This document shows positions 1-64,000 of a DNA stretch of 64,000 bases, piece after piece. The notes beneath the pieces are model-generated. The model did no database searches, was not told the origin of the DNA, and worked only from the letters and a program-made list of their open reading frames with translations. Positions within the stretch are counted from its first letter, which is position 1. Each line of letters begins with the position of its first letter. Source of the stretch: Vineibacter terrae (lineage in GTDB: Bacteria; Pseudomonadota; Alphaproteobacteria; Reyranellales; Reyranellaceae); the NCBI RefSeq assembly GCF_008039615.1, contig NZ_VDUZ01000026.1, positions 1-64,000 on the forward strand. The letters are read 5' to 3'. The translations under genes and the position numbers were made by a program.

Positions 1-114
1 TGCATCAATCGCCTCAAGCGGTTCCGTCGGTTCGCTACTCGCTACGAAAAGACCGCCCGCAACTACCTCGCCATGGCGCTGATCGCCTGTATCCTCATCT
101 GGATCGGGGTTTGA
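1..114 (+). mobile_element. IS5-type transposase, C-terminal fragment
   Basis: The first 37 codons, ending in TGA at 112-114, encode the C-terminal tail of a DDE transposase. The NRLKRFRRFATRYEK segment followed by NYLAMALIACILIW is the usual ending of IS5-group transposases. The gene begins outside the window, so completeness cannot be judged. Just after the stop, the string GGTTTGAAAACAGGCCC followed by CTAG could be the right terminal inverted repeat plus a YTAR-type target duplication. Family known; element boundary inferred. Confidence 0.75.
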
Positions 115-128
115 AAACAGGCCCTAGT

Positions 129-288
129 GCGGGAGCGGGGAGAGGAAGGGGCCCATGCCGCAGGCATGGGAAGGTGAGGGGTAGGAACATTCAAGCCATG
201 CATCAAAACGGTGAGGCTGACCGATCGTACCCCTCACCCTCCCGCGCTGCGCGCGGGCCCCTCCCTCTCCCCGCTCCCGCGGGGAGAG
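129..288. repeat. Palindromic repeat, family A (inverted pair)
   Basis: Arms at 129-154 and 255-280 are inverted repeats of 26 bp with one mismatch. An inner pair (AGGTGAGGGGTA / TACCCCTCACC) lies inside, and the right arm also folds as its own CTCTCCCCGC hairpin. The same CCCTCTCCCGC...GCGGGAGAGG with GGGCCC and CCCTCACC recurs in several other intergenic spaces of this window, so this is a dispersed REP-like element. It also separates the IS remnant from the crotonase gene and could fold in RNA as a terminator-like structure. Confidence 0.8.
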
Positions 289-305
289 GGTTTGGGTTTG
301 AAGGG

Positions 306-1088
306 TCAGCGCCCCAGGAACTTCGGCTTGCGCTTCTCCTCGAAGGCGGCCAGGCCTTCCTTCATGTCGTGGCTCTGGGCGTGGACTTCGCTGGCCAGCA
401 GCTCCAGCCGCAGCGCCGTGGCGCTGGGCTGCTGCAGGCCGTCGTCGACCAGCGCCTTCATCCGCCGCAGCACCAGCGGGCTCTTGGGCGCCAGCTTGGC
501 GATCAGCCGCTCGACTGCCGCCGTCAGCTCGGCATCGTCGACCACCTCGTTGACCAGACCGGCGGCCACCAGGTCCGCGGCCGGCACGAACTCGCCGGTG
601 TAGAGCAGGTACTTGGCGCGGGTCGGGCCGATCTTGCGCGGCAGGCGCACCGAGCTGCCGCCGCCCGGCAGCAGGCCGTAGTTGGCGTGCGCATCGCCGA
701 TCTTGGCCGACCGCGCCGCGATCACGAGGTCGCAGCACAGGACCAGCTCCAGCCCGCCGGCCAGCGCCATGCCGTTCAGCGCCGCCACCACCGGCCGCGG
801 GCAGGTCTCCAGCCGCTCCATCATCGCCAGCACGCTGTCGAGGAAGCCCGACACCGCCGCCCCGCCACCGACCTGGCTGCGCACGTATTTCAGGTCGGCG
901 CCGGCGCAGAACGCACGGCCCGTGCCGGTCAGCACCACGGCCTTGACGCCGTCATCGGACGCGGCCTGCGCGACGGCGGCGTTGATGCGGCTGACCACGT
1001 CGGGCGTGATCGCGTTCAACGCGTCGGGACGGTTGAGCGTGATCCACATCGCCCCACCACGGATCTCGGACAGAACGGCAGCCGCCAT
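306..1088 (-). CDS. Enoyl-CoA hydratase/isomerase (crotonase) family protein
   Basis: A 260-aa crotonase, normal length for the family. The two oxyanion-hole segments are visible: CAGADLKYV near residue 63 and ALAGGLELVLCCDL near residue 110. In classical hydratases two glutamates act on water. The first is present (GGLEL), but the segment aligned with the second reads DAHANYGLLPGG, so that Glu is missing. Hydration of a normal enoyl-CoA is therefore uncertain, and isomerase, hydrolase or lyase activity is possible. It diverges from the CoA transferase at 1190, with about 100 bp between the starts, suggesting a shared control region for acyl-CoA catabolism. Confidence 0.9.
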   Translation of the reverse strand: MAAAVLSEIRGGAMWITLNRPDALNAITPDVVSRINAAVAQAASDDGVKAVVLTGTGRAFCAGADLKYVRSQVGGGAAVSGFLDSVLAMMERLETCPRPVVAALNGMALAGGLELVLCCDLVIAARSAKIGDAHANYGLLPGGGSSVRLPRKIGPTRAKYLLYTGEFVPAADLVAAGLVNEVVDDAELTAAVERLIAKLAPKSPLVLRRMKALVDDGLQQPSATALRLELLASEVHAQSHDMKEGLAAFEEKRKPKFLGR

Positions 1089-1189
1089 CGTGCGCTCCTT
1101 CGCTTTGCAGGAATTGACTTTCGGGTAACTAGATTGTTCTATGAGTCATATTCTAGGCGGCCCGTGAGGCCGCGCAAGGAGTATCCGGG

Positions 1190-2305
1190 ATGAGCCTATC
1201 CCTCGACGGCATCAGGATCGTCAGCCTGGCCGAGCAGTATCCCGGCCCCTATGCCACGCTGCTGCTCGCCGACATGGGCGCCGACGTCATTCTGGTCGAG
1301 CGGCCGGGCGGCGGCGATCCCGCCCGCCAGTTCCCGGCATTCCACGCGGCGCTGAACCGCAACAAGCGCTCGGTGGCGCTGGACCTGAAGACGGAGGCTG
1401 GCCGGCAGGCGCTGCGCGACCTCGTCGGCGGCGCCGACGTTCTGATGGAGGGCTTCCGCCCCGGCACCATGGAACGTCTGGGCTTCGGCTATGACGCCAT
1501 GGCGGCGCTGAACCCGCGGCTGGTCTATGTCTCGATCTCCGGCTTCGGCCAGACCGGTCCGTACCGCGACCGGCCGGCGCACGACATCTCCTACCAGGCG
1601 GTGGCCGGCTTCCTGTTCCGCCATGCCGAGACCGGCAGCACCGCGAACCCCGGCGAGGTCGCGGTCGGCGACCTGTCGTCGGGCATGTTCGCGGCGCTGG
1701 GGACGCTCGCCGCCCTGTTCGAGCGCACGCGCACCGGCCGCGGCAAGCATGTCGATGTCTCGATGACCGACGGCCTGGTCTCCTGGATGTCGGTGATGAT
1801 CGGCCCGGCGCTGAACGGCGTGCCGATCGCCGATATCGGCGCCGAGCCCGCCTACGGGTTGTTCCGCTGCGCCGACGGCAAGCTGCTGTCGCTGTCGATC
1901 GCGCACGAGGACTGGTTCTGGCGGCCCTTCTGCAGCCTGATCGGCATGGATGACGCCGCGGCGCTGACGCGCGGCGAGCGGGTGGCGCAGACCCAGGCGC
2001 TCACCCGGCGCATCGCCGACATCATGGCGACGCGCGACCGTGATGCCTGGGGCGCGGCGCTCGACGCGGCCGGCATCCCCTGGGGACCGGTGAACGGACT
2101 GGCCGAGGCCGCCGACGATCCGCACTTCCGCGCCCGCGGCCTGTTCCGCCGCGTTGACGGCAGTGACGGCGGCACGCGCTGGCACGTCGCGCAGCCGCTG
2201 GTCTTCTCCGGCGAGCGGCCGGGACCGCAACGCGACGCGCCGCGGCTGGGCGAGCATACCGAGGAGATCCTGGCGCCGCTTGCCGGGACAAGCACGAACG
2301 GCTGA
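1190..2305 (+). CDS. CaiB/BaiF family CoA transferase
   Basis: A 371-aa class III CoA transferase. These enzymes move CoA between carboxylic acids through an aspartyl-CoA intermediate. The N-terminal RIVSLAEQYPGPYATLLLADMGADV and LDLKTEAG segments are typical. The expected catalytic Asp lies in VGDLSSGMFAALG (about residue 161), followed by the GRGKHVDVSMTD motif. The ATG at 1190 follows AAGGAGTATCCGGG, a good ribosome binding site. The thiolase at 2315 starts 9 bp downstream, so the two are probably one operon. The acid substrate cannot be told from sequence. Confidence 0.92.
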   Translation: MSLSLDGIRIVSLAEQYPGPYATLLLADMGADVILVERPGGGDPARQFPAFHAALNRNKRSVALDLKTEAGRQALRDLVGGADVLMEGFRPGTMERLGFGYDAMAALNPRLVYVSISGFGQTGPYRDRPAHDISYQAVAGFLFRHAETGSTANPGEVAVGDLSSGMFAALGTLAALFERTRTGRGKHVDVSMTDGLVSWMSVMIGPALNGVPIADIGAEPAYGLFRCADGKLLSLSIAHEDWFWRPFCSLIGMDDAAALTRGERVAQTQALTRRIADIMATRDRDAWGAALDAAGIPWGPVNGLAEAADDPHFRARGLFRRVDGSDGGTRWHVAQPLVFSGERPGPQRDAPRLGEHTEEILAPLAGTSTNG

Positions 2306-2314
2306 ACGGAGGAC

Positions 2315-3556
2315 ATGATGGAGGACATCTACGTGGTGGGCGTCGGCATGACGCCCTTCGGACGCATGCTCGACACCGACATGAAGACGCTGTCGAAGAA
2401 CGCGGTCGCGGCGGCGCTGGCAGATGCCGGCGTCGACAAAAGCGAGGTCGAGGCCGCCTACTTCGGCAATGCCTCGCAGGGCCACATGGAGCGCCAGCAC
2501 ATGATCCGCGGCGAGATCGCGCTGCGCTCGATGGGCATCGGCGGCATCCCGGTGGTCAACGTCGAGAACGCCTGCGCCAGCGGCTCCTCGGCCTTCAACC
2601 TGGCGGTCACCTTCCTGAAGGCCGGTGAAGGCGATGTCGCGCTGGCGCTGGGCGCGGAGAAGATGTTCTCCACCGACCGCAAGCTGATGTTCGCCTCCTT
2701 CGACAGCGCCTGGGACGTCAGCCGCGAGAGCGAGATCCGCGAGCGCCTGCTGAAGCTCGGCGAGGGCGTCGCGGTGCCCGACGGCACCACGTCGGACAAG
2801 CCCTACAGCGTCTTCATGGACGTCTATGCCGCGTTCTCGCGCCAGCACATGAAGCGCTTCGGCACCACCCAGCGCCAGCTGGCGGCGGTCGCCGCCAAGA
2901 ACCACAGGCACTCGGTCGAGAACCCGCTGTCGCAGTTCCGCGACGCCTACAGCGTCGAGGAGGTGCTCAAGGCGCCTCCCATCACCTACCCGCTGACCCT
3001 GCCGATGTGCTCGCCGATCTCGGACGGCGCCGCCGCCGCGGTCGTCGCCACCAGGAGCGGGCTGAAGCGGCTGGGCATCGACGAAAGCCGCGCCATCCGG
3101 GTGCTGGCCTGCGTCGTGCAGACCGGCAGCGACCGCGATCCGTCGCAGGTCGAGAAGCACTGCACGGCGCTGGCCGCCAAGCGCGCCTACGACAAGGCCG
3201 GTGTCGGCCCCGCCGACATCTCGGTCGCCGAGGTGCACGACGCCACGGCCATGGGCGAGGTCATCCAGATCGAGAATCTCGGCTTCTGCGCCTTCGGCGA
3301 CGGCGGCGCGATCTCCGAGCGCGGCGAGACCACGATCGGCGGCCGCATCCCCGTCAACCCGTCGGGCGGCCTCGAATCGAAGGGCCACCCCGTGGGCGCC
3401 ACCGGCATCGGCCAGATCCATGAGCTGGTCACGCAATTGCGCGGCGAGGCCGGCGCCCGCCAGGTCGAAGGCGCGCGCCTGGCGCTGGCGGAGAACGGCG
3501 GCGGCCTGCACGGCATCGAGGAAGCCGTGGCCTGCGTCACCATCCTGGGCCGGTGA
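2315..3556 (+). CDS. SCP-x-type thiolase (acetyl-CoA acetyltransferase-like)
   Basis: A 413-aa thiolase-fold protein of the lipid-transfer/SCP-x subgroup. The acyl-accepting Cys sits in ENACASGSSAF near residue 88. HDATAMGE and NPSGGLESKGHPVGATG supply the expected active-site histidines, and the C-terminus carries NGGGLHG. Members cleave 3-ketoacyl-CoAs, often branched or sterol side chains, or act in related condensations. ATG occurs at both 2315 and 2318; the CGGAGG at 2307-2312 is better spaced for 2318. It follows the CoA transferase closely and precedes an HSD10-like dehydrogenase, which suggests a short beta-oxidation set. Confidence 0.9.
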   Translation: MMEDIYVVGVGMTPFGRMLDTDMKTLSKNAVAAALADAGVDKSEVEAAYFGNASQGHMERQHMIRGEIALRSMGIGGIPVVNVENACASGSSAFNLAVTFLKAGEGDVALALGAEKMFSTDRKLMFASFDSAWDVSRESEIRERLLKLGEGVAVPDGTTSDKPYSVFMDVYAAFSRQHMKRFGTTQRQLAAVAAKNHRHSVENPLSQFRDAYSVEEVLKAPPITYPLTLPMCSPISDGAAAAVVATRSGLKRLGIDESRAIRVLACVVQTGSDRDPSQVEKHCTALAAKRAYDKAGVGPADISVAEVHDATAMGEVIQIENLGFCAFGDGGAISERGETTIGGRIPVNPSGGLESKGHPVGATGIGQIHELVTQLRGEAGARQVEGARLALAENGGGLHGIEEAVACVTILGR

Positions 3557-3562
3557 AATACT

Positions 3563-3646
3563 GTCATCCCGAGCGCAGCGAGGGATCTCCTGCGCATGAG
3601 GCACGGTGCGCCATCGCGGGAGATCCCTCGCTGCGCTCGGGATGAC
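3563..3646. repeat. Palindromic repeat, family B (perfect 28-bp arms)
   Basis: Arms 3563-3590 and 3619-3646 are perfect 28-bp inverted repeats beginning GTCATCCCGAGCGCAGCG and separated by a 28-nt loop. The same arms occur at 26830-26908, and a variant at 10405-10491. It lies between the thiolase stop (3556) and the SDR start (3671), so an RNA hairpin here could attenuate or stabilise the operon transcript. It is a dispersed element, not specific to this operon. Confidence 0.9.
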
Positions 3647-3670
3647 TTCTTTTTGATCGAGAGGATTTCA

Positions 3671-4444
3671 ATGCAGCTGCAGGACAAGGTCGCTGTCGTC
3701 ACCGGCGCGGCATCGGGGTTGGGCTTGGGGTCGTGCCGGGCGCTGGCCGCGGCCGGCGCACGCATCGTGGGCTTCGATCGCGACGCCGACCGGCTGGCGG
3801 CACTGCGCGATGCCCTGGGCGAGCAGGCGATGACGGCTGTCGTCGACGTCGCCGACGAGGCCAGCGTCAAGGCCGGCATCGACCAGGCAATGGCGGCGTT
3901 CGGCGCCGTGCATGTGGCGGTGAACTGCGCCGGCGTCGCCGATTCGGCGAAGACGGTGTCGAAGGGCGAGCCCTTTCCGCTCACGACCTGGAACAAGGTG
4001 ATCGCGGTCAACCTGACCGGCACGTTCAACATCATCCGCTTCGCGGCGGTGGCGATGATGCGCAACGCGCCCGACGGCGATACCGGCGAGCGCGGCGTGA
4101 TCATCAACACCTCGTCGGGCGCCGCCTGGCAGGGCCAGGTCGGCCAGGCCGCCTATGCTGCCAGCAAGGCAGGCGTGATGGGCCTCACCCTGCCGGTGGC
4201 GCGCGACCTCGCCGAGCATGGCATCCGCGTGGTGTCGATCGCGCCGGGCCTGTTCGACACGGCGATGGTGGCCGGCCTGCCGCCCAAGGTCTCTCAGTCC
4301 ATCGTCGACCGCATGATCCTCTACCCCAACCGCATGGGCCGGCCCGACGAGTTCGCCGCCCTGGTGCGCCACATCGCCGAGAACACGTACCTGAACGCCA
4401 CCACCATCAGCGTCGACGCCGGCGCGCGTATGCAGGCGCGGTAG
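3671..4444 (+). CDS. SDR, type II 3-hydroxyacyl-CoA dehydrogenase-like
   Basis: A 257-aa short-chain dehydrogenase. The N-terminal VVTGAASGLGLG cofactor loop, NCAG, NTSSGAAWQGQ (catalytic Ser) and YAASKAG (Tyr and Lys) are all present. The layout, with a PFPLTTWNKVIAVNLTGTFN segment and a NRMGRPDEFA C-terminus, resembles HSD17B10-type 3-hydroxyacyl-CoA dehydrogenases, which are NAD-dependent. The ATG at 3671 follows GAGAGGATTTCA. An in-frame upstream start at 3596 would lie inside the repeat and is unlikely. Its place after a CoA transferase and thiolase supports a beta-oxidation role. Confidence 0.9.
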   Translation: MQLQDKVAVVTGAASGLGLGSCRALAAAGARIVGFDRDADRLAALRDALGEQAMTAVVDVADEASVKAGIDQAMAAFGAVHVAVNCAGVADSAKTVSKGEPFPLTTWNKVIAVNLTGTFNIIRFAAVAMMRNAPDGDTGERGVIINTSSGAAWQGQVGQAAYAASKAGVMGLTLPVARDLAEHGIRVVSIAPGLFDTAMVAGLPPKVSQSIVDRMILYPNRMGRPDEFAALVRHIAENTYLNATTISVDAGARMQAR

Positions 4445-4454
4445 CTTGTGACTT

Positions 4455-4580
4455 CCTCCCCAGCGAAGCTGGGGAGGTGCCCCGAAGGGGCGGAGGGGAG
4501 ACAACGTGGTCCTCGTGACTGAGACCACGTCGGCTCCCCCTCCGGCCTTCGGCCACCTCCCCCAACGCAGTTGGGGGAGG
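4455..4580. repeat. Hairpin pair between convergent genes
   Basis: CCTCCCCAGC-GAA-GCTGGGGAGG (4455-4477) and CCTCCCCCAAC...TTGGGGGAGG (4556-4580) are two strong hairpins. Between them lies ACGTGGTC/GACCACGT. The element sits between the convergent SDR and lyase genes and could terminate both transcripts. It is related in style to the family A palindromes. Confidence 0.7.
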
Positions 4581-4581
4581 A

Positions 4582-5439
4582 TCAGTTCCCCAGCAGCCGA
4601 TGCGCCAGGCGCAGGTGCGGCTTGTCGAGCATCTTGCCGTCGAGCTGTGTGACGCCGCCGGTGCCCGCGGCCGCGAACGCCGCCACCACCTTGTGGGCCC
4701 ATTCCAGCTCGGCATCCGATGGGCTGAAGACGCGGTTGATCACCTCGACCTGGCTGGGGTGGATCGCGGTCTTGGCCAGGAAGCCCATGCGCTTGGCGGT
4801 GACGCAGTCGGCCTCGAAGCCGGCCGCGTCGCGGAAGTCGGGATAGACTGTATCCAGCGGCGTGACGCCGGCGGCACTGGCCGCCAGCAGGCAGACGGCG
4901 CGGGCGTAGCGGAAGGTGTCGTCCAGCGATCCGTCGGGGCCGTACTTGCCCAGCGCGCCGACATCGGCCGACAGATCCTCGCCGCCCCAGGTCAGGGCCG
5001 CCAGGCGCGGATGCGACAGGCGCACCGATGATGCGGTGAGCACCGCCGACGCGGTCTCGGTGACCAGCGCCAGGATCTTCGTGCGCCCGGCGTCTATGCC
5101 CTCGCGCGCCTCCGTCACCTCCAGCATGGCCGCCAGCCGGTCGATCTCCGCCTGGCCCTCGCACTTGGGCAGCAGGATCGCGTCGGGTGCCGCCTGCATC
5201 ACCACCGCCAGGTCGCCGGCCGTGAGCCCGGTCGCGAAGCTGTTCACGCGCACGACCCTGTGGTGGCCGCCGGCGCCGCGCGCCTTGACGTGGTCGCGCA
5301 CGATGGCGCGCGCCGCTTCCTTCCGGTCCGGCCCGACCGCGTCCTCCAGGTCGTAGATCAGGGCGTCGGCCGGCGACTGCGTCGAGCGGTCGAGCTTGCG
5401 GTGGTCGTCGCCGGGCACGAAGAGGTAGGAGCGGATCAT
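4582..5439 (-). CDS. HpcH/HpaI aldolase / citrate lyase beta-like CoA-ester lyase
   Basis: A 285-aa CitE-like protein. MIRSYLFVPGDDHRKLDRS, the acidic LIYDLEDAV, RVNSFATGL, LLPKCEG and TWGGEDLSADVG are standard for this superfamily, which binds Mg2+ and cleaves or forms malyl-, citramalyl- or related CoA esters. IHPSQVEVINRVFSPS near the C-terminus is also typical. It is convergent with the upstream SDR. The substrate (malyl-CoA, beta-methylmalyl-CoA, citramalyl-CoA) cannot be decided. Given the acyl-CoA genes around it, a role in processing a C-C cleavage product is plausible. Confidence 0.88.
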   Translation of the reverse strand: MIRSYLFVPGDDHRKLDRSTQSPADALIYDLEDAVGPDRKEAARAIVRDHVKARGAGGHHRVVRVNSFATGLTAGDLAVVMQAAPDAILLPKCEGQAEIDRLAAMLEVTEAREGIDAGRTKILALVTETASAVLTASSVRLSHPRLAALTWGGEDLSADVGALGKYGPDGSLDDTFRYARAVCLLAASAAGVTPLDTVYPDFRDAAGFEADCVTAKRMGFLAKTAIHPSQVEVINRVFSPSDAELEWAHKVVAAFAAAGTGGVTQLDGKMLDKPHLRLAHRLLGN

Positions 5440-5500
5440 CGATGCTTTCCATCAAGGTGAGGTTGGCGCGAGCCGATCATATCGACAGACGCGGCGCAAT

Positions 5501-5645
5501 CCTTCTCCCGCTTGCGGGAGAAGGTGGACGCCGCGCAGCGGCGGCCGGATGAGGGGCTGCACACGCAGCGCCTCGTCCCTGGCCCCTCACCCTCCCATGG
5601 CGCTGCGCGCCACGGGCCCCTCCCTCTCCCGCTCGCGGGAGAGGG
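5501..5645. repeat. Palindromic repeat, family A
   Basis: Hairpin CCTTCTCCCGC-TT-GCGGGAGAAGG at 5501-5524 is paired with CCCTCTCCCGC-TC-GCGGGAGAGGG ending at 5645, with the CCCTCACC and GGGCCCC blocks between them. It fills the space between the CitE-like and desaturase genes. Both genes are minus strand, so it lies downstream of the desaturase. Confidence 0.8.
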
Positions 5646-5648
5646 AAA

Positions 5649-6620
5649 TCAGATGTGCTGGATCCCGCGCTGACGCGATGGATCGCGCGGGCCGTCGACC
5701 AGCTTCGACGTGGCCAGCCGCAGCACCTCGATATAGCCGCGCCGCAGCTCCATCTTCGGACCATGGCCTTTGGCCAGCAGCAGCCGGTGCGCGGCCGGCA
5801 GGCGCCAGCACGGCACGAACAGGAACAGGTGGTGCTCCAGGTGATAGTTCACCCAGTACGGCGCCACGAACAGCCGCTCCAGCAGGTTGGCATAGGTCGT
5901 GCGCGTGTTGCGCAGCGGATCGTCGTTGTCGGGCACGACGGCGTGCTCGGCGATGTTGCGGATGCGGCTCACCAGCTGATACCAGGTCGCCAGCGGCAGC
6001 AGCCACAGCAGCGGGTAGAGCCACCAGGAGCCGGCCAGCGCCAGGCCGGCGAGCAGCACCACATTGGTGATGAAGAAGTCGCGCTCGCCGCGCAGCAGGC
6101 TGGCGAGCCGCGCCGGCAGCGTCCGGCTGCGCGGCCCCATGGCGCGGCGCACCTGCTCGCCGCGGCGCTGGTAGGCGGTGCTGCCGACCAGGTCGCGCAC
6201 GATCTTGCGCCGCAGGCTGACGCGCGTGATGGGAAACGGCGCCGACAGGCCGATATCGGGATCGTCCGGCTGCTGCGTGCGGCGGTGGTGGGTGAGATGA
6301 TAGGGCCGGTACAACGCCATGCTGGCCCCGACCGGCGCGCCGCACAGCCACACGCCCGCCCAGTCGTTGAGGCGGCGGTTGTCGAACAGCAGGCCATGTG
6401 CCGCGTCATGCATCAGGATCGCGATGCCGAGCTGGCGCGTGCCGATCACCATCACCGCCAGCACGAAGGTCAGCGGATTGGGCCACCAGGCGAACAGCGC
6501 CATGGCGCCGAGGATCAGCCCCCAGGCATGCAGAACCAGCAGCGCGCCGACGATATCGGACTTGCGGCGCAGCGTGCGCATCTCGTCGGCAGTCAAATAG
6601 TCGGTCGGCTTGGCCAGCAT
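5649..6620 (-). CDS. Membrane fatty acid desaturase
   Basis: A 323-aa integral-membrane di-iron desaturase. The three histidine clusters are visible: HDAAHG, HLTHHRRTQ and HLEHHLFLF. They coordinate two irons for O2-dependent insertion of a double bond or hydroxylation. Hydrophobic segments (GALLVLHAWGLILGAMALFAW; LVLAVMVIGTRQLG; a third near residue 190) fit the fold. The ATG at 6620 has GTGGAGCGG upstream. An in-frame ATG 16 codons earlier has no better site. Whether the substrate is a phospholipid acyl chain, carotenoid or other lipid is not visible. Confidence 0.9.
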   Translation of the reverse strand: MLAKPTDYLTADEMRTLRRKSDIVGALLVLHAWGLILGAMALFAWWPNPLTFVLAVMVIGTRQLGIAILMHDAAHGLLFDNRRLNDWAGVWLCGAPVGASMALYRPYHLTHHRRTQQPDDPDIGLSAPFPITRVSLRRKIVRDLVGSTAYQRRGEQVRRAMGPRSRTLPARLASLLRGERDFFITNVVLLAGLALAGSWWLYPLLWLLPLATWYQLVSRIRNIAEHAVVPDNDDPLRNTRTTYANLLERLFVAPYWVNYHLEHHLFLFVPCWRLPAAHRLLLAKGHGPKMELRRGYIEVLRLATSKLVDGPRDPSRQRGIQHI

Positions 6621-6754
6621 GCATCCGCTCCACACCCCAGGGTGGTCATGGGTGCGTCGTGCTGTCAACCAAGCCTGCCTGTTTCGCCCCTTGGCATCCG
6701 GGCCCGCGCGATTGTATCACCCCCTCGCCTCCCCTGGCGCGGACTGGACCCACG

Positions 6755-8047
6755 ATGAACGCGATCGCCGACCTTTCGACTGCCGACCTCGGCGCCCTGC
6801 GCACGCGCGTGAGGAACGCCTATGACGCGTTCCGCGCCCGCGGGCTCAAGCTCGACATGACGCGCGGCAAGCCGTCCGCGGCGCAGCTCGACCTGGCCAA
6901 CCCGATGTTCTCCCTGCCCGGCAACGGCGACCACTTCACCGAGGCGGGAGACGATGCCCGCAACTATGGCGGCGTCCAGGGCATCGCGGAGGTGCGGGCC
7001 CTGTTCGCGCCGATCATGGGCGTGCCGGCCGACCAGGTCGTGGTCGGCGACAATTCGAGCCTGGCGCTGATGCATGACTGCCTGGCCTGGGCGCTGCTGA
7101 AGGGCGTGCCCGGCAGCGCCGAGCCGTGGTCGAAGGAAGCGGCGCCGGCCTTCATCTGCCCGGTGCCGGGCTACGACCGGCACTTCGCCTTGTGCGAGGA
7201 GTACGGCATCCGCATGCTGCCGGTGCCGATGACCGGACACGGCCCCGATATGGACGCCGTCGAGGCGCTCGCGGCCGATCCGGCCGTAAAGGGCATGTGG
7301 TGCGTGCCGAAATATTCCAACCCCTCGGGTGAGGTCTATGACGACGCGACGATCCGCCGCCTGGCGGCGATGCGCGCCGGTGCGCCCGACTTCCGGCTGT
7401 TCTGGGACAACGCCTACGCGGTCCATCATCTGACCGCGCGGCGGCACGACATCCTCAACGTGATGGAGGCCTGCGCCGCCGCCGGGCATGCCGACCGGCC
7501 GTTCATCTTCGCCTCGACCTCCAAGGTGACGCTGGCCGGCGCCGGTCTGGCGCTGTTCGCCTCCTCGGCCGCCAATGTGCGCTGGTACCTGGCGCGGGCC
7601 AGCAAGCGCACGATCGGACCGGACAAGCTGAACCAGCTGCGGCACCTGCGCTTCCTGCGCAACATCGAGGGCGTGCATCGCCACATGGACGGCCATCGCG
7701 CCCTGCTGGCGCCGAAGTTCGACGCCGTGGCGGAAGCCCTGGAGCGCCATCTCGCCGGCCTGGGCGCGGCGCGCTGGACCAGGCCCGAGGGCGGCTATTT
7801 CATCACCGTCGACGCCGCCGACGGCACCGCAAGGCGCGTCGTAGCGCTGGCAAAGGAGGCTGGCCTTGCGCTCACGCCGGCCGGCGCGACCTGGCCGCTG
7901 GGCCAGGACCCGCATGACCGCACGCTGCGCATCGCCCCGACTTTTCCCTCGCTGGAGGAGGTGCGTGCGGCCGCCGAAGGCATCGCGCTCTGCATCGCCC
8001 TGGCGGCGGTCGAGAAGGAGGACGCCGGGCGCTCGCGCCCGGCGTGA
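6755..8047 (+). CDS. Class I aminotransferase, aspartate aminotransferase Ic-like
   Basis: A 430-aa PLP enzyme. The N-terminal RVRNAYDAFRARGLKLDMTRGKP block and NYGGVQG are characteristic of the Ic aspartate aminotransferase subgroup. The PLP lysine is in FASTSKVTLAGAG, and the substrate-carboxylate Arg probably lies in the C-terminal LRIAPTFPS. The ATG at 6755 was chosen because conserved sequence begins right after it; the upstream open frame is antisense to the desaturase. The start diverges from the desaturase with about 134 bp between. Aspartate or a related amino acid is the likely donor. Confidence 0.9.
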   Translation: MNAIADLSTADLGALRTRVRNAYDAFRARGLKLDMTRGKPSAAQLDLANPMFSLPGNGDHFTEAGDDARNYGGVQGIAEVRALFAPIMGVPADQVVVGDNSSLALMHDCLAWALLKGVPGSAEPWSKEAAPAFICPVPGYDRHFALCEEYGIRMLPVPMTGHGPDMDAVEALAADPAVKGMWCVPKYSNPSGEVYDDATIRRLAAMRAGAPDFRLFWDNAYAVHHLTARRHDILNVMEACAAAGHADRPFIFASTSKVTLAGAGLALFASSAANVRWYLARASKRTIGPDKLNQLRHLRFLRNIEGVHRHMDGHRALLAPKFDAVAEALERHLAGLGAARWTRPEGGYFITVDAADGTARRVVALAKEAGLALTPAGATWPLGQDPHDRTLRIAPTFPSLEEVRAAAEGIALCIALAAVEKEDAGRSRPA

Positions 8048-8068
8048 CAGCGGCGATCGGGCGCCGCT

Positions 8069-8974
8069 ATGCTCGCCGGCATGGCCCATCGCACCATCCG
8101 CACCGACGTGCTGGACATCGCCTACGAGGAGCACGGCCCGCCTGACGGCGCCACGGTGATCCTGCTGCACGGCTTTCCGTACGACCCGCGCGCCTATGAC
8201 CACGTGGCGCCGCCGCTGGCTGCCGACGGACGGCGCGTGCTGGTGCCGTATCTGCGCGGCTACGGGCCGACGCGGTTCCTGTCGCCCGACACACCGCGAT
8301 CGGGGCAACAGGCGGCGCTGGGCCATGACCTGCTGCGCTTCATGGACGCGCTGGGCATCAGGCGCGCGGCGCTGGCGGGCTACGACTGGGGCGGCCGCGC
8401 CGCCTGCATCGTGGCCGCCCTGTGGCCCGAGCGCGCCAGCGCCCTGGTCAGCGTCAGCGGCTACAACATCCAGGACATCGCCGCATCGGCGGCGCCGGCC
8501 GCGGCCGAGCAGGAGCACCGCTTCTGGTACCAGTACTACTTCCACACCGAACGCGGCCGCGCCGGACTGACCGCCAACCGGCGCGACATCTGCCGGCTGC
8601 TGTGGCGCCTGTGGTCGCCCGAATGGCGCTTCGATGACGCGACGTTCGACCGCAGCGCCGCCTCGTTCGACAACCCCGACTTCGTCGACGTGGTGATCCA
8701 GTCCTACCGCCACCGCTTCGGCTATGCGCCCGGCGACCTGGCGCTGGAGCCGATCGAAGCAAGACTGGCGGCACGGCCTCTGATCGCCGTGCCCAGCATC
8801 GTGCTGCATGGCGGGCATGACGGCGTCGGCCCGGCCGAGCAGTCGCAGCGGCACGACCGCTACTTCACCGGTCCGTACGTGCGCCGCGTCCTGCCGGGCA
8901 TCGGCCACAACCTGCCGCAGGAAGCGCCGGACGCCGTCGTGGCGGCACTGCGGGCGCTGCCTGTGGCGGGGTGA
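8069..8974 (+). CDS. Alpha/beta hydrolase, epoxide hydrolase/dehalogenase-like
   Basis: A protein of about 301 aa with an alpha/beta hydrolase fold. LLHGFPYDP supplies the oxyanion region. The nucleophile elbow reads AGYDWGGRAA, with Asp rather than Ser, which points to epoxide hydrolases or haloalkane dehalogenases. LHGGHDGVG and GIGHNLPQEAP carry the acid and His. The start is uncertain: ATG at 8069, or ATG at 8081 (MAHRTIRTD), which lines up better with family N-termini. It follows the aminotransferase by 21 bp and may be cotranscribed. The substrate is unknown. Confidence 0.87.
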   Translation: MLAGMAHRTIRTDVLDIAYEEHGPPDGATVILLHGFPYDPRAYDHVAPPLAADGRRVLVPYLRGYGPTRFLSPDTPRSGQQAALGHDLLRFMDALGIRRAALAGYDWGGRAACIVAALWPERASALVSVSGYNIQDIAASAAPAAAEQEHRFWYQYYFHTERGRAGLTANRRDICRLLWRLWSPEWRFDDATFDRSAASFDNPDFVDVVIQSYRHRFGYAPGDLALEPIEARLAARPLIAVPSIVLHGGHDGVGPAEQSQRHDRYFTGPYVRRVLPGIGHNLPQEAPDAVVAALRALPVAG

Positions 8975-8982
8975 AATGTCTT

Positions 8983-9123
8983 CACCTCTCCCGCAAGCGG
9001 GAGAGGTCGGCGAGCGAAGCGAGCCGGGTGAGGGCTTCACGCACGGCACCTCGTCCTTGGCCCCTCACCTTCCCATTGCGCGCAGCGCAATGGGCCCCTT
9101 CCTCTCCCGCACAACGGGAGAGG
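8983..9123. repeat. Palindromic repeat, family A
   Basis: Hairpin ACCTCTCCCGC-AA-GCGGGAGAGGT near 8983-9007 pairs with CCTCTCCCGC...GCGGGAGAGG-like sequence ending at 9123. Between them are CCCCTCACC, CATTGCGCGCAGCGCAATG and GGGCCCC blocks. It separates convergent genes (hydrolase + and peptidase -). Confidence 0.8.
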
Positions 9124-9128
9124 AGAGA

Positions 9129-10280
9129 CTACTCCAGGGTCTCCAGCAGGCGGGCGCAGAGATAGGTGCGGGGCATCAGCGACGAGAAGTAGATCTGCTC
9201 GTAGGCGGCATGCGCGCCCTTGCCGTCGGCGCCCAGGCCGTCGAGGGTGGGAATGCCCAGCGCGGCGGTGAAGTTGCCGTCGCTGCCGCCGCCGGTGAGC
9301 GGCACATCCTTCAGCTCCTTGCCGATCTCACGGTAGATCGCCTGCGCCTTCTCGAACAGCGCGCCGATACCGGCGTCCTTGCGATAGGGCGGCCGGTTCA
9401 TGCCGCCCTCGACGGCGACCTCGACATCCTCGCCGATCGCCTTGAGCCCCAGCAGGGTGGCGGTCATCTCCTCGGCCAGCGCTGTGTCGGGCACCCGCAG
9501 GTCGATCTCCGCCGTGGCCTGCGCCGGCACGACATTGACGCCGGTGCCGCCCTGCACCAGGCCGACATTGACGGTGATGCCGCGGCCGTAGTCGGTCATC
9601 GCCTCGATGCGCACGATCTGCCGCGCCATCTCCAGGATGGCGCTGCGGCCGTCCTCGTGCTTGGCGCCGGCATGCGCCGCCTTGCCCGTCACCGTGAGCA
9701 CGAAGCGGCCGACGCCCTTGCGCGACGTCACCACCTTGTCGCCGTCGCGGCCGGGCTCCATCACCAGGCAGTATTTGTGGCCGCGGGCGACGCGCTCGAT
9801 GCGCTCGCGCGAGGTCGGGCTGCCGACCTCCTCCTCGGGGATGAACAGGAAGGTCACGGGCAGCCGGCTCTTCCTGCCCTGCCGGATGAGATGGCGCAGC
9901 GCATAGTAGGCGATGTAGCCGCCCGCCTTCATGTCGTAGATGCCGGGCCCGAAGACGCTGTCGCCTTCGCGGCGGATCTTCAGCTCCCTGCCGATGGTGC
10001 CGATGGGATGCACCGTGTCGAGATGGGCCAGCACCAGGATGCCCGGCCCGTCGCCGCCCCAGGGCGTGCGGCATTCCAGGATGTCGCCGAAGCCGTCACG
10101 GCCGGGCGTGCGCTCGACCTGCAGGCCGAGATCGCGGAACTGGCCTTCGACCTTGTCCACGACGACATTGACGGCGGACGCGTCATGCGTCGGGCTCTCG
10201 ATGCTCACCCATTCGAGGATGCCGTCAAGCACCTCGTCGGGATCAATCCTGGGCTCGTTCTTCAGGGCGGCAGTCGACAT
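9129..10280 (-). CDS. M20 family metallopeptidase (carboxypeptidase G2-like)
   Basis: A 383-aa zinc peptidase. The metal ligands are readable: LAHLDTVHP, YDMKAG, PEEEVGSP (general base Glu), VMEPGRDG and a C-terminal GKGAHAAYE. The middle VGRFVLTVTGKAAHAGAK is the dimerisation-domain signature. Relatives hydrolyse C-terminal glutamate or acyl-amino bonds. The ATG at 10280 begins MSTAALKN; the frame stays open far upstream, but that part is antisense-type sequence. No signal peptide is seen, so it is probably cytoplasmic. Upstream lies a long composite repeat with no obvious promoter. Confidence 0.88.
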   Translation of the reverse strand: MSTAALKNEPRIDPDEVLDGILEWVSIESPTHDASAVNVVVDKVEGQFRDLGLQVERTPGRDGFGDILECRTPWGGDGPGILVLAHLDTVHPIGTIGRELKIRREGDSVFGPGIYDMKAGGYIAYYALRHLIRQGRKSRLPVTFLFIPEEEVGSPTSRERIERVARGHKYCLVMEPGRDGDKVVTSRKGVGRFVLTVTGKAAHAGAKHEDGRSAILEMARQIVRIEAMTDYGRGITVNVGLVQGGTGVNVVPAQATAEIDLRVPDTALAEEMTATLLGLKAIGEDVEVAVEGGMNRPPYRKDAGIGALFEKAQAIYREIGKELKDVPLTGGGSDGNFTAALGIPTLDGLGADGKGAHAAYEQIYFSSLMPRTYLCARLLETLE

Positions 10281-10360
10281 GTCCTGATGATCCTCGGCGG
10301 TTCCCTGCTGCCGAGCGCAGCATGACTCCTGGACGCGTGCAAGGCTGTTCGGGGATTCTT

Positions 10361-10535
10361 CCCTTCTCCCCGCGCAGGCCAGGACATTCGCATATGCCCC
10401 TACCGTCATCCCGAGCGTAGCGAGGGATCTCCCGCGAATTGCGCACCGTGCGCCCTGCCGCAGGAGATCCCTCGCTGGCGCTCGGGATGACAGCGAGGTC
10501 ATATGCGAATGCCCTGCCGCGCAGGCGGGGAGAAG
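10361..10535. repeat. Composite nested palindrome (family B inside family A)
   Basis: Outer arms CCTTCTCCCCGC... (from 10361) and ...GCGGGGAGAAGG (to 10535) include a perfect 12-bp pair, CATTCGCATATG (10385-10396) and CATATGCGAATG (10500-10511). Inside sits a family B element: GTCATCCCGAGCGTAGCG from 10405 and its complement ending at 10491. The nesting looks like one repeat inserted into another. It occupies the 259-bp space between the response regulator and the M20 peptidase, both on the minus strand. Confidence 0.8.
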
Positions 10536-10539
10536 GAAA

Positions 10540-11259
10540 TCAGTCCCGGGGCGGCACGAACATGTAGCCGACACCGCGCACCGTGCGGATCGCGTCGGGA
10601 TGCGCCGGGTCGACCTCGATCTTGCGGCGCAGGCGCGTGATGCGCAGGTCGATGGCGCGGTCGAACACCTCCATCTCGCGATGCGCGGTGACCTCCAGCA
10701 GCCAGTCGCGCGCCAGCGGCCGGTTGGGATTCTCCGCGAACACCCTGAGCAGGTCGAACTCGCTGGCCGCCAGGCCCTGCTCGGCACCGTCGGCAGGATC
10801 GACCAGAACCCGTTTCTCGAGGTCGAGCACCCAGCGCCCCATGCGCACACGCGGCCCGAGCGTCGGCACGGCCGCGCCGGTGCGGCGCAGCACGCTCTTG
10901 ACCCGCGCCAGCAGCTCGCGCGGGTCAAACGGCTTGGGGATGTAGTCGTCGGCACCGGTCTCCAGGCCGACGACCCGGTCGATCGTGTCGCCAGCCGCCG
11001 TGACCATGATGATGCCGATCCGGCCGTTGCGCTCGCGCAGCCAGCGCGCCAGCGTGAAGCCGTCCTCGCCGGGCAGGCCGACATCGAGCAGGACCAGGTC
11101 CGGAGCATCGCGCTCGACCAGCCGGCGCAAGGCTGTACCGCCATCGACACCCGACACACGAAAACCGTTGCGGCCAAGGTGGTCGAGCAGAAGCTGGCGC
11201 TGGGCCGGCTCATCCTCGACGACTGCGATATGCGGACGCGTGCTCTTTTCCTGGATCAC
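10540..11259 (-). CDS. OmpR-family response regulator
   Basis: A two-component regulator of 239 aa from a GTG at 11259. The receiver domain has HIAVVEDEPAQ, phosphoacceptor Asp in LVLLDVGLPGEDGF, MVTAAG and KPFDPREL. The C-terminal winged helix has LLRVFAENPNRPLARDWLLE, FDRAIDLRITRLRRKIE and IRTVRGVGYMF. An in-frame ATG at 11367 would add a 36-aa extension unlike the family. The GTG has GGGAAG upstream and gives the usual length. The hybrid kinase at 13030 is the nearest candidate partner, and both upstream regions share GACGATACAAA. Confidence 0.9.
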   Translation of the reverse strand: MIQEKSTRPHIAVVEDEPAQRQLLLDHLGRNGFRVSGVDGGTALRRLVERDAPDLVLLDVGLPGEDGFTLARWLRERNGRIGIIMVTAAGDTIDRVVGLETGADDYIPKPFDPRELLARVKSVLRRTGAAVPTLGPRVRMGRWVLDLEKRVLVDPADGAEQGLAASEFDLLRVFAENPNRPLARDWLLEVTAHREMEVFDRAIDLRITRLRRKIEVDPAHPDAIRTVRGVGYMFVPPRD

Positions 11260-11368
11260 TACTCGATCTTCCCGGTGCTGGCTGTAGTTGATCCACCAGC
11301 CCGGACGAACCTTGCCCAGCAGCGAAACGCAGGTCAATTCACCCTGACCGCTTTCACGCTGCGACATG

Positions 11369-11379
11369 GACGATACAAA
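11369..11379. promoter_or_regulatory. Possible regulator site, GACGATACAAA (copy 1)
   Basis: The 11-mer GACGATACAAA lies in the region between the regulator gene and the divergent peptidoglycan-binding gene. An identical copy precedes the hybrid kinase. A related GCGATACGC lies nearby at about 11402. Function as an autoregulatory operator is inference only. Confidence 0.3.
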
Positions 11380-11459
11380 GCCGACGGCTGCACGACACGG
11401 GCGCGATACGCACCGCCGCTAAAGTGCCGCGCAACGCAGTCCCAGCGAGGTGCACGCCA

Positions 11460-12401
11460 ATGTCCTACGCCTTCATCAATCAATCGGTCGGCAAGAACGG
11501 CAGGAACGTCAGGGAGGACGTGATGTCGATCCAAATCCGGCTCAACCGCTGGATCATGGAGAGCAAGCTGCCCGAGGTGCCGATGCTGGCGGTCGACGGC
11601 CATTGCGGCGCCCAGACCCACAAGGCCATCGGCGCCTTCCAGAAGCTCTATATCGGCATGAACAACCCGGACTGCCGCGTGGATCCGGGCGGCAGGACGC
11701 TGGACACGCTGTTCCAGTCGCTGATCTCGCCGCAGGCCAGCCGGGCTGCATACGAGGCATGGCTGAGGGCGCAGGCCACGACTCCCTACAAGCCGCCGTT
11801 CCCGGGTGTCGATATGCCGGTCGAGGAGGACAAGCCCTACTGGGAAAAGCGCGGGATGCTCTGGTTCGGCGCGGGGGTAAAGGTCGGCGGCATGGTCGGA
11901 CCGGCCGGCTACGACTGGGTGATCGCCACGATGTACAATCTCAAGGCGCCCTCCAACAAATTCATCCTCAGGGCATACACAAGACGCGTCAACGGCTGGG
12001 GCGCCGGCGGCGGCGCCGGCGCCATCGTCGCGTTCGTCACCGGCATCTATTCGCCCAAGGATCTCAACGAGGTCGCGTTCGACGAATGGGACTGGAGCCT
12101 CGCCGTCGCCGGCAAGCTGTCGGGCGCGCTGAAATTGGCAGCCAAGGCGCCGGTCCTGAAGGCCCTTGCGACCTCGGCGCGGGCCGAGAAATACGCCGAC
12201 CTCGAAACCGTCAGCAAGGCGGCAAGCGTCTTCAAGTCGATGGCCGGCGTGAAGGGCATGGGCGACGAGTCGGAGGACTGGAACGGGCCGACAAAGCCCA
12301 GCTTCGCCGCGATGGACATCCCCATCGGCGGCGTCGGCATGGAAGCCGCCTACTATCGGGGCATCACCAGCTTCCGGATCTCGAATGTTCATCTGGACTG
12401 A
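11460..12401 (+). CDS. Peptidoglycan-binding-like protein of unknown function
   Basis: A 313-aa protein. Residues about 10-90 resemble a peptidoglycan-binding domain (repeated helices, MLAVDGHCGAQTHKAIGAFQKLY, RTLDTLFQ). The rest, with a glycine-rich GWGAGGGAGAIVAF segment and a LSGALKLAAKAP helix, is not recognised. No signal peptide is visible. The start at 11460 follows GCGAGGTGCACGCCA; an in-frame ATG at 11424 has no clear ribosome binding site. It is followed after 30 bp by a lipoprotein gene and then the hybrid kinase, so an envelope-related role is plausible. A peptidoglycan-binding domain on an otherwise unknown body is also seen in secreted effectors, but nothing here shows export. 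Confidence 0.75.
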   Translation: MSYAFINQSVGKNGRNVREDVMSIQIRLNRWIMESKLPEVPMLAVDGHCGAQTHKAIGAFQKLYIGMNNPDCRVDPGGRTLDTLFQSLISPQASRAAYEAWLRAQATTPYKPPFPGVDMPVEEDKPYWEKRGMLWFGAGVKVGGMVGPAGYDWVIATMYNLKAPSNKFILRAYTRRVNGWGAGGGAGAIVAFVTGIYSPKDLNEVAFDEWDWSLAVAGKLSGALKLAAKAPVLKALATSARAEKYADLETVSKAASVFKSMAGVKGMGDESEDWNGPTKPSFAAMDIPIGGVGMEAAYYRGITSFRISNVHLD

Positions 12402-12431
12402 GCGGCCCGCCGGCTGTTGGATGTGACGACC

Positions 12432-12950
12432 ATGCTGCGATTCATATGGGCTCTTGCCGCGCTGGCGCTGGGCGGCTGCTGGTATTCGTCACCGATATCG
12501 TCGCGCGGCCACGGCTGGACGGCACCGACGGAGCCATTCGTGCCGCCCGACAAGCCGCTGCAGGCGTGGCGCCAGCGCCTGGTGGACCGGACGTGGCTGT
12601 ACTACAGCAAGTATGTGTTCTACACGCCGGCCGACGGGCGCGCGTTTCTCTGGTACGCGGGCGAGAAGCGTCTGTTCATCGGCGAATGGAAGCTGGAGAA
12701 GGCATCGCGATCCACACAGCTATGCTTCCGATACCCCGGCGCCGCCACCCACCCGGGCTCGCCGCGACACGGCGATGAATGGCTGTGCGGAGAGGCTTTC
12801 TTTTATCTGGGGGGAGATCCCGTCAACCATCCGCACGAGAGCGTCGCCGGCGACGTCTTCGGCCTCGCCACCCGTAGGGACGCGCCTTTCGTCTTCACCT
12901 GGGACCAGAGCGTGACCCTGGCAGGCCTGCAGGCACGCCTGCGGCGCTAG
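12432..12950 (+). CDS. Predicted lipoprotein, unknown function
   Basis: A 172-aa protein starting [16 protein letters not shown], a clear type II signal peptide with lipobox ALGGC, so the mature protein should be lipid-anchored at Cys16. The remainder has aromatic-rich stretches ([34 protein letters not shown]) and several further cysteines, and no domain I can name. An in-frame TTG at 12417 is possible, but the ATG at 12432 gives the proper signal. It sits between a peptidoglycan-binding protein and a hybrid sensor kinase. Confidence 0.75.
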
Positions 12951-12976
12951 GCAGGCGCGGGGGCTGCCGCGATACA

Positions 12977-12987
12977 GACGATACAAA
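12977..12987. promoter_or_regulatory. Possible regulator site, GACGATACAAA (copy 2)
   Basis: This copy lies 43 bp before the kinase start. GATACA occurs twice here (12971-12976 and 12980-12985), a 9-bp-spaced direct repeat. The same 11-mer lies in front of the response regulator. Direct-repeat sites are common for OmpR-type regulators; binding is inferred. Confidence 0.35.
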
Positions 12988-13029
12988 ATCGCGCTGTGGC
13001 GGAACGATCGCGAGGGGAAATCTGCAGAG

Positions 13030-15522
13030 ATGTCAGAAACGAACCCGCAGGCCGACACCCTGGCGCCGACCACAGCCGCTGATCACGAGCTGCTCGCCGC
13101 CGTTTCCGAGCTGAAGCACCGCGAGCGCGAGCTGGCGGCCGCCAAGGCCGAGGTCGAGAGCGCGCGCGACCTGATGCGCAAGGTGTTCGCCAGCATGCTC
13201 GACGGTGTCGCTCTGTACAGCCCCGAAGGCCGCTTCCTGTTCGCCAACCGTGCGATGGCGGCAGTGCACGACATCCCGCCCGAGGTCGCCGAAGCCAGCC
13301 GGACCATCGACGACATCATGCGGTTCCTGATCACGCGCGGCGATCTGGGGCCGGTAACGGATATTGAAGCGGACGTACGGCGCTGGACGACCTGGATGCG
13401 GACGTCAGGCGAGCCCCACTATCATCGCACGCCGCATGGCCGCTATCTCGAGATCCGCGGCCTGCGGCTGCGCGACGGCAGGATCCTGTCGCTGCACCGC
13501 GACCTGACGGAGCTGAAACAGAGCGAGGAAGCGGCCGAGGCGGCGCGCGCCGAGGCCGAGCGGACGCGCGGCATGCTCGAGACGATCCTCACCAACATGA
13601 CCGATGGCGTCGCCCTGTTCGACCACGACGGGCGGTGCGTCTATATCAACGACCGCATGGCATCGTTCCATGACTTTCCTCATTCGCTCATGGCAGGCCA
13701 GCCGCATCTGCGCGACATCCTGCGGTTCCAGGCCGAGCGCGGTGATTTCGGCGCCACGACGCCACAAGACCTGGATCGCCTCATCGAGGAGAGGGTCGCG
13801 AGATCCTTCTCCCCGGCAGGCGCGCAGGACACACGCCGCACGTCCAAAGGCCAGTATATCGAGATCATCTACCGGCCGACGCCCGGAGGCTGGGTGACCA
13901 TGCACCGCGACATCACCGAGCTGAAGCGGCGCGAGGACGAGCTGGCACGCGAACGCGATGCCGCCGAATCGGCGCGCAGGGAGGCCGAGGCCGCCAACCA
14001 GGCGAAGTCGACGTTCCTGGCCACCATGAGTCATGAGATCAGGACGCCGATGAACGGCGTGATGGGCATGATGGAGGTGCTCGAACGGCAGGGCCTGAAC
14101 GCGGCACAGCGCGCCACCGTCGCCACGATGCGCGATTCGGCGCAGTCGCTGCTGCGCATCATCGACGACGTGCTCGATTTCTCCAAGATCGAAGCCGGCC
14201 GACTCGAGCTGGAGGCGACGGCCTTCTCCTTATCGGGCATGATCGAGAGCGTAGGCAGCACGTTCCGGCCGCAGACCGCCGCCAAGAGCCTGTCGCTCGA
14301 CCTCGACATCGACCCCGGCTCCGCCGATGCGCTGATCGGCGATCCCACACGCGTGCGGCAGATCCTGTTCAACCTGATGGGCAATGCCGTGAAGTTCACC
14401 GAGCGCGGCGGGATCAGGGTGCGCGCCGCAACGGTTCCGGCCGGTGGCGGCCGTGCCCGCGTGACGCTGGCGGTCATCGATACCGGCATCGGCCTGGACG
14501 ACGTCCAGCGCGCCGGCCTGTTCCAGCCCTTCGCCCAGGCGGACAGCTCGACGACCCGGCGCTTCGGCGGCACCGGCCTGGGCCTGTCCATCGTGCGTCG
14601 GCTGGCGCAGCTCATGCACGGCGACGTGACCGTCCAGAGCGCGCCGGGCGCCGGCTCGACCTTCGCGGTCAGCCTGAATCTCGGGATCGCGCCGGCGGAA
14701 TCACCTTTCAGAGCCCTGCGCCAGGCCGATACAGGCCCGGCCGCAGCGCGCCCTGGCGCCGCGGTGCGCCAGCGCTCCAAGGTCCTGGTGGTCGACGACC
14801 ATCCGATCAACCGCGAGGTGCTGGCGCGGCAGCTCGACCTGCTGGGCATCGATGCCGACAGGGCCGCGGACGGGGCCGAGGCGCTGGCCGCCTGGCAGCC
14901 CGGCCGCTACGCTGCGGTGCTGGCCGACATCCACATGCCGCAGATGGACGGCTACGAGCTGGCAGGCCGCATCCGCGCTGCCGAGCGCGACGGCGGGATC
15001 GCACGCACGCCGCTGGTGGCGGTCACCGCCAACGCGTTGCGCGGCGAGGAGGAGCGCTGCATGGCGGCGGGCATGGACGCCTACCTGGCCAAGCCCGTGA
15101 CCATCGACCGGCTGCGGGCGGCGCTGGAACGCTGGCTGCCGATGGATGCCCTCGACACGCAGAGCGATGCCCAAGGGCAGTCTGCGCGCATTGCCACGCC
15201 GGCGATCGATCGCGCCGTGCTGGAGGCTTGGCTGGGTGACGACCGCGCCGCCATCGCGGCGCTGCTGTCGAAGTTCCGGGACACCGCTCTCGGGGCCGAA
15301 CGCGAGATCAGCGCCGCCTTGCGCACAGGCGACTTCGCGACCATGGCATTGGCGGCGCACCGGCTGAAGGGTGCGGCGCTGGCCGTCGGCGCCGGCGGCG
15401 TTGGCGAGGCCGCGGCGGGGCTGGAGCGCGCCGGCAAGGCCGGCGACCGCGCGCGCGGCCAGGACGGGCTGGGTCCGCTGGCCGCCGAGCTGCGCCGCGC
15501 CCTGTCGGAGATCGGCCGGTAG
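13030..15522 (+). CDS. PAS-PAS hybrid histidine kinase with REC and Hpt domains
   Basis: An 830-aa sensor kinase with a full phosphorelay on one chain. Order: N-terminal coiled coil, PAS 1 ([21 protein letters not shown], near 56-76), linker coil, PAS 2 ([19 protein letters not shown], about 190), HisKA with [10 protein letters not shown] (His335), HATPase with [17 protein letters not shown] and [13 protein letters not shown] with phospho-Asp in [11 protein letters not shown] (Asp633), and a C-terminal Hpt with [10 protein letters not shown] (His777). No membrane segment is visible, so it is probably cytoplasmic and senses an internal signal through its PAS domains. The Hpt output could serve the OmpR regulator at 10540. 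Confidence 0.93.
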
Positions 15523-15539
15523 CAAGCCGATGGCCGGCC

Positions 15540-16457
15540 TCAGATCGGATCCCAGGTGAAGTATTCAGGCGAACGGTCGAGGCTGATGAAGTGCGGCCGC
15601 ATCGCCGGGATCGCCGTCTCGGCGATGCTCTGCGGCGTCCAGCCGTCCGACATGTGCACCGAACGCACCGGACGATTGGCGCTGAACAGCAGGATCTCGT
15701 TCATGCGCACGCCGAAGATCTGCGACGTCACGCCGTCGGCCGCGTCGGACAGCAGGTACACCGCCATCGGCGCGATCTTGGCCGGTGTCATGCGCTTGGA
15801 CCGCTCCAGCCGCGCCACCTGCTGCGGCGTGTCGGCCGGGATGGTGCCGATCATGCGCGTCCAGGCGAACGGCGAGACGCAGTTCGAGCGCACGTTGAAC
15901 GCCTTCATGTCCAGCGCGATCGACCGCGACAGGCCGACGATGCCCATCTTCGCCGCCGCATAGTTCGCCTGCCCGAAATTGCCCACCAGGCCCGACGTCG
16001 ACGTGAAGTGCACGAAGGCGCCCGACTTCTGCTCCTTGAAGTAGTTCGCCGCCGCCCGCGAGGTGTTGAACGCGCCGTGCAGATGCACGTCGATCACCTG
16101 CTTCCAGTCGAGATGGCTCATGCGGTGGAAGATGCGGTCGCGCAGGATGCCGGCGTTGTTGATCACGCCGTCGATGCGGCCGAAATTCTCCACCGCCTGC
16201 TTGATCATCGCCTCGGCCGCCGCCGGATCGGCGACGCTGCCGTAGTCGGGGATGGCGATGCCACCCGCGGCCTTGATCTCGTCACAGACCTTCTGCGCCG
16301 GCGCCTGGCTGCCGCCGCCCTCGCCGTCGACCGCGCCGCCGAGATCGTTGACCACGACCTTGGCGCCTTCCCGGGCACACAGCAGCGCCATCTCGCGGCC
16401 GATGCCACCGCCGGCGCCGGTCACCAGCACCACCTTGTCCTTCAGCATCCCTGCCAT
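15540..16457 (-). CDS. SDR, (3R)-hydroxyacyl-CoA dehydrogenase-like (tandem copy 1)
   Basis: A 305-aa short-chain dehydrogenase. VLVTGAGGGIGREMA and VVVNDLGGAVDGEG match the dehydrogenase domain of multifunctional enzyme type 2 proteins. NNAGILRD, STSGLVGNFGQ (Ser) and NYAAAKMGI (Tyr, Lys) form the active site. The C-terminal 60 residues (IPAMRPHFISLDRSPEYFTWDP) extend beyond a basic SDR. It is almost the same protein as the gene at 16575, with roughly 20-25 differences over 305 residues. Probable role: oxidation of 3-hydroxyacyl-CoA in an acyl chain pathway. Confidence 0.9.
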   Translation of the reverse strand: MAGMLKDKVVLVTGAGGGIGREMALLCAREGAKVVVNDLGGAVDGEGGGSQAPAQKVCDEIKAAGGIAIPDYGSVADPAAAEAMIKQAVENFGRIDGVINNAGILRDRIFHRMSHLDWKQVIDVHLHGAFNTSRAAANYFKEQKSGAFVHFTSTSGLVGNFGQANYAAAKMGIVGLSRSIALDMKAFNVRSNCVSPFAWTRMIGTIPADTPQQVARLERSKRMTPAKIAPMAVYLLSDAADGVTSQIFGVRMNEILLFSANRPVRSVHMSDGWTPQSIAETAIPAMRPHFISLDRSPEYFTWDPI

Positions 16458-16512
16458 CGAACCCTCCCTGCGCTACGACCTCGAGAACTCCCCCACTGCG
16501 GTGATTTTCCAC

Positions 16513-16541
16513 CCTTCTCCCCGCAGGCAGCGGGGAGAAGG
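16513..16541. repeat. Family A hairpin
   Basis: CCTTCTCCCCGC and GCGGGGAGAAGG form a 12-bp perfect stem with a 5-nt loop. It lies in the 117-bp spacer between the duplicated SDR genes. Confidence 0.8.
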
Positions 16542-16574
16542 AAGACACTGCCGTTGCCGTCGATACGCCCGCGA

Positions 16575-17492
16575 TCAGACCGGATCCCAGGAGAAGTACT
16601 CGCCCGAGCGGTCGAGGCTGATGAAATGCGGCTTCATCGCCGGGATCGCCGTCTCGGCGATGCTCTGCGGCGTCCAGCCGTCCGACATGTGCACCGAACG
16701 CACCGGACGGTTGGCGCTGAACAGCATGATCTCGTTCATGCGCACGCCGAAGATCTGCGACGTCACGCCGTCGGCCGCATCCGACAGCAGATAGGCCGCC
16801 AGCGGCGCGATCTTGGCCGGCGTCATGCGCTTGATCTTGTCCAGGCGCGCCTGCTGCTCGGGCGTATCCGAGGGGATGGTGCCGATCATGCGCGTCCAGG
16901 CGAACGGCGAGATGCAGTTCGAGCGCACGTTGAACGCCTTCATGTCCAGCGCGATCGACCGCGACAGGCCGATGATGCCCATCTTCGCCGCCGCGTAGTT
17001 CGCCTGCCCGAAATTGCCCACCAGGCCCGATGTCGACGTGAAGTGCACGAAGGCGCCCGACTTCTGCTCCTTGAAGTAGTTCGCCGCCGCCCGCGAGGTG
17101 TTGAACGCGCCGTGCAGATGCACGTCGATCACCTGCTTCCAGTCGAGGTGGCTCATGCGGTGGAAGATGCGGTCGCGCAGGATGCCGGCGTTGTTGATCA
17201 CGCCGTCGATGCGGCCGAAATTCTCCACCGCCTGCTTGATCATCGCCTCGGCCGCCGCCGGATCGGCGACGCTGCCGTAGTTGGGGATGGCGATGCCGCC
17301 CGCCGCCTTGATCTCGTCGCAGACCTTGGCCGCCGGCGTCTGGCTGCCCGTGCCCTCGCCGTCGACCGCGCCGCCGAGATCGTTGACCACGACCTTGGCG
17401 CCCTCCTGGGCGCACAGCAGCGCCATCTCGCGGCCGATGCCGCCGCCGGCGCCGGTCACCAGAACCACCTTGTCCTTCAGCATGTTCGCCAT
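16575..17492 (-). CDS. SDR, (3R)-hydroxyacyl-CoA dehydrogenase-like (tandem copy 2)
   Basis: A 305-aa paralogue of the 15540-16457 gene with the same cofactor loop, catalytic Ser/Tyr/Lys and C-terminal extension. Differences cluster in the substrate-side stretch (DTPEQQARLDKIKRM against DTPQQVARLERSKRM) and near the C-terminus. Long DNA stretches are almost identical, so the duplication is recent or kept alike by gene conversion. It lies upstream of the other copy and would be transcribed first. ATG at 17492 follows GGAGGACGCG on the minus strand. Confidence 0.9.
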   Translation of the reverse strand: MANMLKDKVVLVTGAGGGIGREMALLCAQEGAKVVVNDLGGAVDGEGTGSQTPAAKVCDEIKAAGGIAIPNYGSVADPAAAEAMIKQAVENFGRIDGVINNAGILRDRIFHRMSHLDWKQVIDVHLHGAFNTSRAAANYFKEQKSGAFVHFTSTSGLVGNFGQANYAAAKMGIIGLSRSIALDMKAFNVRSNCISPFAWTRMIGTIPSDTPEQQARLDKIKRMTPAKIAPLAAYLLSDAADGVTSQIFGVRMNEIMLFSANRPVRSVHMSDGWTPQSIAETAIPAMKPHFISLDRSGEYFSWDPV

Positions 17493-17602
17493 CGCGTCCT
17501 CCGTGTCGGGGTCGTGGGTATCCCCTGCGTTCTAGCCCATGGCCGGCCCGGCAGCATTGCCATTTCGGCATACGTTCCTCGAAGCGGGACGGTGGCGCGA
17601 CG

Positions 17603-18871
17603 TCACGGCCCCGCGGCTTCGCGGCGCGAAACCCGGCGCAGCATCCAGGCGCTGAGCGCGCCGCTGATCGCGAACGGCGCCAGCCCGATCACCAGCGGCA
17701 TGGGCACGCCGCAGGCGACGGTGCGGCAGCCGGCCCATTCGCCCACCATCGGGATGCCGGCGCTGTGCCCGGCCCAGCCCGTGAGCACCGCCACCACGAC
17801 GGTGCCGAAGGCGCCGATGCCCATCTGCGCCAGGCCGAACAGCGACGAGGCCGTGCCCGCCAGCTTGGGATGCAGGCCGATGGCGCCGGCGCTGGCGGTG
17901 GGCACCACCATGCCCGAGCCGAACGACAGCAGCGCATGCGGCACGACGATCGACCACCAGGCCAGCGTGCTGAAATAGGCCGGCACCGCCATGACGGTCA
18001 GCGCCACGAGATGGCAGGTCGTGGCGCCCTGCAGGATGTGCGGCGGCGCCACGCGGCCGATCAGCATCTGGTTGCAGATGCCGCCGGCCGTGAAGCCACT
18101 GACGGATATCAGCACCAGCAGGCCGAACTCGCGCGGCGTGAAGCCCAGGCTGTCCTGCAGGATGAAGGGCGTGCCGGCGATCATCCCGAAATTGATCGCG
18201 AACGAGAAACCCATGGTCAGCACGTAGCCCAGGAACAGCCGGTCGCGCAGCATCGCGCCGCTGCCGCGCAGCAGCGACACCAGGTCGATGGCGGCGCTGC
18301 GGTGCTTGTTGGTCTCGGGCAGGCCCAGCGTCGTCACCACGAACAGCACCGACGAGAACACGGCCAGCACCCAGAACGTGGCGCTCCAGCCGAAGCGCTC
18401 GCCGAGATAGCCGCCGACCGAGGGCGCGATCGCGGGCGCGATATTGAGCGCCAGCGAGATCCAGCCCATGACCCGCGGCATGTCGCGGTACTCGTAGACG
18501 TCGCGCGCCAGCGCCCGGCCGATCACCACGCCGGCGCAGGCGCCGACGCCCTGGAAGAAGCGCTGCGCGATCAGGTTCGCGATGCTGTGGGCATAGATGC
18601 AGCCGATCGTGGTGGCAACGAAGAACAGCAGCCCGCCCAGCAGCACGGGCCGGCGGCCGAAGCGGTCGCTGAGCGGCCCATAGAACAGCTGGCCGATGGC
18701 AAAGCCCAGCATGTAGCTGGTCAGGGTCAGCTTGACAGCATCGGGGCTGGCGCCCAGCGCGCCGCCGATCAGCGGCATCACCGGCGTGTAGATGCTCATG
18801 GTGAGCGGGCCGAATGAGCTCAGCGCCACCAGCAGCACGACATAGCCGACCGAACGGGGAGCGATCTGCAC
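17603..18871 (-). CDS. MFS exporter, Bcr/CflA family
   Basis: A 422-aa multi-spanning protein of the major facilitator superfamily. The N-terminal MSIYTPVMPLIGGALGASPDAVKLTLTSYMLGFAIGQ with YGPLSDRFGRRPVLL is characteristic of the Bcr/CflA drug-exporter subgroup, which uses proton antiport. The length and about 12 hydrophobic segments fit a complete transporter. It sits between the SDR pair and the transglutaminase-like gene, all on the minus strand, without a clear functional link. Substrate unknown. Confidence 0.88.
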   Translation of the reverse strand: MQIAPRSVGYVVLLVALSSFGPLTMSIYTPVMPLIGGALGASPDAVKLTLTSYMLGFAIGQLFYGPLSDRFGRRPVLLGGLLFFVATTIGCIYAHSIANLIAQRFFQGVGACAGVVIGRALARDVYEYRDMPRVMGWISLALNIAPAIAPSVGGYLGERFGWSATFWVLAVFSSVLFVVTTLGLPETNKHRSAAIDLVSLLRGSGAMLRDRLFLGYVLTMGFSFAINFGMIAGTPFILQDSLGFTPREFGLLVLISVSGFTAGGICNQMLIGRVAPPHILQGATTCHLVALTVMAVPAYFSTLAWWSIVVPHALLSFGSGMVVPTASAGAIGLHPKLAGTASSLFGLAQMGIGAFGTVVVAVLTGWAGHSAGIPMVGEWAGCRTVACGVPMPLVIGLAPFAISGALSAWMLRRVSRREAAGP

Positions 18872-18892
18872 GCGATCGCCTCAGGCGGGTTT

Positions 18893-18920
18893 CCTTCTCC
18901 CCGCCGAGGCGGGGAGAAGG
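18893..18920. repeat. Family A hairpin
   Basis: CCTTCTCCCCGCC-GA-GGCGGGGAGAAGG is a compact perfect hairpin between the transporter and the transglutaminase-like gene. Confidence 0.8.
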
Positions 18921-18939
18921 TCAGCGGCGTCGCTCGCGC

Positions 18940-19674
18940 TCACCGGCTGGCAGCCTCGGCGGCACCTTCGGCTGCGAAATCGCCGCCCAGCGCGGCGCCG
19001 CCGTCGTGGCGGTACATCTTGGGATAGTATTGCCGGAACGCGGCGTTCAGGGTGTCGAACGGGATGTCGGCATAGACCCCGCGATACGCCAGATACTCCA
19101 TATGCCGGCGGCCTTCGAGATCGAAGGGATGGTAGATCGAGTCCGCGCTGCCGTCCCAGTCGAGCGGCTTGAGGCGGAACTTGTCGGTGAGCTCCTTGTT
19201 GAAGGCCGGGGTCGCCTTCACCCAGCGCCCGTTCAGCCAGACGTCGGTGTAGCCGTGGAAGTAGAAGACGTCCGAGCCCATCCATTCCGACAGCCGCCTG
19301 GTCGTCATGTGGTTGCGTACGTCGGCGTAGCCCAGGCGGGCGGGGATGCCGCGGGCGCGGCAGGCGGCCGCCATCAGGCCGGCCTTGTTGACGCAGTAGC
19401 CGTGGCGCGCCTGCAGGCAGGTGCTGGCGACATAGGCATCGCGGCGCAGCGGCGTGCCGTACGGGTCGTAGCGCAGGCCGTCGCGCACGGCGAAATAGAT
19501 CCGCACCGCGACATCGACGGGGTCGGTGGCCGCGCCGGCCGCGTCGCGCGCGAAGGCCACGACCGCGGGGTGGTCGCTGTCGACCAGCGCGCCGGGACGG
19601 CGGTAGTCCTCGAACGCGGCGCCGTCCATCACGGTGCCGTCGGTCTCGAAGGTGCGTAGATCGGGAGCAGTCAT
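18940..19674 (-). CDS. Transglutaminase-like cysteine protease family protein
   Basis: A 244-aa protein. The papain-like core has catalytic Cys in ARHGYCVNKAGLMAAACRARGIPARLGYADV and His in FYFHGYTDVWLNGRWVKATPAFN. The third residue, usually Asp, appears as Asn in PAFN or is elsewhere. The ATG at 19674 begins MTAPDLRTFETDG; upstream in-frame ATG lacks support. No signal peptide is seen. Bacterial members are mostly proteases or amidases rather than crosslinkers. It is separate from the transglutaminase-like protein at the right end of the window. Confidence 0.82.
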   Translation of the reverse strand: MTAPDLRTFETDGTVMDGAAFEDYRRPGALVDSDHPAVVAFARDAAGAATDPVDVAVRIYFAVRDGLRYDPYGTPLRRDAYVASTCLQARHGYCVNKAGLMAAACRARGIPARLGYADVRNHMTTRRLSEWMGSDVFYFHGYTDVWLNGRWVKATPAFNKELTDKFRLKPLDWDGSADSIYHPFDLEGRRHMEYLAYRGVYADIPFDTLNAAFRQYYPKMYRHDGGAALGGDFAAEGAAEAASR

Positions 19675-19755
19675 GGACAGCACATGGCAAGCAGCGGCGC
19701 GCCCGTCAAGCAAGCCGCCGCGCGCGGCCGCCTTGCGGTGCGGCGCGTCCCGGCA

Positions 19756-20196
19756 TCACTTCACCGGCGTGACCAGGAAATGGATCTGGGCGGCGCCCAC
19801 CGGCTTGGAGCGGTCCTCCTGCCAGGCCTCGACCGCGACGCTGGCCACCCGGCGGCCCAGCTTGGTGAAGGCGGCGCGCGCCAGGGTGTCGACGGGGCGG
19901 CCCGAGCGCAGGTAGTCGACGGTGATGTTGATGATGCGCGGCAGAGCGGCGTTGTCCATTTCCCACAGCAGGTGGAAGATGGCGGCCGTCTCGAGCAGGG
20001 CGCCGATGGTGCCGCCGTGCAGCGCCGGCAGGTGCGTGTTGCCGATCAGCTGCGGGTGATAGCGCATGCGCGTCAGCAGCTCGCCGGTGGTGTTCTCGGG
20101 CGCCATGTTCATCCAGCGAGCGTAGGGGATGGCCTCGCCCAGGCGCGACACGTCGCCGGCCTTGCGCGCCGCATGCAGGCGGTCGAGCAGGTTCAC
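19756..20196 (-). CDS. PaaI-type hotdog thioesterase (second gene of pair)
   Basis: A 146-aa hotdog-fold protein beginning with GTG at 20196 that overlaps the stop of the preceding gene as GTGA; GGAGGGG precedes it. HLPALHGGTIGALLETAA is the active-site helix region, and the C-terminus (RSKPVGAAQIHFLVTP) is typical. These enzymes hydrolyse acyl-CoA thioesters, recycling CoA. The overlap implies translational coupling with the other thioesterase, perhaps as a heteromeric enzyme. Confidence 0.85.
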   Translation of the reverse strand: MNLLDRLHAARKAGDVSRLGEAIPYARWMNMAPENTTGELLTRMRYHPQLIGNTHLPALHGGTIGALLETAAIFHLLWEMDNAALPRIINITVDYLRSGRPVDTLARAAFTKLGRRVASVAVEAWQEDRSKPVGAAQIHFLVTPVK

Positions 20197-20717
20197 GCCC
20201 CCCTCCCCTTCTCGGCGGCGACGCGCACGGCATGCGGGCCCACGGCGGCCTTGCCCTTGGTGCCCAGCATGAAGGTGCCGGCCGACGCGGCGATGGGATC
20301 CTTGGGATCGCCGTGATGCGCCACGGCCCGGGTGAAGGCGACGTTGCTGGTCAGGCGGTAGCACTCGGCCTCGGCCAGCACCGGCTGGCCCGGCGTGGCG
20401 GGATGCACATAGTCGATGCGCAGGTCCAGGGTCGCGAAAGGCTGCGCCTTGGTCAGCACGGTGGCCACCGCCATGCCGCTGCAGGAATCCAGCATTGCCG
20501 TGATGGCGCCGCCATGCAGCACGCCGGTCTCGGGATTGCCGACCAGGTGCGGTTGCCAGTCGAGCCGCATGGTGGCGCCGCCCTTGCGGACCGCCGTCAC
20601 CACCAGCCCCAGCGCCTTGTTGTGCGGAATGGTGTCGGAGAACCACTTCTGGAAGAGCTCGAGCTTGTCGCCCGGCACGACCTCGAAGATGGTCTTGTGT
20701 CTGCTTTCATCGCCCAT
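20193..20717 (-). CDS. PaaI-type hotdog thioesterase (first gene of pair)
   Basis: A 174-aa hotdog-fold thioesterase. LVGNPETGVLHGGAITAMLDSC carries the HGG active-site motif and an acidic residue in the long helix. FATLDLRIDYVHPATPG is the usual central strand pair. The start at 20717 (MGDESRHK) fits the family; the frame is open further upstream but unconserved. It is the promoter-proximal gene of a two-gene unit. In this acyl-CoA-rich setting it probably protects CoA pools or releases acyl products. Confidence 0.87.
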   Translation of the reverse strand: MGDESRHKTIFEVVPGDKLELFQKWFSDTIPHNKALGLVVTAVRKGGATMRLDWQPHLVGNPETGVLHGGAITAMLDSCSGMAVATVLTKAQPFATLDLRIDYVHPATPGQPVLAEAECYRLTSNVAFTRAVAHHGDPKDPIAASAGTFMLGTKGKAAVGPHAVRVAAEKGRGA

Positions 20718-20801
20718 GCGGTGACTGGCCCCACCCTTGCGCCGCAACGGCACTCTACGACAGGACCGGTGCGAAGTCGCGTGGGTCCCGTGGAAAACAC
20801 A

Positions 20802-20824
20802 ACGGGCCGGCATGGCCGGCCCGT
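20802..20824 (-). terminator. Terminator-like hairpin, minus strand
   Basis: ACGGGCCGGC and GCCGGCCCGT form a perfect 10-bp stem with a 3-nt loop. On the minus strand it is followed by TGTGTTTTCC. It would end a transcript coming from the 20830-20975 area, before the thioesterase pair. Confidence 0.6.
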
Positions 20825-20975
20825 CCGCGAGAGCGGGGCGTTTACAGCCCCGTCCGCCGGGTCGCAAGGTCTTTCACGGTCGGCCGCGCACGGCCGCCGA
20901 TCGACATCACGCTGGTCTCGCGCTCGCTGCGCCCGACGATCGCGATGACAGTTCAGTCATACGCAGTATTACGTA

Positions 20976-21020
20976 TTGACAGCACACGTGGCTTCTTGGT
21001 TTATGAACCCACGTTCATAA
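20976..21020 (+). promoter_or_regulatory. liv promoter with operator-like palindrome
   Basis: A consensus TTGACA at 20976-20981 is followed, 17-18 nt on, by a weak TTTAT -10 region that merges with a perfect palindrome at 21001-21020: TTATGAAC, 4-nt spacer, GTTCATAA. Such 8+4+8 palindromes over the -10 region are typical of TetR-type repressor operators in fatty acid and aromatic acid operons. No regulator gene is adjacent. The sequence is seen directly; the repressor is inference. Confidence 0.6.
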
Positions 21021-21074
21021 GAACGCAGCGGACGCAAGATCCGCAGGACATGGGATGGAAACGGGGGGCGTACG

Positions 21075-21947
21075 CTGGCTACCTTCCTGCAATTGACGCT
21101 GAACGGGCTCGCGGTCGGCTGCATCTACGGCTTGGTCGCGCTCGGGTTCGTGCTGATCTACAAGGCCACCGAGCTGGTCAACTTCGCCCAGGGCGACCTG
21201 CTGATGCTGGGCGCCTTCGTCGCCTACATGGCGGTCGTGTGGTGGGGGCTCGACTATTGGGTGGGCTTCGCGATCGCGGTGGTGGTGATCGCGGTCTTCG
21301 GCGCCCTGCTCGACGCCACCGTGCTGCGCCGGGTGATCGGCCAGCCGCAATTCGCCGTGGTGATGCTCACGATCGGCCTGGGCGCGATGTTCCGCACCTT
21401 CGCCAGCGTCACCTGGGGCTCGGAGATCTACACCCTACCGACGCCGTTCTCCGGCGTGTGGACCGTGGGCGGCGTCACGCTGAGCCACCAGTACCTGTCG
21501 ATCGTCGCCGGCACACTGGTGCTGTGCGGCGCGCTGTACGGCTTCTTCACCCATACCCGCATCGGCGTCGCCATGCAGGCGACGTCGCAGAACCAGCTGG
21601 CTGCCTACTATATGGGCATCCCGGTCAAGCTGATCTTCTCGCTGATCTGGGCGATCTCGGCCGGTGTCGCGACCGTGGCGGGCATCCTGCTGGCGCCGGT
21701 GACGCTGATCGACATCAACATGGGGCTCGCGGTCGCGCTCAAGGCCTTCGCCGCGGCGGTGCTGGGCGGCTTCGGCTCGATCCCCGGCGCCCTGGTCGGC
21801 GGCATCATCATCGGCCTGATCGAGCTCTACGCCGGCGCCACCCTGCCGGAGGGCTTCAAGGACACGGCTCCCTATATCGTGCTGCTGCTGATGCTGGCGG
21901 TGCGGCCGCAGGGCCTGTTCGGCACGCTCGGCCGCAAGAAAGTGTAG
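21075..21947 (+). CDS. livH: Branched-chain amino acid-type ABC permease LivH
   Basis: About 290 aa, inner-membrane permease. GLAVGCIYGLVALGFVLIYKATELVNFAQGDLLMLGAF is the LivH N-terminus, and AVLGGFGSIPGALVGGIIIGLIE the conserved coupling-loop region. No ATG is placed correctly: conserved sequence starts L-A-T-F-L-Q-L-T-L-N-G. CTG at 21075, spaced 6 nt after GGGGGG, is the best start; TTG at 21093 lacks a ribosome site. First gene of livHMGF. No binding-protein gene lies within the operon itself. Confidence 0.88.
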   Translation: MATFLQLTLNGLAVGCIYGLVALGFVLIYKATELVNFAQGDLLMLGAFVAYMAVVWWGLDYWVGFAIAVVVIAVFGALLDATVLRRVIGQPQFAVVMLTIGLGAMFRTFASVTWGSEIYTLPTPFSGVWTVGGVTLSHQYLSIVAGTLVLCGALYGFFTHTRIGVAMQATSQNQLAAYYMGIPVKLIFSLIWAISAGVATVAGILLAPVTLIDINMGLAVALKAFAAAVLGGFGSIPGALVGGIIIGLIELYAGATLPEGFKDTAPYIVLLLMLAVRPQGLFGTLGRKKV

Positions 21948-21958
21948 GGGCGCCCACG

Positions 21959-23101
21959 ATGCGGTTCGTGTTCAAGACGTCCTACGCGCAGGACATCCAG
22001 CTCTTCCGCGACCGCATGGACGCCTTCTGGTACGTCCTGCTGGCGGCCGCGGTGGCGCTGCTGCCGGTGGTGATGTCCGAGTACTATGTCGGCGAGACGA
22101 CCTGGGTCTTCATCTACGCCATCTGCGGCGTCTCGCTGATGGTGCTGGTGGGCTACACCGGGCTGATCTCGCTGGGACATGCAGCCTTCCTGGGCATCGG
22201 CGCCTATGCCCATGCCTTCTTCATCAAGCACGGCGTGCCCTGGGTCGCGGCCGTGGCGCTGGCGGTGGTGATCACCACGGCCTGCGGCATCATCGTCGGC
22301 CTGCCGGCGCTGCGCATGTCGGGCATCTACCTCGCCATCGCGACGCTCGCCTTCGCGACCATCATCCAGGAAGTCTTCAGCCGCTGGGAGTCGGTGACGC
22401 ACGGCTTCGCCGGCATGCCGGTCGAGAAGCCGGTGATCTTCGGCGTCTCGTTCGCCCACGACACCGCGTTCTACTATCTCTGCCTGTTCTTCCTGGTGGT
22501 GAGCCTGTGGCTGACGCGCAACCTGCTGCGCGCGCCCACCGGGCGGGCCTGGGTGGCGATCCGCGACAGCGAGATCGCGGCCCAGTCGATGGGCGTCAAC
22601 ATCGCCATCTACAAGTCCATGGCCTTCGCCTACTCGGCGGCGCTGATGGGCCTGGCCGGCGCTCTGTTCGCGCACAAGATCGCCTACCTGGCGCCGGACA
22701 TCTTCACCATACTGCTGTCGATCCAGCTGCTGCTGCTGGTGATCGTGGGCGGCCTGGGCTCGCTGCATGGCGCCGTCTTCGGCGCCATCTTCGTGGCCCT
22801 GCTGCCGCCGGTGATCGCCATCCTGCGCGACTCGATCCCGGCCACCCTGTCGAGCGTCGCCGGCGCCACCGGCCTGTCGCTGTTCGGCGCCATCGGCGAG
22901 GGCGTCGGCGCCTTCCTGCGCAAGCCCGGTGTCGAGGCCGGCATCTTCGGGCTGATCCTGGTGCTGGTGATCCTGCTGGAGCCGCTGGGGATGTATGGCC
23001 GCTGGATGAAGATCCGGGTCTATTTCTCGACCTTCCCGATGTATAAGCGCGCCACCTTCAAGCGCCAGAAGACCTACATGCGATCGGAGCGGCTGCGGTG
23101 A
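21959..23101 (+). CDS. livM: Branched-chain amino acid-type ABC permease LivM
   Basis: A 380-aa membrane permease, partner of LivH. ICGVSLMVLVGYTGLISLGHAAFLGIGAYA and LPALRMSGIYLAIATLAFATIIQEV are hallmark LivM sequences; AVFGAIFVALLPPV lies near the coupling region. The C-terminus has a basic cytoplasmic tail (YKRATFKRQKTYMRSERLR), somewhat longer than usual. ATG at 21959 comes 11 nt after the livH stop, and the stop overlaps the livG start by GTGA, so all are translationally linked. Confidence 0.92.
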   Translation: MRFVFKTSYAQDIQLFRDRMDAFWYVLLAAAVALLPVVMSEYYVGETTWVFIYAICGVSLMVLVGYTGLISLGHAAFLGIGAYAHAFFIKHGVPWVAAVALAVVITTACGIIVGLPALRMSGIYLAIATLAFATIIQEVFSRWESVTHGFAGMPVEKPVIFGVSFAHDTAFYYLCLFFLVVSLWLTRNLLRAPTGRAWVAIRDSEIAAQSMGVNIAIYKSMAFAYSAALMGLAGALFAHKIAYLAPDIFTILLSIQLLLLVIVGGLGSLHGAVFGAIFVALLPPVIAILRDSIPATLSSVAGATGLSLFGAIGEGVGAFLRKPGVEAGIFGLILVLVILLEPLGMYGRWMKIRVYFSTFPMYKRATFKRQKTYMRSERLR

Positions 23102-23856
23102 GCTTCTTCAAGGTCGACCAGCTCTCCATCAACTTCGGCGGCATCAAGGCCGTCGACGGGGTCAGCTTCGACGTCGACAAAGGCTCGGTCTTCACCATCA
23201 TCGGCCCCAACGGCGCCGGCAAGACGACGATCTTCAACCTCGTCAGCCGCATCTACGAGCCCAGCGGCGGCCGCCTCGTGTTCGAGGGCAACGACATCAC
23301 CCACGTGCCGCCGCACCGCGTCGCCAAGCTCGGCATTGCGCGCACGTTCCAGAACATCGAGCTGTTCGAGCACGCCAGCCTGCTGCAGAACCTGCTGCTG
23401 GCACGCCATGCCCACAAGCAGTCGAGCTTCTTCTCCGAGCTCCTCTTCCTGCCCTCGGTGCGGCGCATGGAGGTCGAGCACCGCGAGGCCGTGGAGAAGG
23501 TGATCGATTTCCTCGATCTGCAGCAATACCGCGAGAGCCTGATCGTCAACCTGCCGTACGGCGTGCGCAAGGTGACCGAGCTGGCGCGCGCGCTCTGCAC
23601 CAACCCCAAGCTGCTGCTGCTGGACGAGCCCTCCTCCGGCCTCAACGTCGAGGAGACCGAGGACATGGCGTTCTGGATCCAGGACATCAAGAACCTGCTG
23701 GGCATCACGGTGCTCATGGTCGAGCACGACATGAAGCTGGTCTCGGCGGTGTCCGACCGGGTGCTGGCGCTGAACTACGGCCGGCCGCTGGCCCAGGGCT
23801 CGCCACAGGAGGTGCAGTCCCACCCCGAGGTGGTGCGCGCCTATCTCGGAGGCTAG
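23098..23856 (+). CDS. livG: ABC transporter ATP-binding protein LivG
   Basis: A 252-aa ATPase beginning with GTG overlapping the livM stop. Walker A GPNGAGKTT, Q-loop region GIARTFQNIELF, the LivG-type signature LPYGVRKVTELARAL instead of LSGGQ, Walker B LLLLDEPSSGLN and switch His in VEHDMKLV are all present. It should energise the LivHM permease together with LivF. Complete and of normal length. Confidence 0.94.
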   Translation: MSFFKVDQLSINFGGIKAVDGVSFDVDKGSVFTIIGPNGAGKTTIFNLVSRIYEPSGGRLVFEGNDITHVPPHRVAKLGIARTFQNIELFEHASLLQNLLLARHAHKQSSFFSELLFLPSVRRMEVEHREAVEKVIDFLDLQQYRESLIVNLPYGVRKVTELARALCTNPKLLLLDEPSSGLNVEETEDMAFWIQDIKNLLGITVLMVEHDMKLVSAVSDRVLALNYGRPLAQGSPQEVQSHPEVVRAYLGG

Positions 23857-23863
23857 GAGCGTC

Positions 23864-24637
23864 ATGGCCGAGCCGATCCTGAAGGTCAGCAACATCGAGA
23901 CCTACTACGGGCCGATCATGGCCATCCGCGGGGTCTCCTTCGACGTGCCGCAAGGCGGCATCGTCACCATCCTGGGCGCCAACGGCGCCGGCAAGACGAC
24001 AGTGCTGAAGACCATCTGCGGCGTGATGGACCCGCAGAAGGGCAGCGTCGCCTTCGAAGGCCGCGAGATCCAGCGCACGGACCCCGACAAGGTCATGCGG
24101 CTGGGCATCAGCCACGTGCCGGAGGGCCGCGAGGTTTTCCCGTTCCTGACCGTGCGCGAGAACCTGCGCATGGGCGCCTACACGCGCCGGGACCCCGACG
24201 GCGTCGCCCAGGACATGAGCACCGTCTTCGGCTACTTCCCGGTGCTGAAGGAGCGCGCCGACCAGCGGGCGGGCTCGCTGTCGGGCGGCGAGCAGCAGAT
24301 GCTGGCCATCAGCCGGGCGCTGATGGCGCGGCCCAAGGTCATGCTGCTGGACGAGCCGTCGCTGGGCCTGTCGCCCAAGCTGGTGCTGGAGATCTTCGAC
24401 ATCGTCACGCGCATCAACCGCGAGCGCGGCGTGACCATCCTGCTGGTCGAGCAGAACGCCAACATGGCGCTGAAGGTGGCCGACTACGGCTACGTGCTGG
24501 AGGTCGGCCGCATCGTGATGGCCGACACCTGTGCCCGGCTGATGGAGAAGGACGACATCAAGGAGTTCTATCTCGGCATCAAGGACCAGGGCGCGCGCGG
24601 CCAGCGGCGTTGGAAGAAGCGCAAGACATGGCGCTAG
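23864..24637 (+). CDS. livF: ABC transporter ATP-binding protein LivF
   Basis: A 257-aa ATPase. Walker A GANGAGKTT, HVPEGREVFPFLTVRENLRMGAY, signature LSGGEQQM, Walker B VMLLDEPSLGLSP and VEQNANMAL are the LivF pattern. A short basic C-terminal tail (RRWKKRKTWR) follows the usual end. It starts 7 nt after livG and ends the permease operon. The acyl-CoA synthetase follows after about 320 bp. Confidence 0.94.
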   Translation: MAEPILKVSNIETYYGPIMAIRGVSFDVPQGGIVTILGANGAGKTTVLKTICGVMDPQKGSVAFEGREIQRTDPDKVMRLGISHVPEGREVFPFLTVRENLRMGAYTRRDPDGVAQDMSTVFGYFPVLKERADQRAGSLSGGEQQMLAISRALMARPKVMLLDEPSLGLSPKLVLEIFDIVTRINRERGVTILLVEQNANMALKVADYGYVLEVGRIVMADTCARLMEKDDIKEFYLGIKDQGARGQRRWKKRKTWR

Positions 24638-24958
24638 CCGCCCCCAGCGGATCGAACCGCACCTTTCGGGCCCCTCTCCACGCCAAGACGGGAAGAAGGT
24701 GGCACGAACACGGTGTCTGCGCTGGCGTCGAAACACCGGCGATGAGGGGCTTCGCGAGGTGAAGGCGCTGCTCCGTGGCGCTCCGGCCACCTGCGGTTTG
24801 CGCGTGAGCATGGTCGGCAGGCCAGAAAGCCCCTCATATGGTTTTCGGGAACCTTCCCCCCGCCGTCACGGGAGGAAGGGTGGTATCGGAGCCTGCCCCG
24901 GTGTACCTAGGTGCGTCAGGCAAGAGAAGAAGCAACAGATATAGGGAGGCCGCAAGCC
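24638..24958. other. Intergenic region with degenerate family A palindrome
   Basis: About 320 bp without a gene. ATGAGGGGCTT (24742-24752) and AAGCCCCTCAT (24827-24837) are a perfect 11-bp inverted pair. CCCCTCTCC...GGGAAGAAGG and CCTTCCCC...GGGAGGAAGGG flank it, so this is an eroded family A pair. No clear promoter is seen before the synthetase. Confidence 0.55.
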
Positions 24959-26809
24959 ATGGATGGCGAAGTCAGTGCGGGTTCGCTCGAGCGCATCGAG
25001 GTCGAGGGCTGCGACACCATCCCCAAGCTGTTCTGGCACCAGGTGAAGGCGCGCGACAGCCGGGTCGCCTTCCGCGAGAAGGACCTCGGCATCTGGCGCG
25101 CGACGAGCTGGCGCGACTACGGGCAGCGTGCGCGCTGGACCGGCATCGGCCTGGCCAAGCTCGGGCTGGAGCCCGGCGAGGTCGTGTCGATCCTGGCCGA
25201 GACGATCCCCGAATGGCTCTATGCCGATATGGGCACCATGGGTGCCGGCGGTGTCGCCAACGGCATCTATCCCACCGATGCCGCCAAGCAGGTCGAGTAC
25301 ATCATCAACGACAGCCGCTCGCGCTTCCTGTTCGTCGAGAACGAGGAGCAGCTCGACAAGTGGCTGGAGGTGCGGGCGCGCTGCCCGCTGGTGCGCAAGG
25401 CCTTCATCTTCGACATGGAAGGCCTGTCGACGTTCAGCGATCCGGACGTGATGCCGTTCGACGAGCTGCTGGCGCTGGGCCGCGAGCACGATGCAGCCCG
25501 GCCCGGCCTGTGGGAGGAGCGCATCGCCGGCTCCCGGCCCGAGACGCTGGCGCTGCTGGTCTACACGTCCGGCACCACGGGCCCGCCCAAGGGCGCCATG
25601 CTGTCTCACCGCAACGTGATCTTCCAGCTGCGCAACGCCGATGCGTTCTTCCCGGTGCGCGACAACGAGGAGCAGCTGGCCTTCCTGCCGCTGTGCCACG
25701 TCGCGGAGCGCACCTTCACGGCGTTCCTGCCGCTGCGCACCGGCGCCATCGCGAACTTCGCCGAAAGCCCCGACACGGTGCCGGAGAACCTGCGCGAGGT
25801 GTCGCCGACCACGTTCTTCGCCGTGCCGCGCATCTGGGAGCGCTTCTACTCCGGCATCACCATCCGCATGCGGGAAGCGACCTGGATCGGGCGCAAGGCC
25901 TATGCCTGGGCTGTCGGCGTCGGCCTGAAGGTGGCGGAAGCGGAGCTCGACGGGCGCCAGCCCTCCTCCGGCCAGAAGCTGATGTTCCGGCTCGCCGACT
26001 TCCTGGTGCTGGACAACATCAAGCGCAGCATGGGCATGCACCGCGTGGCCTTCGCCGTCACCGGCGCGGCGCCGATCGCGCCCGACCTCATCAAATGGTA
26101 CCGGGCGCTGGGCATCGACTTGCGCGAGGGCTACGGTCAGACCGAGAATTGCGGCCTGGCCACCGGCATGCCGGCGCAGATCAAGCCGGGCACGGTGGGC
26201 ACCACGGCGCCCAACACCGAGGTCAGGATCTCACCCGAAGGCGAGATCCTGCTGCGCGGGCCGCATGTGTTCATGGGCTACCTCAACCAGCCGGAGAAGA
26301 CGGCCGAGACCCTGCGCGACGGCTGGCTGCATACCGGCGACGTCGGCTTCCTCGACAACGAGGGCTACCTGAAGATCACCGACCGGATGAAGGACATCAT
26401 CATCACGGCCGGTGGCAAGAACATCACGCCCTCGGAGATCGAGAACCAGCTCAAGTTCTCGCCCTATATCTCCGACGCCGTCGTCGTGGGCGACCGCCGC
26501 AAGTTCCTGACCTGCCTGGTCATGATCGACTACGACAACGTGGCCAAGTACGCCCAGGACAACAACGTGCCGTTCACGGATTTCACCTCGCTGTGCCGCA
26601 CCCGGTCGGTGCAGGACCTGATCTGGGCCGAGATCGAGAGGGTCAACGCCAACTTCGCGCGCGTCGAGACGATCAAGAAGTTCCGCCTGATCGAGCAGCA
26701 GCTCACAGCCGAGGACGACGAGGTCACGCCGACCATGAAGCTCAAGCGCAAGTTCGTGAACGAGAAGTACAAGACGATGATCGACGGCATGTACGCCGAG
26801 GCGGCGTAG
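24959..26809 (+). CDS. Long-chain acyl-CoA synthetase (AMP-forming)
   Basis: A 616-aa ANL-superfamily ligase making acyl-CoA from a carboxylic acid, ATP and CoA. The P-loop YTSGTTGPPKGAMLSHRN starts near residue 202; LREGYGQTENCG, GWLHTGDVGFLDNEGYLKITDR and GGKNITPSEIENQL mark the adenylation core and hinge. The N-terminal region (LFWHQVKARDSRVAFREKDLGIW) matches the FadD15/long-chain group. ATG at 24959 follows AGGGAGG. Placed between livHMGF and six binding-protein genes, it probably activates the acid that the transporter imports. Confidence 0.92.
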   Translation: MDGEVSAGSLERIEVEGCDTIPKLFWHQVKARDSRVAFREKDLGIWRATSWRDYGQRARWTGIGLAKLGLEPGEVVSILAETIPEWLYADMGTMGAGGVANGIYPTDAAKQVEYIINDSRSRFLFVENEEQLDKWLEVRARCPLVRKAFIFDMEGLSTFSDPDVMPFDELLALGREHDAARPGLWEERIAGSRPETLALLVYTSGTTGPPKGAMLSHRNVIFQLRNADAFFPVRDNEEQLAFLPLCHVAERTFTAFLPLRTGAIANFAESPDTVPENLREVSPTTFFAVPRIWERFYSGITIRMREATWIGRKAYAWAVGVGLKVAEAELDGRQPSSGQKLMFRLADFLVLDNIKRSMGMHRVAFAVTGAAPIAPDLIKWYRALGIDLREGYGQTENCGLATGMPAQIKPGTVGTTAPNTEVRISPEGEILLRGPHVFMGYLNQPEKTAETLRDGWLHTGDVGFLDNEGYLKITDRMKDIIITAGGKNITPSEIENQLKFSPYISDAVVVGDRRKFLTCLVMIDYDNVAKYAQDNNVPFTDFTSLCRTRSVQDLIWAEIERVNANFARVETIKKFRLIEQQLTAEDDEVTPTMKLKRKFVNEKYKTMIDGMYAEAA

Positions 26810-26829
26810 ATCGTTCTCGATCCCCCTCC

Positions 26830-26908
26830 GTCATCCCGAGCGCAGCGAGGGATCTCCCGAAGACGAAGACTGGGCTCGCGGGAGATCCCTCGCTGCGCTC
26901 GGGATGAC
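26830..26908. repeat. Palindromic repeat, family B (perfect 28-bp arms)
   Basis: Arms 26830-26857 and 26881-26908 are perfect inverted repeats, identical in sequence to the arms at 3563-3646, with a 23-nt loop of unrelated sequence. It separates the synthetase gene from the first binding-protein gene. Confidence 0.9.
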
Positions 26909-26990
26909 GCAAGGCCCGCGATGACAGCAAGGCTCGGAATTGACGTGAAAGGCCCGCGAGGGGCCGATGGTGGAAGGAAGGAAACGGGTG

Positions 26991-28154
26991 ATGGGTCAGA
27001 AGGTAGTATGGGTGGTGGCTGCGGCGCTGGCGGCCGTGGCAACGGGTGCGTCGGCGCAGACGCGTGGCGTGAGCAAGACCGAGATCGTGCTGGGCACGCA
27101 TAGCGACCTGTCGGGCGTCGCCGCCACGTACGGCGTGTCGTCGTCCAACGCAGCCAAGATGCGTTTCGACGAGATCAACGAGGCGGGCGGCATCAACGGC
27201 CGCAAGATCCGCTTCCTCATCGAGGACAACGGCTACCAGGTGCCCAAGGCCGTGCAGGCCTGCAACAAGCTGATCAACCGCGACAAGGTCTTCGCCTTCG
27301 TGGCGGCAGTCGGCACTCCGATGAACAACGCCTGCTTCAAGGACCAGTTCGCCGCCGAGGTGCCCAACCTCTTCCCGCTCACCGCGGCGCGCTCGATGTA
27401 CGAGCCGTTCCATCGCCTGAAGTTCTACGGCGCGGCCTCCTACGTCGACCAGATCCGCTCCGGCATGAACTACTTCGTGAAGGAGAAGGGCAAGAAGGCG
27501 GTCTGCGTGATGTACCAGGATACCGACTACGGCAAGGAGATCCTGGAAGGCGCCGAGCTGCAGGCCAAGAAGCTCGGCATCAAGCTGGTCGAGACCACGG
27601 CCCACAAGCCCACCGACCAGGACTTCACCGCCCCCATCACCAAGCTGCGCCAGGCCGGCTGCGACCTGGTCCTGATGGGCACCATCGTGCGCGACTCGAT
27701 CATCCCCTACGTGACGGCGCGCAAGATGGGCTGGACCGACGTCGTGTTCGTGGGCTCGGCGGCGGCCTATGATTCCGTGGTCGGCGCCGCGCAGGGCATG
27801 GACGGCTTCTACGCCATGGGCCTGACCGAGATGGCCTACGCCGACAGCGAGGTCCCGGCAGTGCGCGAGTTCGTGGAACGCTACAAGAAGAAGTTCAACA
27901 TCGATCCCAACATCGGCGCCGTCTACGGCTACGTCGCCGCCGACCTCACCGTCACCGGGCTCAAGAATGCCGGCGCCGACCTGACGCTGGACAGCTTCAT
28001 CAAGGGCATGGAAGCGATCAAGGGCTACAAGGACATCTTCAACGGCCCCGAGGTCAGCTTCACCCCGCAGAGCCGCCAGGGCGCCAACTCGTCGTTCCTG
28101 GCCGAGGTCAAGGGCGGCCGCTGGACTCGCGCCACCCAGCCGCTCGGCTTCTGA
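26991..28154 (+). CDS. Periplasmic binding protein, Liv type, paralogue 1 of 6
   Basis: A 387-aa Peripla_BP_6-type receptor. Signal peptide MGQKVVWVVAAALAAVATGASA, mature start near QTRGVSKTEI. Conserved DLSGVAATYG, AGGINGRKIRFLIEDNGYQ, NKLINRDKVFAFV and AVCVMYQDTDYGKE blocks follow. Four cysteines (VQACN, NNACF, AVCVM, AGCDL) recur in all paralogues and probably form disulfides. The start at 26991 was chosen by GGAAGGAAAC; ATG at 26967 is also in frame. It most resembles paralogue 4. It would deliver ligand to LivHMGF. Confidence 0.9.
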   Translation: MGQKVVWVVAAALAAVATGASAQTRGVSKTEIVLGTHSDLSGVAATYGVSSSNAAKMRFDEINEAGGINGRKIRFLIEDNGYQVPKAVQACNKLINRDKVFAFVAAVGTPMNNACFKDQFAAEVPNLFPLTAARSMYEPFHRLKFYGAASYVDQIRSGMNYFVKEKGKKAVCVMYQDTDYGKEILEGAELQAKKLGIKLVETTAHKPTDQDFTAPITKLRQAGCDLVLMGTIVRDSIIPYVTARKMGWTDVVFVGSAAAYDSVVGAAQGMDGFYAMGLTEMAYADSEVPAVREFVERYKKKFNIDPNIGAVYGYVAADLTVTGLKNAGADLTLDSFIKGMEAIKGYKDIFNGPEVSFTPQSRQGANSSFLAEVKGGRWTRATQPLGF

Positions 28155-28177
28155 CCGCCTCACGCACGGCATCCGGC

Positions 28178-28214
28178 ACGGCCCGAGCGGGCAACCGCCC
28201 GGGCCGTCGCTTTT
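28178..28214 (+). terminator. Rho-independent terminator after paralogue 1
   Basis: ACGGCCCGAGCGG-GCAA-CCGCCCGGGCCGT followed by TTTT: a 13-bp stem with one mismatch and a GCAA tetraloop. It is nearly the same sequence as the terminator after paralogue 2. Confidence 0.85.
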
Positions 28215-28267
28215 GTCCAGCGAGTGCATTATCGTCCCGGGTTCAACGTTGGGGAGGAAAGAGAAAC

Positions 28268-29431
28268 ATGCATTGCAGACTGTCCATGATCGCCGCGGCT
28301 ACCGTGATGGTCGTCGCGACGAGCGCCGCGGCGCAGACGCGTGGCGTGACCAAGACCGAGGTGACGCTCGGCACGCACACCGACCTGTCGGGCGTGGCGG
28401 CGACCTACGGCGTGTCGTCGTCCAACGCGGTCAAGATGCGCTTCGACGAGATCAACGAGGCTGGTGGCATCCACGGCCGCAAGCTGCGCTTCCTCATCGA
28501 GGACCAGGGCTACCAGGTGCCCAAGGCCGTGCAGGCCTGCAACAAGCTCATCAACCGCGACAAGGTATTCGCCTTCGTGGGTGCCCTGGGCACGCCCATG
28601 AACAACGCCTGCTTCAAGGACCAGCTCGCCGCCGAGGTGCCCAACCTCTTCCCGCTCACCGCCGCGCGCTCGATGTTCGAGCCCTTTCATCGCCTGAAGT
28701 TCTATAACGCGGCGACCTACGTCGATCAGCTTCGTTCGGCCGTCAACTATTTCGTGAAGGAGAAGGGCAAGAAGGCGGTCTGCGTCATGTACCAGGACAC
28801 CGACGCCGGCAAGGAGTTCCTGGAGGGCGCCGAGCTGCAAGCCAAGAAGCTGGGCATCAAGCTGGTCGAGACGACGTCCCACAAGCCCACCGACCAGGAT
28901 TTCACCGCCCCCATCACCAAGCTGCGCCAGGCCGGCTGCGATCTCATCGTCATGGGCACCATCGTGCGCGACTCGATCGTGCCCTACATCACCGCCCGCA
29001 AGACGGGCTGGACCGATGTCGATTTCGTCGGCTCGGCGGCGGCCTATGATTCGGTCGTCGGCGCCGCCCAGGGCATGGATGGCTTCCACGCCATGGGCCT
29101 GACCGAGATGCCCTATCCCGACAGCACCGTCCCCGCAGTCCGCGACTTCGTCGAGCGCTACAAGAAGAAGTTCAATGTCGATCCCAACATCGGCGCGGTC
29201 TACGGCTACGTCGGTGCCGACCTCACCGTGGCCGGGCTGAAGAATGCCGGCGCCGACCTGACGCTCGACAGCTTCGTCAAGGGCATGGAGGCGATCAAGG
29301 GATACAAGGACATCTTCAACGGCCCCGAGGTGAGTTTCGGACCGCAGATCCGGCAGGGCGCGAACTCCTCCTTCCTCGCCGTCGTGAAGGGCGGCCGCTG
29401 GACCCGCGTGACCGAACCGCTCGGTTTCTGA
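28268..29431 (+). CDS. Periplasmic binding protein, Liv type, paralogue 2 of 6
   Basis: 387 aa, with signal peptide MHCRLSMIAAATVMVVATSAAA. Distinguishing residues against paralogue 1: GGIHGRKLRFLIEDQGYQ, FAFVGALGTP, DTDAGKEFLEGAE and a GFHAMGLTEMPYPDS segment. GGGGAGGAAAGAGAAAC gives a strong ribosome site. It is flanked on both sides by near-identical terminators, so it may be a separate transcription unit. Ligand unknown; differences fall in loops that may line the binding cleft. Confidence 0.9.
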   Translation: MHCRLSMIAAATVMVVATSAAAQTRGVTKTEVTLGTHTDLSGVAATYGVSSSNAVKMRFDEINEAGGIHGRKLRFLIEDQGYQVPKAVQACNKLINRDKVFAFVGALGTPMNNACFKDQLAAEVPNLFPLTAARSMFEPFHRLKFYNAATYVDQLRSAVNYFVKEKGKKAVCVMYQDTDAGKEFLEGAELQAKKLGIKLVETTSHKPTDQDFTAPITKLRQAGCDLIVMGTIVRDSIVPYITARKTGWTDVDFVGSAAAYDSVVGAAQGMDGFHAMGLTEMPYPDSTVPAVRDFVERYKKKFNVDPNIGAVYGYVGADLTVAGLKNAGADLTLDSFVKGMEAIKGYKDIFNGPEVSFGPQIRQGANSSFLAVVKGGRWTRVTEPLGF

Positions 29432-29456
29432 TCCCGCCGCACGCACGGCATCCGGC

Positions 29457-29495
29457 ACGGCCCGGGCGGGCAACCGCCCGGGCCGTCGCCTTTTT
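29457..29495 (+). terminator. Rho-independent terminator after paralogue 2
   Basis: ACGGCCCGGGCGG (29457-29469), loop GCAA, CCGCCCGGGCCGT (29474-29486), then TTTTT at 29491-29495. The 13-bp stem is perfect. The preceding CGCACGGCATCCGGC is also shared with the terminator at 28178. Confidence 0.9.
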
Positions 29496-29543
29496 GCGCC
29501 CGGCGGACTACCCTCCCCGCTTCAGCCTGGGAGGACGCGAGAC

Positions 29544-30707
29544 ATGCATCGCAGAATCGCAATGATCGCCGTCGCTGCAGCGATGGCCATGGCGGCCGAC
29601 GCCTCGGCGCAGACGCGCGGCGTGACCAAGGCCGAGATCGTGCTGGGCATGCACACCGACCTGTCGGGCGTCGCCGCCACCTACGGCGTGACGTCGTCCA
29701 ATGCCGCCCGGATGCGCTTCGACGAGATCAACGAGGCGGACGGCATCAACGGCCGCAAGGTCCGCCTCATCGTCGAGGACAACGGCTACCAGGTGCCCAA
29801 GGCCGTGCAGGCCTGCAACAAGCTGATCAATCGCGACAAGGTCTTCGCGTTCCTGGGCGCCCTGGGCACGCCGATGAACAACGCCTGCTTCAAGGACCAG
29901 TTCGCCGCCGAGGTGCCCAACCTCTTCCCACTTTCGGCCGCGCGTTCGATGTACGAGCCCTTCAACCGCCTGAAGTTCTACAGCGCCGCGACCTACACCG
30001 ACCAGATCCGGTCGGCCGTGAACTACTTCGTGACGGAAAGAGGCAAGAAGGCCGTCTGCGTGATGTACCAGGACACCGACTTCGGCAAGGAGATCATCGA
30101 CGGCGCCGAGCTGCAGGCGAAGAAGCTCAACATCAAGCTGGTCGAGGCCGCAGCCCACAAGCCCACCGACCAGGACTTCACCGCTCCGATCACCAGGCTG
30201 CGCCAGGCCGGCTGCGACCTGATCCTGATGGGCACCATCGTGCGCGACTCGATCGTGCCCTATGTCACGGCCCGCAAGCTGGGATGGACCGATGTCGACT
30301 TCGTGGGCTCCTCCGCGGCCTATGACGGCGTGGTCGGCGCCGCCCAGGGCATGGACGGCTTCTACGCCATGGGCATCACCGAGATGCCCTATCCCGACAG
30401 CCCGGTGCCGGCCATCCGCGCGTTCGCGGAGCGCTACAAGCAGCGGTTCAACGTCGATCCCAATATCGGCGCCGTCTATGGCTACATCATCGCCGACCTG
30501 GCGGCGACGGGACTGAAGAACGCTGGCCCCGACCTCACGCTCGACAGCTTCATCGGCGGCCTGGAAGCCATCAAGGGCTACAAGGATATCTTCAACAGTC
30601 CCGAGATCAGCTTCGGTCCACAGATCCGCAAGGGCGCCGACTCATCGTTCCTGGCCGAGGTCAAGGGTGGCCGCTGGACCCGTGTCACTCAGCCGCTCGG
30701 ATTCTGA
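29544..30707 (+). CDS. Periplasmic binding protein, Liv type, paralogue 3 of 6
   Basis: 387 aa, signal peptide MHRRIAMIAVAAAMAMAADASA. Its own features are NEADGINGRKVRLIVEDNGY, a Thr for Lys change in NYFVTERGKKAV, RYKQRFNVDP and FIGGLEAIKGYKDIFNSPE. These set it apart from paralogues 1, 2, 4 and 5, which share KGMEAIKGYKDIF. The start follows GGGAGGACGCGAGAC. Unlike the first two, no terminator hairpin follows it. Confidence 0.9.
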   Translation: MHRRIAMIAVAAAMAMAADASAQTRGVTKAEIVLGMHTDLSGVAATYGVTSSNAARMRFDEINEADGINGRKVRLIVEDNGYQVPKAVQACNKLINRDKVFAFLGALGTPMNNACFKDQFAAEVPNLFPLSAARSMYEPFNRLKFYSAATYTDQIRSAVNYFVTERGKKAVCVMYQDTDFGKEIIDGAELQAKKLNIKLVEAAAHKPTDQDFTAPITRLRQAGCDLILMGTIVRDSIVPYVTARKLGWTDVDFVGSSAAYDGVVGAAQGMDGFYAMGITEMPYPDSPVPAIRAFAERYKQRFNVDPNIGAVYGYIIADLAATGLKNAGPDLTLDSFIGGLEAIKGYKDIFNSPEISFGPQIRKGADSSFLAEVKGGRWTRVTQPLGF

Positions 30708-30871
30708 TCCCGAACGACGCTGCGGTCATTTTCGCTGCGCGAACCGCCGAGCACCACCCTGGATGGGACACGAGACGTTTGGTCGCAGGCTGCGCTATCA
30801 TGCCCGCATCAGCCCTCGATAGGGGTTGGCAAGACCCACGAAGGGCTGTGTCAAACGGGAGGATCAGAGGA

Positions 30872-32038
30872 ATGAAACCGAGGCTAGTGATGGTCGCGGC
30901 GGCCGGACTGATGGCGGTCGTGGCAACGGGTGCGTCGGCGCAGACGCGTGGTGTGACCAAGACCGAAATCCTGCTGGGCTCGCACAGCGACCTGTCGGGC
31001 GTCGCCGCCACCTACGGCGTGTCGTCGACCAATGCCGCCAAGATGCGCTTCGACGAGATCAACGACACGGGCGGCATCTTCGACCGCAAGATCCGCTTCA
31101 TCGTCGAGGACAACGGCTACCAGGTGCCCAAGGCCGTGCAGGCCTGCAACAAGCTGATCAACCGCGACAAGGTCTTCGCCTTCGTGGCGGCGCTGGGCAC
31201 TCCGATGAACAACGCCTGCTTCAAGGACCAGTTCGCCGCCGAGGTGCCCAACCTCTTCCCGCTCACTGCCGCGCGCTCGATGTTCGAGCCCTTCAACCGG
31301 CTGAAGTTCTACAACGCGGCGACCTATGTCGACCAGATCCGCTCCGGCATAAACCACTTCGTGAAGGAGAAGGGCAAGAAGGCGGTCTGCGTGATGTACC
31401 AGGACACCGATTTCGGCAAGGAGATCCTGGAAGGCGCCGAGCTGCAGGCCAAGAAGCTCGGCATCAAGCTGGTCGAGACCACGGCCCACAAGCCCACCGA
31501 CCAGGACTTCACCGCCCCCATCACCAAGCTGCGCCAGGCCGGCTGCGACCTGATCATGATGGGCACCATCGTGCGTGACACGATCGTGCCTTACGTGACG
31601 GCACGCAAGATGGGCTGGACCGACGTCGTGTTCGTGGGCTCGGCGGCGGCCTATGATTCCGTGGTCGGCGCCGCGCAGGGCATGGACGGCTTCTACGCCA
31701 TGGGCCTGACCGAGATGCCCTATCCCGACAGCGATGTCGCTTCAGTGCGCGAGTTCGTGGAGCGCTACAAGAAGAAGTTCAACATCGATCCCAACATCGG
31801 CGCCGTCTACGGCTATGTCGGCGCCGACCTCACGGTGACAGGGCTCAAGAATGCCGGCGCCGATCTGACGCTGGACAGCTTCATCAAGGGCATGGAAGCG
31901 ATCAAGGGCTACAAGGACATCTTCCACGGTCCCGAGATCAACTTCGGCCCGCAGACCCGCCAGGGCGCCAACTCATCGTTCCTGGCCGAGGTCAAGGGCG
32001 GCCGCTGGACCCGCGTCACCCAGCCGCTCGGCTTCTGA
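30872..32038 (+). CDS. Periplasmic binding protein, Liv type, paralogue 4 of 6
   Basis: 388 aa, signal peptide MKPRLVMVAAAGLMAVVATGASA. The segment NDTGGIFDRKIRFIVED differs from the usual GGINGRK, and a Thr replaces Ser in IVRDTIVPY. Long stretches of its DNA match paralogue 1, suggesting these two are the closest pair. The ATG at 30872 follows GGGAGGATCAGAGGA. About 160 bp separate it from paralogue 3, enough for its own promoter, though none is clear. Confidence 0.9.
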   Translation: MKPRLVMVAAAGLMAVVATGASAQTRGVTKTEILLGSHSDLSGVAATYGVSSTNAAKMRFDEINDTGGIFDRKIRFIVEDNGYQVPKAVQACNKLINRDKVFAFVAALGTPMNNACFKDQFAAEVPNLFPLTAARSMFEPFNRLKFYNAATYVDQIRSGINHFVKEKGKKAVCVMYQDTDFGKEILEGAELQAKKLGIKLVETTAHKPTDQDFTAPITKLRQAGCDLIMMGTIVRDTIVPYVTARKMGWTDVVFVGSAAAYDSVVGAAQGMDGFYAMGLTEMPYPDSDVASVREFVERYKKKFNIDPNIGAVYGYVGADLTVTGLKNAGADLTLDSFIKGMEAIKGYKDIFHGPEINFGPQTRQGANSSFLAEVKGGRWTRVTQPLGF

Positions 32039-32046
32039 TCATCTTC

Positions 32047-32093
32047 CATTGCGCTGCGCAATGGGTCCCTTCCTCTCCCGCGCCGCGGGAGAG
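32047..32093. repeat. Half element of family A
   Basis: CATTGCGC-T-GCGCAATG and CTCTCCCGCGCCGCGGGAGAG hairpins with the linking GGGTCCCTTC. It is one half of the pairs seen elsewhere, lying between paralogues 4 and 5. Confidence 0.7.
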
Positions 32094-32119
32094 GAGTTTC
32101 GATGGAGGAGACGATCGCA

Positions 32120-33283
32120 ATGGGCTTGAAATGGGCGATGATGGCAGCTTCGGTCGTGGCGGCCGTGGCAACGGGCGCCGCCGCGCAGACACGTGGCGTG
32201 ACCAAGACCGAGATCCTGCTGGGCATGCATACCGACCTGTCGGGAGTCGGGGCGACCTACGGCGTCTCGTCGTCCAATGCCGTGAAGATGCGCTTCGATG
32301 AGGCCAACGATGCAGGTGGCATCAACGGCCGCAAGATCCGCCTCATCGTCGAGGACCAGGGCTACCAGGTGCCCAAGGCCGTGCAGGCCTGCAACAAGCT
32401 CATCAACCGCGACAAGGTGTTCGCCTTCGTGCAGGCCGCCGGCACGCCGATGAACAACGCCTGCTTCAAGGATCAGCTCGCCGCCGAGGTGCCCAACCTC
32501 TTCCCGCTCACCGCCTCGCGCATGATGTTCGAGCCGTTCCATCGCCTGAAGTTCTATTTCGCGGCGTCCTACTTCGACCAGATCCGGTCGGCCGTGAACT
32601 ACTTCGTGAAGGAGAAGGGCAAGAAGGCCGTCTGCGTGATGTACCAGGATACCGACTACGGCAAGGAGATCCTGGACGGCGCCGAGACCCAGGCCAAGAA
32701 GCTTGGCATCAAGCTGGTCGAGGCCACGGCCCATAAGCCCACCGACCAGGACTTCACCGCCCCCATCACCAAGCTGCGCCAGGCCGGCTGCGACCTAGTC
32801 CTGATGGGCACCATCGTGCGCGACTCGATCATCCCCTACGTGACGGCACGCAAGATGGGCTGGACCGATGTCGATTTCGTGGGCTCGGCGGCAACCTACG
32901 ACTCGGTGGTCGGCGCCGCCCAGGGCATGGACGGCTTCTACGCCATGGGCCTGACCGAGATGCCCTACGCCGACAGCCCCGTCCCCGCCATCCGCGAGTT
33001 CGTGGAACGCTACAAGAAGAAGTTCAACATTGATCCCAACATCGGCGCGGTCTACGGCCATGTCGCCGCCGACCTCACGGTGCTCGGCCTGAAGAACGCC
33101 GGCCCCGACCTGACGCTGGACAGCTTCATCAAGGGCATGGAAGCGATCAAAGGCTACAAGGACATCTTCAACGGCGCCGAGCAGAATTTCGGCCCGCAGA
33201 TCCGTCAGGGCGCCAACTCGTCGTTCCTGGCCGAGGTCAAGGGCGGCCGCTGGACCCGCGTCACGCAGCCGCTCGGATTCTGA
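32120..33283 (+). CDS. Periplasmic binding protein, Liv type, paralogue 5 of 6
   Basis: 387 aa, signal peptide MGLKWAMMAASVVAAVATGAAA. Its specific features are DEANDAGGINGRKIRLIVED, FVQAAGTPMNNA, LTASRMMFEPFHRLKFYFAASYFDQ and GAEQNFGPQ. The FYFAASYFDQ change lies in a position that varies among copies and could alter the ligand pocket. ATG at 32120 follows GGAGGAGACGATCGCA; an in-frame ATG at 32102 is less well spaced. Confidence 0.9.
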   Translation: MGLKWAMMAASVVAAVATGAAAQTRGVTKTEILLGMHTDLSGVGATYGVSSSNAVKMRFDEANDAGGINGRKIRLIVEDQGYQVPKAVQACNKLINRDKVFAFVQAAGTPMNNACFKDQLAAEVPNLFPLTASRMMFEPFHRLKFYFAASYFDQIRSAVNYFVKEKGKKAVCVMYQDTDYGKEILDGAETQAKKLGIKLVEATAHKPTDQDFTAPITKLRQAGCDLVLMGTIVRDSIIPYVTARKMGWTDVDFVGSAATYDSVVGAAQGMDGFYAMGLTEMPYADSPVPAIREFVERYKKKFNIDPNIGAVYGHVAADLTVLGLKNAGPDLTLDSFIKGMEAIKGYKDIFNGAEQNFGPQIRQGANSSFLAEVKGGRWTRVTQPLGF

Positions 33284-33386
33284 TCGCTGCCTTCTCGATC
33301 CTCGAAAGATTCCTCTCTTCGTCCCGAGCCTGTCGAAGGATGCTCGGGATGACGGCCCGGCAGAAGAAATCCAAACGGAGGAAACG

Positions 33387-34550
33387 ATGTCCCACCGGCT
33401 GACGATGCTGGCGGCCTGCGCGCTTGTGGCCATGGCCACAGGGGCCTCGGCGCAGACCCGCGGCGTGACCAAGACCGAGATTGTCCTGGGCTCGCACACC
33501 GACCTGTCCGGGGTCGGCTCCGTGTCGGGCTCGGCGTCGGTCAACGGCATGAACCTGCGGTTCGGCGCCATCAACGACCAGGGCGGCATCAACGGCCGCA
33601 AGGTGCGCCTCATCGTCGAGGACCACGGCTACCAGGTGCCCAAGGCGGTGCAGGCCTGCAACAAGCTGATCAACCGCGACAAGGTGTTCGCCATCGTGGC
33701 GGCCGGCGGCACGCCGATGAACAACGCCTGCTTCAAGGACCAGCTCGCTGCCGGCGTACCGAACCTGTTCCCGTTCTCGGCCGCGCGCTCGATGTACGAG
33801 CCGCTCGACCGCCTGAAGTTCGCCAACAGCGCCTCGTACACCGACCAGATGCGGGCGGCCGTGAGCTACTTCGTGAAGGAAAAGGGCAAGAAGGCTGTCT
33901 GCGTGATGTACCAGGACACCGATTTCGGCAAGGAGATCCTGGATGGCGGCACGCTGCAGGCCGCGAAGCTCGGTATCAGCCTGAAGGAGATCACGACCCA
34001 CAAGCCGACCGACCAGGACTTCTCGGCGCCTCTGCTGAAGCTGCGCCAGGCGGGCTGCGATCTCGTCCTGCTGGGCAGCATCACCCGTGACTCGATCGTG
34101 CCCTACACCACCGCACGCAAGATGGGCTGGACCGACGTCGACTTCGTGGCCTCCAGCGCCGCCTACGAGGTCGTGGCCGCCACCGCCCAGGGCATGGACG
34201 GGTTCTATGCCATGAGCGTCACCAACATCCCCTATGCCGACAGCGCCTCGCCCGAGATCCGCGCCTTCGCCGAGACCTACAAGAAGAAGTTCAATGTCGA
34301 CCCCAACATGGGCGCCGTCTACGGCTATGTCGCCGCCGACCTCACCGCCACCGGGCTCAAGAATGCCGGCGCCGACCTGACCTCGGACAGCTTCATCAAG
34401 GGCATGGAGGCGATCAAGGGCTACAAGGACATCTTCAATGGACCGGCGATCAGCTTCGGCCCCGACATCCGCCAGGGTGCGAACGCCTCCTTCCTGGCGG
34501 TCGTGAAGGACGGCCGCTGGTCGCGCATCACCCCAGCGCTCACCTACTGA
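33387..34550 (+). CDS. Periplasmic binding protein, Liv type, paralogue 6 of 6 (diverged)
   Basis: 387 aa, signal peptide ending ATGASA. It keeps QTRGVTKTEIVLGSHTDLSGV, the four cysteines and the KGMEAIKGYKDIF block, but diverges at GSVSGSASVNGMNLRFGAIND, LKEITTHKPTDQDFSAPLLKLRQ, LGSITRDSIVPYTTARKMGW and SSAAYEVVAATAQG. It ends RITPALTY instead of TQPLGF. It is thus the oldest or most altered member of the array. Upstream lies a GTCCCGAG...CTCGGGATGAC palindrome. Confidence 0.9.
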   Translation: MSHRLTMLAACALVAMATGASAQTRGVTKTEIVLGSHTDLSGVGSVSGSASVNGMNLRFGAINDQGGINGRKVRLIVEDHGYQVPKAVQACNKLINRDKVFAIVAAGGTPMNNACFKDQLAAGVPNLFPFSAARSMYEPLDRLKFANSASYTDQMRAAVSYFVKEKGKKAVCVMYQDTDFGKEILDGGTLQAAKLGISLKEITTHKPTDQDFSAPLLKLRQAGCDLVLLGSITRDSIVPYTTARKMGWTDVDFVASSAAYEVVAATAQGMDGFYAMSVTNIPYADSASPEIRAFAETYKKKFNVDPNMGAVYGYVAADLTATGLKNAGADLTSDSFIKGMEAIKGYKDIFNGPAISFGPDIRQGANASFLAVVKDGRWSRITPALTY

Positions 34551-34658
34551 GACAGGGCCTCGCCGCAGGGCGGCGATGCAGCGCCTGTTGCCCGTGCGCG
34601 GGATGACAGCCCGGTCATGGCTTGGGTAAGCTCCGCTTGGCAGCAGCGGAGGAGCAGG

Positions 34659-35429
34659 ATGGCTGGGCGAGTCGCGGGCAAGGTGGCGGTGATCACGGGT
34701 GGCGCATCGGGCCTGGGCCTGGCCGCGGCGAAGCTGATGGCGGCCGAGGGCGCCCGGGTGGTGATCACCGACATCCAGCAGGACAAGGGCCAGCAGGCGG
34801 CGCGCGAGATCGGCGGCGACGCCCTCTTTCTCGAGCACAATGTCGCCAGCGAATCGAGCTGGACCGTGGCCATCGACCGCACCCTGGAACACTTCGGCAA
34901 GATCAACGTGCTGGTGAACTCCGCCGGCATCGCCGGACCCGACGGTTCCATCGAGCAGGTGTCGCTGCGCCAGTTCCAGCGCATGATGGCGGTCAACGCC
35001 GAAGGCACCTTCCTGGGCTGCCAGAACGCCGTGCGCGTCATGAAAGGCAACGGCGAGCTGAACTCCATCGTCAACATATCGTCGGTCGCCGGCCTGGTGA
35101 GCGGCTGGCAGATGGCGTGCTACAGCCCGTCGAAGGCCGCCGTGCGCCTGTTGACCAAGAGCGTGGCCTTGCACTGCGCGCGCGCCGGCTATCCGATCCG
35201 CTGCAATTCCGTGCATCCCGCCTTCATCGACACGCCCATGGTGCAAGGCGGCATCGATGCCGATGCGGATCCGGACAAGGCACGCAAGCGGCTGACGCGC
35301 ATGGTCCCGATGGGCCGCATCGGCGAACCCAACGACATCGGCTACATGATCCTCTACCTCGCCTCCGACGAATCGAAGTTCACCACCGGCGCCGAGATGG
35401 TGGTCGACGGCGGTTGCACGGCGATCTGA
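34659..35429 (+). CDS. SDR family oxidoreductase (first of three in a row)
   Basis: 256 aa. VAVITGGASGLGLA cofactor loop, Asp in VVITDIQQD (NAD preference), NSAGIAG, NISSVAGLVSG and CYSPSKAAVRLLTKSVALHCA active site, and PMGRIGEPNDIGYMILYLASD C-terminus. It resembles 3-alpha/7-alpha-hydroxysteroid or cyclohexanol-type dehydrogenases, though such names are weak. GGAGGAGCAGG precedes the ATG at 34659. It is the first of three same-strand SDR genes separated by 7 bp or overlapping, directly after the receptor array. Confidence 0.9.
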   Translation: MAGRVAGKVAVITGGASGLGLAAAKLMAAEGARVVITDIQQDKGQQAAREIGGDALFLEHNVASESSWTVAIDRTLEHFGKINVLVNSAGIAGPDGSIEQVSLRQFQRMMAVNAEGTFLGCQNAVRVMKGNGELNSIVNISSVAGLVSGWQMACYSPSKAAVRLLTKSVALHCARAGYPIRCNSVHPAFIDTPMVQGGIDADADPDKARKRLTRMVPMGRIGEPNDIGYMILYLASDESKFTTGAEMVVDGGCTAI

Positions 35430-35436
35430 GGCCGCG

Positions 35437-36252
35437 ATGACATCTTCCGACGAGTTGGCCGGCCGCGTGGCGATCGTCACCGGCGGCGCCTCCGGCATCG
35501 GCGCCGCCTGCGCCCGTCTTCTGGCCGCCTGCGGCGCCGACGTGGTGATCGGCGACGTGCAGGACGGGCCGGGCGCGGCCGTCGCCCGCGACATCGGCGC
35601 GCGCGCCTCCTTCCGCCACCTCGATGTCGCCAGCGAGGGCGCCTGGCTGGCCCTGATCGACGACACGCTGGCCCGTCTCGGCCGGCTGGACATCCTGGTC
35701 AACAATGCCGGCATCGCCGGGTCGGGCTCGATCGAGGACACCACGGTCGAGGCCTGGGAGCGCACCCACGCGGTCAATCTCGACGGCGTGTTCCTGGGCT
35801 GCAAGCACGGGATCGCCGCCATGAAGCGCACCGGGCGCGGCAAGCCGGCGGCCAAGGGCGCCATCGTCAATGTTTCCTCGATCGCAGGCATGGTCGGCGG
35901 CGCCGGTCCCTGCGCCTACACCGCCAGCAAGGGCGCGGTGCGGCTGCTGACCAAGAGCGTGGCCCAGCATTGCGCCGAGAAGCGCTACGACATCCGCTGC
36001 AATTCGGTGCATCCCGGCGGCATCGACACCCCCATCTTCAATCCGCTGTGGCAGGCGGTCGGCCGCGAAGCCGGCAAGGCGCTGGTCGGCGCGCTGCATC
36101 CGGTCGGCCATATGGGCGCGCCGGACGACATCGCCGAAGCAGTGCTCTATCTCGCCTCCGACCGCTCCCGCTTCATGACCGGCGCCGAATTGATCGTCGA
36201 CGGCGGCATCACGTCCGGCTTCCAGAGGAGAACGCCCCTTGCCGCGCCTTGA
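35437..36252 (+). CDS. SDR family oxidoreductase (second of three)
   Basis: 271 aa. VAIVTGGASGIGAACARLL, VVIGDVQDG, NNAGIAGSG, NVSSIAGMVGG with YTASKGAVRLLTKSVAQHCA, and FMTGAELIVDGGITS. It is clearly related to its two neighbours (shared RLLTKSVA and IRCNSVHPGGIDTP), so the trio arose by duplication. It begins 7 nt after the previous gene and its 3' end overlaps the next by 14 bp. The substrate is an alcohol or ketone that cannot be named. Confidence 0.9.
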   Translation: MTSSDELAGRVAIVTGGASGIGAACARLLAACGADVVIGDVQDGPGAAVARDIGARASFRHLDVASEGAWLALIDDTLARLGRLDILVNNAGIAGSGSIEDTTVEAWERTHAVNLDGVFLGCKHGIAAMKRTGRGKPAAKGAIVNVSSIAGMVGGAGPCAYTASKGAVRLLTKSVAQHCAEKRYDIRCNSVHPGGIDTPIFNPLWQAVGREAGKALVGALHPVGHMGAPDDIAEAVLYLASDRSRFMTGAELIVDGGITSGFQRRTPLAAP

Positions 36253-37003
36253 CGCCAAGACGCTGATCATCACCGGCGGCGCCTCCGGCATCGGCGCCGC
36301 CACCTGCCGGCTGGCCGCGGCGGCGGGCGCCACCGTGGTCGTGGCCGACCTGGCAACGCAGGCCGACCATGCCCGTCAGGTGGTTGCCGACAGCGGCCGG
36401 CATGCCGTCTTCATGCCCCTGGACGTCACCGTGGAAGCCGATTGGGAACAGCTGGTCGACGACACCGTGGCCCGGTTCGGCCGGCTCGACGGCCTGCTCA
36501 ACGGCGCCGGCATCGGCATGGCCCAGGACATCGAGTCCTGCTCGCTGGACGACTTCCATCGTGTCTATCGCGTCAACGGCCTGGGCGTCTTCCTTGGCTG
36601 CAAGCATGCGGTGCGGGTCATGCGCGCCAGCGGCGGCGGGTCGATCGTGAACATCTCCTCCGTGCTCGGACTGCGGGGCACGGCCGGCACGCCCGCCTAC
36701 GCCGCCAGCAAGGGCGCCGTGCGGCTGCTCACCAAGAACGTGGCCGTGCACTGCGCCCGGCATGGCTACAATATCCGGTGCAACTCGGTGCACCCCGGCT
36801 ATATCGAGACCCCGATGATCGCGTCGCGGCTGACCCGCTCGGTCGACAACATGACGGGGCGCCAGCATCTGGAAAACCTGCATCCGATGGGGCGACTGGG
36901 CCAGCCGGAGGAGATCGCGCGGCTGGTCCTGTTCCTGCTGTCGGATGAATCGTCGTTCTCGACCGGCGCCGAGTTCGTGGCCGATGGCGGCCTCACGGCC
37001 TGA
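36239..37003 (+). CDS. SDR family oxidoreductase (third of three)
   Basis: 254 aa from a TTG at 36239 preceded by GAGGAGAACGCCCC. TLIITGGASGIGAATCRLA, VVVADLATQ, NGAGIGMAQD, NISSVLGLRG and YAASKGAVRLLTKNVAVHC give the SDR fold and active site; it ends FSTGAEFVADGGLTA. Overlap with the upstream gene implies coupled translation. Three different but related dehydrogenases in one unit suggest sequential or stereospecific oxidation of one compound class. It ends before a 923-bp gene-poor gap. Confidence 0.88.
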   Translation: MPRLDAKTLIITGGASGIGAATCRLAAAAGATVVVADLATQADHARQVVADSGRHAVFMPLDVTVEADWEQLVDDTVARFGRLDGLLNGAGIGMAQDIESCSLDDFHRVYRVNGLGVFLGCKHAVRVMRASGGGSIVNISSVLGLRGTAGTPAYAASKGAVRLLTKNVAVHCARHGYNIRCNSVHPGYIETPMIASRLTRSVDNMTGRQHLENLHPMGRLGQPEEIARLVLFLLSDESSFSTGAEFVADGGLTA

Positions 37004-37030
37004 TGCCGGACAAAGATGAGGCGGCGACCC

Positions 37031-37240
37031 GCCGGGGAACGGGTGCGCCGCCTCGATAGGAGCGCCGCCAGCGCGGTGGCGCCTCTACACTGCGGGACCT
37101 CCGGGGAGAGGCCATTGACGGTCGGCCCAGCCGGGGAACCGGACCAACCGCCATCACGCACCGCGTGCGTTCGGTGCGCCGCAGGACAATATTACTGGGG
37201 CCCTGAGGGCCACCGGCGCCTGAATCCGGCCGGGGAACCA
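37031..37240. repeat. 99-bp-period GCCGGGGAAC motif
   Basis: GCCGGGGAAC begins at 37031, 37130 and 37229; CCGGGGA occurs once more at 37101. The surrounding sequence is only weakly alike between periods. The first copy sits in the loop of a long hairpin (GAGGCGGC...GCCGCCTC), and the 37101 copy in the loop of GACCTC/GAGGCC. The period equals 33 codons, but coding capacity is doubtful. Confidence 0.55.
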
Positions 37241-37879
37241 GATCCAGACTACCTTCGCCGGCGCGCCGCGTGCGTTCAGCGCGCTGGTTCGATGAGAGGG
37301 GTACGCAGCTCAACCGAACGCTTCAGGACCACTACGCAACGCTGTTGAGGTGAGAAATCAGGTCAGGGACCGCAAGGGCCGCGACATCACGTCCAGATGC
37401 TGGACGCCACGACATCGGTGACGAGGCCCCTGCTGCCGGCACGTTCGACGCTATCGACGCGGGCCGCGCAGGTCCGCCACGGGCAATCCTTGTGCAACCA
37501 TGACTTCTCACTATGGCGTTGAGGGAGACGACCTTACGGTCGAAGATTGATCAACAAATGCCCGAGTATGGGGGAAGGGAATATGGGTGGGCACCCGTCA
37601 ATCCGTCTTCTGGCGCGCCCGCCAAACCGGTCCGACCGCTCCCTCGACATCACAAAGCTACTGGGCTCGTCCTGTTCCCTCAAACGGAATCGCGTTAAGG
37701 GTCCTCAAAAATACTCTTTTTACTAACAACTTGACAAAAACACCTCAAGCCAATCGTAAATTGACACTCCTTTGACGAAAGCTCCGCCACTTCTTGACGG
37801 CCACACGCTCACCCCCAATAACTTCACCTGAAATATCAGATGAGAAAACACTATTAAATCAATATAAAAACTCACGAAA

Positions 37880-37900
37880 ACCCGGCCGAATTGGCCGGGT
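37880..37900 (-). terminator. Rho-independent terminator for the SDR at 37927
   Basis: ACCCGGCC / GGCCGGGT, an 8-bp perfect stem with a 5-nt loop, followed on the minus strand by TTTTCGTGAGTTTTT. It is placed 26 bp after the stop of the minus-strand SDR gene. Confidence 0.85.
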
Positions 37901-37926
37901 GCCAGATCTTCGACTGACTGGCGCCG

Positions 37927-38694
37927 TCAGGCTATGGTCACACCTGCGTCAGCGACAATCGTCTGGCCGGTGATGAAGGCGCCGGCCTTGGACGCCAGCA
38001 TCACGGCGATGCCGCCAATATCGTCGGGCTCACCGATTCGCCGCAGCGGCGCCGTCTGCAACCGCTTGTTGAGGTACTCGGGATTCTCCCACAGCGCGCG
38101 AGCGAAATCCGTCTTCACCAGCCCCGGCGCGATGGTGTTGACCCGGATATTGTCGGGCCCCAGCTCGATGGCGAGGTTGCGGGTGAGCGCCATGTCGGCA
38201 GCCTTGGAGATGCCGTAGGCGCCCAGCACGGCGGTGCCGCGCAGGCCGCCGATCGACGATACGATGATCACGGCCCCGTCCTTCTTGGCGCGCATGTCCG
38301 GCAGGCACATCGTGATCAGCCAGACATTGGACAGGATGTTGTTCCGCATGATCTTGGTGAAGGCCTCGTCCGGCATCTTCTCGGTCGGCCCGTAATAGGG
38401 GTTGGACGCGGCGTTGCAGACCACGATGTCGATGGGCCCGAACGCCTTGCGGGTCTCGGCCACCAGCCTCTCGAGCTGGGCTTTCTCGGAAATGTTGCAG
38501 CCGACGGCAATCGCCTCGCCGCCCCGCTTGCGGATCCCCTCGGCCACCACCTCGCAGTTGGGCAGCTTGCGGCTGGAGATCACCACCTTGGCGCCCTGCA
38601 GCGCGAGCTGCTCGGCGATCGACTGGCCGATGCCCTTGCTCGAGCCGGTGACGATGGCGACCTTGCCGGTGAGGTCGAAAAGCGGCGATGCCAT
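37927..38694 (-). CDS. SDR family oxidoreductase
   Basis: 255 aa. LTGKVAIVTGSSKGIGQSIAEQLA, VVISSRKLPN (basic residues suggest NADP), CNAASNPYYGPTEKMPDE, IVSSIGGLRG and YGISKAADMALTRNLAIELGP make a FabG-like SDR. SNPYYGP is seen in the DHRS4/yeast SPS19-like branch acting on carbonyls. Start at 38694 (MASPLFDL) follows GGAGCAGCATCC. It diverges from the ligase at 38944 with 249 bp between, and has its own terminator. Confidence 0.9.
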   Translation of the reverse strand: MASPLFDLTGKVAIVTGSSKGIGQSIAEQLALQGAKVVISSRKLPNCEVVAEGIRKRGGEAIAVGCNISEKAQLERLVAETRKAFGPIDIVVCNAASNPYYGPTEKMPDEAFTKIMRNNILSNVWLITMCLPDMRAKKDGAVIIVSSIGGLRGTAVLGAYGISKAADMALTRNLAIELGPDNIRVNTIAPGLVKTDFARALWENPEYLNKRLQTAPLRRIGEPDDIGGIAVMLASKAGAFITGQTIVADAGVTIA

Positions 38695-38943
38695 GGATGC
38701 TGCTCCGTCTTGGATGGCGTTTCGCGCACCCTGGCCTGCACGCATACCCGGCGCAAGCCTGCCGGCCAGGACCGTTCGTCTGGCGGCTCGCCGCTCTGGG
38801 ATCGACGGCGTGTTCACGGTATCACGCGGTGGCACGAGCCTTGCGCGCGCTGCTTGCGCCGCAGCATTGACGGCTCGCCGACCACGGCTTAATTGCGGCC
38901 TACTGATATAATCAACGTCCGCCCTTCCGGAGGAGAACACCCG

Positions 38944-40575
38944 ATGCTCGGCCTGATGCAGGACCGCCCGCTTCTGATCTCGCAGCTCATCGACTTCGCC
39001 GCCGATTTCCACGGCGACACCGAGATCGTCTCGCGGACCGTCGAAGGGCCGATCCACCGCTACACCTACAGCGACGCCCACCGGCGCGCCAAGCAGGTGT
39101 CCGAGGCCCTGGCCGGGCTGGGCATCCGCCAGGGCGACCGGATCGGAACCCTGGCCTGGAACGGCTACCGGCATTTCGAGCTCTATTACGGCATCTCTGG
39201 CATGGGCGCGGTATGCCACACCATCAACCCGCGCCTGTTTCCCGAGCAGATCGCCTATATCGTCAACCACGCCGAGGACCAGCTCCTCTTCGTGGACATC
39301 AACATCCTGCCGCTGGTCGAGAGCCTGGCGCCGCAGCTCAAGACGGTGCGCCACATCGTGGCCATGACCGACCGCGCCCACCTGCCGGCCGACATCGATA
39401 TCCCCAACCTGCTGGTCTATGAGGAGCTGATCGGCGGCCAGCCCGGCACCTTCGAGTGGCCGGTCTTCGACGAGCGCACCGCCTCGTCGCTGTGCTACAC
39501 CTCGGGCACCACGGGCAACCCCAAGGGCGTGCTCTACCACCACCGCTCGACCATCCTGCACGCCTACGCCAGCGCCCTGCCGGACGGCATCGGCATCTCG
39601 GCGCGCGACTCGGTGCTGCCGGTGGTGCCGATGTTCCATGTCAACGCCTGGGGCCTGCCTTATTCCGGCTGCCTGTCGGGCGCCAAGCTGGTGTTCCCCG
39701 GCGCTGCCCTGGACGGCGCCAGCCTCTACGAGCTGTTCGAGGCCGAGGGCGTGACCATCACCGCCGGCGTGCCCACGGTCTGGCTGCTGCTGCTGCAGCA
39801 CCTGCAGGCCAAGAAGCTCAAGCTCTCGACCCTGCGCAAGTCGGTGATCGGCGGCTCGGCCTGCCCGCCGGCCATGATCGAGACATTCAAGCGCGACTAC
39901 GGCGTGGACGTCCTGCATGCCTGGGGCATGACCGAGATGAGCCCGCTGGGGACGGTCAACACGCCCAAGGCCAAGCACCGGAAGATGTCCGAGGCCGAGC
40001 AGAACGCGGTCAAGGCCAAGCAGGGTCGCGTGCTGTTCGGCGTCGAGATGAAGATCGTGGACGACAGCGGGAAGGCGCTGCCGCGCGACGGCAAGGCCTT
40101 CGGCGACCTGCTGGTGCGCGGCCCCTGGATCACGTCGGGCTATTTCAAGGACGAGGGCGGCAACCCGCTGCGCGACGGCGGCTGGTTCCCCACCGGCGAC
40201 GTGGCCACCCTCGATGCCGACGGCTACATGCAGATCACCGACCGGTCCAAGGACGTGATCAAGTCGGGCGGCGAATGGATCAGCTCGATCGACCTGGAGA
40301 ACGCCGCCATGGCGCACCCCGCCGTGGCCGAGGCGGCCGTGATCGGCATCCACCATCCCAAGTGGGACGAGCGCCCGCTGCTGATCATCCAAAAGAAGGC
40401 CGGGGCCGACGTCGACAAGGATGCCTTGCTGGGCTTCCTCAAGGACAAGGTCGCCAAGTGGTGGCTGCCCGATGACGTCACCTTCGTCGACTCGATCCCG
40501 CACACGGCCACCGGCAAGATCCTCAAGACGCGCCTGCGCGAGGACTTCAAGGACTACAAATTGCCGACGGCGTGA
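38944..40575 (+). CDS. AMP-forming acyl-CoA ligase (DmdB-like), copy 1
   Basis: A 543-aa ligase. The P-loop [18 protein letters not shown] begins near residue 185; [47 protein letters not shown] and [10 protein letters not shown] (catalytic Lys) are present. The family covers methylmercaptopropionate and medium-chain fatty acyl-CoA ligases. ATG at 38944 follows GGAGGAGAACACCCG. It shares length, the N-terminus [13 protein letters not shown] and most of its sequence with the gene at 41251; differences such as [11 protein letters not shown] against [10 protein letters not shown] suggest altered acid specificity. Confidence 0.92.
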
Positions 40576-40600
40576 AAGGGGATTGATCAATGCGATTTCC

Positions 40601-40648
40601 GTCGTCCCGAGCGAAGCCGTGCGCAGCGCGGCGTAGTCGAGGGACCTT
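40601..40648. repeat. Family C repeat, left arm of GIY-YIG bracket
   Basis: A 48-bp sequence starting GTCGTCCCGAGCGAAGCCGT and ending AGTCGAGGGACCTT. It is an inverted copy, with about six differences, of 41162-41209 on the other side of the GIY-YIG gene. Confidence 0.85.
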
Positions 40649-40678
40649 CGAGAAGCCGAACGGCTGCTGAAACGTGGA

Positions 40679-40978
40679 TCACATGCTGGCTTCGGGCGCC
40701 AAGTCTTCCCATTCGGGGTTGACGGAGTCAATCAATGCGACCTTCTTCTCGCGGCGCCAGCGTTTGATCTGCTTTTCCCTTGCAATCGCGTCCGGAGCCG
40801 TCTCGTGAGCTTCGACGTATACAAGGCAGCGGATGTTGTACTGAGCCGTGTGCTCGACCCGTCCCAGACGATGCTCGATGAGCCGCCTTTCCAGGTTGGT
40901 CGTCACGCCGACGTAGATGGCTCGCCGGTTAGGGCTAGCCAGAATGTAGACTGCCGGTTGGCGCTTCCCGTCGAACAT
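40679..40978 (-). CDS. GIY-YIG nuclease-domain protein
   Basis: A 99-aa single-domain protein. VYILASPNRRAIYVGVTTNLERRLIEHRLG carries the GIY-YIG-type strand pair (VYI and IYVG) and catalytic Arg; YVEAHETAPDAIAREKQIKRWRREKKVALID supplies the conserved Glu. It belongs to the small UPF0213/YhbQ-like group. The start at 40978 (MFDGKRQPAVYI) fits the domain; an in-frame ATG at 41092 adds unconserved sequence. The gene is enclosed by 48-bp inverted repeats and interrupts two paralogous ligase genes, as a mobile passenger would. Confidence 0.88.
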   Translation of the reverse strand: MFDGKRQPAVYILASPNRRAIYVGVTTNLERRLIEHRLGRVEHTAQYNIRCLVYVEAHETAPDAIAREKQIKRWRREKKVALIDSVNPEWEDLAPEASM

Positions 40979-41087
40979 CGAGGTCGTAGCTTCGAACACC
41001 TCGATCGTGGTGGCAAGGTCCCTCGACTGCGTCGCCGGGTGAGCGCCTACTTGGTGCTCATTACCCGGATGGGTCCACTGCGCTTTC

Positions 41088-41209
41088 GTCATCCCGACCA
41101 GGGCCCGAAGGGCCGCGTGGAGGGACCTTGCTTCAACAACAACGTCCTAGATTGTGCAAACAAGGTCCCTCGACTGCACCGCGCTCCGCGCGGCTCCGCT
41201 CGGGACGAC
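41088..41209. repeat. Family C repeat pair, right side of GIY-YIG bracket
   Basis: GTCATCCCGACC...GAGGGACCTT (41088-41130) and AAGGTCCCTCGACTGC...CGCTCGGGACGAC (41162-41209) are inverted to each other. A partial AAGGTCCCTCGACTGC copy also lies at 41015-41030. The last arm is the inverted partner of 40601-40648. Confidence 0.85.
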
Positions 41210-41250
41210 GGCTACGTGCGCCTTCCAATCACAAACGCCAGGGAGAGACC

Positions 41251-42882
41251 ATGCTTGGCCTGATGCAGGATCGTCCGCTGTTGATCTCGCAGATCATCGA
41301 CTTCGCCGCCGACTACTACGGCGACGTCGAGATCGTGTCGCGCACGATCGAAGGTCCGATCCATCGCTACACCTATCGCGACGCCAACCGGCGCGCCAGG
41401 CAGCTGGCCGAGGCCCTGCAGGGGCTGGGCATCAAGCTCGGCGACCGGGTCGGCACCGTGGCCTGGAACGGCTACCGGCATTTCGAGCTGTACTTCGCCG
41501 TGTCGGGCATCGGCGCCGTGCTGCACACGCTCAATCCGCGACTTGCGCCGGACCATGTCGCCTATATCGCCAACCATGCCGAAGACCAGGTGATCTTCGT
41601 CGACCTGAACCTGCTGCCGGTGGTCGAGAACGTGATCGGCCAGCTCAAGACCGTGCGCCATGTCGTGGTGATGACCGACCGCGCGCACATGCCGGCGCAG
41701 AGCAAGATCGCGAACCTGCTGTGCTACGAGGAGCTGATCGCCGACAAGCCCGGGACTCTGGAGTGGCCGCTGTTCGACGAGCGCACCGCCTCCTCACTCT
41801 GCTACACCTCGGGCACCACCGGCAATCCCAAGGGCGTGCTCTACAGCCACCGCTCGACGCTGCTGCACTCGATCATGATGACCAGCGGCGCGGTGCTGGG
41901 GCTCAACCCCGACAACACGGTCCTGCCCGTGGTGCCGATGTTCCATGCCAACGCCTGGGGCCTCGTCTATGGCTGCCCGATGAGCGGCTGCAAGCTCGTC
42001 TTCCCCGGCCACCAGCTCGACGGCGCCAGCGTCTATGAGCTGCTGGACAAGGAGGACGTCGATCTCAGCGCCGGCGTGCCGACGGTATGGCTGGGGCTGC
42101 TGAACTACTGCGACCAGAACGGCAAGAAGCTCACCAGGATGAAGCGCACGCTGATCGGCGGCTCGGCCGTGCCGCGCGCCATGATCGCCCGCTTCTGGAA
42201 CGATCACCAGGTCGAGGTGGCGCAGGGCTGGGGCATGACCGAGATGAGCCCCGTAGGCACGCTCACGCGCTTCAACCGAGGCGAGCGGTCGCTGCCCGAC
42301 GATGCGCGCTTCGACATCATCGCCAAGCAGGGCCGGCCGGTGTTCGGCGTCGAGATGAAGATCGTCGACGACGAGGGCACCACCCTGCCCAACGACGGCA
42401 AGGCCAGCGGCAACCTGATGGTGCGCGGCCCGTGGATCGTCAGCGGCTACATGAAAAGCGAAGGCACCGGCGCCTTCACCAAGGACGGCTGGTTCCACAC
42501 CGGCGACGTGTCGAAGCTGGAGCCGGACGGCTCCATGGTGATCACCGACCGCTCCAAGGACGTCATCAAGTCGGGCGGCGAATGGATCAGCACCATCGAC
42601 CTGGAGAATGCCGCCATGGGCCATCCGGCCGTGGCCGAGGCCGCCGTGATCGGCGTGCATCATCCCAAGTGGGATGAGCGGCCGCTGCTGATCGTGCAGC
42701 TCAAATCGGGCGTCGATGCCGGCAAGCAGGAGATCCTCGACTTCGTCAAGGACAAGGTCGCCAAGTGGTGGCTGCCCGACGACGTCGCGTTCGTCGACGC
42801 CATCCCGCACGGCGCCACCGGCAAGGTGCTGAAGACCGAGCTGCGCCGTACGTTCAAGGACTACACCCTGCCGACGGCGTAG
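41251..42882 (+). CDS. AMP-forming acyl-CoA ligase (DmdB-like), copy 2
   Basis: A 543-aa paralogue of the 38944 ligase. [52 protein letters not shown] and [10 protein letters not shown] are complete, so it should be active. ATG at 41251 follows GGGAGAGACC. The open frame upstream runs through repeat DNA and is not coding. The divergence between copies 1 and 2 is large, so this is an older duplication. It is followed after 5 bp by the ClpP-fold membrane protein. Confidence 0.92.
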
Positions 42883-42887
42883 CGGCG

Positions 42888-43781
42888 ATGGATGACCGCC
42901 CCCGCATCCCGGCCTGGGCGGATGTGGGGTTGTGGCGGATCGGCGCGGCGCCCCTGCTGTACCAGGCCTACACCCGGGCCGGCTGGGTGCTGGTGGCCCA
43001 GCTGGTGGCGCTGGGCGCCATCTGGATCAGCGTCACCAAGCTCCCTGATCCGTCCACGGCCGAGGTCGTCATCCTTGCAGCGGCGATCGCGGCCGCGATG
43101 GTGTTCAGCGCCGTCCAGGTCGGCCTGGTGTGGCTGGCCAGCGCCCGCAACGCGCAACGGGAGCCGGCGTCGACGCGCTGGCTCAGCACCGGGCTGGCAG
43201 CCGTCGTGCTAGCCGCCAGCGGGCTCGTCACCTACGAGAAGACCGTGCCGTCCGTCGTCGAGCTCTGGCACATCGCGCATGGCGACACGGCGTTGCGCGA
43301 CGGCGTCATGGCCGTGTCGGACGACGGCACGCAGCTCTTCTTCTCCCGCACCTTTTCAGTGGGGACGGCCGATGAGTTCAAGCGTCTGCTGCGCTCGGCC
43401 GCCAAGGTCACGACGGTCCACCTGCAAAGCCCGGGCGGCCGCCTGGGCGAGGCCGTCGAGATCTATGCCGCCATCCGCGCCCGCCGGCTCGACACCGTCG
43501 TTGATACCTTCTGCCTGTCGGCGTGCACCATCGCCTATCTCGGCGGCAGCACGCGCCGCATGCGCCAGGGCGCCAGGCTCGGGTTCCACGGCGCCGCCTT
43601 TCCCGGCCTGCCGCAGTCGGAGCTCGACAAGACCAATCGCGGCATGCTGCGCTTCCTGGTCTCGGCCGGCGTCGATGTCGACTTCGCCGAACGCGCCACC
43701 AATACACCGGCCGAGTCCCTGTGGATTCCGTCGCCGGCCGAGCTCATCGACGCCGGCGCCGTCCACCAGGTCATCCCCTAG
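42888..43781 (+). CDS. Membrane protein with ClpP/crotonase-fold periplasmic domain (COG3904-like)
   Basis: 297 aa. Three hydrophobic segments near residues 28-46, 54-80 and 98-115 are followed by a domain with VTTVHLQSPGGRLGEAVEIYAAIRARRLDTVVDTFCLSACTIAYLGG and GARLGFHGAAFPG. The SPGG turn, the Ser in LSACT and the later His resemble ClpP/SppA-like serine peptidases; the COG3904 group has this form. Ser and His are visible, but the third residue is not assigned. It starts 5 nt after the ligase stop, so cotranscription is likely. Function unknown. Confidence 0.78.
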   Translation: MDDRPRIPAWADVGLWRIGAAPLLYQAYTRAGWVLVAQLVALGAIWISVTKLPDPSTAEVVILAAAIAAAMVFSAVQVGLVWLASARNAQREPASTRWLSTGLAAVVLAASGLVTYEKTVPSVVELWHIAHGDTALRDGVMAVSDDGTQLFFSRTFSVGTADEFKRLLRSAAKVTTVHLQSPGGRLGEAVEIYAAIRARRLDTVVDTFCLSACTIAYLGGSTRRMRQGARLGFHGAAFPGLPQSELDKTNRGMLRFLVSAGVDVDFAERATNTPAESLWIPSPAELIDAGAVHQVIP

Positions 43782-43840
43782 GCGTCAGCCAGCCCGACGC
43801 CCGACGCCGCCTGTCGGCGGGCCAGAGCCATCCACCTGCC

Positions 43841-44761
43841 CTATCGGTTTCCGATCGCCGACACGTCAAACGGTGTCGTCTGGTAGAGCTGGTTGATCCA
43901 GTTGCCGAACAACAGGTGAGCCTGGCTGCGCCAGCGGTTCTCCGGCTGGCAACTGGGATCGTCGTTGGGGAAGTAGTTCTTCGGCGGGGTGATCTGCTTG
44001 TTGACCGCAACGTCGCGGAAGTACTCCTCGCCGAGCGAGCTGGAGTCGTATTCGATGTGATTGAACATGTGCAGCGATCTGTGCGCGGGATCGTCAAGCA
44101 AGCACAGCCCCGCCTCGTCCGACTCCATCAGCACGCTCATTGCGGTGTCCGCCGGGATGTCCTCGCGGCGAATCTCGGTCCAGCGGGACACCGGGATCGA
44201 GAAATCGTCGGAGAAGCCGCGCAGATAGGGCGAGGTCGGGGCGAGATTGCGGTGGCGGAAGACTCCGAACGCCTTTTGGACCAGTTGGTGCTTGGGAATG
44301 CCGTGGAAGTGGTTGATCGCCGCCTGCGCGCCCCAGCAGATATTGAAGCAGCCATGCACGTGGGTCTGCGTCCAGTCGAAGACCCGCCGCAGCTCGTCCC
44401 AGTAGGTCACCTGCTCGAACGGCATGGTCTCCACGGGAGCGCCGGTGACGATGAAGCCGTCGAACTTCTCGGACCGGACGTCCTCCCAGTCGCGATAGAA
44501 TGAAATGATATGCTCGCTGGGCGTATTGCGCGCGACATGGTTGGTCATCTTAACCAGGGTAAGCTCCACCTGCAGCGGCGTCGCGCCCAGCAGCCGCGCG
44601 ATCTGCGTCTCCGTCCTGATCTTGTTGGGCATCAGGTTGAGCAGGCCGATGCGCATGGGACGAATGTCCTGGCGCACCGCATCCGTCTCACGCATCACCA
44701 TGACCCCTTCCGCGTCCAGCGTGGCACGGGCGGGCAGATCATCAGGTATCTTGATCGGCAT
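43841..44761 (-). CDS. metA: Homoserine O-acetyltransferase (MetA family)
   Basis: 306 aa, first committed step of methionine synthesis. Cys142 in [11 protein letters not shown] is the acyl-enzyme nucleophile; [18 protein letters not shown] and HMFNHIEYD follow. Residue 111, in VTGAPVETM, is Glu. In this family Glu111 goes with acetyl-CoA use and Gly111 with succinyl-CoA, so despite the usual MetA name (homoserine succinyltransferase) the acetyl form is expected. ATG at 44761 was chosen because [10 protein letters not shown] is the family N-terminus; an in-frame ATG lies 27 codons upstream. Confidence 0.93.
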
Positions 44762-44788
44762 CGACTCAATCTCACTTCCCCGATTGCA

Positions 44789-44816
44789 GGGCTTTCGCCC
44801 GTGCTTGTACCGCACG
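44789..44816 (-). promoter_or_regulatory. metA leader hairpins, function unknown
   Basis: On the minus strand, CGTGC-GGTACAA-GCACG is followed directly by GGGC-GAAA-GCCC, about 28 nt before the metA start. A methionine or SAM-responsive leader would be expected before metA in this group, but I cannot match SAM-II or another known class here. The hairpins are real in sequence; a regulatory role is conjecture. Confidence 0.3.
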
Positions 44817-44975
44817 CAGACGCACTGGTAGCCAGAATTCAAGTCAGGGCGACACCGAGAAACTCCTTCTGCAGCGCCGCCCGCTATCGCGCCGCCCGGC
44901 TGGCCGTGCTAAGCGGGCTTGCATATGCACATAAGCGCTTTTCGCGGCGCGAAACAATACGAGGGAATGCGAGCC

Positions 44976-47072
44976 ATGAGCGATGCAGCCATTCTTCGTT
45001 CGACCGATGGCGAGGTCGGAATCCTGACCGTCAACAACCCGCCGGTGAACGCGCTCAGCGCTGCGGTGCGCACCGGGCTCGGCGACGGCATCAAGGCGTT
45101 CGCGGGCGATCCTGCGATCAAGGCCATCGTCGTGATCGGCGGCGGCCGCACCTTCATCGCCGGCGCCGACATCCGCGAGTTCGGCAAGCCGCCGTCCGGC
45201 ACGTCGCTGCATGACGTGATCGCGGCGATGGAGGACTGCCCCAAGCCGGTCGTGGCGGCGCTGCACGGCACCGCTCTGGGTGGCGGCCTGGAGACGGCGT
45301 TCGGCGCCCATTACCGCATCGCCGTGCCGCAGGCGCGCGTCGGCCTGCCGGAGGTGCATCTCGGGCTGCTGCCGGGCGCCGGCGGCACGCAGCGCCTGCC
45401 GCGCTTGGCCGGCGCCGAGTTTGCGCTCGAAGCGATGGTGTCGGGCCGGCACATCCCGGCCAAGGAAGCGCTGAGCAGGAACATCGTCGACAAGGTCGCC
45501 GACGGCGACCTGCTGGCCGCCGCCGTCGCCTATGCCCGTGAGCTGGTGGCCCAGGGTGCGCCGCTGCGCCGCATCCGCGACCTGCCGGTGAAGCTCGGCA
45601 GCCCGACGGCGATTGAGGACTTCGCCAAGTCAATCGCGCGCAAGGCCCGCGGCTTCAAGGCGCCGTGGAACATCATCAAGACGGTGCAGGCCGCTGTCGA
45701 CCTGCCGTTCGACGAGGGCATGAAGCGCGAGCGCGAGCTGTTCGCGGAGCTGCTCACGTCGAGCGAATCGGCGGCGCAGCGCCACTACTTCTTCGCCGAG
45801 CGCGAGGCCGCCAAGGTGCTCGACGTGCCGGCCGACACGCCGCAGCGCGAGATCAAGGCGGGTGGCATCATCGGCTGCGGCACGATGGGTGGCGGCATCG
45901 CCATGAACTTCGCCAATGCCGGCATCCCGGTCACCGTGCTGGAGACCAGCCAGGAGGCGCTGGACCGCGGCATGAAGGTGATCCGCACCAACTACGAGAA
46001 CACCGCCAAGCGCGGCGGGCTGACGGCGGACCAGGTCGAGCAGCGCATGGCGCTGATCAAGCCGACGCTTTCCTATGACGACCTCAAGGACGCCGACGTC
46101 ATCATCGAGGCGGTGTTCGAGACCATGGAGGTCAAGGAGGGCGTGTTCACGAAGCTGGACGCGATTGCCAAGCCGGGCGCCATCCTCGCCACCAACACCT
46201 CGGGCCTCGACGTCAACCAGATCGCCAACTACACCAAGCGGCCGAGTGACGTGATCGGCATGCACTTCTTCTCGCCGGCCAACGTGATGAAGCTGCTGGA
46301 GAACGTGCGCGGCAAGGCGACGTCCAAGGACGTCATCGCCACGGTCATGTCGCTCAGCAAGAAGATCGGCAAGATCCCGACCCTGGTCGGCGTCTGCGAG
46401 GGCTTCGTCGGCAACCGCATGCTGCGCCAGCGCGGCGTGCAGTCGGCCTACATGCTGGAGGAAGGCGCCCTGCCGCAGCAGGTCGACAAGGTGATCTTCG
46501 ACTTCGGCTTTCCGATGGGCCCGTTCCAGATGAGCGACCTGGCGGGCAACGATGTCGGCTGGCGCATCCGCCAGGGCAAGAAGGAGAAGGAGCAGCGCAA
46601 CGTCCGCTACACCGGCTATGTCGCCGACGCGATCTGCGAGCTCGGCCGCTTCGGCCAGAAGACCGGCGCCGGCTACTACAAATACAACCTGCCCGACCGC
46701 AGCCCGATCCCCGATCCCGAGGTCGAGAAGCTCATCGAGGAGACCTCGAAGAAGCTGGGCATCACCCGGCGCGCCTTCTCCGACCAGGAGATCCTCGAGC
46801 GCTGCCTCTATCCGATGGTGAACGAGGGCGCCAAGATCCTCGAGGAAGGCATGGCGCAGCGGGCGCTCGACATCGACGTGATCTGGGTCAACGGCTACGG
46901 CTGGCCGGTGTACCGCGGCGGGCCGATGTGGTGGGCCGACAACGTCGTGGGCCTGAAGGCGGTGCACGATGCGCTGCTGAAGTACCGCGACATGTCGGGC
47001 GACCCGTTCTGGGAGCCGGCGCCGCTGCTGAAGAAGCTGGTGCAGGAGAACCGGAAGTTCTCCAGCCTTTGA
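44976..47072 (+). CDS. Bifunctional enoyl-CoA hydratase / 3-hydroxyacyl-CoA dehydrogenase
   Basis: 698 aa. Residues 1-190 are a crotonase domain with both catalytic glutamates (GGGLETAF and [16 protein letters not shown]), so hydration should work. From about 290, [28 protein letters not shown] is the NAD-binding loop; [11 protein letters not shown] and [15 protein letters not shown] form the dehydrogenase active site. Two C-terminal helical domains follow ([20 protein letters not shown]). ATG at 44976 follows GAGGGA. It lies directly before the thiolase at 47150: together they perform steps 2-4 of beta-oxidation. Confidence 0.94.
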
Positions 47073-47149
47073 GCATTGTCCGTTCTCCCCGCCTTCGCGG
47101 GTCGAAGGAAGTAGGCTACAGTCGACCATCACAGTCAGGAGGGAATCTT

Positions 47150-48331
47150 ATGGACGCCGTTATCGTATCGACCGCACGCACCCCGATTGGCAGGGCTTTC
47201 CGCGGCGCTTTCAATGACACGCACGGCGCTGACCTCGGCGCCCATGTCATCAAGCACGCCGCCGAGCGCGCCAAGGTCGAGCTGGGCGAGATCGAGGACG
47301 TGATCCTCGGCTGCGGCGCACCGGAAGGCACCACCGGCATGAACGTGGCCCGCGTGGCGGCAATGCGGGCCGGCGCGCCGGTCAGCGTCTCGGGCGTCAC
47401 CGTCAACCGGTTCTGCTCGTCGGGCTTGCAGACCATCTCGATGGCCGCCCAGCGCGTGCTGATCGACAAGGTGCCGGTGATGGTCGCCGGTGGGCTGGAG
47501 TCGATCTCGCTGACGCAGGGCCAGAGCAACCGCCACCGCCTGGTCAACGATTGGGTGATGGAGAAGCGGCCGGGCATCTACCACTCGATGATCCAGACCG
47601 CCGACACCGTGGCGGGCCGCTACAAGATCAGCCGCGAAGCGCAGGACGAGTATGGGCTGCAGAGCCAGATGCGCACTGCCGCCGGCCAGCAGGCCGGCAA
47701 GTTCGATGACGAGATCGTTGCCATGGAATCGGTCATGGTCGTCACCGACAAGAACACCGGCGAGACCTCTAAGAAGACGGTGAAACTGGCCAAGGATGAA
47801 GGCAACCGGCCCGATACCAACCTGGAAGGTCTCAGCAAGCTGCAGCCGGTGATGGGTCCGGACAAGTGGATCACCGCCGGCAACGCCAGCCAGCTGTCCG
47901 ATGGCGCCTCTGCCGCCGTGGTCATGAGCGATGCCGAGGCGGCCAAGCGCGGGCTCACGCCGCTGGGCATCTACAAGGGCCTGGTCGTCGCCGGCTGCGA
48001 GCCGGACGAGATGGGCATCGGGCCGGTCTACGCTGTGCCGCCGCTGCTGAAGCGCTTCGGCCTCACCATGGACGACATCGACCTGTGGGAGCTGAACGAA
48101 GCCTTCGCGGTGCAGGTGCTCTATTGCCGCGACAAGCTCGGCATCCCCAATGACAAGCTCAACGTCAACGGCGGCTCGATCTCGATCGGCCATCCCTTCG
48201 GCATGACCGGCGCCCGTTGTGTCGGCCATGCCCTGATCGAGGGCCGCCGCCGCAAGGCCAAGAACGTGGTCGTCACCATGTGCATCGGCGGCGGCATGGG
48301 CGCGGCCGGCCTGTTCGAGGTGGTAAACTGA
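47150..48331 (+). CDS. Acetyl-CoA acyltransferase (thiolase)
   Basis: 393 aa. [23 protein letters not shown] start, Cys nucleophile in [15 protein letters not shown] near residue 91, [17 protein letters not shown] with the active His, and [14 protein letters not shown] with the second Cys. It cleaves 3-ketoacyl-CoA to acetyl-CoA and a shortened acyl-CoA. CAGGAGGGAATCTT precedes the ATG. It sits 77 bp after the bifunctional hydratase/dehydrogenase and ends at a strong terminator, defining a two-gene fad unit. Confidence 0.94.
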
Positions 48332-48359
48332 GGCACGGCCTGCGGGCAACAGGTACGGA

Positions 48360-48388
48360 GGGCGGGACCGCAGGGTCCTGCCCTTTTT
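48360..48388 (+). terminator. Rho-independent terminator after thiolase
   Basis: GGGCGGGACC-GCA-GGGTCCTGCCC followed by TTTTT. It lies 29 bp after the thiolase stop and before the convergent secretion genes. Confidence 0.85.
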
Positions 48389-48411
48389 CTGTCGCCCCTT
48401 CGGGACTACGT

Positions 48412-49770
48412 TCAATGCTCGCGCAGCGCGCGATGCATCGAATCCCGTAGCGGCTTGGTCAGATAGGCCAGCAGGGTCTGGCTGCCGGTCCGGATCGTGG
48501 CCTCGACCGGCATGCCGGGATAGAGGCTCATGCCCTCGGGCAGCGGCGAGCCCGGATCGACCACGATGCGCAGCAGGTAGAAAGCCGCGTTGGTCTGCGG
48601 ATCGTTCATGCGGTCGGCCGAGACGTTGACGACACTGCCCGCGAGCGCCGGCGTGGAGCGCTGATTGAACGCGGTGAAGCGCAGCTGCACCGACAGCCCC
48701 GCCTGCACCACGTCGATGTCGTTGATCGGCATGCGCGCCTCGACGACAAGGGCTTCCTCACCCGGCACGATCTCCATGATCGTCTCGCGCGGCGGCACGA
48801 CGCCGCCGATGGTGAACACCTTCAGCCCCTGCACGCGGCCGGCGACGGCGGCGCGGATCTCGGTACGCTGCAGCACGTCCTCGGCGGCGCGCAGCTTCTC
48901 GCGCAGGTCGAAGATGCGCGTCTCCTCGTCGCGCAGCTTCTGGACGGCGTCTGACAGGAACTGCGCCCTCAGGTCCAGCACCCGCATCTCGTTCTCGCCG
49001 ATCGATTGCTGGCCACGGGCGATATGCGCGACGTTCTGCGCCCGCTGGCCTTCGATGCTGGCGGCCTGCCGCTGCAGCGCCAGCAGCCGCGGCTTGCGCT
49101 CCAGGCCCTTGGCGACCAGCGCCTGGACATCGGCCATCTCCTCGCGGATCAGCCGCAGCTGCAGGTCCTCGGCCCGGATCTCGTCGGCGACGCCGCGCAG
49201 CTCCTCCTCGACCTGGCCGGTGCGCTGCCGCAGGATGCGGATCTGACCCTCGAGCTGCTCGCGGCGGGCCTCGAAGATCCGCCGCTCGGCCCGCACCATG
49301 TCGGCTGTCGTGGCATTGTCGTCCGCCAGCTCGGGCGGAAACGCGATGCTGGCCAGCAGGTCGCGCTCCGCCTTCAGCCGTGCCTGCAGCGCCAGCGAGG
49401 CCAGGAGCTGGCCGCGCAGCCGCTCGACGACGGATCGTGCCTGCGTCTGGTCGAGCTGCACCACAAGCTGGCCGGCCGCGACCGTGTCGCCGTCCCGCAC
49501 CAGCAGCCGCGCCACGACCCCGCCTTCGAGATGCTGCACCGCCTTGCGGTTGGTGTCGACGACGACGATGCCGGGCGCGATCGCCGCGCTCTGCAGCGGC
49601 ACCAGCGCCGACCAGCCGATGAGGCCGCCTGCGAACAGGATGCCCAGCGCCAGCGCGAAGCGCAGCGGCCCGCGCACGCCCATGGCGTGCGTCGTCACCT
49701 CGGGGTTCGTAGCCATGGGCGCCGGCTCACGCATGGTCCGGCTGGGCCACCATGTACCGCTGCGTGCCAT
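48412..49770 (-). CDS. Type I secretion periplasmic adaptor (HlyD/PrtE family)
   Basis: 452 aa. One N-terminal membrane segment (LRFALALGILFAGGLIGWSALVPL, about 35-58), then AIAPGIVVVDTNRKAVQHLEGGVVARLLVRDGDTVAAGQ (lipoyl half), a long coiled-coil from about 120 to 290 and the C-terminal RVQGLKVFTIGGVVPPRETIMEIVP half. It bridges the exporter ATPase to an outer-membrane TolC. The ATG shares a base with the exporter's TGA stop, so the two are translationally coupled. No tolC-like gene lies in the window. Confidence 0.92.
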   Translation of the reverse strand: MARSGTWWPSRTMREPAPMATNPEVTTHAMGVRGPLRFALALGILFAGGLIGWSALVPLQSAAIAPGIVVVDTNRKAVQHLEGGVVARLLVRDGDTVAAGQLVVQLDQTQARSVVERLRGQLLASLALQARLKAERDLLASIAFPPELADDNATTADMVRAERRIFEARREQLEGQIRILRQRTGQVEEELRGVADEIRAEDLQLRLIREEMADVQALVAKGLERKPRLLALQRQAASIEGQRAQNVAHIARGQQSIGENEMRVLDLRAQFLSDAVQKLRDEETRIFDLREKLRAAEDVLQRTEIRAAVAGRVQGLKVFTIGGVVPPRETIMEIVPGEEALVVEARMPINDIDVVQAGLSVQLRFTAFNQRSTPALAGSVVNVSADRMNDPQTNAAFYLLRIVVDPGSPLPEGMSLYPGMPVEATIRTGSQTLLAYLTKPLRDSMHRALREH

Positions 49771-51500
49771 CAATCGCTCCCCGCCGCCGTGGCGACGCTC
49801 TGCAGCCGTCCCCGCGCCGTCGCCGGCACCAGGGCCGGCAGCAGCTCGTCGCGCGGGCCGAACGCCTCCACCCGCCCCTCGCGCAGGTTCAGCACCTTGT
49901 CGATCCCGGCCGTGAGCGACAGCCGGTGCGTCACCAGCACCACGCTCACCCGACGCTGCCGCAAAGCGCGCAGCGCCGCGATCAGCGCCTGCTCGCCGTC
50001 GGGGTCGAGGTTGGCATTGGGCTCGTCGAGCACGACCAGGCGTGGATCGCCGAACAGCGCCCGCGCCAACCCGATGCGCTGGCGCTGTCCGCCGGACAGC
50101 GCGACGCCATCCGGGCCCAGCATCGTGGCGTAGCCCTGCGGCAGCCTCAGGATGGTCTCGTGCGCGCCAGCCAGGATCGCGGCCTCGACCACGGCCCCAT
50201 CGGACGCATCGCCGAAGCGCGCGATGTTGTCACGCACCGTGGCATTGAACAGCTCGACATCCTGCGGCAGGTAGCCGACATGGTGTGCCTTGTCGGCCAG
50301 CGCCCAGCTGTCGATTGCCGCCCCGTCCAGGCGCACCGCGCCCAGCTGCGGCGCCAGGCTGCCCACCAGCAGGCGCAGCAAGGTCGTCTTGCCGGCGCCG
50401 GACGGGCCGACGATCGCCAGGCTTTCGCCGGCCGCCAATGTGAACGATGCCTGGCGGATGATCGGATCGCGCGCCGCGCCGCCGGCATAGCTCACCTTGT
50501 CCGCGACCAGGGTGCCGGCGGGCCGCGGCAGGTGGATGCGCTCGACCGCGCCGGCGCCGCTGCGCAGCAGGGCCTTCACCCGCTGCCACGCCATCTGCGC
50601 GGCGACGATCGAACGCCATGCGCCGATCGCCTGCTCCGGCGGCGCCACGGCACGCGCCACGATGATGGATGCCGCCACCATCGTGCCGCCGGTCAGCTCG
50701 CCGCGGATGGTGAGATAGGCGCCCAGCGCCAGCGACGCGACCTGCAAGCTCATGCGCACGAGCCGCGCCAGCGCCGCCAGCGCCGCCGTGCGGCCGCCGG
50801 CGCGCGCCTGCGGCACCAGGGCGGCCTCGTTGAGGCGCTGCCAGCGCGCCACGAATTGCGGCAGCATGCCCATCGCCAGCAGCGCATCGGCATTGCGCAC
50901 GGCGGCGTCGGCTTCGCCCATGGCGCGCAGCGCGCTCTGGCCGGCCTCCCTGACCTGGGCACGGATCGCCAGCTCGTTGGCCACCGCTATCATCACCAGC
51001 AGCGCGCCGCCGGCGACGCCGCACCAGCCCAGCCAGGGATGGATGAGGAAGACGACGGCATAGAACAGGATGCTCCAAGGCGCATCAAGCAGCGGCCAGA
51101 TGCCGCCACCTGCGAACAGGCCGCGCACGACGGCAAGGTCGCGCAGCGCCGGCACGCCGCGGCCGGCGTTGATGCCCGACGCCTGGGGCGCAGTCACCGT
51201 CGCCTGGATCAGCGCGCCGGCAAGCTCGCGTTCGAGCCACGCGCCCAGGCGCAGCCCCACAGTGGCGCGCACGTGGTCGAGCAGGCCCAGAACGACCAGC
51301 GCCCCCACGGCCATGACCGTGAGATAGATCAGGGTGTCGACATGCCGCGCGGCAATGACGCGATCGTAGACCTGCAGCATGTAGAGCGGGCTGGTCAGCA
51401 TCAGCAGGTTGAGGCCGGCGCTGACGACGAAGGTCCAGAACAGGACCATATGCGTCGCGCGCCGCAACCGGCTCAGGGTCTGTTCAGAAGGATGCGACAC
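49770..51500 (-). CDS. Type I secretion ABC exporter (PrtD/HlyB family)
   Basis: About 576 aa from a GTG at 51500; an ATG at 51566 would add 22 residues. The membrane domain has the PLYMLQVYDRVIAARHVDTLIYLTVMAV motif typical of PrtD-like exporters, with no C39 peptidase domain. The ATPase has Walker A GPSGAGKTT, GYLPQDVELFNATVRDNIARF, signature ALSGGQRQRIGLARAL, Walker B LVVLDEPNANLD and His switch VTHR. It is located just downstream of the RTX gene on the same strand, so it probably exports that protein. Confidence 0.92.
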   Translation of the reverse strand: MSHPSEQTLSRLRRATHMVLFWTFVVSAGLNLLMLTSPLYMLQVYDRVIAARHVDTLIYLTVMAVGALVVLGLLDHVRATVGLRLGAWLERELAGALIQATVTAPQASGINAGRGVPALRDLAVVRGLFAGGGIWPLLDAPWSILFYAVVFLIHPWLGWCGVAGGALLVMIAVANELAIRAQVREAGQSALRAMGEADAAVRNADALLAMGMLPQFVARWQRLNEAALVPQARAGGRTAALAALARLVRMSLQVASLALGAYLTIRGELTGGTMVAASIIVARAVAPPEQAIGAWRSIVAAQMAWQRVKALLRSGAGAVERIHLPRPAGTLVADKVSYAGGAARDPIIRQASFTLAAGESLAIVGPSGAGKTTLLRLLVGSLAPQLGAVRLDGAAIDSWALADKAHHVGYLPQDVELFNATVRDNIARFGDASDGAVVEAAILAGAHETILRLPQGYATMLGPDGVALSGGQRQRIGLARALFGDPRLVVLDEPNANLDPDGEQALIAALRALRQRRVSVVLVTHRLSLTAGIDKVLNLREGRVEAFGPRDELLPALVPATARGRLQSVATAAGSD

Positions 51501-51652
51501 GGTGGGGATCCTGCGCGATCGGCTGTCACGTCCTGGAAAAAAGGGCGGAAGGGGGAGAAACATCACCGTCGGCAGAGCGGGCGTCCGGTGAGCCTCCCCC
51601 TTCCGGGGCTTCGCGTGTCGGGGGGATCTGGGCCGCGAAGCACCTAAAGCGA

Positions 51653-54600
51653 TCAGGCCAGCATGAAATCGCCGGCGTGCAGCGCGCTGACCGAAAGATG
51701 GTTCAGCGTGATGCGATCGCCGCCGTGGCCGAAATCGATCACGACATTGCCGTTGACGTCCTGGGCGTGCGCCAGCACGGCGCTGAAGTCGGTGGCGCCG
51801 GCGATGTGGCTCAGGTCGAGCCGATCGCCGCCACCGGCCTGGAAGTCCTGGATGACGACCTCGCCGCCGATGAAAACGTCCTGGCCGCCGCCGCCGATCA
51901 GCACGTCGTCACCGGCACCGCCGATCAGGGTATCGTTGCCGGCGCCGCCGATCAGGATGTCATTGCCGGCACCACCGTCGAGCGTCAGCCCGATCGTCGC
52001 CGGCATCGTCGACGCGTCGATGACATCGTCGCCATTGCCGGCATTGATCACCAGCCGGTCGACACCTGCATCGGCATGCGCGATCGAGACCTGCGCGGCA
52101 AGGCCGTTCACTTGCACGCTGTCGCCGCTCTGGGACACGACGGCCACATCGGCGCCGCTGGTGGCGTTGACCGTGACGGTGTCCTGCTGGCCGTCGCCTG
52201 TCGTGCCGCCGGGCACGCCGGCGAGATCGATCGCAACCTGCGTGACGTCGGTGCCGCTGAGGTCATTGACGGTGATGCTGTCGGCCCCGCCACGCGCCTC
52301 GAACTCGATGCGCTCGACGTCGTTGAGGTCCATGGTGATGTTGGCGACGTCACGGGTGAACAGGGCGCGCCCACCATTGGCCGAGATGTCGATGCGCTCG
52401 TTGATGTTCGCGCCATCGAAGTCGAGCGTGTCGAACCCGCCCTGGCCCTCGACAATGTCGCTGCCGTCGCCCGGCGCCCAGGTGAACCGGTCGTTGCCGG
52501 CTCCCATCAATGCCACATCGTTGCCGCGACCGCCGACGATCAGGTCGTCGCCGGCACCGCCGATGATGAGATCGTTGCCGTCGCCGCCCAGCAGCTGCAG
52601 GCCGATGCTGCCGGCGGTCACACCGCTGGCGTCAATGACGTCATCGCTGGCGAGCCCGTTGACGACGAGCTGGTCCGTTGCCTCGGCGTGATCGATCGTC
52701 ACCTGCGCGGCAAGGCCGGCCACGCTCACGATGCCACCGCTCACGGCCACCGCGATCGTGTCGCTGCCGGCGGTGGCGTTGACCACCACCCGGTCGACCT
52801 GGCCGTCGCCTGCCGTGCCGCCTGGCGTGCCCGCGAGGTCGATCGACACGTGCGTCACGTTGGTGCCCGTCAGGTCATTGACCGTGACGGTGTCGGCACC
52901 GCCCAGGGCGTCGAACGCGATGCGCTCGACGTCGTTGAGATCCATGGTGATGTTGGCGACATCGCGGAAGAAGCGCGCACGCTCGCCGTTGGCCGAGATG
53001 TCGATGTTCTCGCTGACATTGGCGCCCACGAAATCCAGCGTGTCGGTGCCGGTTCCGCCTTCGACCACGTCGCTGCCGTCACCCGGCGCCCAGATGAAGC
53101 GGTCGTCACCGGCGCCCAGCAGAGCCGTGTCGTCGCCGCGGCCGCCGGTCACAACGTCGTTGCCGTCGCCGCCGATCAGCAGGTCGGCCCCGGCGCTGCC
53201 GACCAGCGTGTCGTTGCCGGCGCCGCCATCGAGCGTAAGGCCGAGCAGCCCGGCCTGCAGCACGCTGGCGTTGATGGTATCGTCGCCGCCCTGCCCGTTG
53301 ATCACCAGCGCATCGGTCGCGTCGGCATGGTCGATGGTGACCTGCGCCGCCAGACCGCTCACCGTGACGACCGATCCGGCAGCGCTCACCGCGATCTGAT
53401 CGCCGGCACCGCTGCCGTTGATGGTGATGCTGTCCACCTGCCCGTCGCCTGTCGTGCCGCCGGGCACGCCGGCGAGATCGATCGCGACCTGCGTGACGTC
53501 GGTGCCGCCGAGGTCGTTGACGGTGATGCTGTCCGCGCCGCCTCGCGCCTCGAACTCGATGCGCTCGACGTCGTTGAGGTCCATGGTGATGTTGGCGATG
53601 TCCCGGGTGAACCGGGCGCGCTCACCGTTGGCCGAGATGTCGATGCGCTCGTTGATGTTCGCGCCGTCGAAGCCGAGCGTGTCGAACCCGCCCTGGCCCT
53701 CGACAATGTCGCTGCCGTCTCCCGGCGCCCAGGTGAAGCGGTCGTTGCCGGCGCCCATGAGCGCCACGTCGTTACCGCGGCCGCCGACGACGAGGTCGTC
53801 GCCGGCGCTGCCGATGAGGCAATCATCGCCGTCGCCACCCAGCAGCTGCAGGCCGATCCGGCCCGCCGCCAGGCCGCTGGCGTCGATGGTGTCGGCACCC
53901 AGGCCGCCGTTGATCACAAGCTGGTCAGTGGCATCGGCGTGATCGATCGTCACCTGGGCGGTGAGGCCGCTCACGACGACCGTGCCGCCGCTGGTCGTGA
54001 CACTGATCATGTCATCGCCAGCCGTGGCATTGACCCTGACGGTGTCGACCTGGCCGTCGCCGATGGTCCCGTTCGGCACGCCGGCGAGGTCGATCGCCAC
54101 GGTCCGCACGTCGGTGCCGCTGAGATCGTTGACGGTGATGGTATCGGCGCCGCCCAGCGCATCGAAGGCAATGCGCTCGACGTCATTGAGGTCCATGGTC
54201 ACATTGGCGATGTCGCGGAAGAAGCGCGCACGCTCGCCGTTGGCCGAGATGTCGATATTCTCGCTGACATTGGCGCCCAGGAAATCCAGCGTGTCGGTGC
54301 CGGTTCCGCCTTCGACCACGTCGCTGCCGTCACCCGGCGCCCAGATGAAGCGGTCGTCACCGGCGCCCAGCAAGGCCGTGTCGTCGCCGCGGCCGCCGGT
54401 CACGACGTCGTTGCCGTCGCCGCCGATCAGCAGGTCGGCCCCGGCGCTGCCGACCAGCGTGTCGTTGCCGGCGCCGCCGTCGAGCGTCAGCTGCATCGTC
54501 CCGGCGGGCAGCGCGCTGGCATTGATGGTATCGTTGCCGCCCAGGCCGTTGATCACGAGCTGGTCGGTCGAGTCGGCGTGATCAATGTTCACGACCGCCG

Positions 54601-55231
54601 CAAGGCCGCTCACCGTGATGACCGATCCGGATGCGGCCACCGTGATCTGATCGCTGCCACCGCTGCCGTTGACCGTGACGGTGTCGACCTGCCCGTCACC
54701 CGCCGCGCCGCCCGGCACGCCCGCCAGATCGATCACAACCTCGCGCACATCGGTGGCGGCGAGGTTGCCGACCGTGATGCGGTCCGCGCCGCCCAGCGCC
54801 GTGAACTCGATGCGCTCGACGTTGGTGAGGTCCATCGTGACGCTGGCGACATCGCGGGTGAAGCGGGCCTGCCCGCCATTGGCCGAGATGTCGATGGTCT
54901 CACTGACGTTCGCGCCGTTGAACGCCAGCGTGTCGTTGCCGCTGCCGCCATCGACGAAGTCGCTGCCATCGCCCGGCGACCAGATGAAACGGTCGTTGCC
55001 GCTGCCGAGGAACGCAACATCATTGCCGCGGCCACCGGTGACGACGTCATTGCCGCCACCGGCGAAGATGAGATCGGCCCCGTCGCCGGCATCGATCGTG
55101 TCGTTGCCGTTGCCTGCGAGAATCAGGTCCGATTCGGCCGACGGAAGCGGCGCGCCGATCGTGATCACGCTCGCCGAGACAAAGCCCGGCATGATGGTCT
55201 CGCCTGCGTTGGTGCCAATGAAGATACCCAT
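51653..55231 (-). CDS. Large RTX-like repeat protein, type I secretion substrate
   Basis: 1192 aa, very acidic. GGxGxDxL-type nonapeptides (GGDGNDVVTGGRGDD, GGAGNDILIGGAGNDTLIGGAG) form Ca2+-binding beta-rolls. Five long units, each with a RFxWxPGDGSD block, a DISANG motif (near residues 115, 328, 532, 745, 949) and a VTMDLNDVERI segment, alternate 213 and 204 residues apart. Units 2 and 4 are alike, as are 3 and 5. The C-terminus (LSVSALHAGDFMLA) looks like a type I secretion signal. No catalytic domain is seen; an adhesin or surface-layer role is plausible. GAGGAGATGGATCGAC precedes the ATG. Confidence 0.93.
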   Translation of the reverse strand: MGIFIGTNAGETIMPGFVSASVITIGAPLPSAESDLILAGNGNDTIDAGDGADLIFAGGGNDVVTGGRGNDVAFLGSGNDRFIWSPGDGSDFVDGGSGNDTLAFNGANVSETIDISANGGQARFTRDVASVTMDLTNVERIEFTALGGADRITVGNLAATDVREVVIDLAGVPGGAAGDGQVDTVTVNGSGGSDQITVAASGSVITVSGLAAVVNIDHADSTDQLVINGLGGNDTINASALPAGTMQLTLDGGAGNDTLVGSAGADLLIGGDGNDVVTGGRGDDTALLGAGDDRFIWAPGDGSDVVEGGTGTDTLDFLGANVSENIDISANGERARFFRDIANVTMDLNDVERIAFDALGGADTITVNDLSGTDVRTVAIDLAGVPNGTIGDGQVDTVRVNATAGDDMISVTTSGGTVVVSGLTAQVTIDHADATDQLVINGGLGADTIDASGLAAGRIGLQLLGGDGDDCLIGSAGDDLVVGGRGNDVALMGAGNDRFTWAPGDGSDIVEGQGGFDTLGFDGANINERIDISANGERARFTRDIANITMDLNDVERIEFEARGGADSITVNDLGGTDVTQVAIDLAGVPGGTTGDGQVDSITINGSGAGDQIAVSAAGSVVTVSGLAAQVTIDHADATDALVINGQGGDDTINASVLQAGLLGLTLDGGAGNDTLVGSAGADLLIGGDGNDVVTGGRGDDTALLGAGDDRFIWAPGDGSDVVEGGTGTDTLDFVGANVSENIDISANGERARFFRDVANITMDLNDVERIAFDALGGADTVTVNDLTGTNVTHVSIDLAGTPGGTAGDGQVDRVVVNATAGSDTIAVAVSGGIVSVAGLAAQVTIDHAEATDQLVVNGLASDDVIDASGVTAGSIGLQLLGGDGNDLIIGGAGDDLIVGGRGNDVALMGAGNDRFTWAPGDGSDIVEGQGGFDTLDFDGANINERIDISANGGRALFTRDVANITMDLNDVERIEFEARGGADSITVNDLSGTDVTQVAIDLAGVPGGTTGDGQQDTVTVNATSGADVAVVSQSGDSVQVNGLAAQVSIAHADAGVDRLVINAGNGDDVIDASTMPATIGLTLDGGAGNDILIGGAGNDTLIGGAGDDVLIGGGGQDVFIGGEVVIQDFQAGGGDRLDLSHIAGATDFSAVLAHAQDVNGNVVIDFGHGGDRITLNHLSVSALHAGDFMLA

Positions 55232-55260
55232 GTCGATCCATCTCCTCGGGGGTCAGGGAG

Positions 55261-55464
55261 TCATCGAGCCACGGCCCGCAGGCCACTCATCGCTGTGTCA
55301 TCGCTGACGCAGTGCGCGCGCCAACCGCGACAGATCTTCGAGAACGATCTCCGGAGTGCCGTCGCATCGAATGAACGGCCTATGTCCGGTGACGACGTCG
55401 TAAACGGCATTTCGATGCGCTGCATTCCGATCGATGCGCAAAAGATTTGCGTGATGTCATTCAT
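55261..55464 (-). CDS. Possible small protein upstream of the RTX gene
   Basis: A 67-aa open frame beginning MNDITQIFCASIGMQRIEM, with GAGGAGG three bases before the ATG (short spacing), ending 29 bp before the RTX start on the same strand. No family is recognised. It could be a small partner protein or a chance frame in the leader of the RTX transcript. Confidence 0.3.
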   Translation of the reverse strand: MNDITQIFCASIGMQRIEMPFTTSSPDIGRSFDATALRRSFSKICRGWRAHCVSDDTAMSGLRAVAR

Positions 55465-55823
55465 CGGCCTCCTCATCGATCGGAGCAGTTGCGCCTATGC
55501 GTGCGATCTGAACACACGATTGCGCCGCGTATTCCGCGCCTGCGTCAGATGATTGAATCGATGCCGGGTGATCGATCGGATGCTGCGAAAGACATGAACC
55601 GTCGCGTAACGATCTCACTCCGGACGCTGCCTGCGCCCTTGAGAAGCACAGGCAATCCAGACGGGAAGACGAGCACTGCTGGAACGCCGGCGCCAGGATC
55701 CTTGCCGTCACTTGATGAAGAAGACCCCGGGCGTTTGCACCGTCGTCTTCATCCGTGAAGCGATCGACGCAAATCCGGAGCTGCCGGCCCGATCAAGTTC
55801 GCGACCGCTCTTCGAGCAGCTCA
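55465..55823. other. Intergenic region, nothing clear
   Basis: About 360 bp upstream of the RTX unit and downstream of the small protein at 55824. GATCGAT strings recur, but I see no convincing gene, terminator or promoter. It must contain the promoter of the RTX/secretion unit. Confidence 0.4.
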
Positions 55824-56033
55824 TCAGAGCGCATGGATCTCGCCGCTTGCCTCGATCTCGACCGGGTACCCTTCGAGGGACGCGGGTATCCCAGCCCTCA
55901 GCTCCGGTGTGATCGCTGCCACCATCACGACCAGGACCGGTTGACCGGCTCGCTCGCCGACGCCCATGCCTGTGACACCGGGAACCGCAAGCAGCCGGTC
56001 CTGATGCTTGTCGAGCACTTCTTCGATCGTCAT
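55824..56033 (-). CDS. Small protein resembling the protease N-terminal domain
   Basis: 69 aa: MTIEEVLDKHQDRLLAVPGVTGMGVGER then GQPVLVVMVAAITPELRAGIPASLEGYPVEIEASGEI. The order GVGxGE - hydrophobic strand - IP.SLEGYPVEI - SGEI parallels residues about 79-140 of the protease at 56216 (GNIVGVGIGEKEV, LVVKVLVKEK, VPQSLGGVATDVDESGEI). The start is ATG 56033. It is encoded 182 bp downstream of the protease, same strand. It might act as a stand-alone pro-domain or inhibitor; that is inference. Confidence 0.75.
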   Translation of the reverse strand: MTIEEVLDKHQDRLLAVPGVTGMGVGERAGQPVLVVMVAAITPELRAGIPASLEGYPVEIEASGEIHAL

Positions 56034-56215
56034 CGCTGCGCCTCCGCCTGACCGGCGGTCCTTCCGCACGAGCGCACCATCATATAGTCCGGCCGCTGGG
56101 CGATGAACAGGGCAAGGGCCGCGATCGACCGTTCACTGGCGCTCGCCCGATGGTCCGCGCACGCCAACCTGGCCGCCGCTCACGCAGTCGGCGCGCGCGA
56201 ACGCCGCTGCGGCGG

Positions 56216-57328
56216 TCAGAACACGATGGTGACGCCGAAGGCGCCCAGAACCGGCTGGATCATGTTGCAGAACGTCGTGTTGCTGGCCGCGTTGCCGGCA
56301 AACAGCAGCCCCACCGGCTGGTTCTGCGGCAAGGTGGTCACCAGCGATCCGGAGTCGCCGCGATCGCTGAAGATGCCGCCAAGTCCGCGTACCCTGAACT
56401 GGCGCGCGAAGCGCGCGACGCCGCCCAGCGGAGCATAGCTCACGTTGACCGTGGTGTTGACGAGGTCGATGATGCCGCGTCGATACTGCGTGGTGCGACC
56501 GCTCTTCTGCACGAGCATGTTGAGCGCCGGCAGAGCGAGCGGCGGCGCAAAGGGCTGCAGCACCCCGCCGGGCCGCAGGACACGCCGGTTGACCAGGGCC
56601 GGGCTCGTGCGCGCAATGGCGGTGTCCACGACATTGATGGCGCCGGCGGCGAAATTGATCGGCACGAACTGAGTCAGCCGGGCAATGATGTCGTTGGGGC
56701 AGACGCCGCCGTCGAGGCGGCCCGGCTGTGGAATGCCGGCGTTGAGCGGCGACGTGTTGACCAATGCCATCACGTGGTTGTTGGACAAGATGAACAGCTG
56801 ACCGGCGCGCGTGACCAGGCAGCCGAGCGTGCCTGCCATGATACGCGTGCAGTTGCCGATGGAAACGCCGCACGGGGCCGGGCGCCGCCGCGCCGTGAAC
56901 AGCTGGGCACGGATCTCGCCGCTCTCGTCCACGTCCGTGGCGACGCCGCCCAGCGACTGCGGCACGAGAGCTTCCGAGGCTACTTCTCCCGGATTGAGCT
57001 TTTCCTTGACCAGGACTTTGACAACCAGTTGACCGGTCGAAAATCCACCCACCTCCTTCTCGCCGATTCCGACACCGACGATGTTGCCCACCCCTGACGC
57101 CTCATCCGCCGCGACGGCGGCGGTCTGCACGGCAAGATCGGGCATGAGCCGTTGTTCCAGCTCGTCGCGCGCCTGCAGGAGCGATTTCAGCTGGTCCTCG
57201 CTGGCGGAAAGCCCCCCAAGCGCTTCGATCCCCGCGGCAGCCTCGGCCGCCGGCTCCTGCATGACGTCGAATTCCTCGAACTTTCCATCTTCGCCCTTCG
57301 CGACGTCGTAGTCTTCAAATTCTGGCAT
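56216..57328 (-). CDS. Trypsin-like serine protease with N-terminal accessory domain
   Basis: 370 aa. After an acidic N-terminus and a helical segment (DQLKSLLQARDELEQRLMP), residues about 79-140 form the accessory domain shared with the small protein at 55824. The catalytic part has His in FILSNNHVMAL, Asp in VVDTAIA and Ser in DRGDSGSLV, matching the chymotrypsin-like triad. There are several Cys. No signal peptide is visible, so location is unknown. GGAGGTGCGTC gives a strong start at 57328. The nearby type I exporter raises the option of non-Sec secretion, but no RTX repeats are present. Confidence 0.85.
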   Translation of the reverse strand: MPEFEDYDVAKGEDGKFEEFDVMQEPAAEAAAGIEALGGLSASEDQLKSLLQARDELEQRLMPDLAVQTAAVAADEASGVGNIVGVGIGEKEVGGFSTGQLVVKVLVKEKLNPGEVASEALVPQSLGGVATDVDESGEIRAQLFTARRRPAPCGVSIGNCTRIMAGTLGCLVTRAGQLFILSNNHVMALVNTSPLNAGIPQPGRLDGGVCPNDIIARLTQFVPINFAAGAINVVDTAIARTSPALVNRRVLRPGGVLQPFAPPLALPALNMLVQKSGRTTQYRRGIIDLVNTTVNVSYAPLGGVARFARQFRVRGLGGIFSDRGDSGSLVTTLPQNQPVGLLFAGNAASNTTFCNMIQPVLGAFGVTIVF

Positions 57329-57613
57329 GACGCACCTCCATATGACGTGGATCGGCCCGACTGAACGGTCGGGTCCTACAACTCAGGACGGTGCTGCTCA
57401 TCCCCGGAGGACAAACAATCGCGATAGGCCGTTGTCTTGATCGCACGGCCAGCTCTATCAGCGATTGCGCATGGCAGTATAGTACAACTCACCCGGTCTT
57501 GAAATCAGTATTTCCGCAGGGCGGTGCTTTTCTGTGGCATCGCAAGTGTGCCCGGTAGTTTATTTCCTGCGTCGCCTGCCACGCCCCGACGCAGACGTTC
57601 GAGGGCGAGCGAC

Positions 57614-58405
57614 TTATTCCGCTTTCATCGCCTTGCGCTTCCACAACTCCCATGGCCGCATGACCTGCCCGTCGATGGTCTCGGCGGCTTTCTCCGCCTC
57701 TTCAGGAGTCAGGAACGTCACCGTGCCGAGCCGCATCGCCTCGGCTTGCAGCCGGGCGTTCATCTCTGTGTAGACGGCGCGAAAGACCACTTGCGGGATC
57801 GAATTGCCCACGGTCACCGATCCATGGCCACGCATCAGCGCCACCGTGTGACTGCCCAGCACCTGGGCCAGCGCCCGACCCAGCGCGGCATTGCGCACCA
57901 GCAGGTCGGTGCCCGCGCCGGCCACGTCGCGGATCTCGAACACCGGCACGTCGGTGCCGAGGAACGCGCTCATGTGGTAGATCGGTTGCAGCCTGGCACG
58001 GGCCACCCCGAAGGGGATCACCGACGGCGAATGGCTGTGGATCACCGCTTTCACGTCCGGCCGCAGTTTGTAGATCTCGCCGTGGATGAAGCGCTCGAGA
58101 TAGATGCGCCGGCCGCGCAGGTCGACGGCATTGCTGTCGAGGTCGAACTCCATGATGTCCTCGGCCTTGACCAGAGCCGGCGCGATGTTGCGCGCCATCA
58201 GGTAGCGGTTGGGATCCTTGTCGTGGCGCACGCTGATATGCCCGAACCCGTCGACCACACCCTGGTCGAACAGGATGCGGTTGGCGGCAACGAGATCCTC
58301 GACCAGTCCGGCATCGGGCACGGCTGTCTGCGCCGTGCCGCTGGCCGGCGAAAGCCAGGCCGCAACGAAGAGAACAAGGGCGTGCTGGATCAGCCGCATG
58401 GTCAT
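57614..58405 (-). CDS. Exported class II aldolase/adducin-family protein
   Basis: 263 aa. The start (MTMRLIQHALVLFVAAWLSPASGTAQ) is a Sec signal peptide, unusual because class II aldolases are normally cytoplasmic. The core is intact: FDQGVVDGFGHISVRHDKDP, metal-binding HSHSPSVIPFG and GHGSVTVGNS, and AVYTEMNARLQAEAM. These proteins bind a divalent metal and cleave sugar phosphates or related aldols; here the substrate would be periplasmic and probably not phosphorylated. It diverges from the Bug-type binding protein at 58557, so the two may share control. Confidence 0.87.
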   Translation of the reverse strand: MTMRLIQHALVLFVAAWLSPASGTAQTAVPDAGLVEDLVAANRILFDQGVVDGFGHISVRHDKDPNRYLMARNIAPALVKAEDIMEFDLDSNAVDLRGRRIYLERFIHGEIYKLRPDVKAVIHSHSPSVIPFGVARARLQPIYHMSAFLGTDVPVFEIRDVAGAGTDLLVRNAALGRALAQVLGSHTVALMRGHGSVTVGNSIPQVVFRAVYTEMNARLQAEAMRLGTVTFLTPEEAEKAAETIDGQVMRPWELWKRKAMKAE

Positions 58406-58556
58406 CTCCCTCTGGCGTACTCTTCCGCCGGCTGCCAAGTCTGATCCCGACAGCCGGCCAGGACCAGCATGACAAGAGGCTTCGCCGCTTGCGGTCCGGC
58501 TGGAAGCGGCCCTACGATCCGCGCGACACCACTGCCCGGCCGCCACGGAGAGTCCC

Positions 58557-59534
58557 ATGCATCGTCTATTGGCTGCGGTCGCCTGGGCTGCGGCGCTGGC
58601 GCTGGCGTCAACCAGCGCCAGCGCGCAATCCTATCCAACCAGGCCCATCACGCTGGTGGTGCCTTTCTCGGCCGGCGGACCGACGGACACGCTGGCGCGC
58701 ATCCTGGCCGACCGCCTGGGCCGCACCCTGGGTCAAACGGTGGTCGTCGACAACACCACCGGCGCTGCCGGCAGCGTCGGCGTCGGCCGCGTCGCACGGG
58801 CGGCGCCGGATGGCTACACGCTCGGCATCGGCCACTGGAGCACGCATGTCGTCAACGGCGCCGTCTACAAGCTGCCCTACGACCTGCTCAACGACTTCGA
58901 GCCGGTGGCCTTGGTCGCCAGCAACCCGCAGCTGCTGGTCGGCAAGAAGGCCGTGGCCGCCAAGAACCTCAAGGAGCTGGTGGCCTGGGTCAAGGACAAC
59001 CCGGACAAGGTGACGGTCGGCACCGCCGGCGTCGGCGCCGCCTCGCATGTCAGCGGCGTCTATTTCGAGCAGAAGATCGGCGGCAAGGTTCAGTTCGTCC
59101 CCTATCGCGGCGCCGCGCCGGCGATGCAGGACCTCATCGCCGGCCAGATCGACATCATGTTCGACCAGGCGGCGAACTCGATCCCGCAGGTGCGCGCCGA
59201 CAAGATCAAGGCCTATGCCGTGACCGCCAGAAAGCGGCTGGCGGCGGCGCCCGAGATCCCGACTGTCGACGAGGCCGGCCTGCCCGGCCTCTATATCTCG
59301 GTGTGGCACGGGCTGTGGCTGCCCAAGGGCGTCTCCAGGGACATCGTCGCCAGGCTCAACGCCGCGGTCGTGGAAGCCGTGTCCGACCCGGTGGTGCGTG
59401 AGAAGTTCGCCGCCCTGGGCCAGGAGATCCCGCCGCCGGCCCAGCTCACGCCCGAGGCGCTGCATGCCTATCACAAGGCCGAGATCGATCTCTGGTGGCC
59501 GCTGATCAAGACGGCCGGTATCAAGGTGGAGTGA
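58557..59534 (+). CDS. Bug/TctC-type periplasmic carboxylate-binding protein
   Basis: 325 aa. Signal peptide MHRLLAAVAWAAALALASTSASA, then QSYPTRPITLVVPFSAGGPTDTLARILAD, the N-terminal signature of this family, with NTTGAAGSVGVGRVARAAPDGYTLGIG and PYRGAAPAMQDLIAGQIDIMFD. These receptors bind carboxylates or aromatic acids for tripartite tricarboxylate transporters. No TctA/TctB membrane genes are nearby, so it is an orphan, as most Bug proteins are. It is divergent from the exported aldolase and followed immediately by a GST. Confidence 0.92.
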   Translation: MHRLLAAVAWAAALALASTSASAQSYPTRPITLVVPFSAGGPTDTLARILADRLGRTLGQTVVVDNTTGAAGSVGVGRVARAAPDGYTLGIGHWSTHVVNGAVYKLPYDLLNDFEPVALVASNPQLLVGKKAVAAKNLKELVAWVKDNPDKVTVGTAGVGAASHVSGVYFEQKIGGKVQFVPYRGAAPAMQDLIAGQIDIMFDQAANSIPQVRADKIKAYAVTARKRLAAAPEIPTVDEAGLPGLYISVWHGLWLPKGVSRDIVARLNAAVVEAVSDPVVREKFAALGQEIPPPAQLTPEALHAYHKAEIDLWWPLIKTAGIKVE

Positions 59535-59536
59535 GC

Positions 59537-60460
59537 GTGCCCGACCTGATCCTGCATCACTACGACTTCTCGAACTACTCGGAGAAGGTGCGCTTGGCCC
59601 TGGGCTACAAGGGCCTGGCGTGGCGCTCGGTCACCATCCCGCCGGTGGCGCCCAAGCCCGACCTGACGCCGCTGACCGGCGGCTACCGCCGCACGCCGGT
59701 GCTGCAGGTCGGCGCCGACATCTACTGCGACACCAGCCTGATCGTGCGCGAGCTGGAGCGGCGCTTCCCGGCGCCAACCTTGTTCCCCGCCGCGCTGAGC
59801 GCTTCCGCCGACGCCATCGTCTACTGGGCCGAGAACCGGCTTTTCCGGCCGGTCTCGCTCTACGTCTCGGGCAGCAACATCGACCATCTGCCGCAGGGCC
59901 TGCAGACCGACCGCGCCCTGATGCGCGGTCTGCCGCCGCCCGATGCCGCCACCGTGCAGCGTGCGGCCAGGCGCAACGCGCCCCTGGTGCGGGCGCAGAT
60001 ACCGCAGATCGAGGCCATGCTGGCAGACGGCCGTGCCTGGATCGCGGGACCGGCGCCGACCGTGGCCGATCTCGCCGTGTATCATGCGCTGTGGTTCATC
60101 ACCGCGCGCACGGCGCTGCTGGCGCACGAGCTGGCGCCCTACCCGCGCATCGCGGCGTGGATGGGCCGCGTCCGCGGCTTCGGCCATGGCACGTCGACGC
60201 CGCTTGAGGCGTCCGAGGCGCTGCGGATCGCGGCCGAGACGACGCCCAGTGCCGCGCGCGCATCGCAGCCATTCGCCGAGGACCCGCCGCTGGGCAGCGC
60301 CGTGCGCATCCGCGCCGACGACTACGGTCGCGATCCGGTCGAAGGCACGCTGGTACTCATCGATGCCGGCGAGATCGCCGTGCGCCGCGACGACAAGCAG
60401 ACCGGCGCGACAGTCGTGCATTTCCCGCGGCTGGGCTACGACCTGCGGCCGCTGCGCTGA
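59537..60460 (+). CDS. Glutathione S-transferase family protein with C-terminal extension
   Basis: About 307 aa. Residues 1-75 are thioredoxin-like (LILHHYDFSNYSEKVRLALGYKGLAW, RRTPVLQVGADIYCDTSLIVRELE), with the helical domain after (WIAGPAPTVADLAVYHALWF). Ser or Tyr near residue 10 would activate glutathione. About 80 extra residues at the C-terminus (SAVRIRADDYGRDPVEGTLVLIDAGEIAVRR) form a small beta-rich unit not in a basic GST. The start is GTG at 59537, spaced 6 nt from GGTGGA; a GTG at 59531 overlaps the previous stop. Confidence 0.85.
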   Translation: MPDLILHHYDFSNYSEKVRLALGYKGLAWRSVTIPPVAPKPDLTPLTGGYRRTPVLQVGADIYCDTSLIVRELERRFPAPTLFPAALSASADAIVYWAENRLFRPVSLYVSGSNIDHLPQGLQTDRALMRGLPPPDAATVQRAARRNAPLVRAQIPQIEAMLADGRAWIAGPAPTVADLAVYHALWFITARTALLAHELAPYPRIAAWMGRVRGFGHGTSTPLEASEALRIAAETTPSAARASQPFAEDPPLGSAVRIRADDYGRDPVEGTLVLIDAGEIAVRRDDKQTGATVVHFPRLGYDLRPLR

Positions 60461-60594
60461 GCCCCCGCCTGAGCGGCAGGGACTCGGACCGCGCACGGCA
60501 CCTGCGTCCGTGTCGCATGGCACGAGTCTTGCCGGCCGGTCGGCGCGGGTCTAAGCAGCGCAGAGGACAAGCCCAGCCATCGACAGGGGATCGC

Positions 60595-61449
<855 letters not shown>

Positions 61450-61463
61450 CGAAGGGCTGGCCC

Positions 61464-62210
61464 ATGGCGACGTTCCTGCTGATTCACGGCGCCAGCCATG
61501 GTGGCTGGTGCTGGGAAAAGGTCGTGCCGCTGCTCGAGAAGCGCGGCCATCGCGCGCTGGCGCCCGACCTGCCGGGCAGCGGCGAGGACCACGACACGCC
61601 GCTGTCGGCCGTCAGCCTGGCGGGCTATGTCGACTTCGTCTCCAAGATCCTCGACAAGGAAACCGAGCCGCCGATCCTGGTCGGCCACAGCCTTGGCGGA
61701 CTCACCATCACTCATGCCGCCGAGGCACGGCGTCGCAAGGTGCGGGCCCTTGTCTACCTCACCGCCTTGCTGCCGCCGCCCGGCATGAGCGGCCGCGACA
61801 TCACCAGCCGCGAGGTTGACGCCCTGCTCCGCCGCTCGCTGGAATACGGGTCGGATGGCCGGGCCTACAGCTTCAAGCGCACCAACGTGCCGGCGCTGTT
61901 CTACAACGACTGCGATCCGGACGACGTCTATCGCGCCATGGCACGGCTGCGGCCGCAGGCTGCCGCGATCGCCACCACGCCGATGGTCTACACCGAGGAA
62001 CGCTTCGGCTCGGTGCCGCGCTGGTACATCGAGTGCCTGCGCGACAACGCCATCACGCTGTCGATGCAGCGCTGGGTGCTGCAGCAGACGCCCTGCAAGG
62101 TGCTGACGCTCGACGCCGGCCACTCGCCTTTCCTGTCGATGCCCGAGGTGCTGGTCGAGCGGCTGGAAACCGTGGCCAAAGAATCAGTCGAGCGCGAGAC
62201 GATCGCCTAG
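61464..62210 (+). CDS. Alpha/beta hydrolase (esterase, MES/hydroxynitrile-lyase-like)
   Basis: 248 aa. LLIHGASHGGWCWEKVVPLLEKRGHRALAPDLPGSG is the typical N-terminus of small esterases such as plant methylesterases. The nucleophile elbow is VGHSLGGLT (Ser), and TLDAGHSPFLSMPE carries the catalytic His. It lacks large inserts. It is cotranscribed with the SDR and ends before a palindrome. It is likely to hydrolyse a small ester; the natural substrate is unknown. Confidence 0.88.
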   Translation: MATFLLIHGASHGGWCWEKVVPLLEKRGHRALAPDLPGSGEDHDTPLSAVSLAGYVDFVSKILDKETEPPILVGHSLGGLTITHAAEARRRKVRALVYLTALLPPPGMSGRDITSREVDALLRRSLEYGSDGRAYSFKRTNVPALFYNDCDPDDVYRAMARLRPQAAAIATTPMVYTEERFGSVPRWYIECLRDNAITLSMQRWVLQQTPCKVLTLDAGHSPFLSMPEVLVERLETVAKESVERETIA

Positions 62211-62241
62211 TTCAGTCGACGACGCGAGGGATGACGGGTCG

Positions 62242-62310
62242 GACCGCGTCGCTCCAGCGACGCACCGGCGCGAAGCGCCGGGTCATGAGCGCCGCTGGAG
62301 CGGCGCGGTC
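62242..62310. repeat. Palindrome between convergent genes
   Basis: Arms 62242-62259 and 62293-62310 (GACCGCGTCGCTCCAGCG and its complement) match over 18 bp with one mismatch. An inner GGCGC-GAA-GCGCC hairpin lies between. It does not belong to families A, B or C and may serve as a bidirectional terminator. Confidence 0.75.
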
Positions 62311-62346
62311 CCAGCCGTCACCAGCAGCACTCGTTGTTGGGCCCCT

Positions 62347-63147
62347 CTACCTTCCCTTGAAGGCGGCGGGACGCTTCTCGAGAAAGGCGTTGAGCCCTTC
62401 CAGGTGATCCTCGGTGGCGGCGCAGGCGGGGAGGAGCTCGGCCTCGCGATGTGAGTGCTCGTCCCAGGAATTGTCGAACGACGTGCGGATCAGCTGCTTG
62501 GCCTTGGCCAGGGCGAAGGTGGGCCCATCGGCCAGCTTGCGCGCCAGCTTCAGCGTCTCGTCGGCAAGCTTGTCCTTCGGCACCAGCCAGTTGAGGATGC
62601 CGATCTCGTGCGCCTTCTGGGCCGTGAAGCGCTCGCCCAGCAGCGCGATCTCCAGCGCCCGGCGTTCGCCCACGATGCGCGGCAGGAAGTAGGTCGCGCC
62701 ACCGTCGGCTGACAGGCCGATATGGCGATAGGCCAGGGTGAAGAACGAATCGTCCGTCGCCATCGCCAGGTCGCAGGCCAGGATCAGGCTCAGCCCGAAA
62801 CCTGCCGCGGCGCCCTGCACCGAGGCCACGACCGGCTTGGGCATGCGGCGAAGCTGGTAGATGAGCTGGTGCGCCCGCACCACACGCATCTCGAAATTGG
62901 CGAGGTGCGCCTCGCGCTCCTGGGTCAGCGACTTGTGGAAGCCCTTGATGTCGCCGCCGGCCATGAAATGCGTGCCGGCACCGCGGATCACCACGCAGCG
63001 CACCGCCGCATCGCGCTCGAGCTCGCGTGTCGCGGTGATCAATCCGTCGGTCATCTGTGCCGACAGCGCATTGAGCACGGCCGGCCGGTTCAAGGTGATC
63101 CAGCCGATACCGTCCTTCACCTCGGTCAATACATGCGCCTCGGTCAT
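62347..63147 (-). CDS. Crotonase (enoyl-CoA hydratase/isomerase) family protein
   Basis: 266 aa. GIGWITLNRPAVLNALSAQM, FMAGGDIKGFHKS (first oxyanion segment) and VQGAAAGFGLSLILACDL (second). The two hydratase glutamates are absent: GFGLS has Ser and AYRHIGLSADGG lacks the PE. It is closest in style to enoyl-CoA isomerase-like proteins. ATG at 63147 follows CAGGAGACCGCG. Alone on its strand here, with repeat DNA on both sides. Confidence 0.9.
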   Translation of the reverse strand: MTEAHVLTEVKDGIGWITLNRPAVLNALSAQMTDGLITATRELERDAAVRCVVIRGAGTHFMAGGDIKGFHKSLTQEREAHLANFEMRVVRAHQLIYQLRRMPKPVVASVQGAAAGFGLSLILACDLAMATDDSFFTLAYRHIGLSADGGATYFLPRIVGERRALEIALLGERFTAQKAHEIGILNWLVPKDKLADETLKLARKLADGPTFALAKAKQLIRTSFDNSWDEHSHREAELLPACAATEDHLEGLNAFLEKRPAAFKGR

Positions 63148-63246
63148 CGCGGTCTCCTGTGGTTTGGTGTTCAGCGCCCAATCCAGCACGCGCCATGATC
63201 CGGGGCCAGAGGCTGCGCATTTCCTGTTCGCGCCTCGGAATGACAG

Positions 63247-63403
63247 CCCTCTCCCGCAAGCGCGAGAGGGAGGGGCCCATCGTGCGCAGCGGTGAGGGCT
63301 CAAGGACGAGATGCCTCGTGTGCAGCCCCTCACCCGCCGAGCCCTTCGGCAAGCTCAGGGCAGGCTGCTGCGCGCTCGGCGACCTCTCCCGCTCGCGGGA
63401 AGG
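63247..63403. repeat. Palindromic repeat, family A, in a 445-bp gap
   Basis: CCCTCTCCCGC-AA-GCGCGAGAGGG at 63247-63270 pairs with CCTCTCCCGC-TC-GCGGGAAGG ending at 63403. Between are GGGCCCA, GTGAGGG, CCCCTCACC and a CCCTTCGGCAAGCTCAGGG insertion, another common short palindrome. The gap 63148-63592 otherwise holds no gene I can see; its last 190 bp must carry the promoter for the gene at 63593. Confidence 0.75.
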
Positions 63404-63592
63404 TAAGGCAGATTGACACCCTCCCGGCGCCATTCTTAGATGTGCCTGCGCAGTCGAGGTCGAGGTCGAGGCGCTGCCCGGTTCGGGCGCCGGCGGGCCG
63501 CCAGGCTCGCAAGCACTCCGGGACAACCGGGCCGAAGCGACCTCCACTCCCCACGCGATGGTGCGCCTTTGCGCGCGATGGAGGAGACGAGC

Positions 63593-64000
63593 ATGAAGCG
63601 CCGTTTGTTCATGGCCGCCGCCGCCTCACCGCTGGCATCGGCGATGCCCGCGTCACTGGGATGGGCCGCTCCGGACACTGCGACGACCGGCAGCTGGCGG
63701 AGCTACGAGCTCACCACGACGGTCACCCTCGGCGCCGATGCGGGCCGCACGCGGATCTGGCTGCCGCTACCGCATGACAGCGCCTATCAGCGTCTGGAGG
63801 CGGTCACCTGGACCGGCAATGCGCCGAAGCTGGGAATCTACACCGACGTTGCTTCCGGGACCCACGCTTTCCACGCCGCCTGGGATGACGGCGGCGTGCC
63901 GCGCACGGTCGCGCTGACGACGCGGGTAAGCACGCTCGACCGCCGCAGCGACCTGCGTGCGGCGTCCGCCGGCGCCATGCCCGACGACGTCGCGAAGTTC
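63593..64000 (+). CDS. Transglutaminase-like protein, N-terminal part (runs off window)
   Basis: The first 136 codons of a gene cut by the window end. A twin-arginine-like or Sec signal peptide (MKRRLFMAAAASPLASAMPASLGWA) is followed by GSWRSYELTTTVTLGADAGRTRIWLPLPHDSAYQRLEAV, which matches the beta-rich domain that precedes the transglutaminase core in exported bacterial proteins. GGAGGAGACGAGC precedes the ATG at 63593. The catalytic Cys would lie beyond the window, so the assignment rests on the N-terminal domain alone. Confidence 0.7.
   Translation, partial: MKRRLFMAAAASPLASAMPASLGWAAPDTATTGSWRSYELTTTVTLGADAGRTRIWLPLPHDSAYQRLEAVTWTGNAPKLGIYTDVASGTHAFHAAWDDGGVPRTVALTTRVSTLDRRSDLRAASAGAMPDDVAKF

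Follow-up and report, generated by a model that had tools for sequence, protein, structure and literature searches.

It is an established idea that several periplasmic receptors can serve one permease (Thomas, 2010, as cited in PMC7170509). The closest analogue of the locus described here is RPA3723-RPA3725 with pimFABCDE in Rhodopseudomonas palustris, where the receptors accompany one ABC set and the acyl-CoA ligase PimA is encoded alongside (PMC3223731). RPA3724 and RPA3723, encoded beside pim, differ in the fatty and dicarboxylic acids that they bind, in line with the profile of the PimA ligase (PMC3223731). In Pseudomonas aeruginosa, DppA1-A4 share DppBCDF, and measurements demonstrated overlapping but different peptide use by these receptors; the case also shows that overlap between such paralogues can be extensive, and no complementation was obtained with DppA5 in the same screen (PMC4206461).

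The window, which is the whole stretch of 64,000 nucleotides that was analysed, comes from a soil-type bacterium of the Reyranella group with a genome of 8.76 Mb. Six consecutive intact Peripla_BP_6 receptor ORFs, S1 to S6, occupy 26991-34550 on the + strand, with the following features at the locus:

21093-21947, + strand: livH-type permease (BPD_transp_2, Pfam E 1e-33).
About 21950-23101 (start approximate), + strand: livM-type permease (BPD_transp_2, Pfam E 3e-37).
23098-23856, + strand: livG-type ATPase (Pfam ABC_tran and BCA_ABC_TP_C; best NCBIfam model LivG, below cut-off).
23864-24637, + strand: livF-type ATPase (Pfam ABC_tran; best NCBIfam model LivF, below cut-off).
24911-26809, + strand: AMP-forming acyl-CoA synthetase, long-chain type, 632 aa (Pfam AMP-binding, E 2e-67, and AMP-binding_C_3).
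26991-28154, + strand: receptor S1, 387 aa, counterpart of copy 1 in the sister species G002.
28268-29431, + strand: receptor S2, 387 aa, orthologue of G002 copy 2 (tree support 100/98).
29544-30707, + strand: receptor S3, 387 aa, without a clear orthologue in G002.
30872-32038, + strand: receptor S4, 388 aa, orthologue of G002 copy 3 (tree support 100/99, and spacer).
32120-33283, + strand: receptor S5, 387 aa, positional counterpart of G002 copy 4, with a similar spacer.
33387-34550, + strand: receptor S6, 387 aa, the fastest-evolving copy (branch 0.42).
34617-35429, 35437-36252 and 36239-37003, + strand: three tandem short-chain dehydrogenases (Pfam adh_short_C2; synteny).

The original prediction of six tandem + strand genes of 387-388 aa that share QTRGV, DLSGV, KGYKDIF and four cysteines is borne out by the ORFs and the alignment. 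The leaders of S1-S6 are Sec-type, ending in ASA or AAA and followed by QTRGV, and in-frame upstream starts are also present for S4 and S5. The mature proteins, 365 aa each, align without gaps, with all three motifs and the four mature cysteines (C91, C115, C172 and C224 of the precursor) invariant. Pairwise amino-acid identity of the mature parts is 83-91 % within S1-S5 and 73-75 % between S6 and the others, and nucleotide identity among S1-S6 is 79-94 %. Since the DNA of the copies differs by 6-21 %, these are real genes, and an assembly artefact or duplicate is ruled out. Pairwise dN/dS values among the six are 0.17-0.44, indicating purifying selection. The Pfam profile Peripla_BP_6 matches residues 32-376 of S1 (E 2e-64) and likewise S6 (E 7e-64), and in a profile scan of the whole genome its cut-off was passed at all six places. 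Variation is indeed present in the segments that had been quoted as GGINGRK/GGIFDRK/GGIHGRK and FYxAASYxDQ, but there are more variants than these, with DGINGRK in S3, FYxAATYxDQ in S2-S4, and FANSASYTDQ in S6.

The core is of the Liv/HAAT type, with two permeases (BPD_transp_2) and two ATPases of the Liv type, and six receptor genes lie beside this one livHMGF set. That only one permease set and one acyl-CoA synthetase lie upstream of the six receptors, as had been predicted, agrees with the rest of the genome: the closest other LivH is only 40 % identical to that at 21093-21947, and a separate permease for each receptor is ruled out on the same ground. The best NCBIfam match of the synthetase is ligase_FadD11 (367 bits, below cut-off). 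Acyl-CoA and beta-oxidation-type genes flank the locus, and the short-chain dehydrogenase trio follows the receptors in many relatives.

There is slightly better than an even chance that the locus is a receptor battery, in which six receptors serve one LivHMGF-type importer with related carboxylic acids and a CoA ligase is adjacent. The six paralogous periplasmic receptors would dock on one common LivHMGF permease and supply it with various related carboxylic acids. These would most likely be fatty, isoprenoid or aryl-alkanoic acids, and not amino acids. The long-chain acyl-CoA synthetase encoded next to the receptors would then trap the imported acid as its CoA thioester for oxidation.

In related loci with enough flanking sequence, one or more receptors come after livH, livM, livG, livF and the synthetase, and the dehydrogenases often come next; the proposed association of livHMGF, receptor and acyl-CoA synthetase is thus kept. 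Receptor number, which the original prediction had marked for comparison between related genomes, varies. In four genomes of the genus there are 6, 4, 2, and 1 copies at the locus, and the receptor is present in 36 of 75 family genomes, mostly once and in some twice, for a usual range of 0-2. Small rows of receptors are found in remoter groups too, for example three in one family.

In a maximum-likelihood tree, the extra copies of the genus form one clade with the copies of G001 and G002, indicating that the duplications arose inside the genus; other receptor pairs, in Reyranella proper and at locus L063, arose separately. S1 falls near G002 copy 1 with weak support, and the partners of S1, S2, and S4 are colinear along the DNA. 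In addition, the spacer before S4 (30708-30871, + strand) is similar to that before G002 copy 3, as is the spacer before S5 to that before G002 copy 4. Colinear partners and matching spacers suggest that much of the array is older than the species split, with at least four copies probably predating it, and that copies were kept through speciation. S3 and S6 were either gained in this species or lost in the sister species. Concerted evolution was considered and rejected, as S2 and S4 group with sister-species copies and not with their neighbours, and homogenisation is therefore not dominant.

With regard to the ligand class, the amino-acid clamp residues of LivK, whose reference sequence was verified against 1usg over its full length, are not kept in S1-S6. 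T102 and E226 of LivK bind the amino-acid head group; in the alignment, the equivalent of T102 is A in all six receptors and that of E226 is A or S. Scores against the LivJ/LivK NCBIfam model (53 bits for S1 and 42 bits for S6) fall far short of its cut-off of 477. The best sequence match in the PDB is 4n03 (E 3e-42, about 24 % identical), described as a fatty acid ABC transporter receptor, which is also the second-best fold match (TM 0.87); the AlphaFold model of the receptor has a mean pLDDT of 95.8. Clamp loss, the relation to 4n03, the adjacent synthetase, and the surrounding acyl-CoA genes together point to acids activated by CoA ligation as the likeliest ligands.

For differences between the copies at the pocket, sites were carried over via the LivK alignment from a published list of LivJ contacts, itself derived from docking (PMC6983066). 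Conservation in 20 or more of the 21 single-copy orthologues holds for 226 positions, and 34 of these positions are altered in at least one of S1-S5. Four of the 11 LivJ-contact-equivalent sites (85, 109, 111, and 158) are altered in S1-S5, and six when S6 is included, an enrichment of variation at pocket sites with Fisher p of 0.065 and 0.041, respectively. A cruder strand-end rule for pocket sites gave no enrichment (p 0.83). Mapping of the variable sites on LivK, a check that had been proposed with the original prediction, places some of them at pocket-equivalent positions, but the enrichment is marginal. The foremost case among these sites is mature position 158 (LivK Tyr150), which is F in 21 of 21 single-copy orthologues and Y, A, F, F, Y, and F in S1 to S6. 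The GGINGRK segment does not fare as predicted for specificity variation, because it aligns with LivK GGIKGDK, away from any listed contact residue. In the independently duplicated receptors of L063, 15 changed positions are shared, against 5.3 expected. Between single-copy orthologues, too, the pairwise overlap of changed positions exceeds expectation 1.9-fold, so that rate variation explains part of the L063 overlap and convergence is not used as evidence here.

The idea that the receptors split a set of related ligands thus gains from the retention of distinct copies across the species split and from changes at otherwise fixed pocket-equivalent sites such as 158, but is tempered by the marginal enrichment and the null result of the strand-end rule. 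The pocket-site differences are suggestive of a functional split; given the weak enrichment (p about 0.04-0.07), we go no further than inferring that each receptor may have a ligand of its own. An alternative is dosage: all copies would bind the same ligand and be retained because more receptor means more uptake where a substrate is scarce. Expression is commonly raised through tandem duplication, and the high identity of S1-S5 and the purifying selection would suit this reading. It is nevertheless unlikely, since orthologous copies hold distinct residues in two species (mature 158, for example, is A in the S2 pair and F in the S4 pair), the divergence of S6 amounts to about 26 %, and each copy has its own spacer.

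These spacers within the array are 81-164 nt long, with GGAGG-like sites upstream of the receptors, and two of them contain terminator-like hairpins:

28173-28217, + strand: terminator-like hairpin after S1 (local fold -32 kcal/mol, T run), also found after copy 1 of G002.
29457-29495, + strand: terminator-like hairpin after S2 (13-pair stem, T tail; fold -40.6 kcal/mol).

Over the whole region, the count of terminator-like sites is at chance level, and conservation in G002 is therefore the better argument for the hairpin after S1. The hairpins suggest that the receptors are probably not merely the tail of a single long transcript with the permease. Between the synthetase and S1, a gap of 181 nt contains a 36-nt inverted repeat, the arms of which recur at 3563-3646; the repeat is missing from the shorter corresponding gap of G002. 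Differential expression, with ligands much the same, each receptor used under its own conditions, and the diversity being regulatory, would account for the separate spacers, the GGAGG-like sites, the hairpins after S1 and S2, and the conservation of spacers with the sister species. However, a scan of the array for promoters of the sigma-70 type, the one type covered, found nothing above chance, and it would be left unexplained why pocket-equivalent sites invariant in 21 orthologues have changed here. This explanation is considered quite unlikely.

Six receptors had been presented as a peculiarity of the locus in the window; the number is confirmed, but a second, unrelated liv locus of the genome also has six. 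On contig C23, livG-livF-livH-livM is followed by six tandem receptors with twin-arginine leaders; their identity is 66-84 % within the row and about 25 % to S1-S6. Arrays of the C23 type comprise six receptors in G002, five in G018, and four in G001, and counterparts of copies 5 and 6 are present in three species. In both the C23 array and the window array, the most diverged copy is the one farthest from the permease. Further rows consist of four receptors on C38 (75-82 % identical), three on C31 (84 %), and pairs on C11, C3, and C1. Altogether, the genome has 87 Peripla_BP_6 receptor genes against 49 LivH-like permease matches. Three liv loci of the genome adjoin a long-chain-type synthetase, with 6, 3, and 2 receptors. 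In 14 other sampled alphaproteobacteria there are up to 23 receptors per genome and, among the matches listed, none is in a row.

Based on the second unrelated six-receptor importer, receptor multiplication looks like a habit of the lineage. It is tentatively proposed, with rather less than even confidence, that bacteria of the Reyranella group systematically multiply receptors behind single Liv-type cores, two or more unrelated six-receptor arrays having arisen in one lineage and been retained there as sets of orthologues in order. Each core would then be a multiplexed importer in which the receptor row, and not the permease, evolves with the available acids. Neutral duplication under relaxed selection, in which copies created by unequal crossing-over drift and disappear again, would be in keeping with copy numbers that differ between species and with the fast evolution of S6. 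It is very unlikely, as the reading frames, leaders, and cysteines of all six are intact, dN/dS is well below 1, and the genome has two independent six-receptor arrays, each of them represented by orthologous copies in sister species. That some of S1-S6 instead serve other permeases or act as sensors is hardly credible: the 49 LivH-like permeases of the genome and the several receptors away from any permease would speak for it, but these copies lie directly behind their own permease set and the nearest other LivH is the distant one noted above.

Six receptors serving one importer of carboxylic acids is thus the preferred reading. It draws on the conserved association with variable receptor number, the copies kept through speciation, dN/dS, clamp loss, the relation to 4n03, and the acyl-CoA flanks, and also on the three synthetase-adjacent loci and the precedents of RPA3724/RPA3723 and DppA1-A4. 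It is weakened by the weak pocket enrichment, the strand-end result, the terminator-like hairpins, and the overlapping substrate use of the DppA receptors. The principle of several receptors sharing one importer is already known, and the strongest new result is the second unrelated six-receptor locus. A literature search that covered few subscription journals found neither tandem receptor arrays described for Reyranella nor a Liv and synthetase cluster with six receptors, both being weak negatives. Relatives with 1, 2, 4, 5, and 6 copies provide an ordered natural series for weighing substrate range, dosage, and split regulation against each other, and the same series bears on how many receptors one permease can serve.

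Compared with known systems, LivJ/LivK-LivHMGF of Escherichia coli shares with the window the types of permease and ATPase, the receptor fold, and more than one receptor per permease, but has the E226/T102 clamp that S1-S6 do not keep, only two receptors, and no acyl-CoA synthetase. The fatty-acid ABC receptor of Thermomonospora curvata (4n03) is the closest solved relative by sequence, yet a distant one at the identity given above. CouPSTU and hbaEFGHI of R. palustris are importers of aromatic acids with the same receptor fold class and CoA ligase neighbours (PMC3223731, PMC3610893), but with one receptor each. DppA1-A5 of P. aeruginosa are likewise paralogous receptors for one permease, DppBCDF, with four of the five near the permease genes; unlike the window, they belong to a peptide importer and to another receptor family, DppA5 is encoded elsewhere, the paralogues are about 50-83 % identical, and the row is interrupted (PMC4206461). 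RPA3723-RPA3725 comprise three receptors, two of them with measured acids, as against six here, and the likeness is at the level of gene arrangement. Earlier cases of a shared permease have two to five receptors, mostly scattered, whereas here two unrelated loci have six each in an unbroken row. The locus therefore differs from the RPA3723-RPA3725 and DppA cases in the number of receptors, in their unbroken row, and in the recurrence of this layout at a second, unrelated locus of the genome.

The tandem pair of short-chain dehydrogenase genes is a further recent duplication within the window, and the inverted repeat with arms GTCATCCCGAGCGCAGCGAGGGATCT is a repeated palindromic element, of which a lone extra arm lies at 10405. 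The features of the window concerned are:

3563-3646 and 26830-26908, inverted-repeat arms of 26 nt, identical at both sites
15540-17492, tandem short-chain dehydrogenase gene pair (305 aa), closely alike
38893-40575 and 41128-42882, pair of acyl-CoA ligase genes next to each other
48412-55231, all minus strand, RTX gene group including genes for a putative ABC exporter and a putative HlyD-like adaptor
51653-55231, minus strand, RTX-repeat protein gene

Against the NCBIfam model for 3-(methylthio)propionyl-CoA ligase, both ligases score above the cut-off. The RTX-repeat gene adjoins the genes that read as exporter and adaptor.

Elsewhere in the genome, receptors are also found in multiple copies:

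L016 4808-13160 (contig C23:19808-28160), minus strand, second liv locus
L121 2500-7536 (contig C38), third receptor array, four tandem receptors
L122 293-4881 (contig C31), three-receptor locus

The four C38 receptors share 75-82% identity, with a fifth at 3 kb; the opposite strand carries a liv set at a distance of several kb. On C31, the three receptors are 84% identical, with livF interspersed among them, and adjoin livM, livH, and a FACS-like synthetase. The C23 locus has livGFHM followed by six tandem receptors with Tat leaders, and past the locus come acyl-CoA dehydrogenase-like and P450-like genes; compared with the array in the window, the C23 sequences are unrelated beyond the common fold family.
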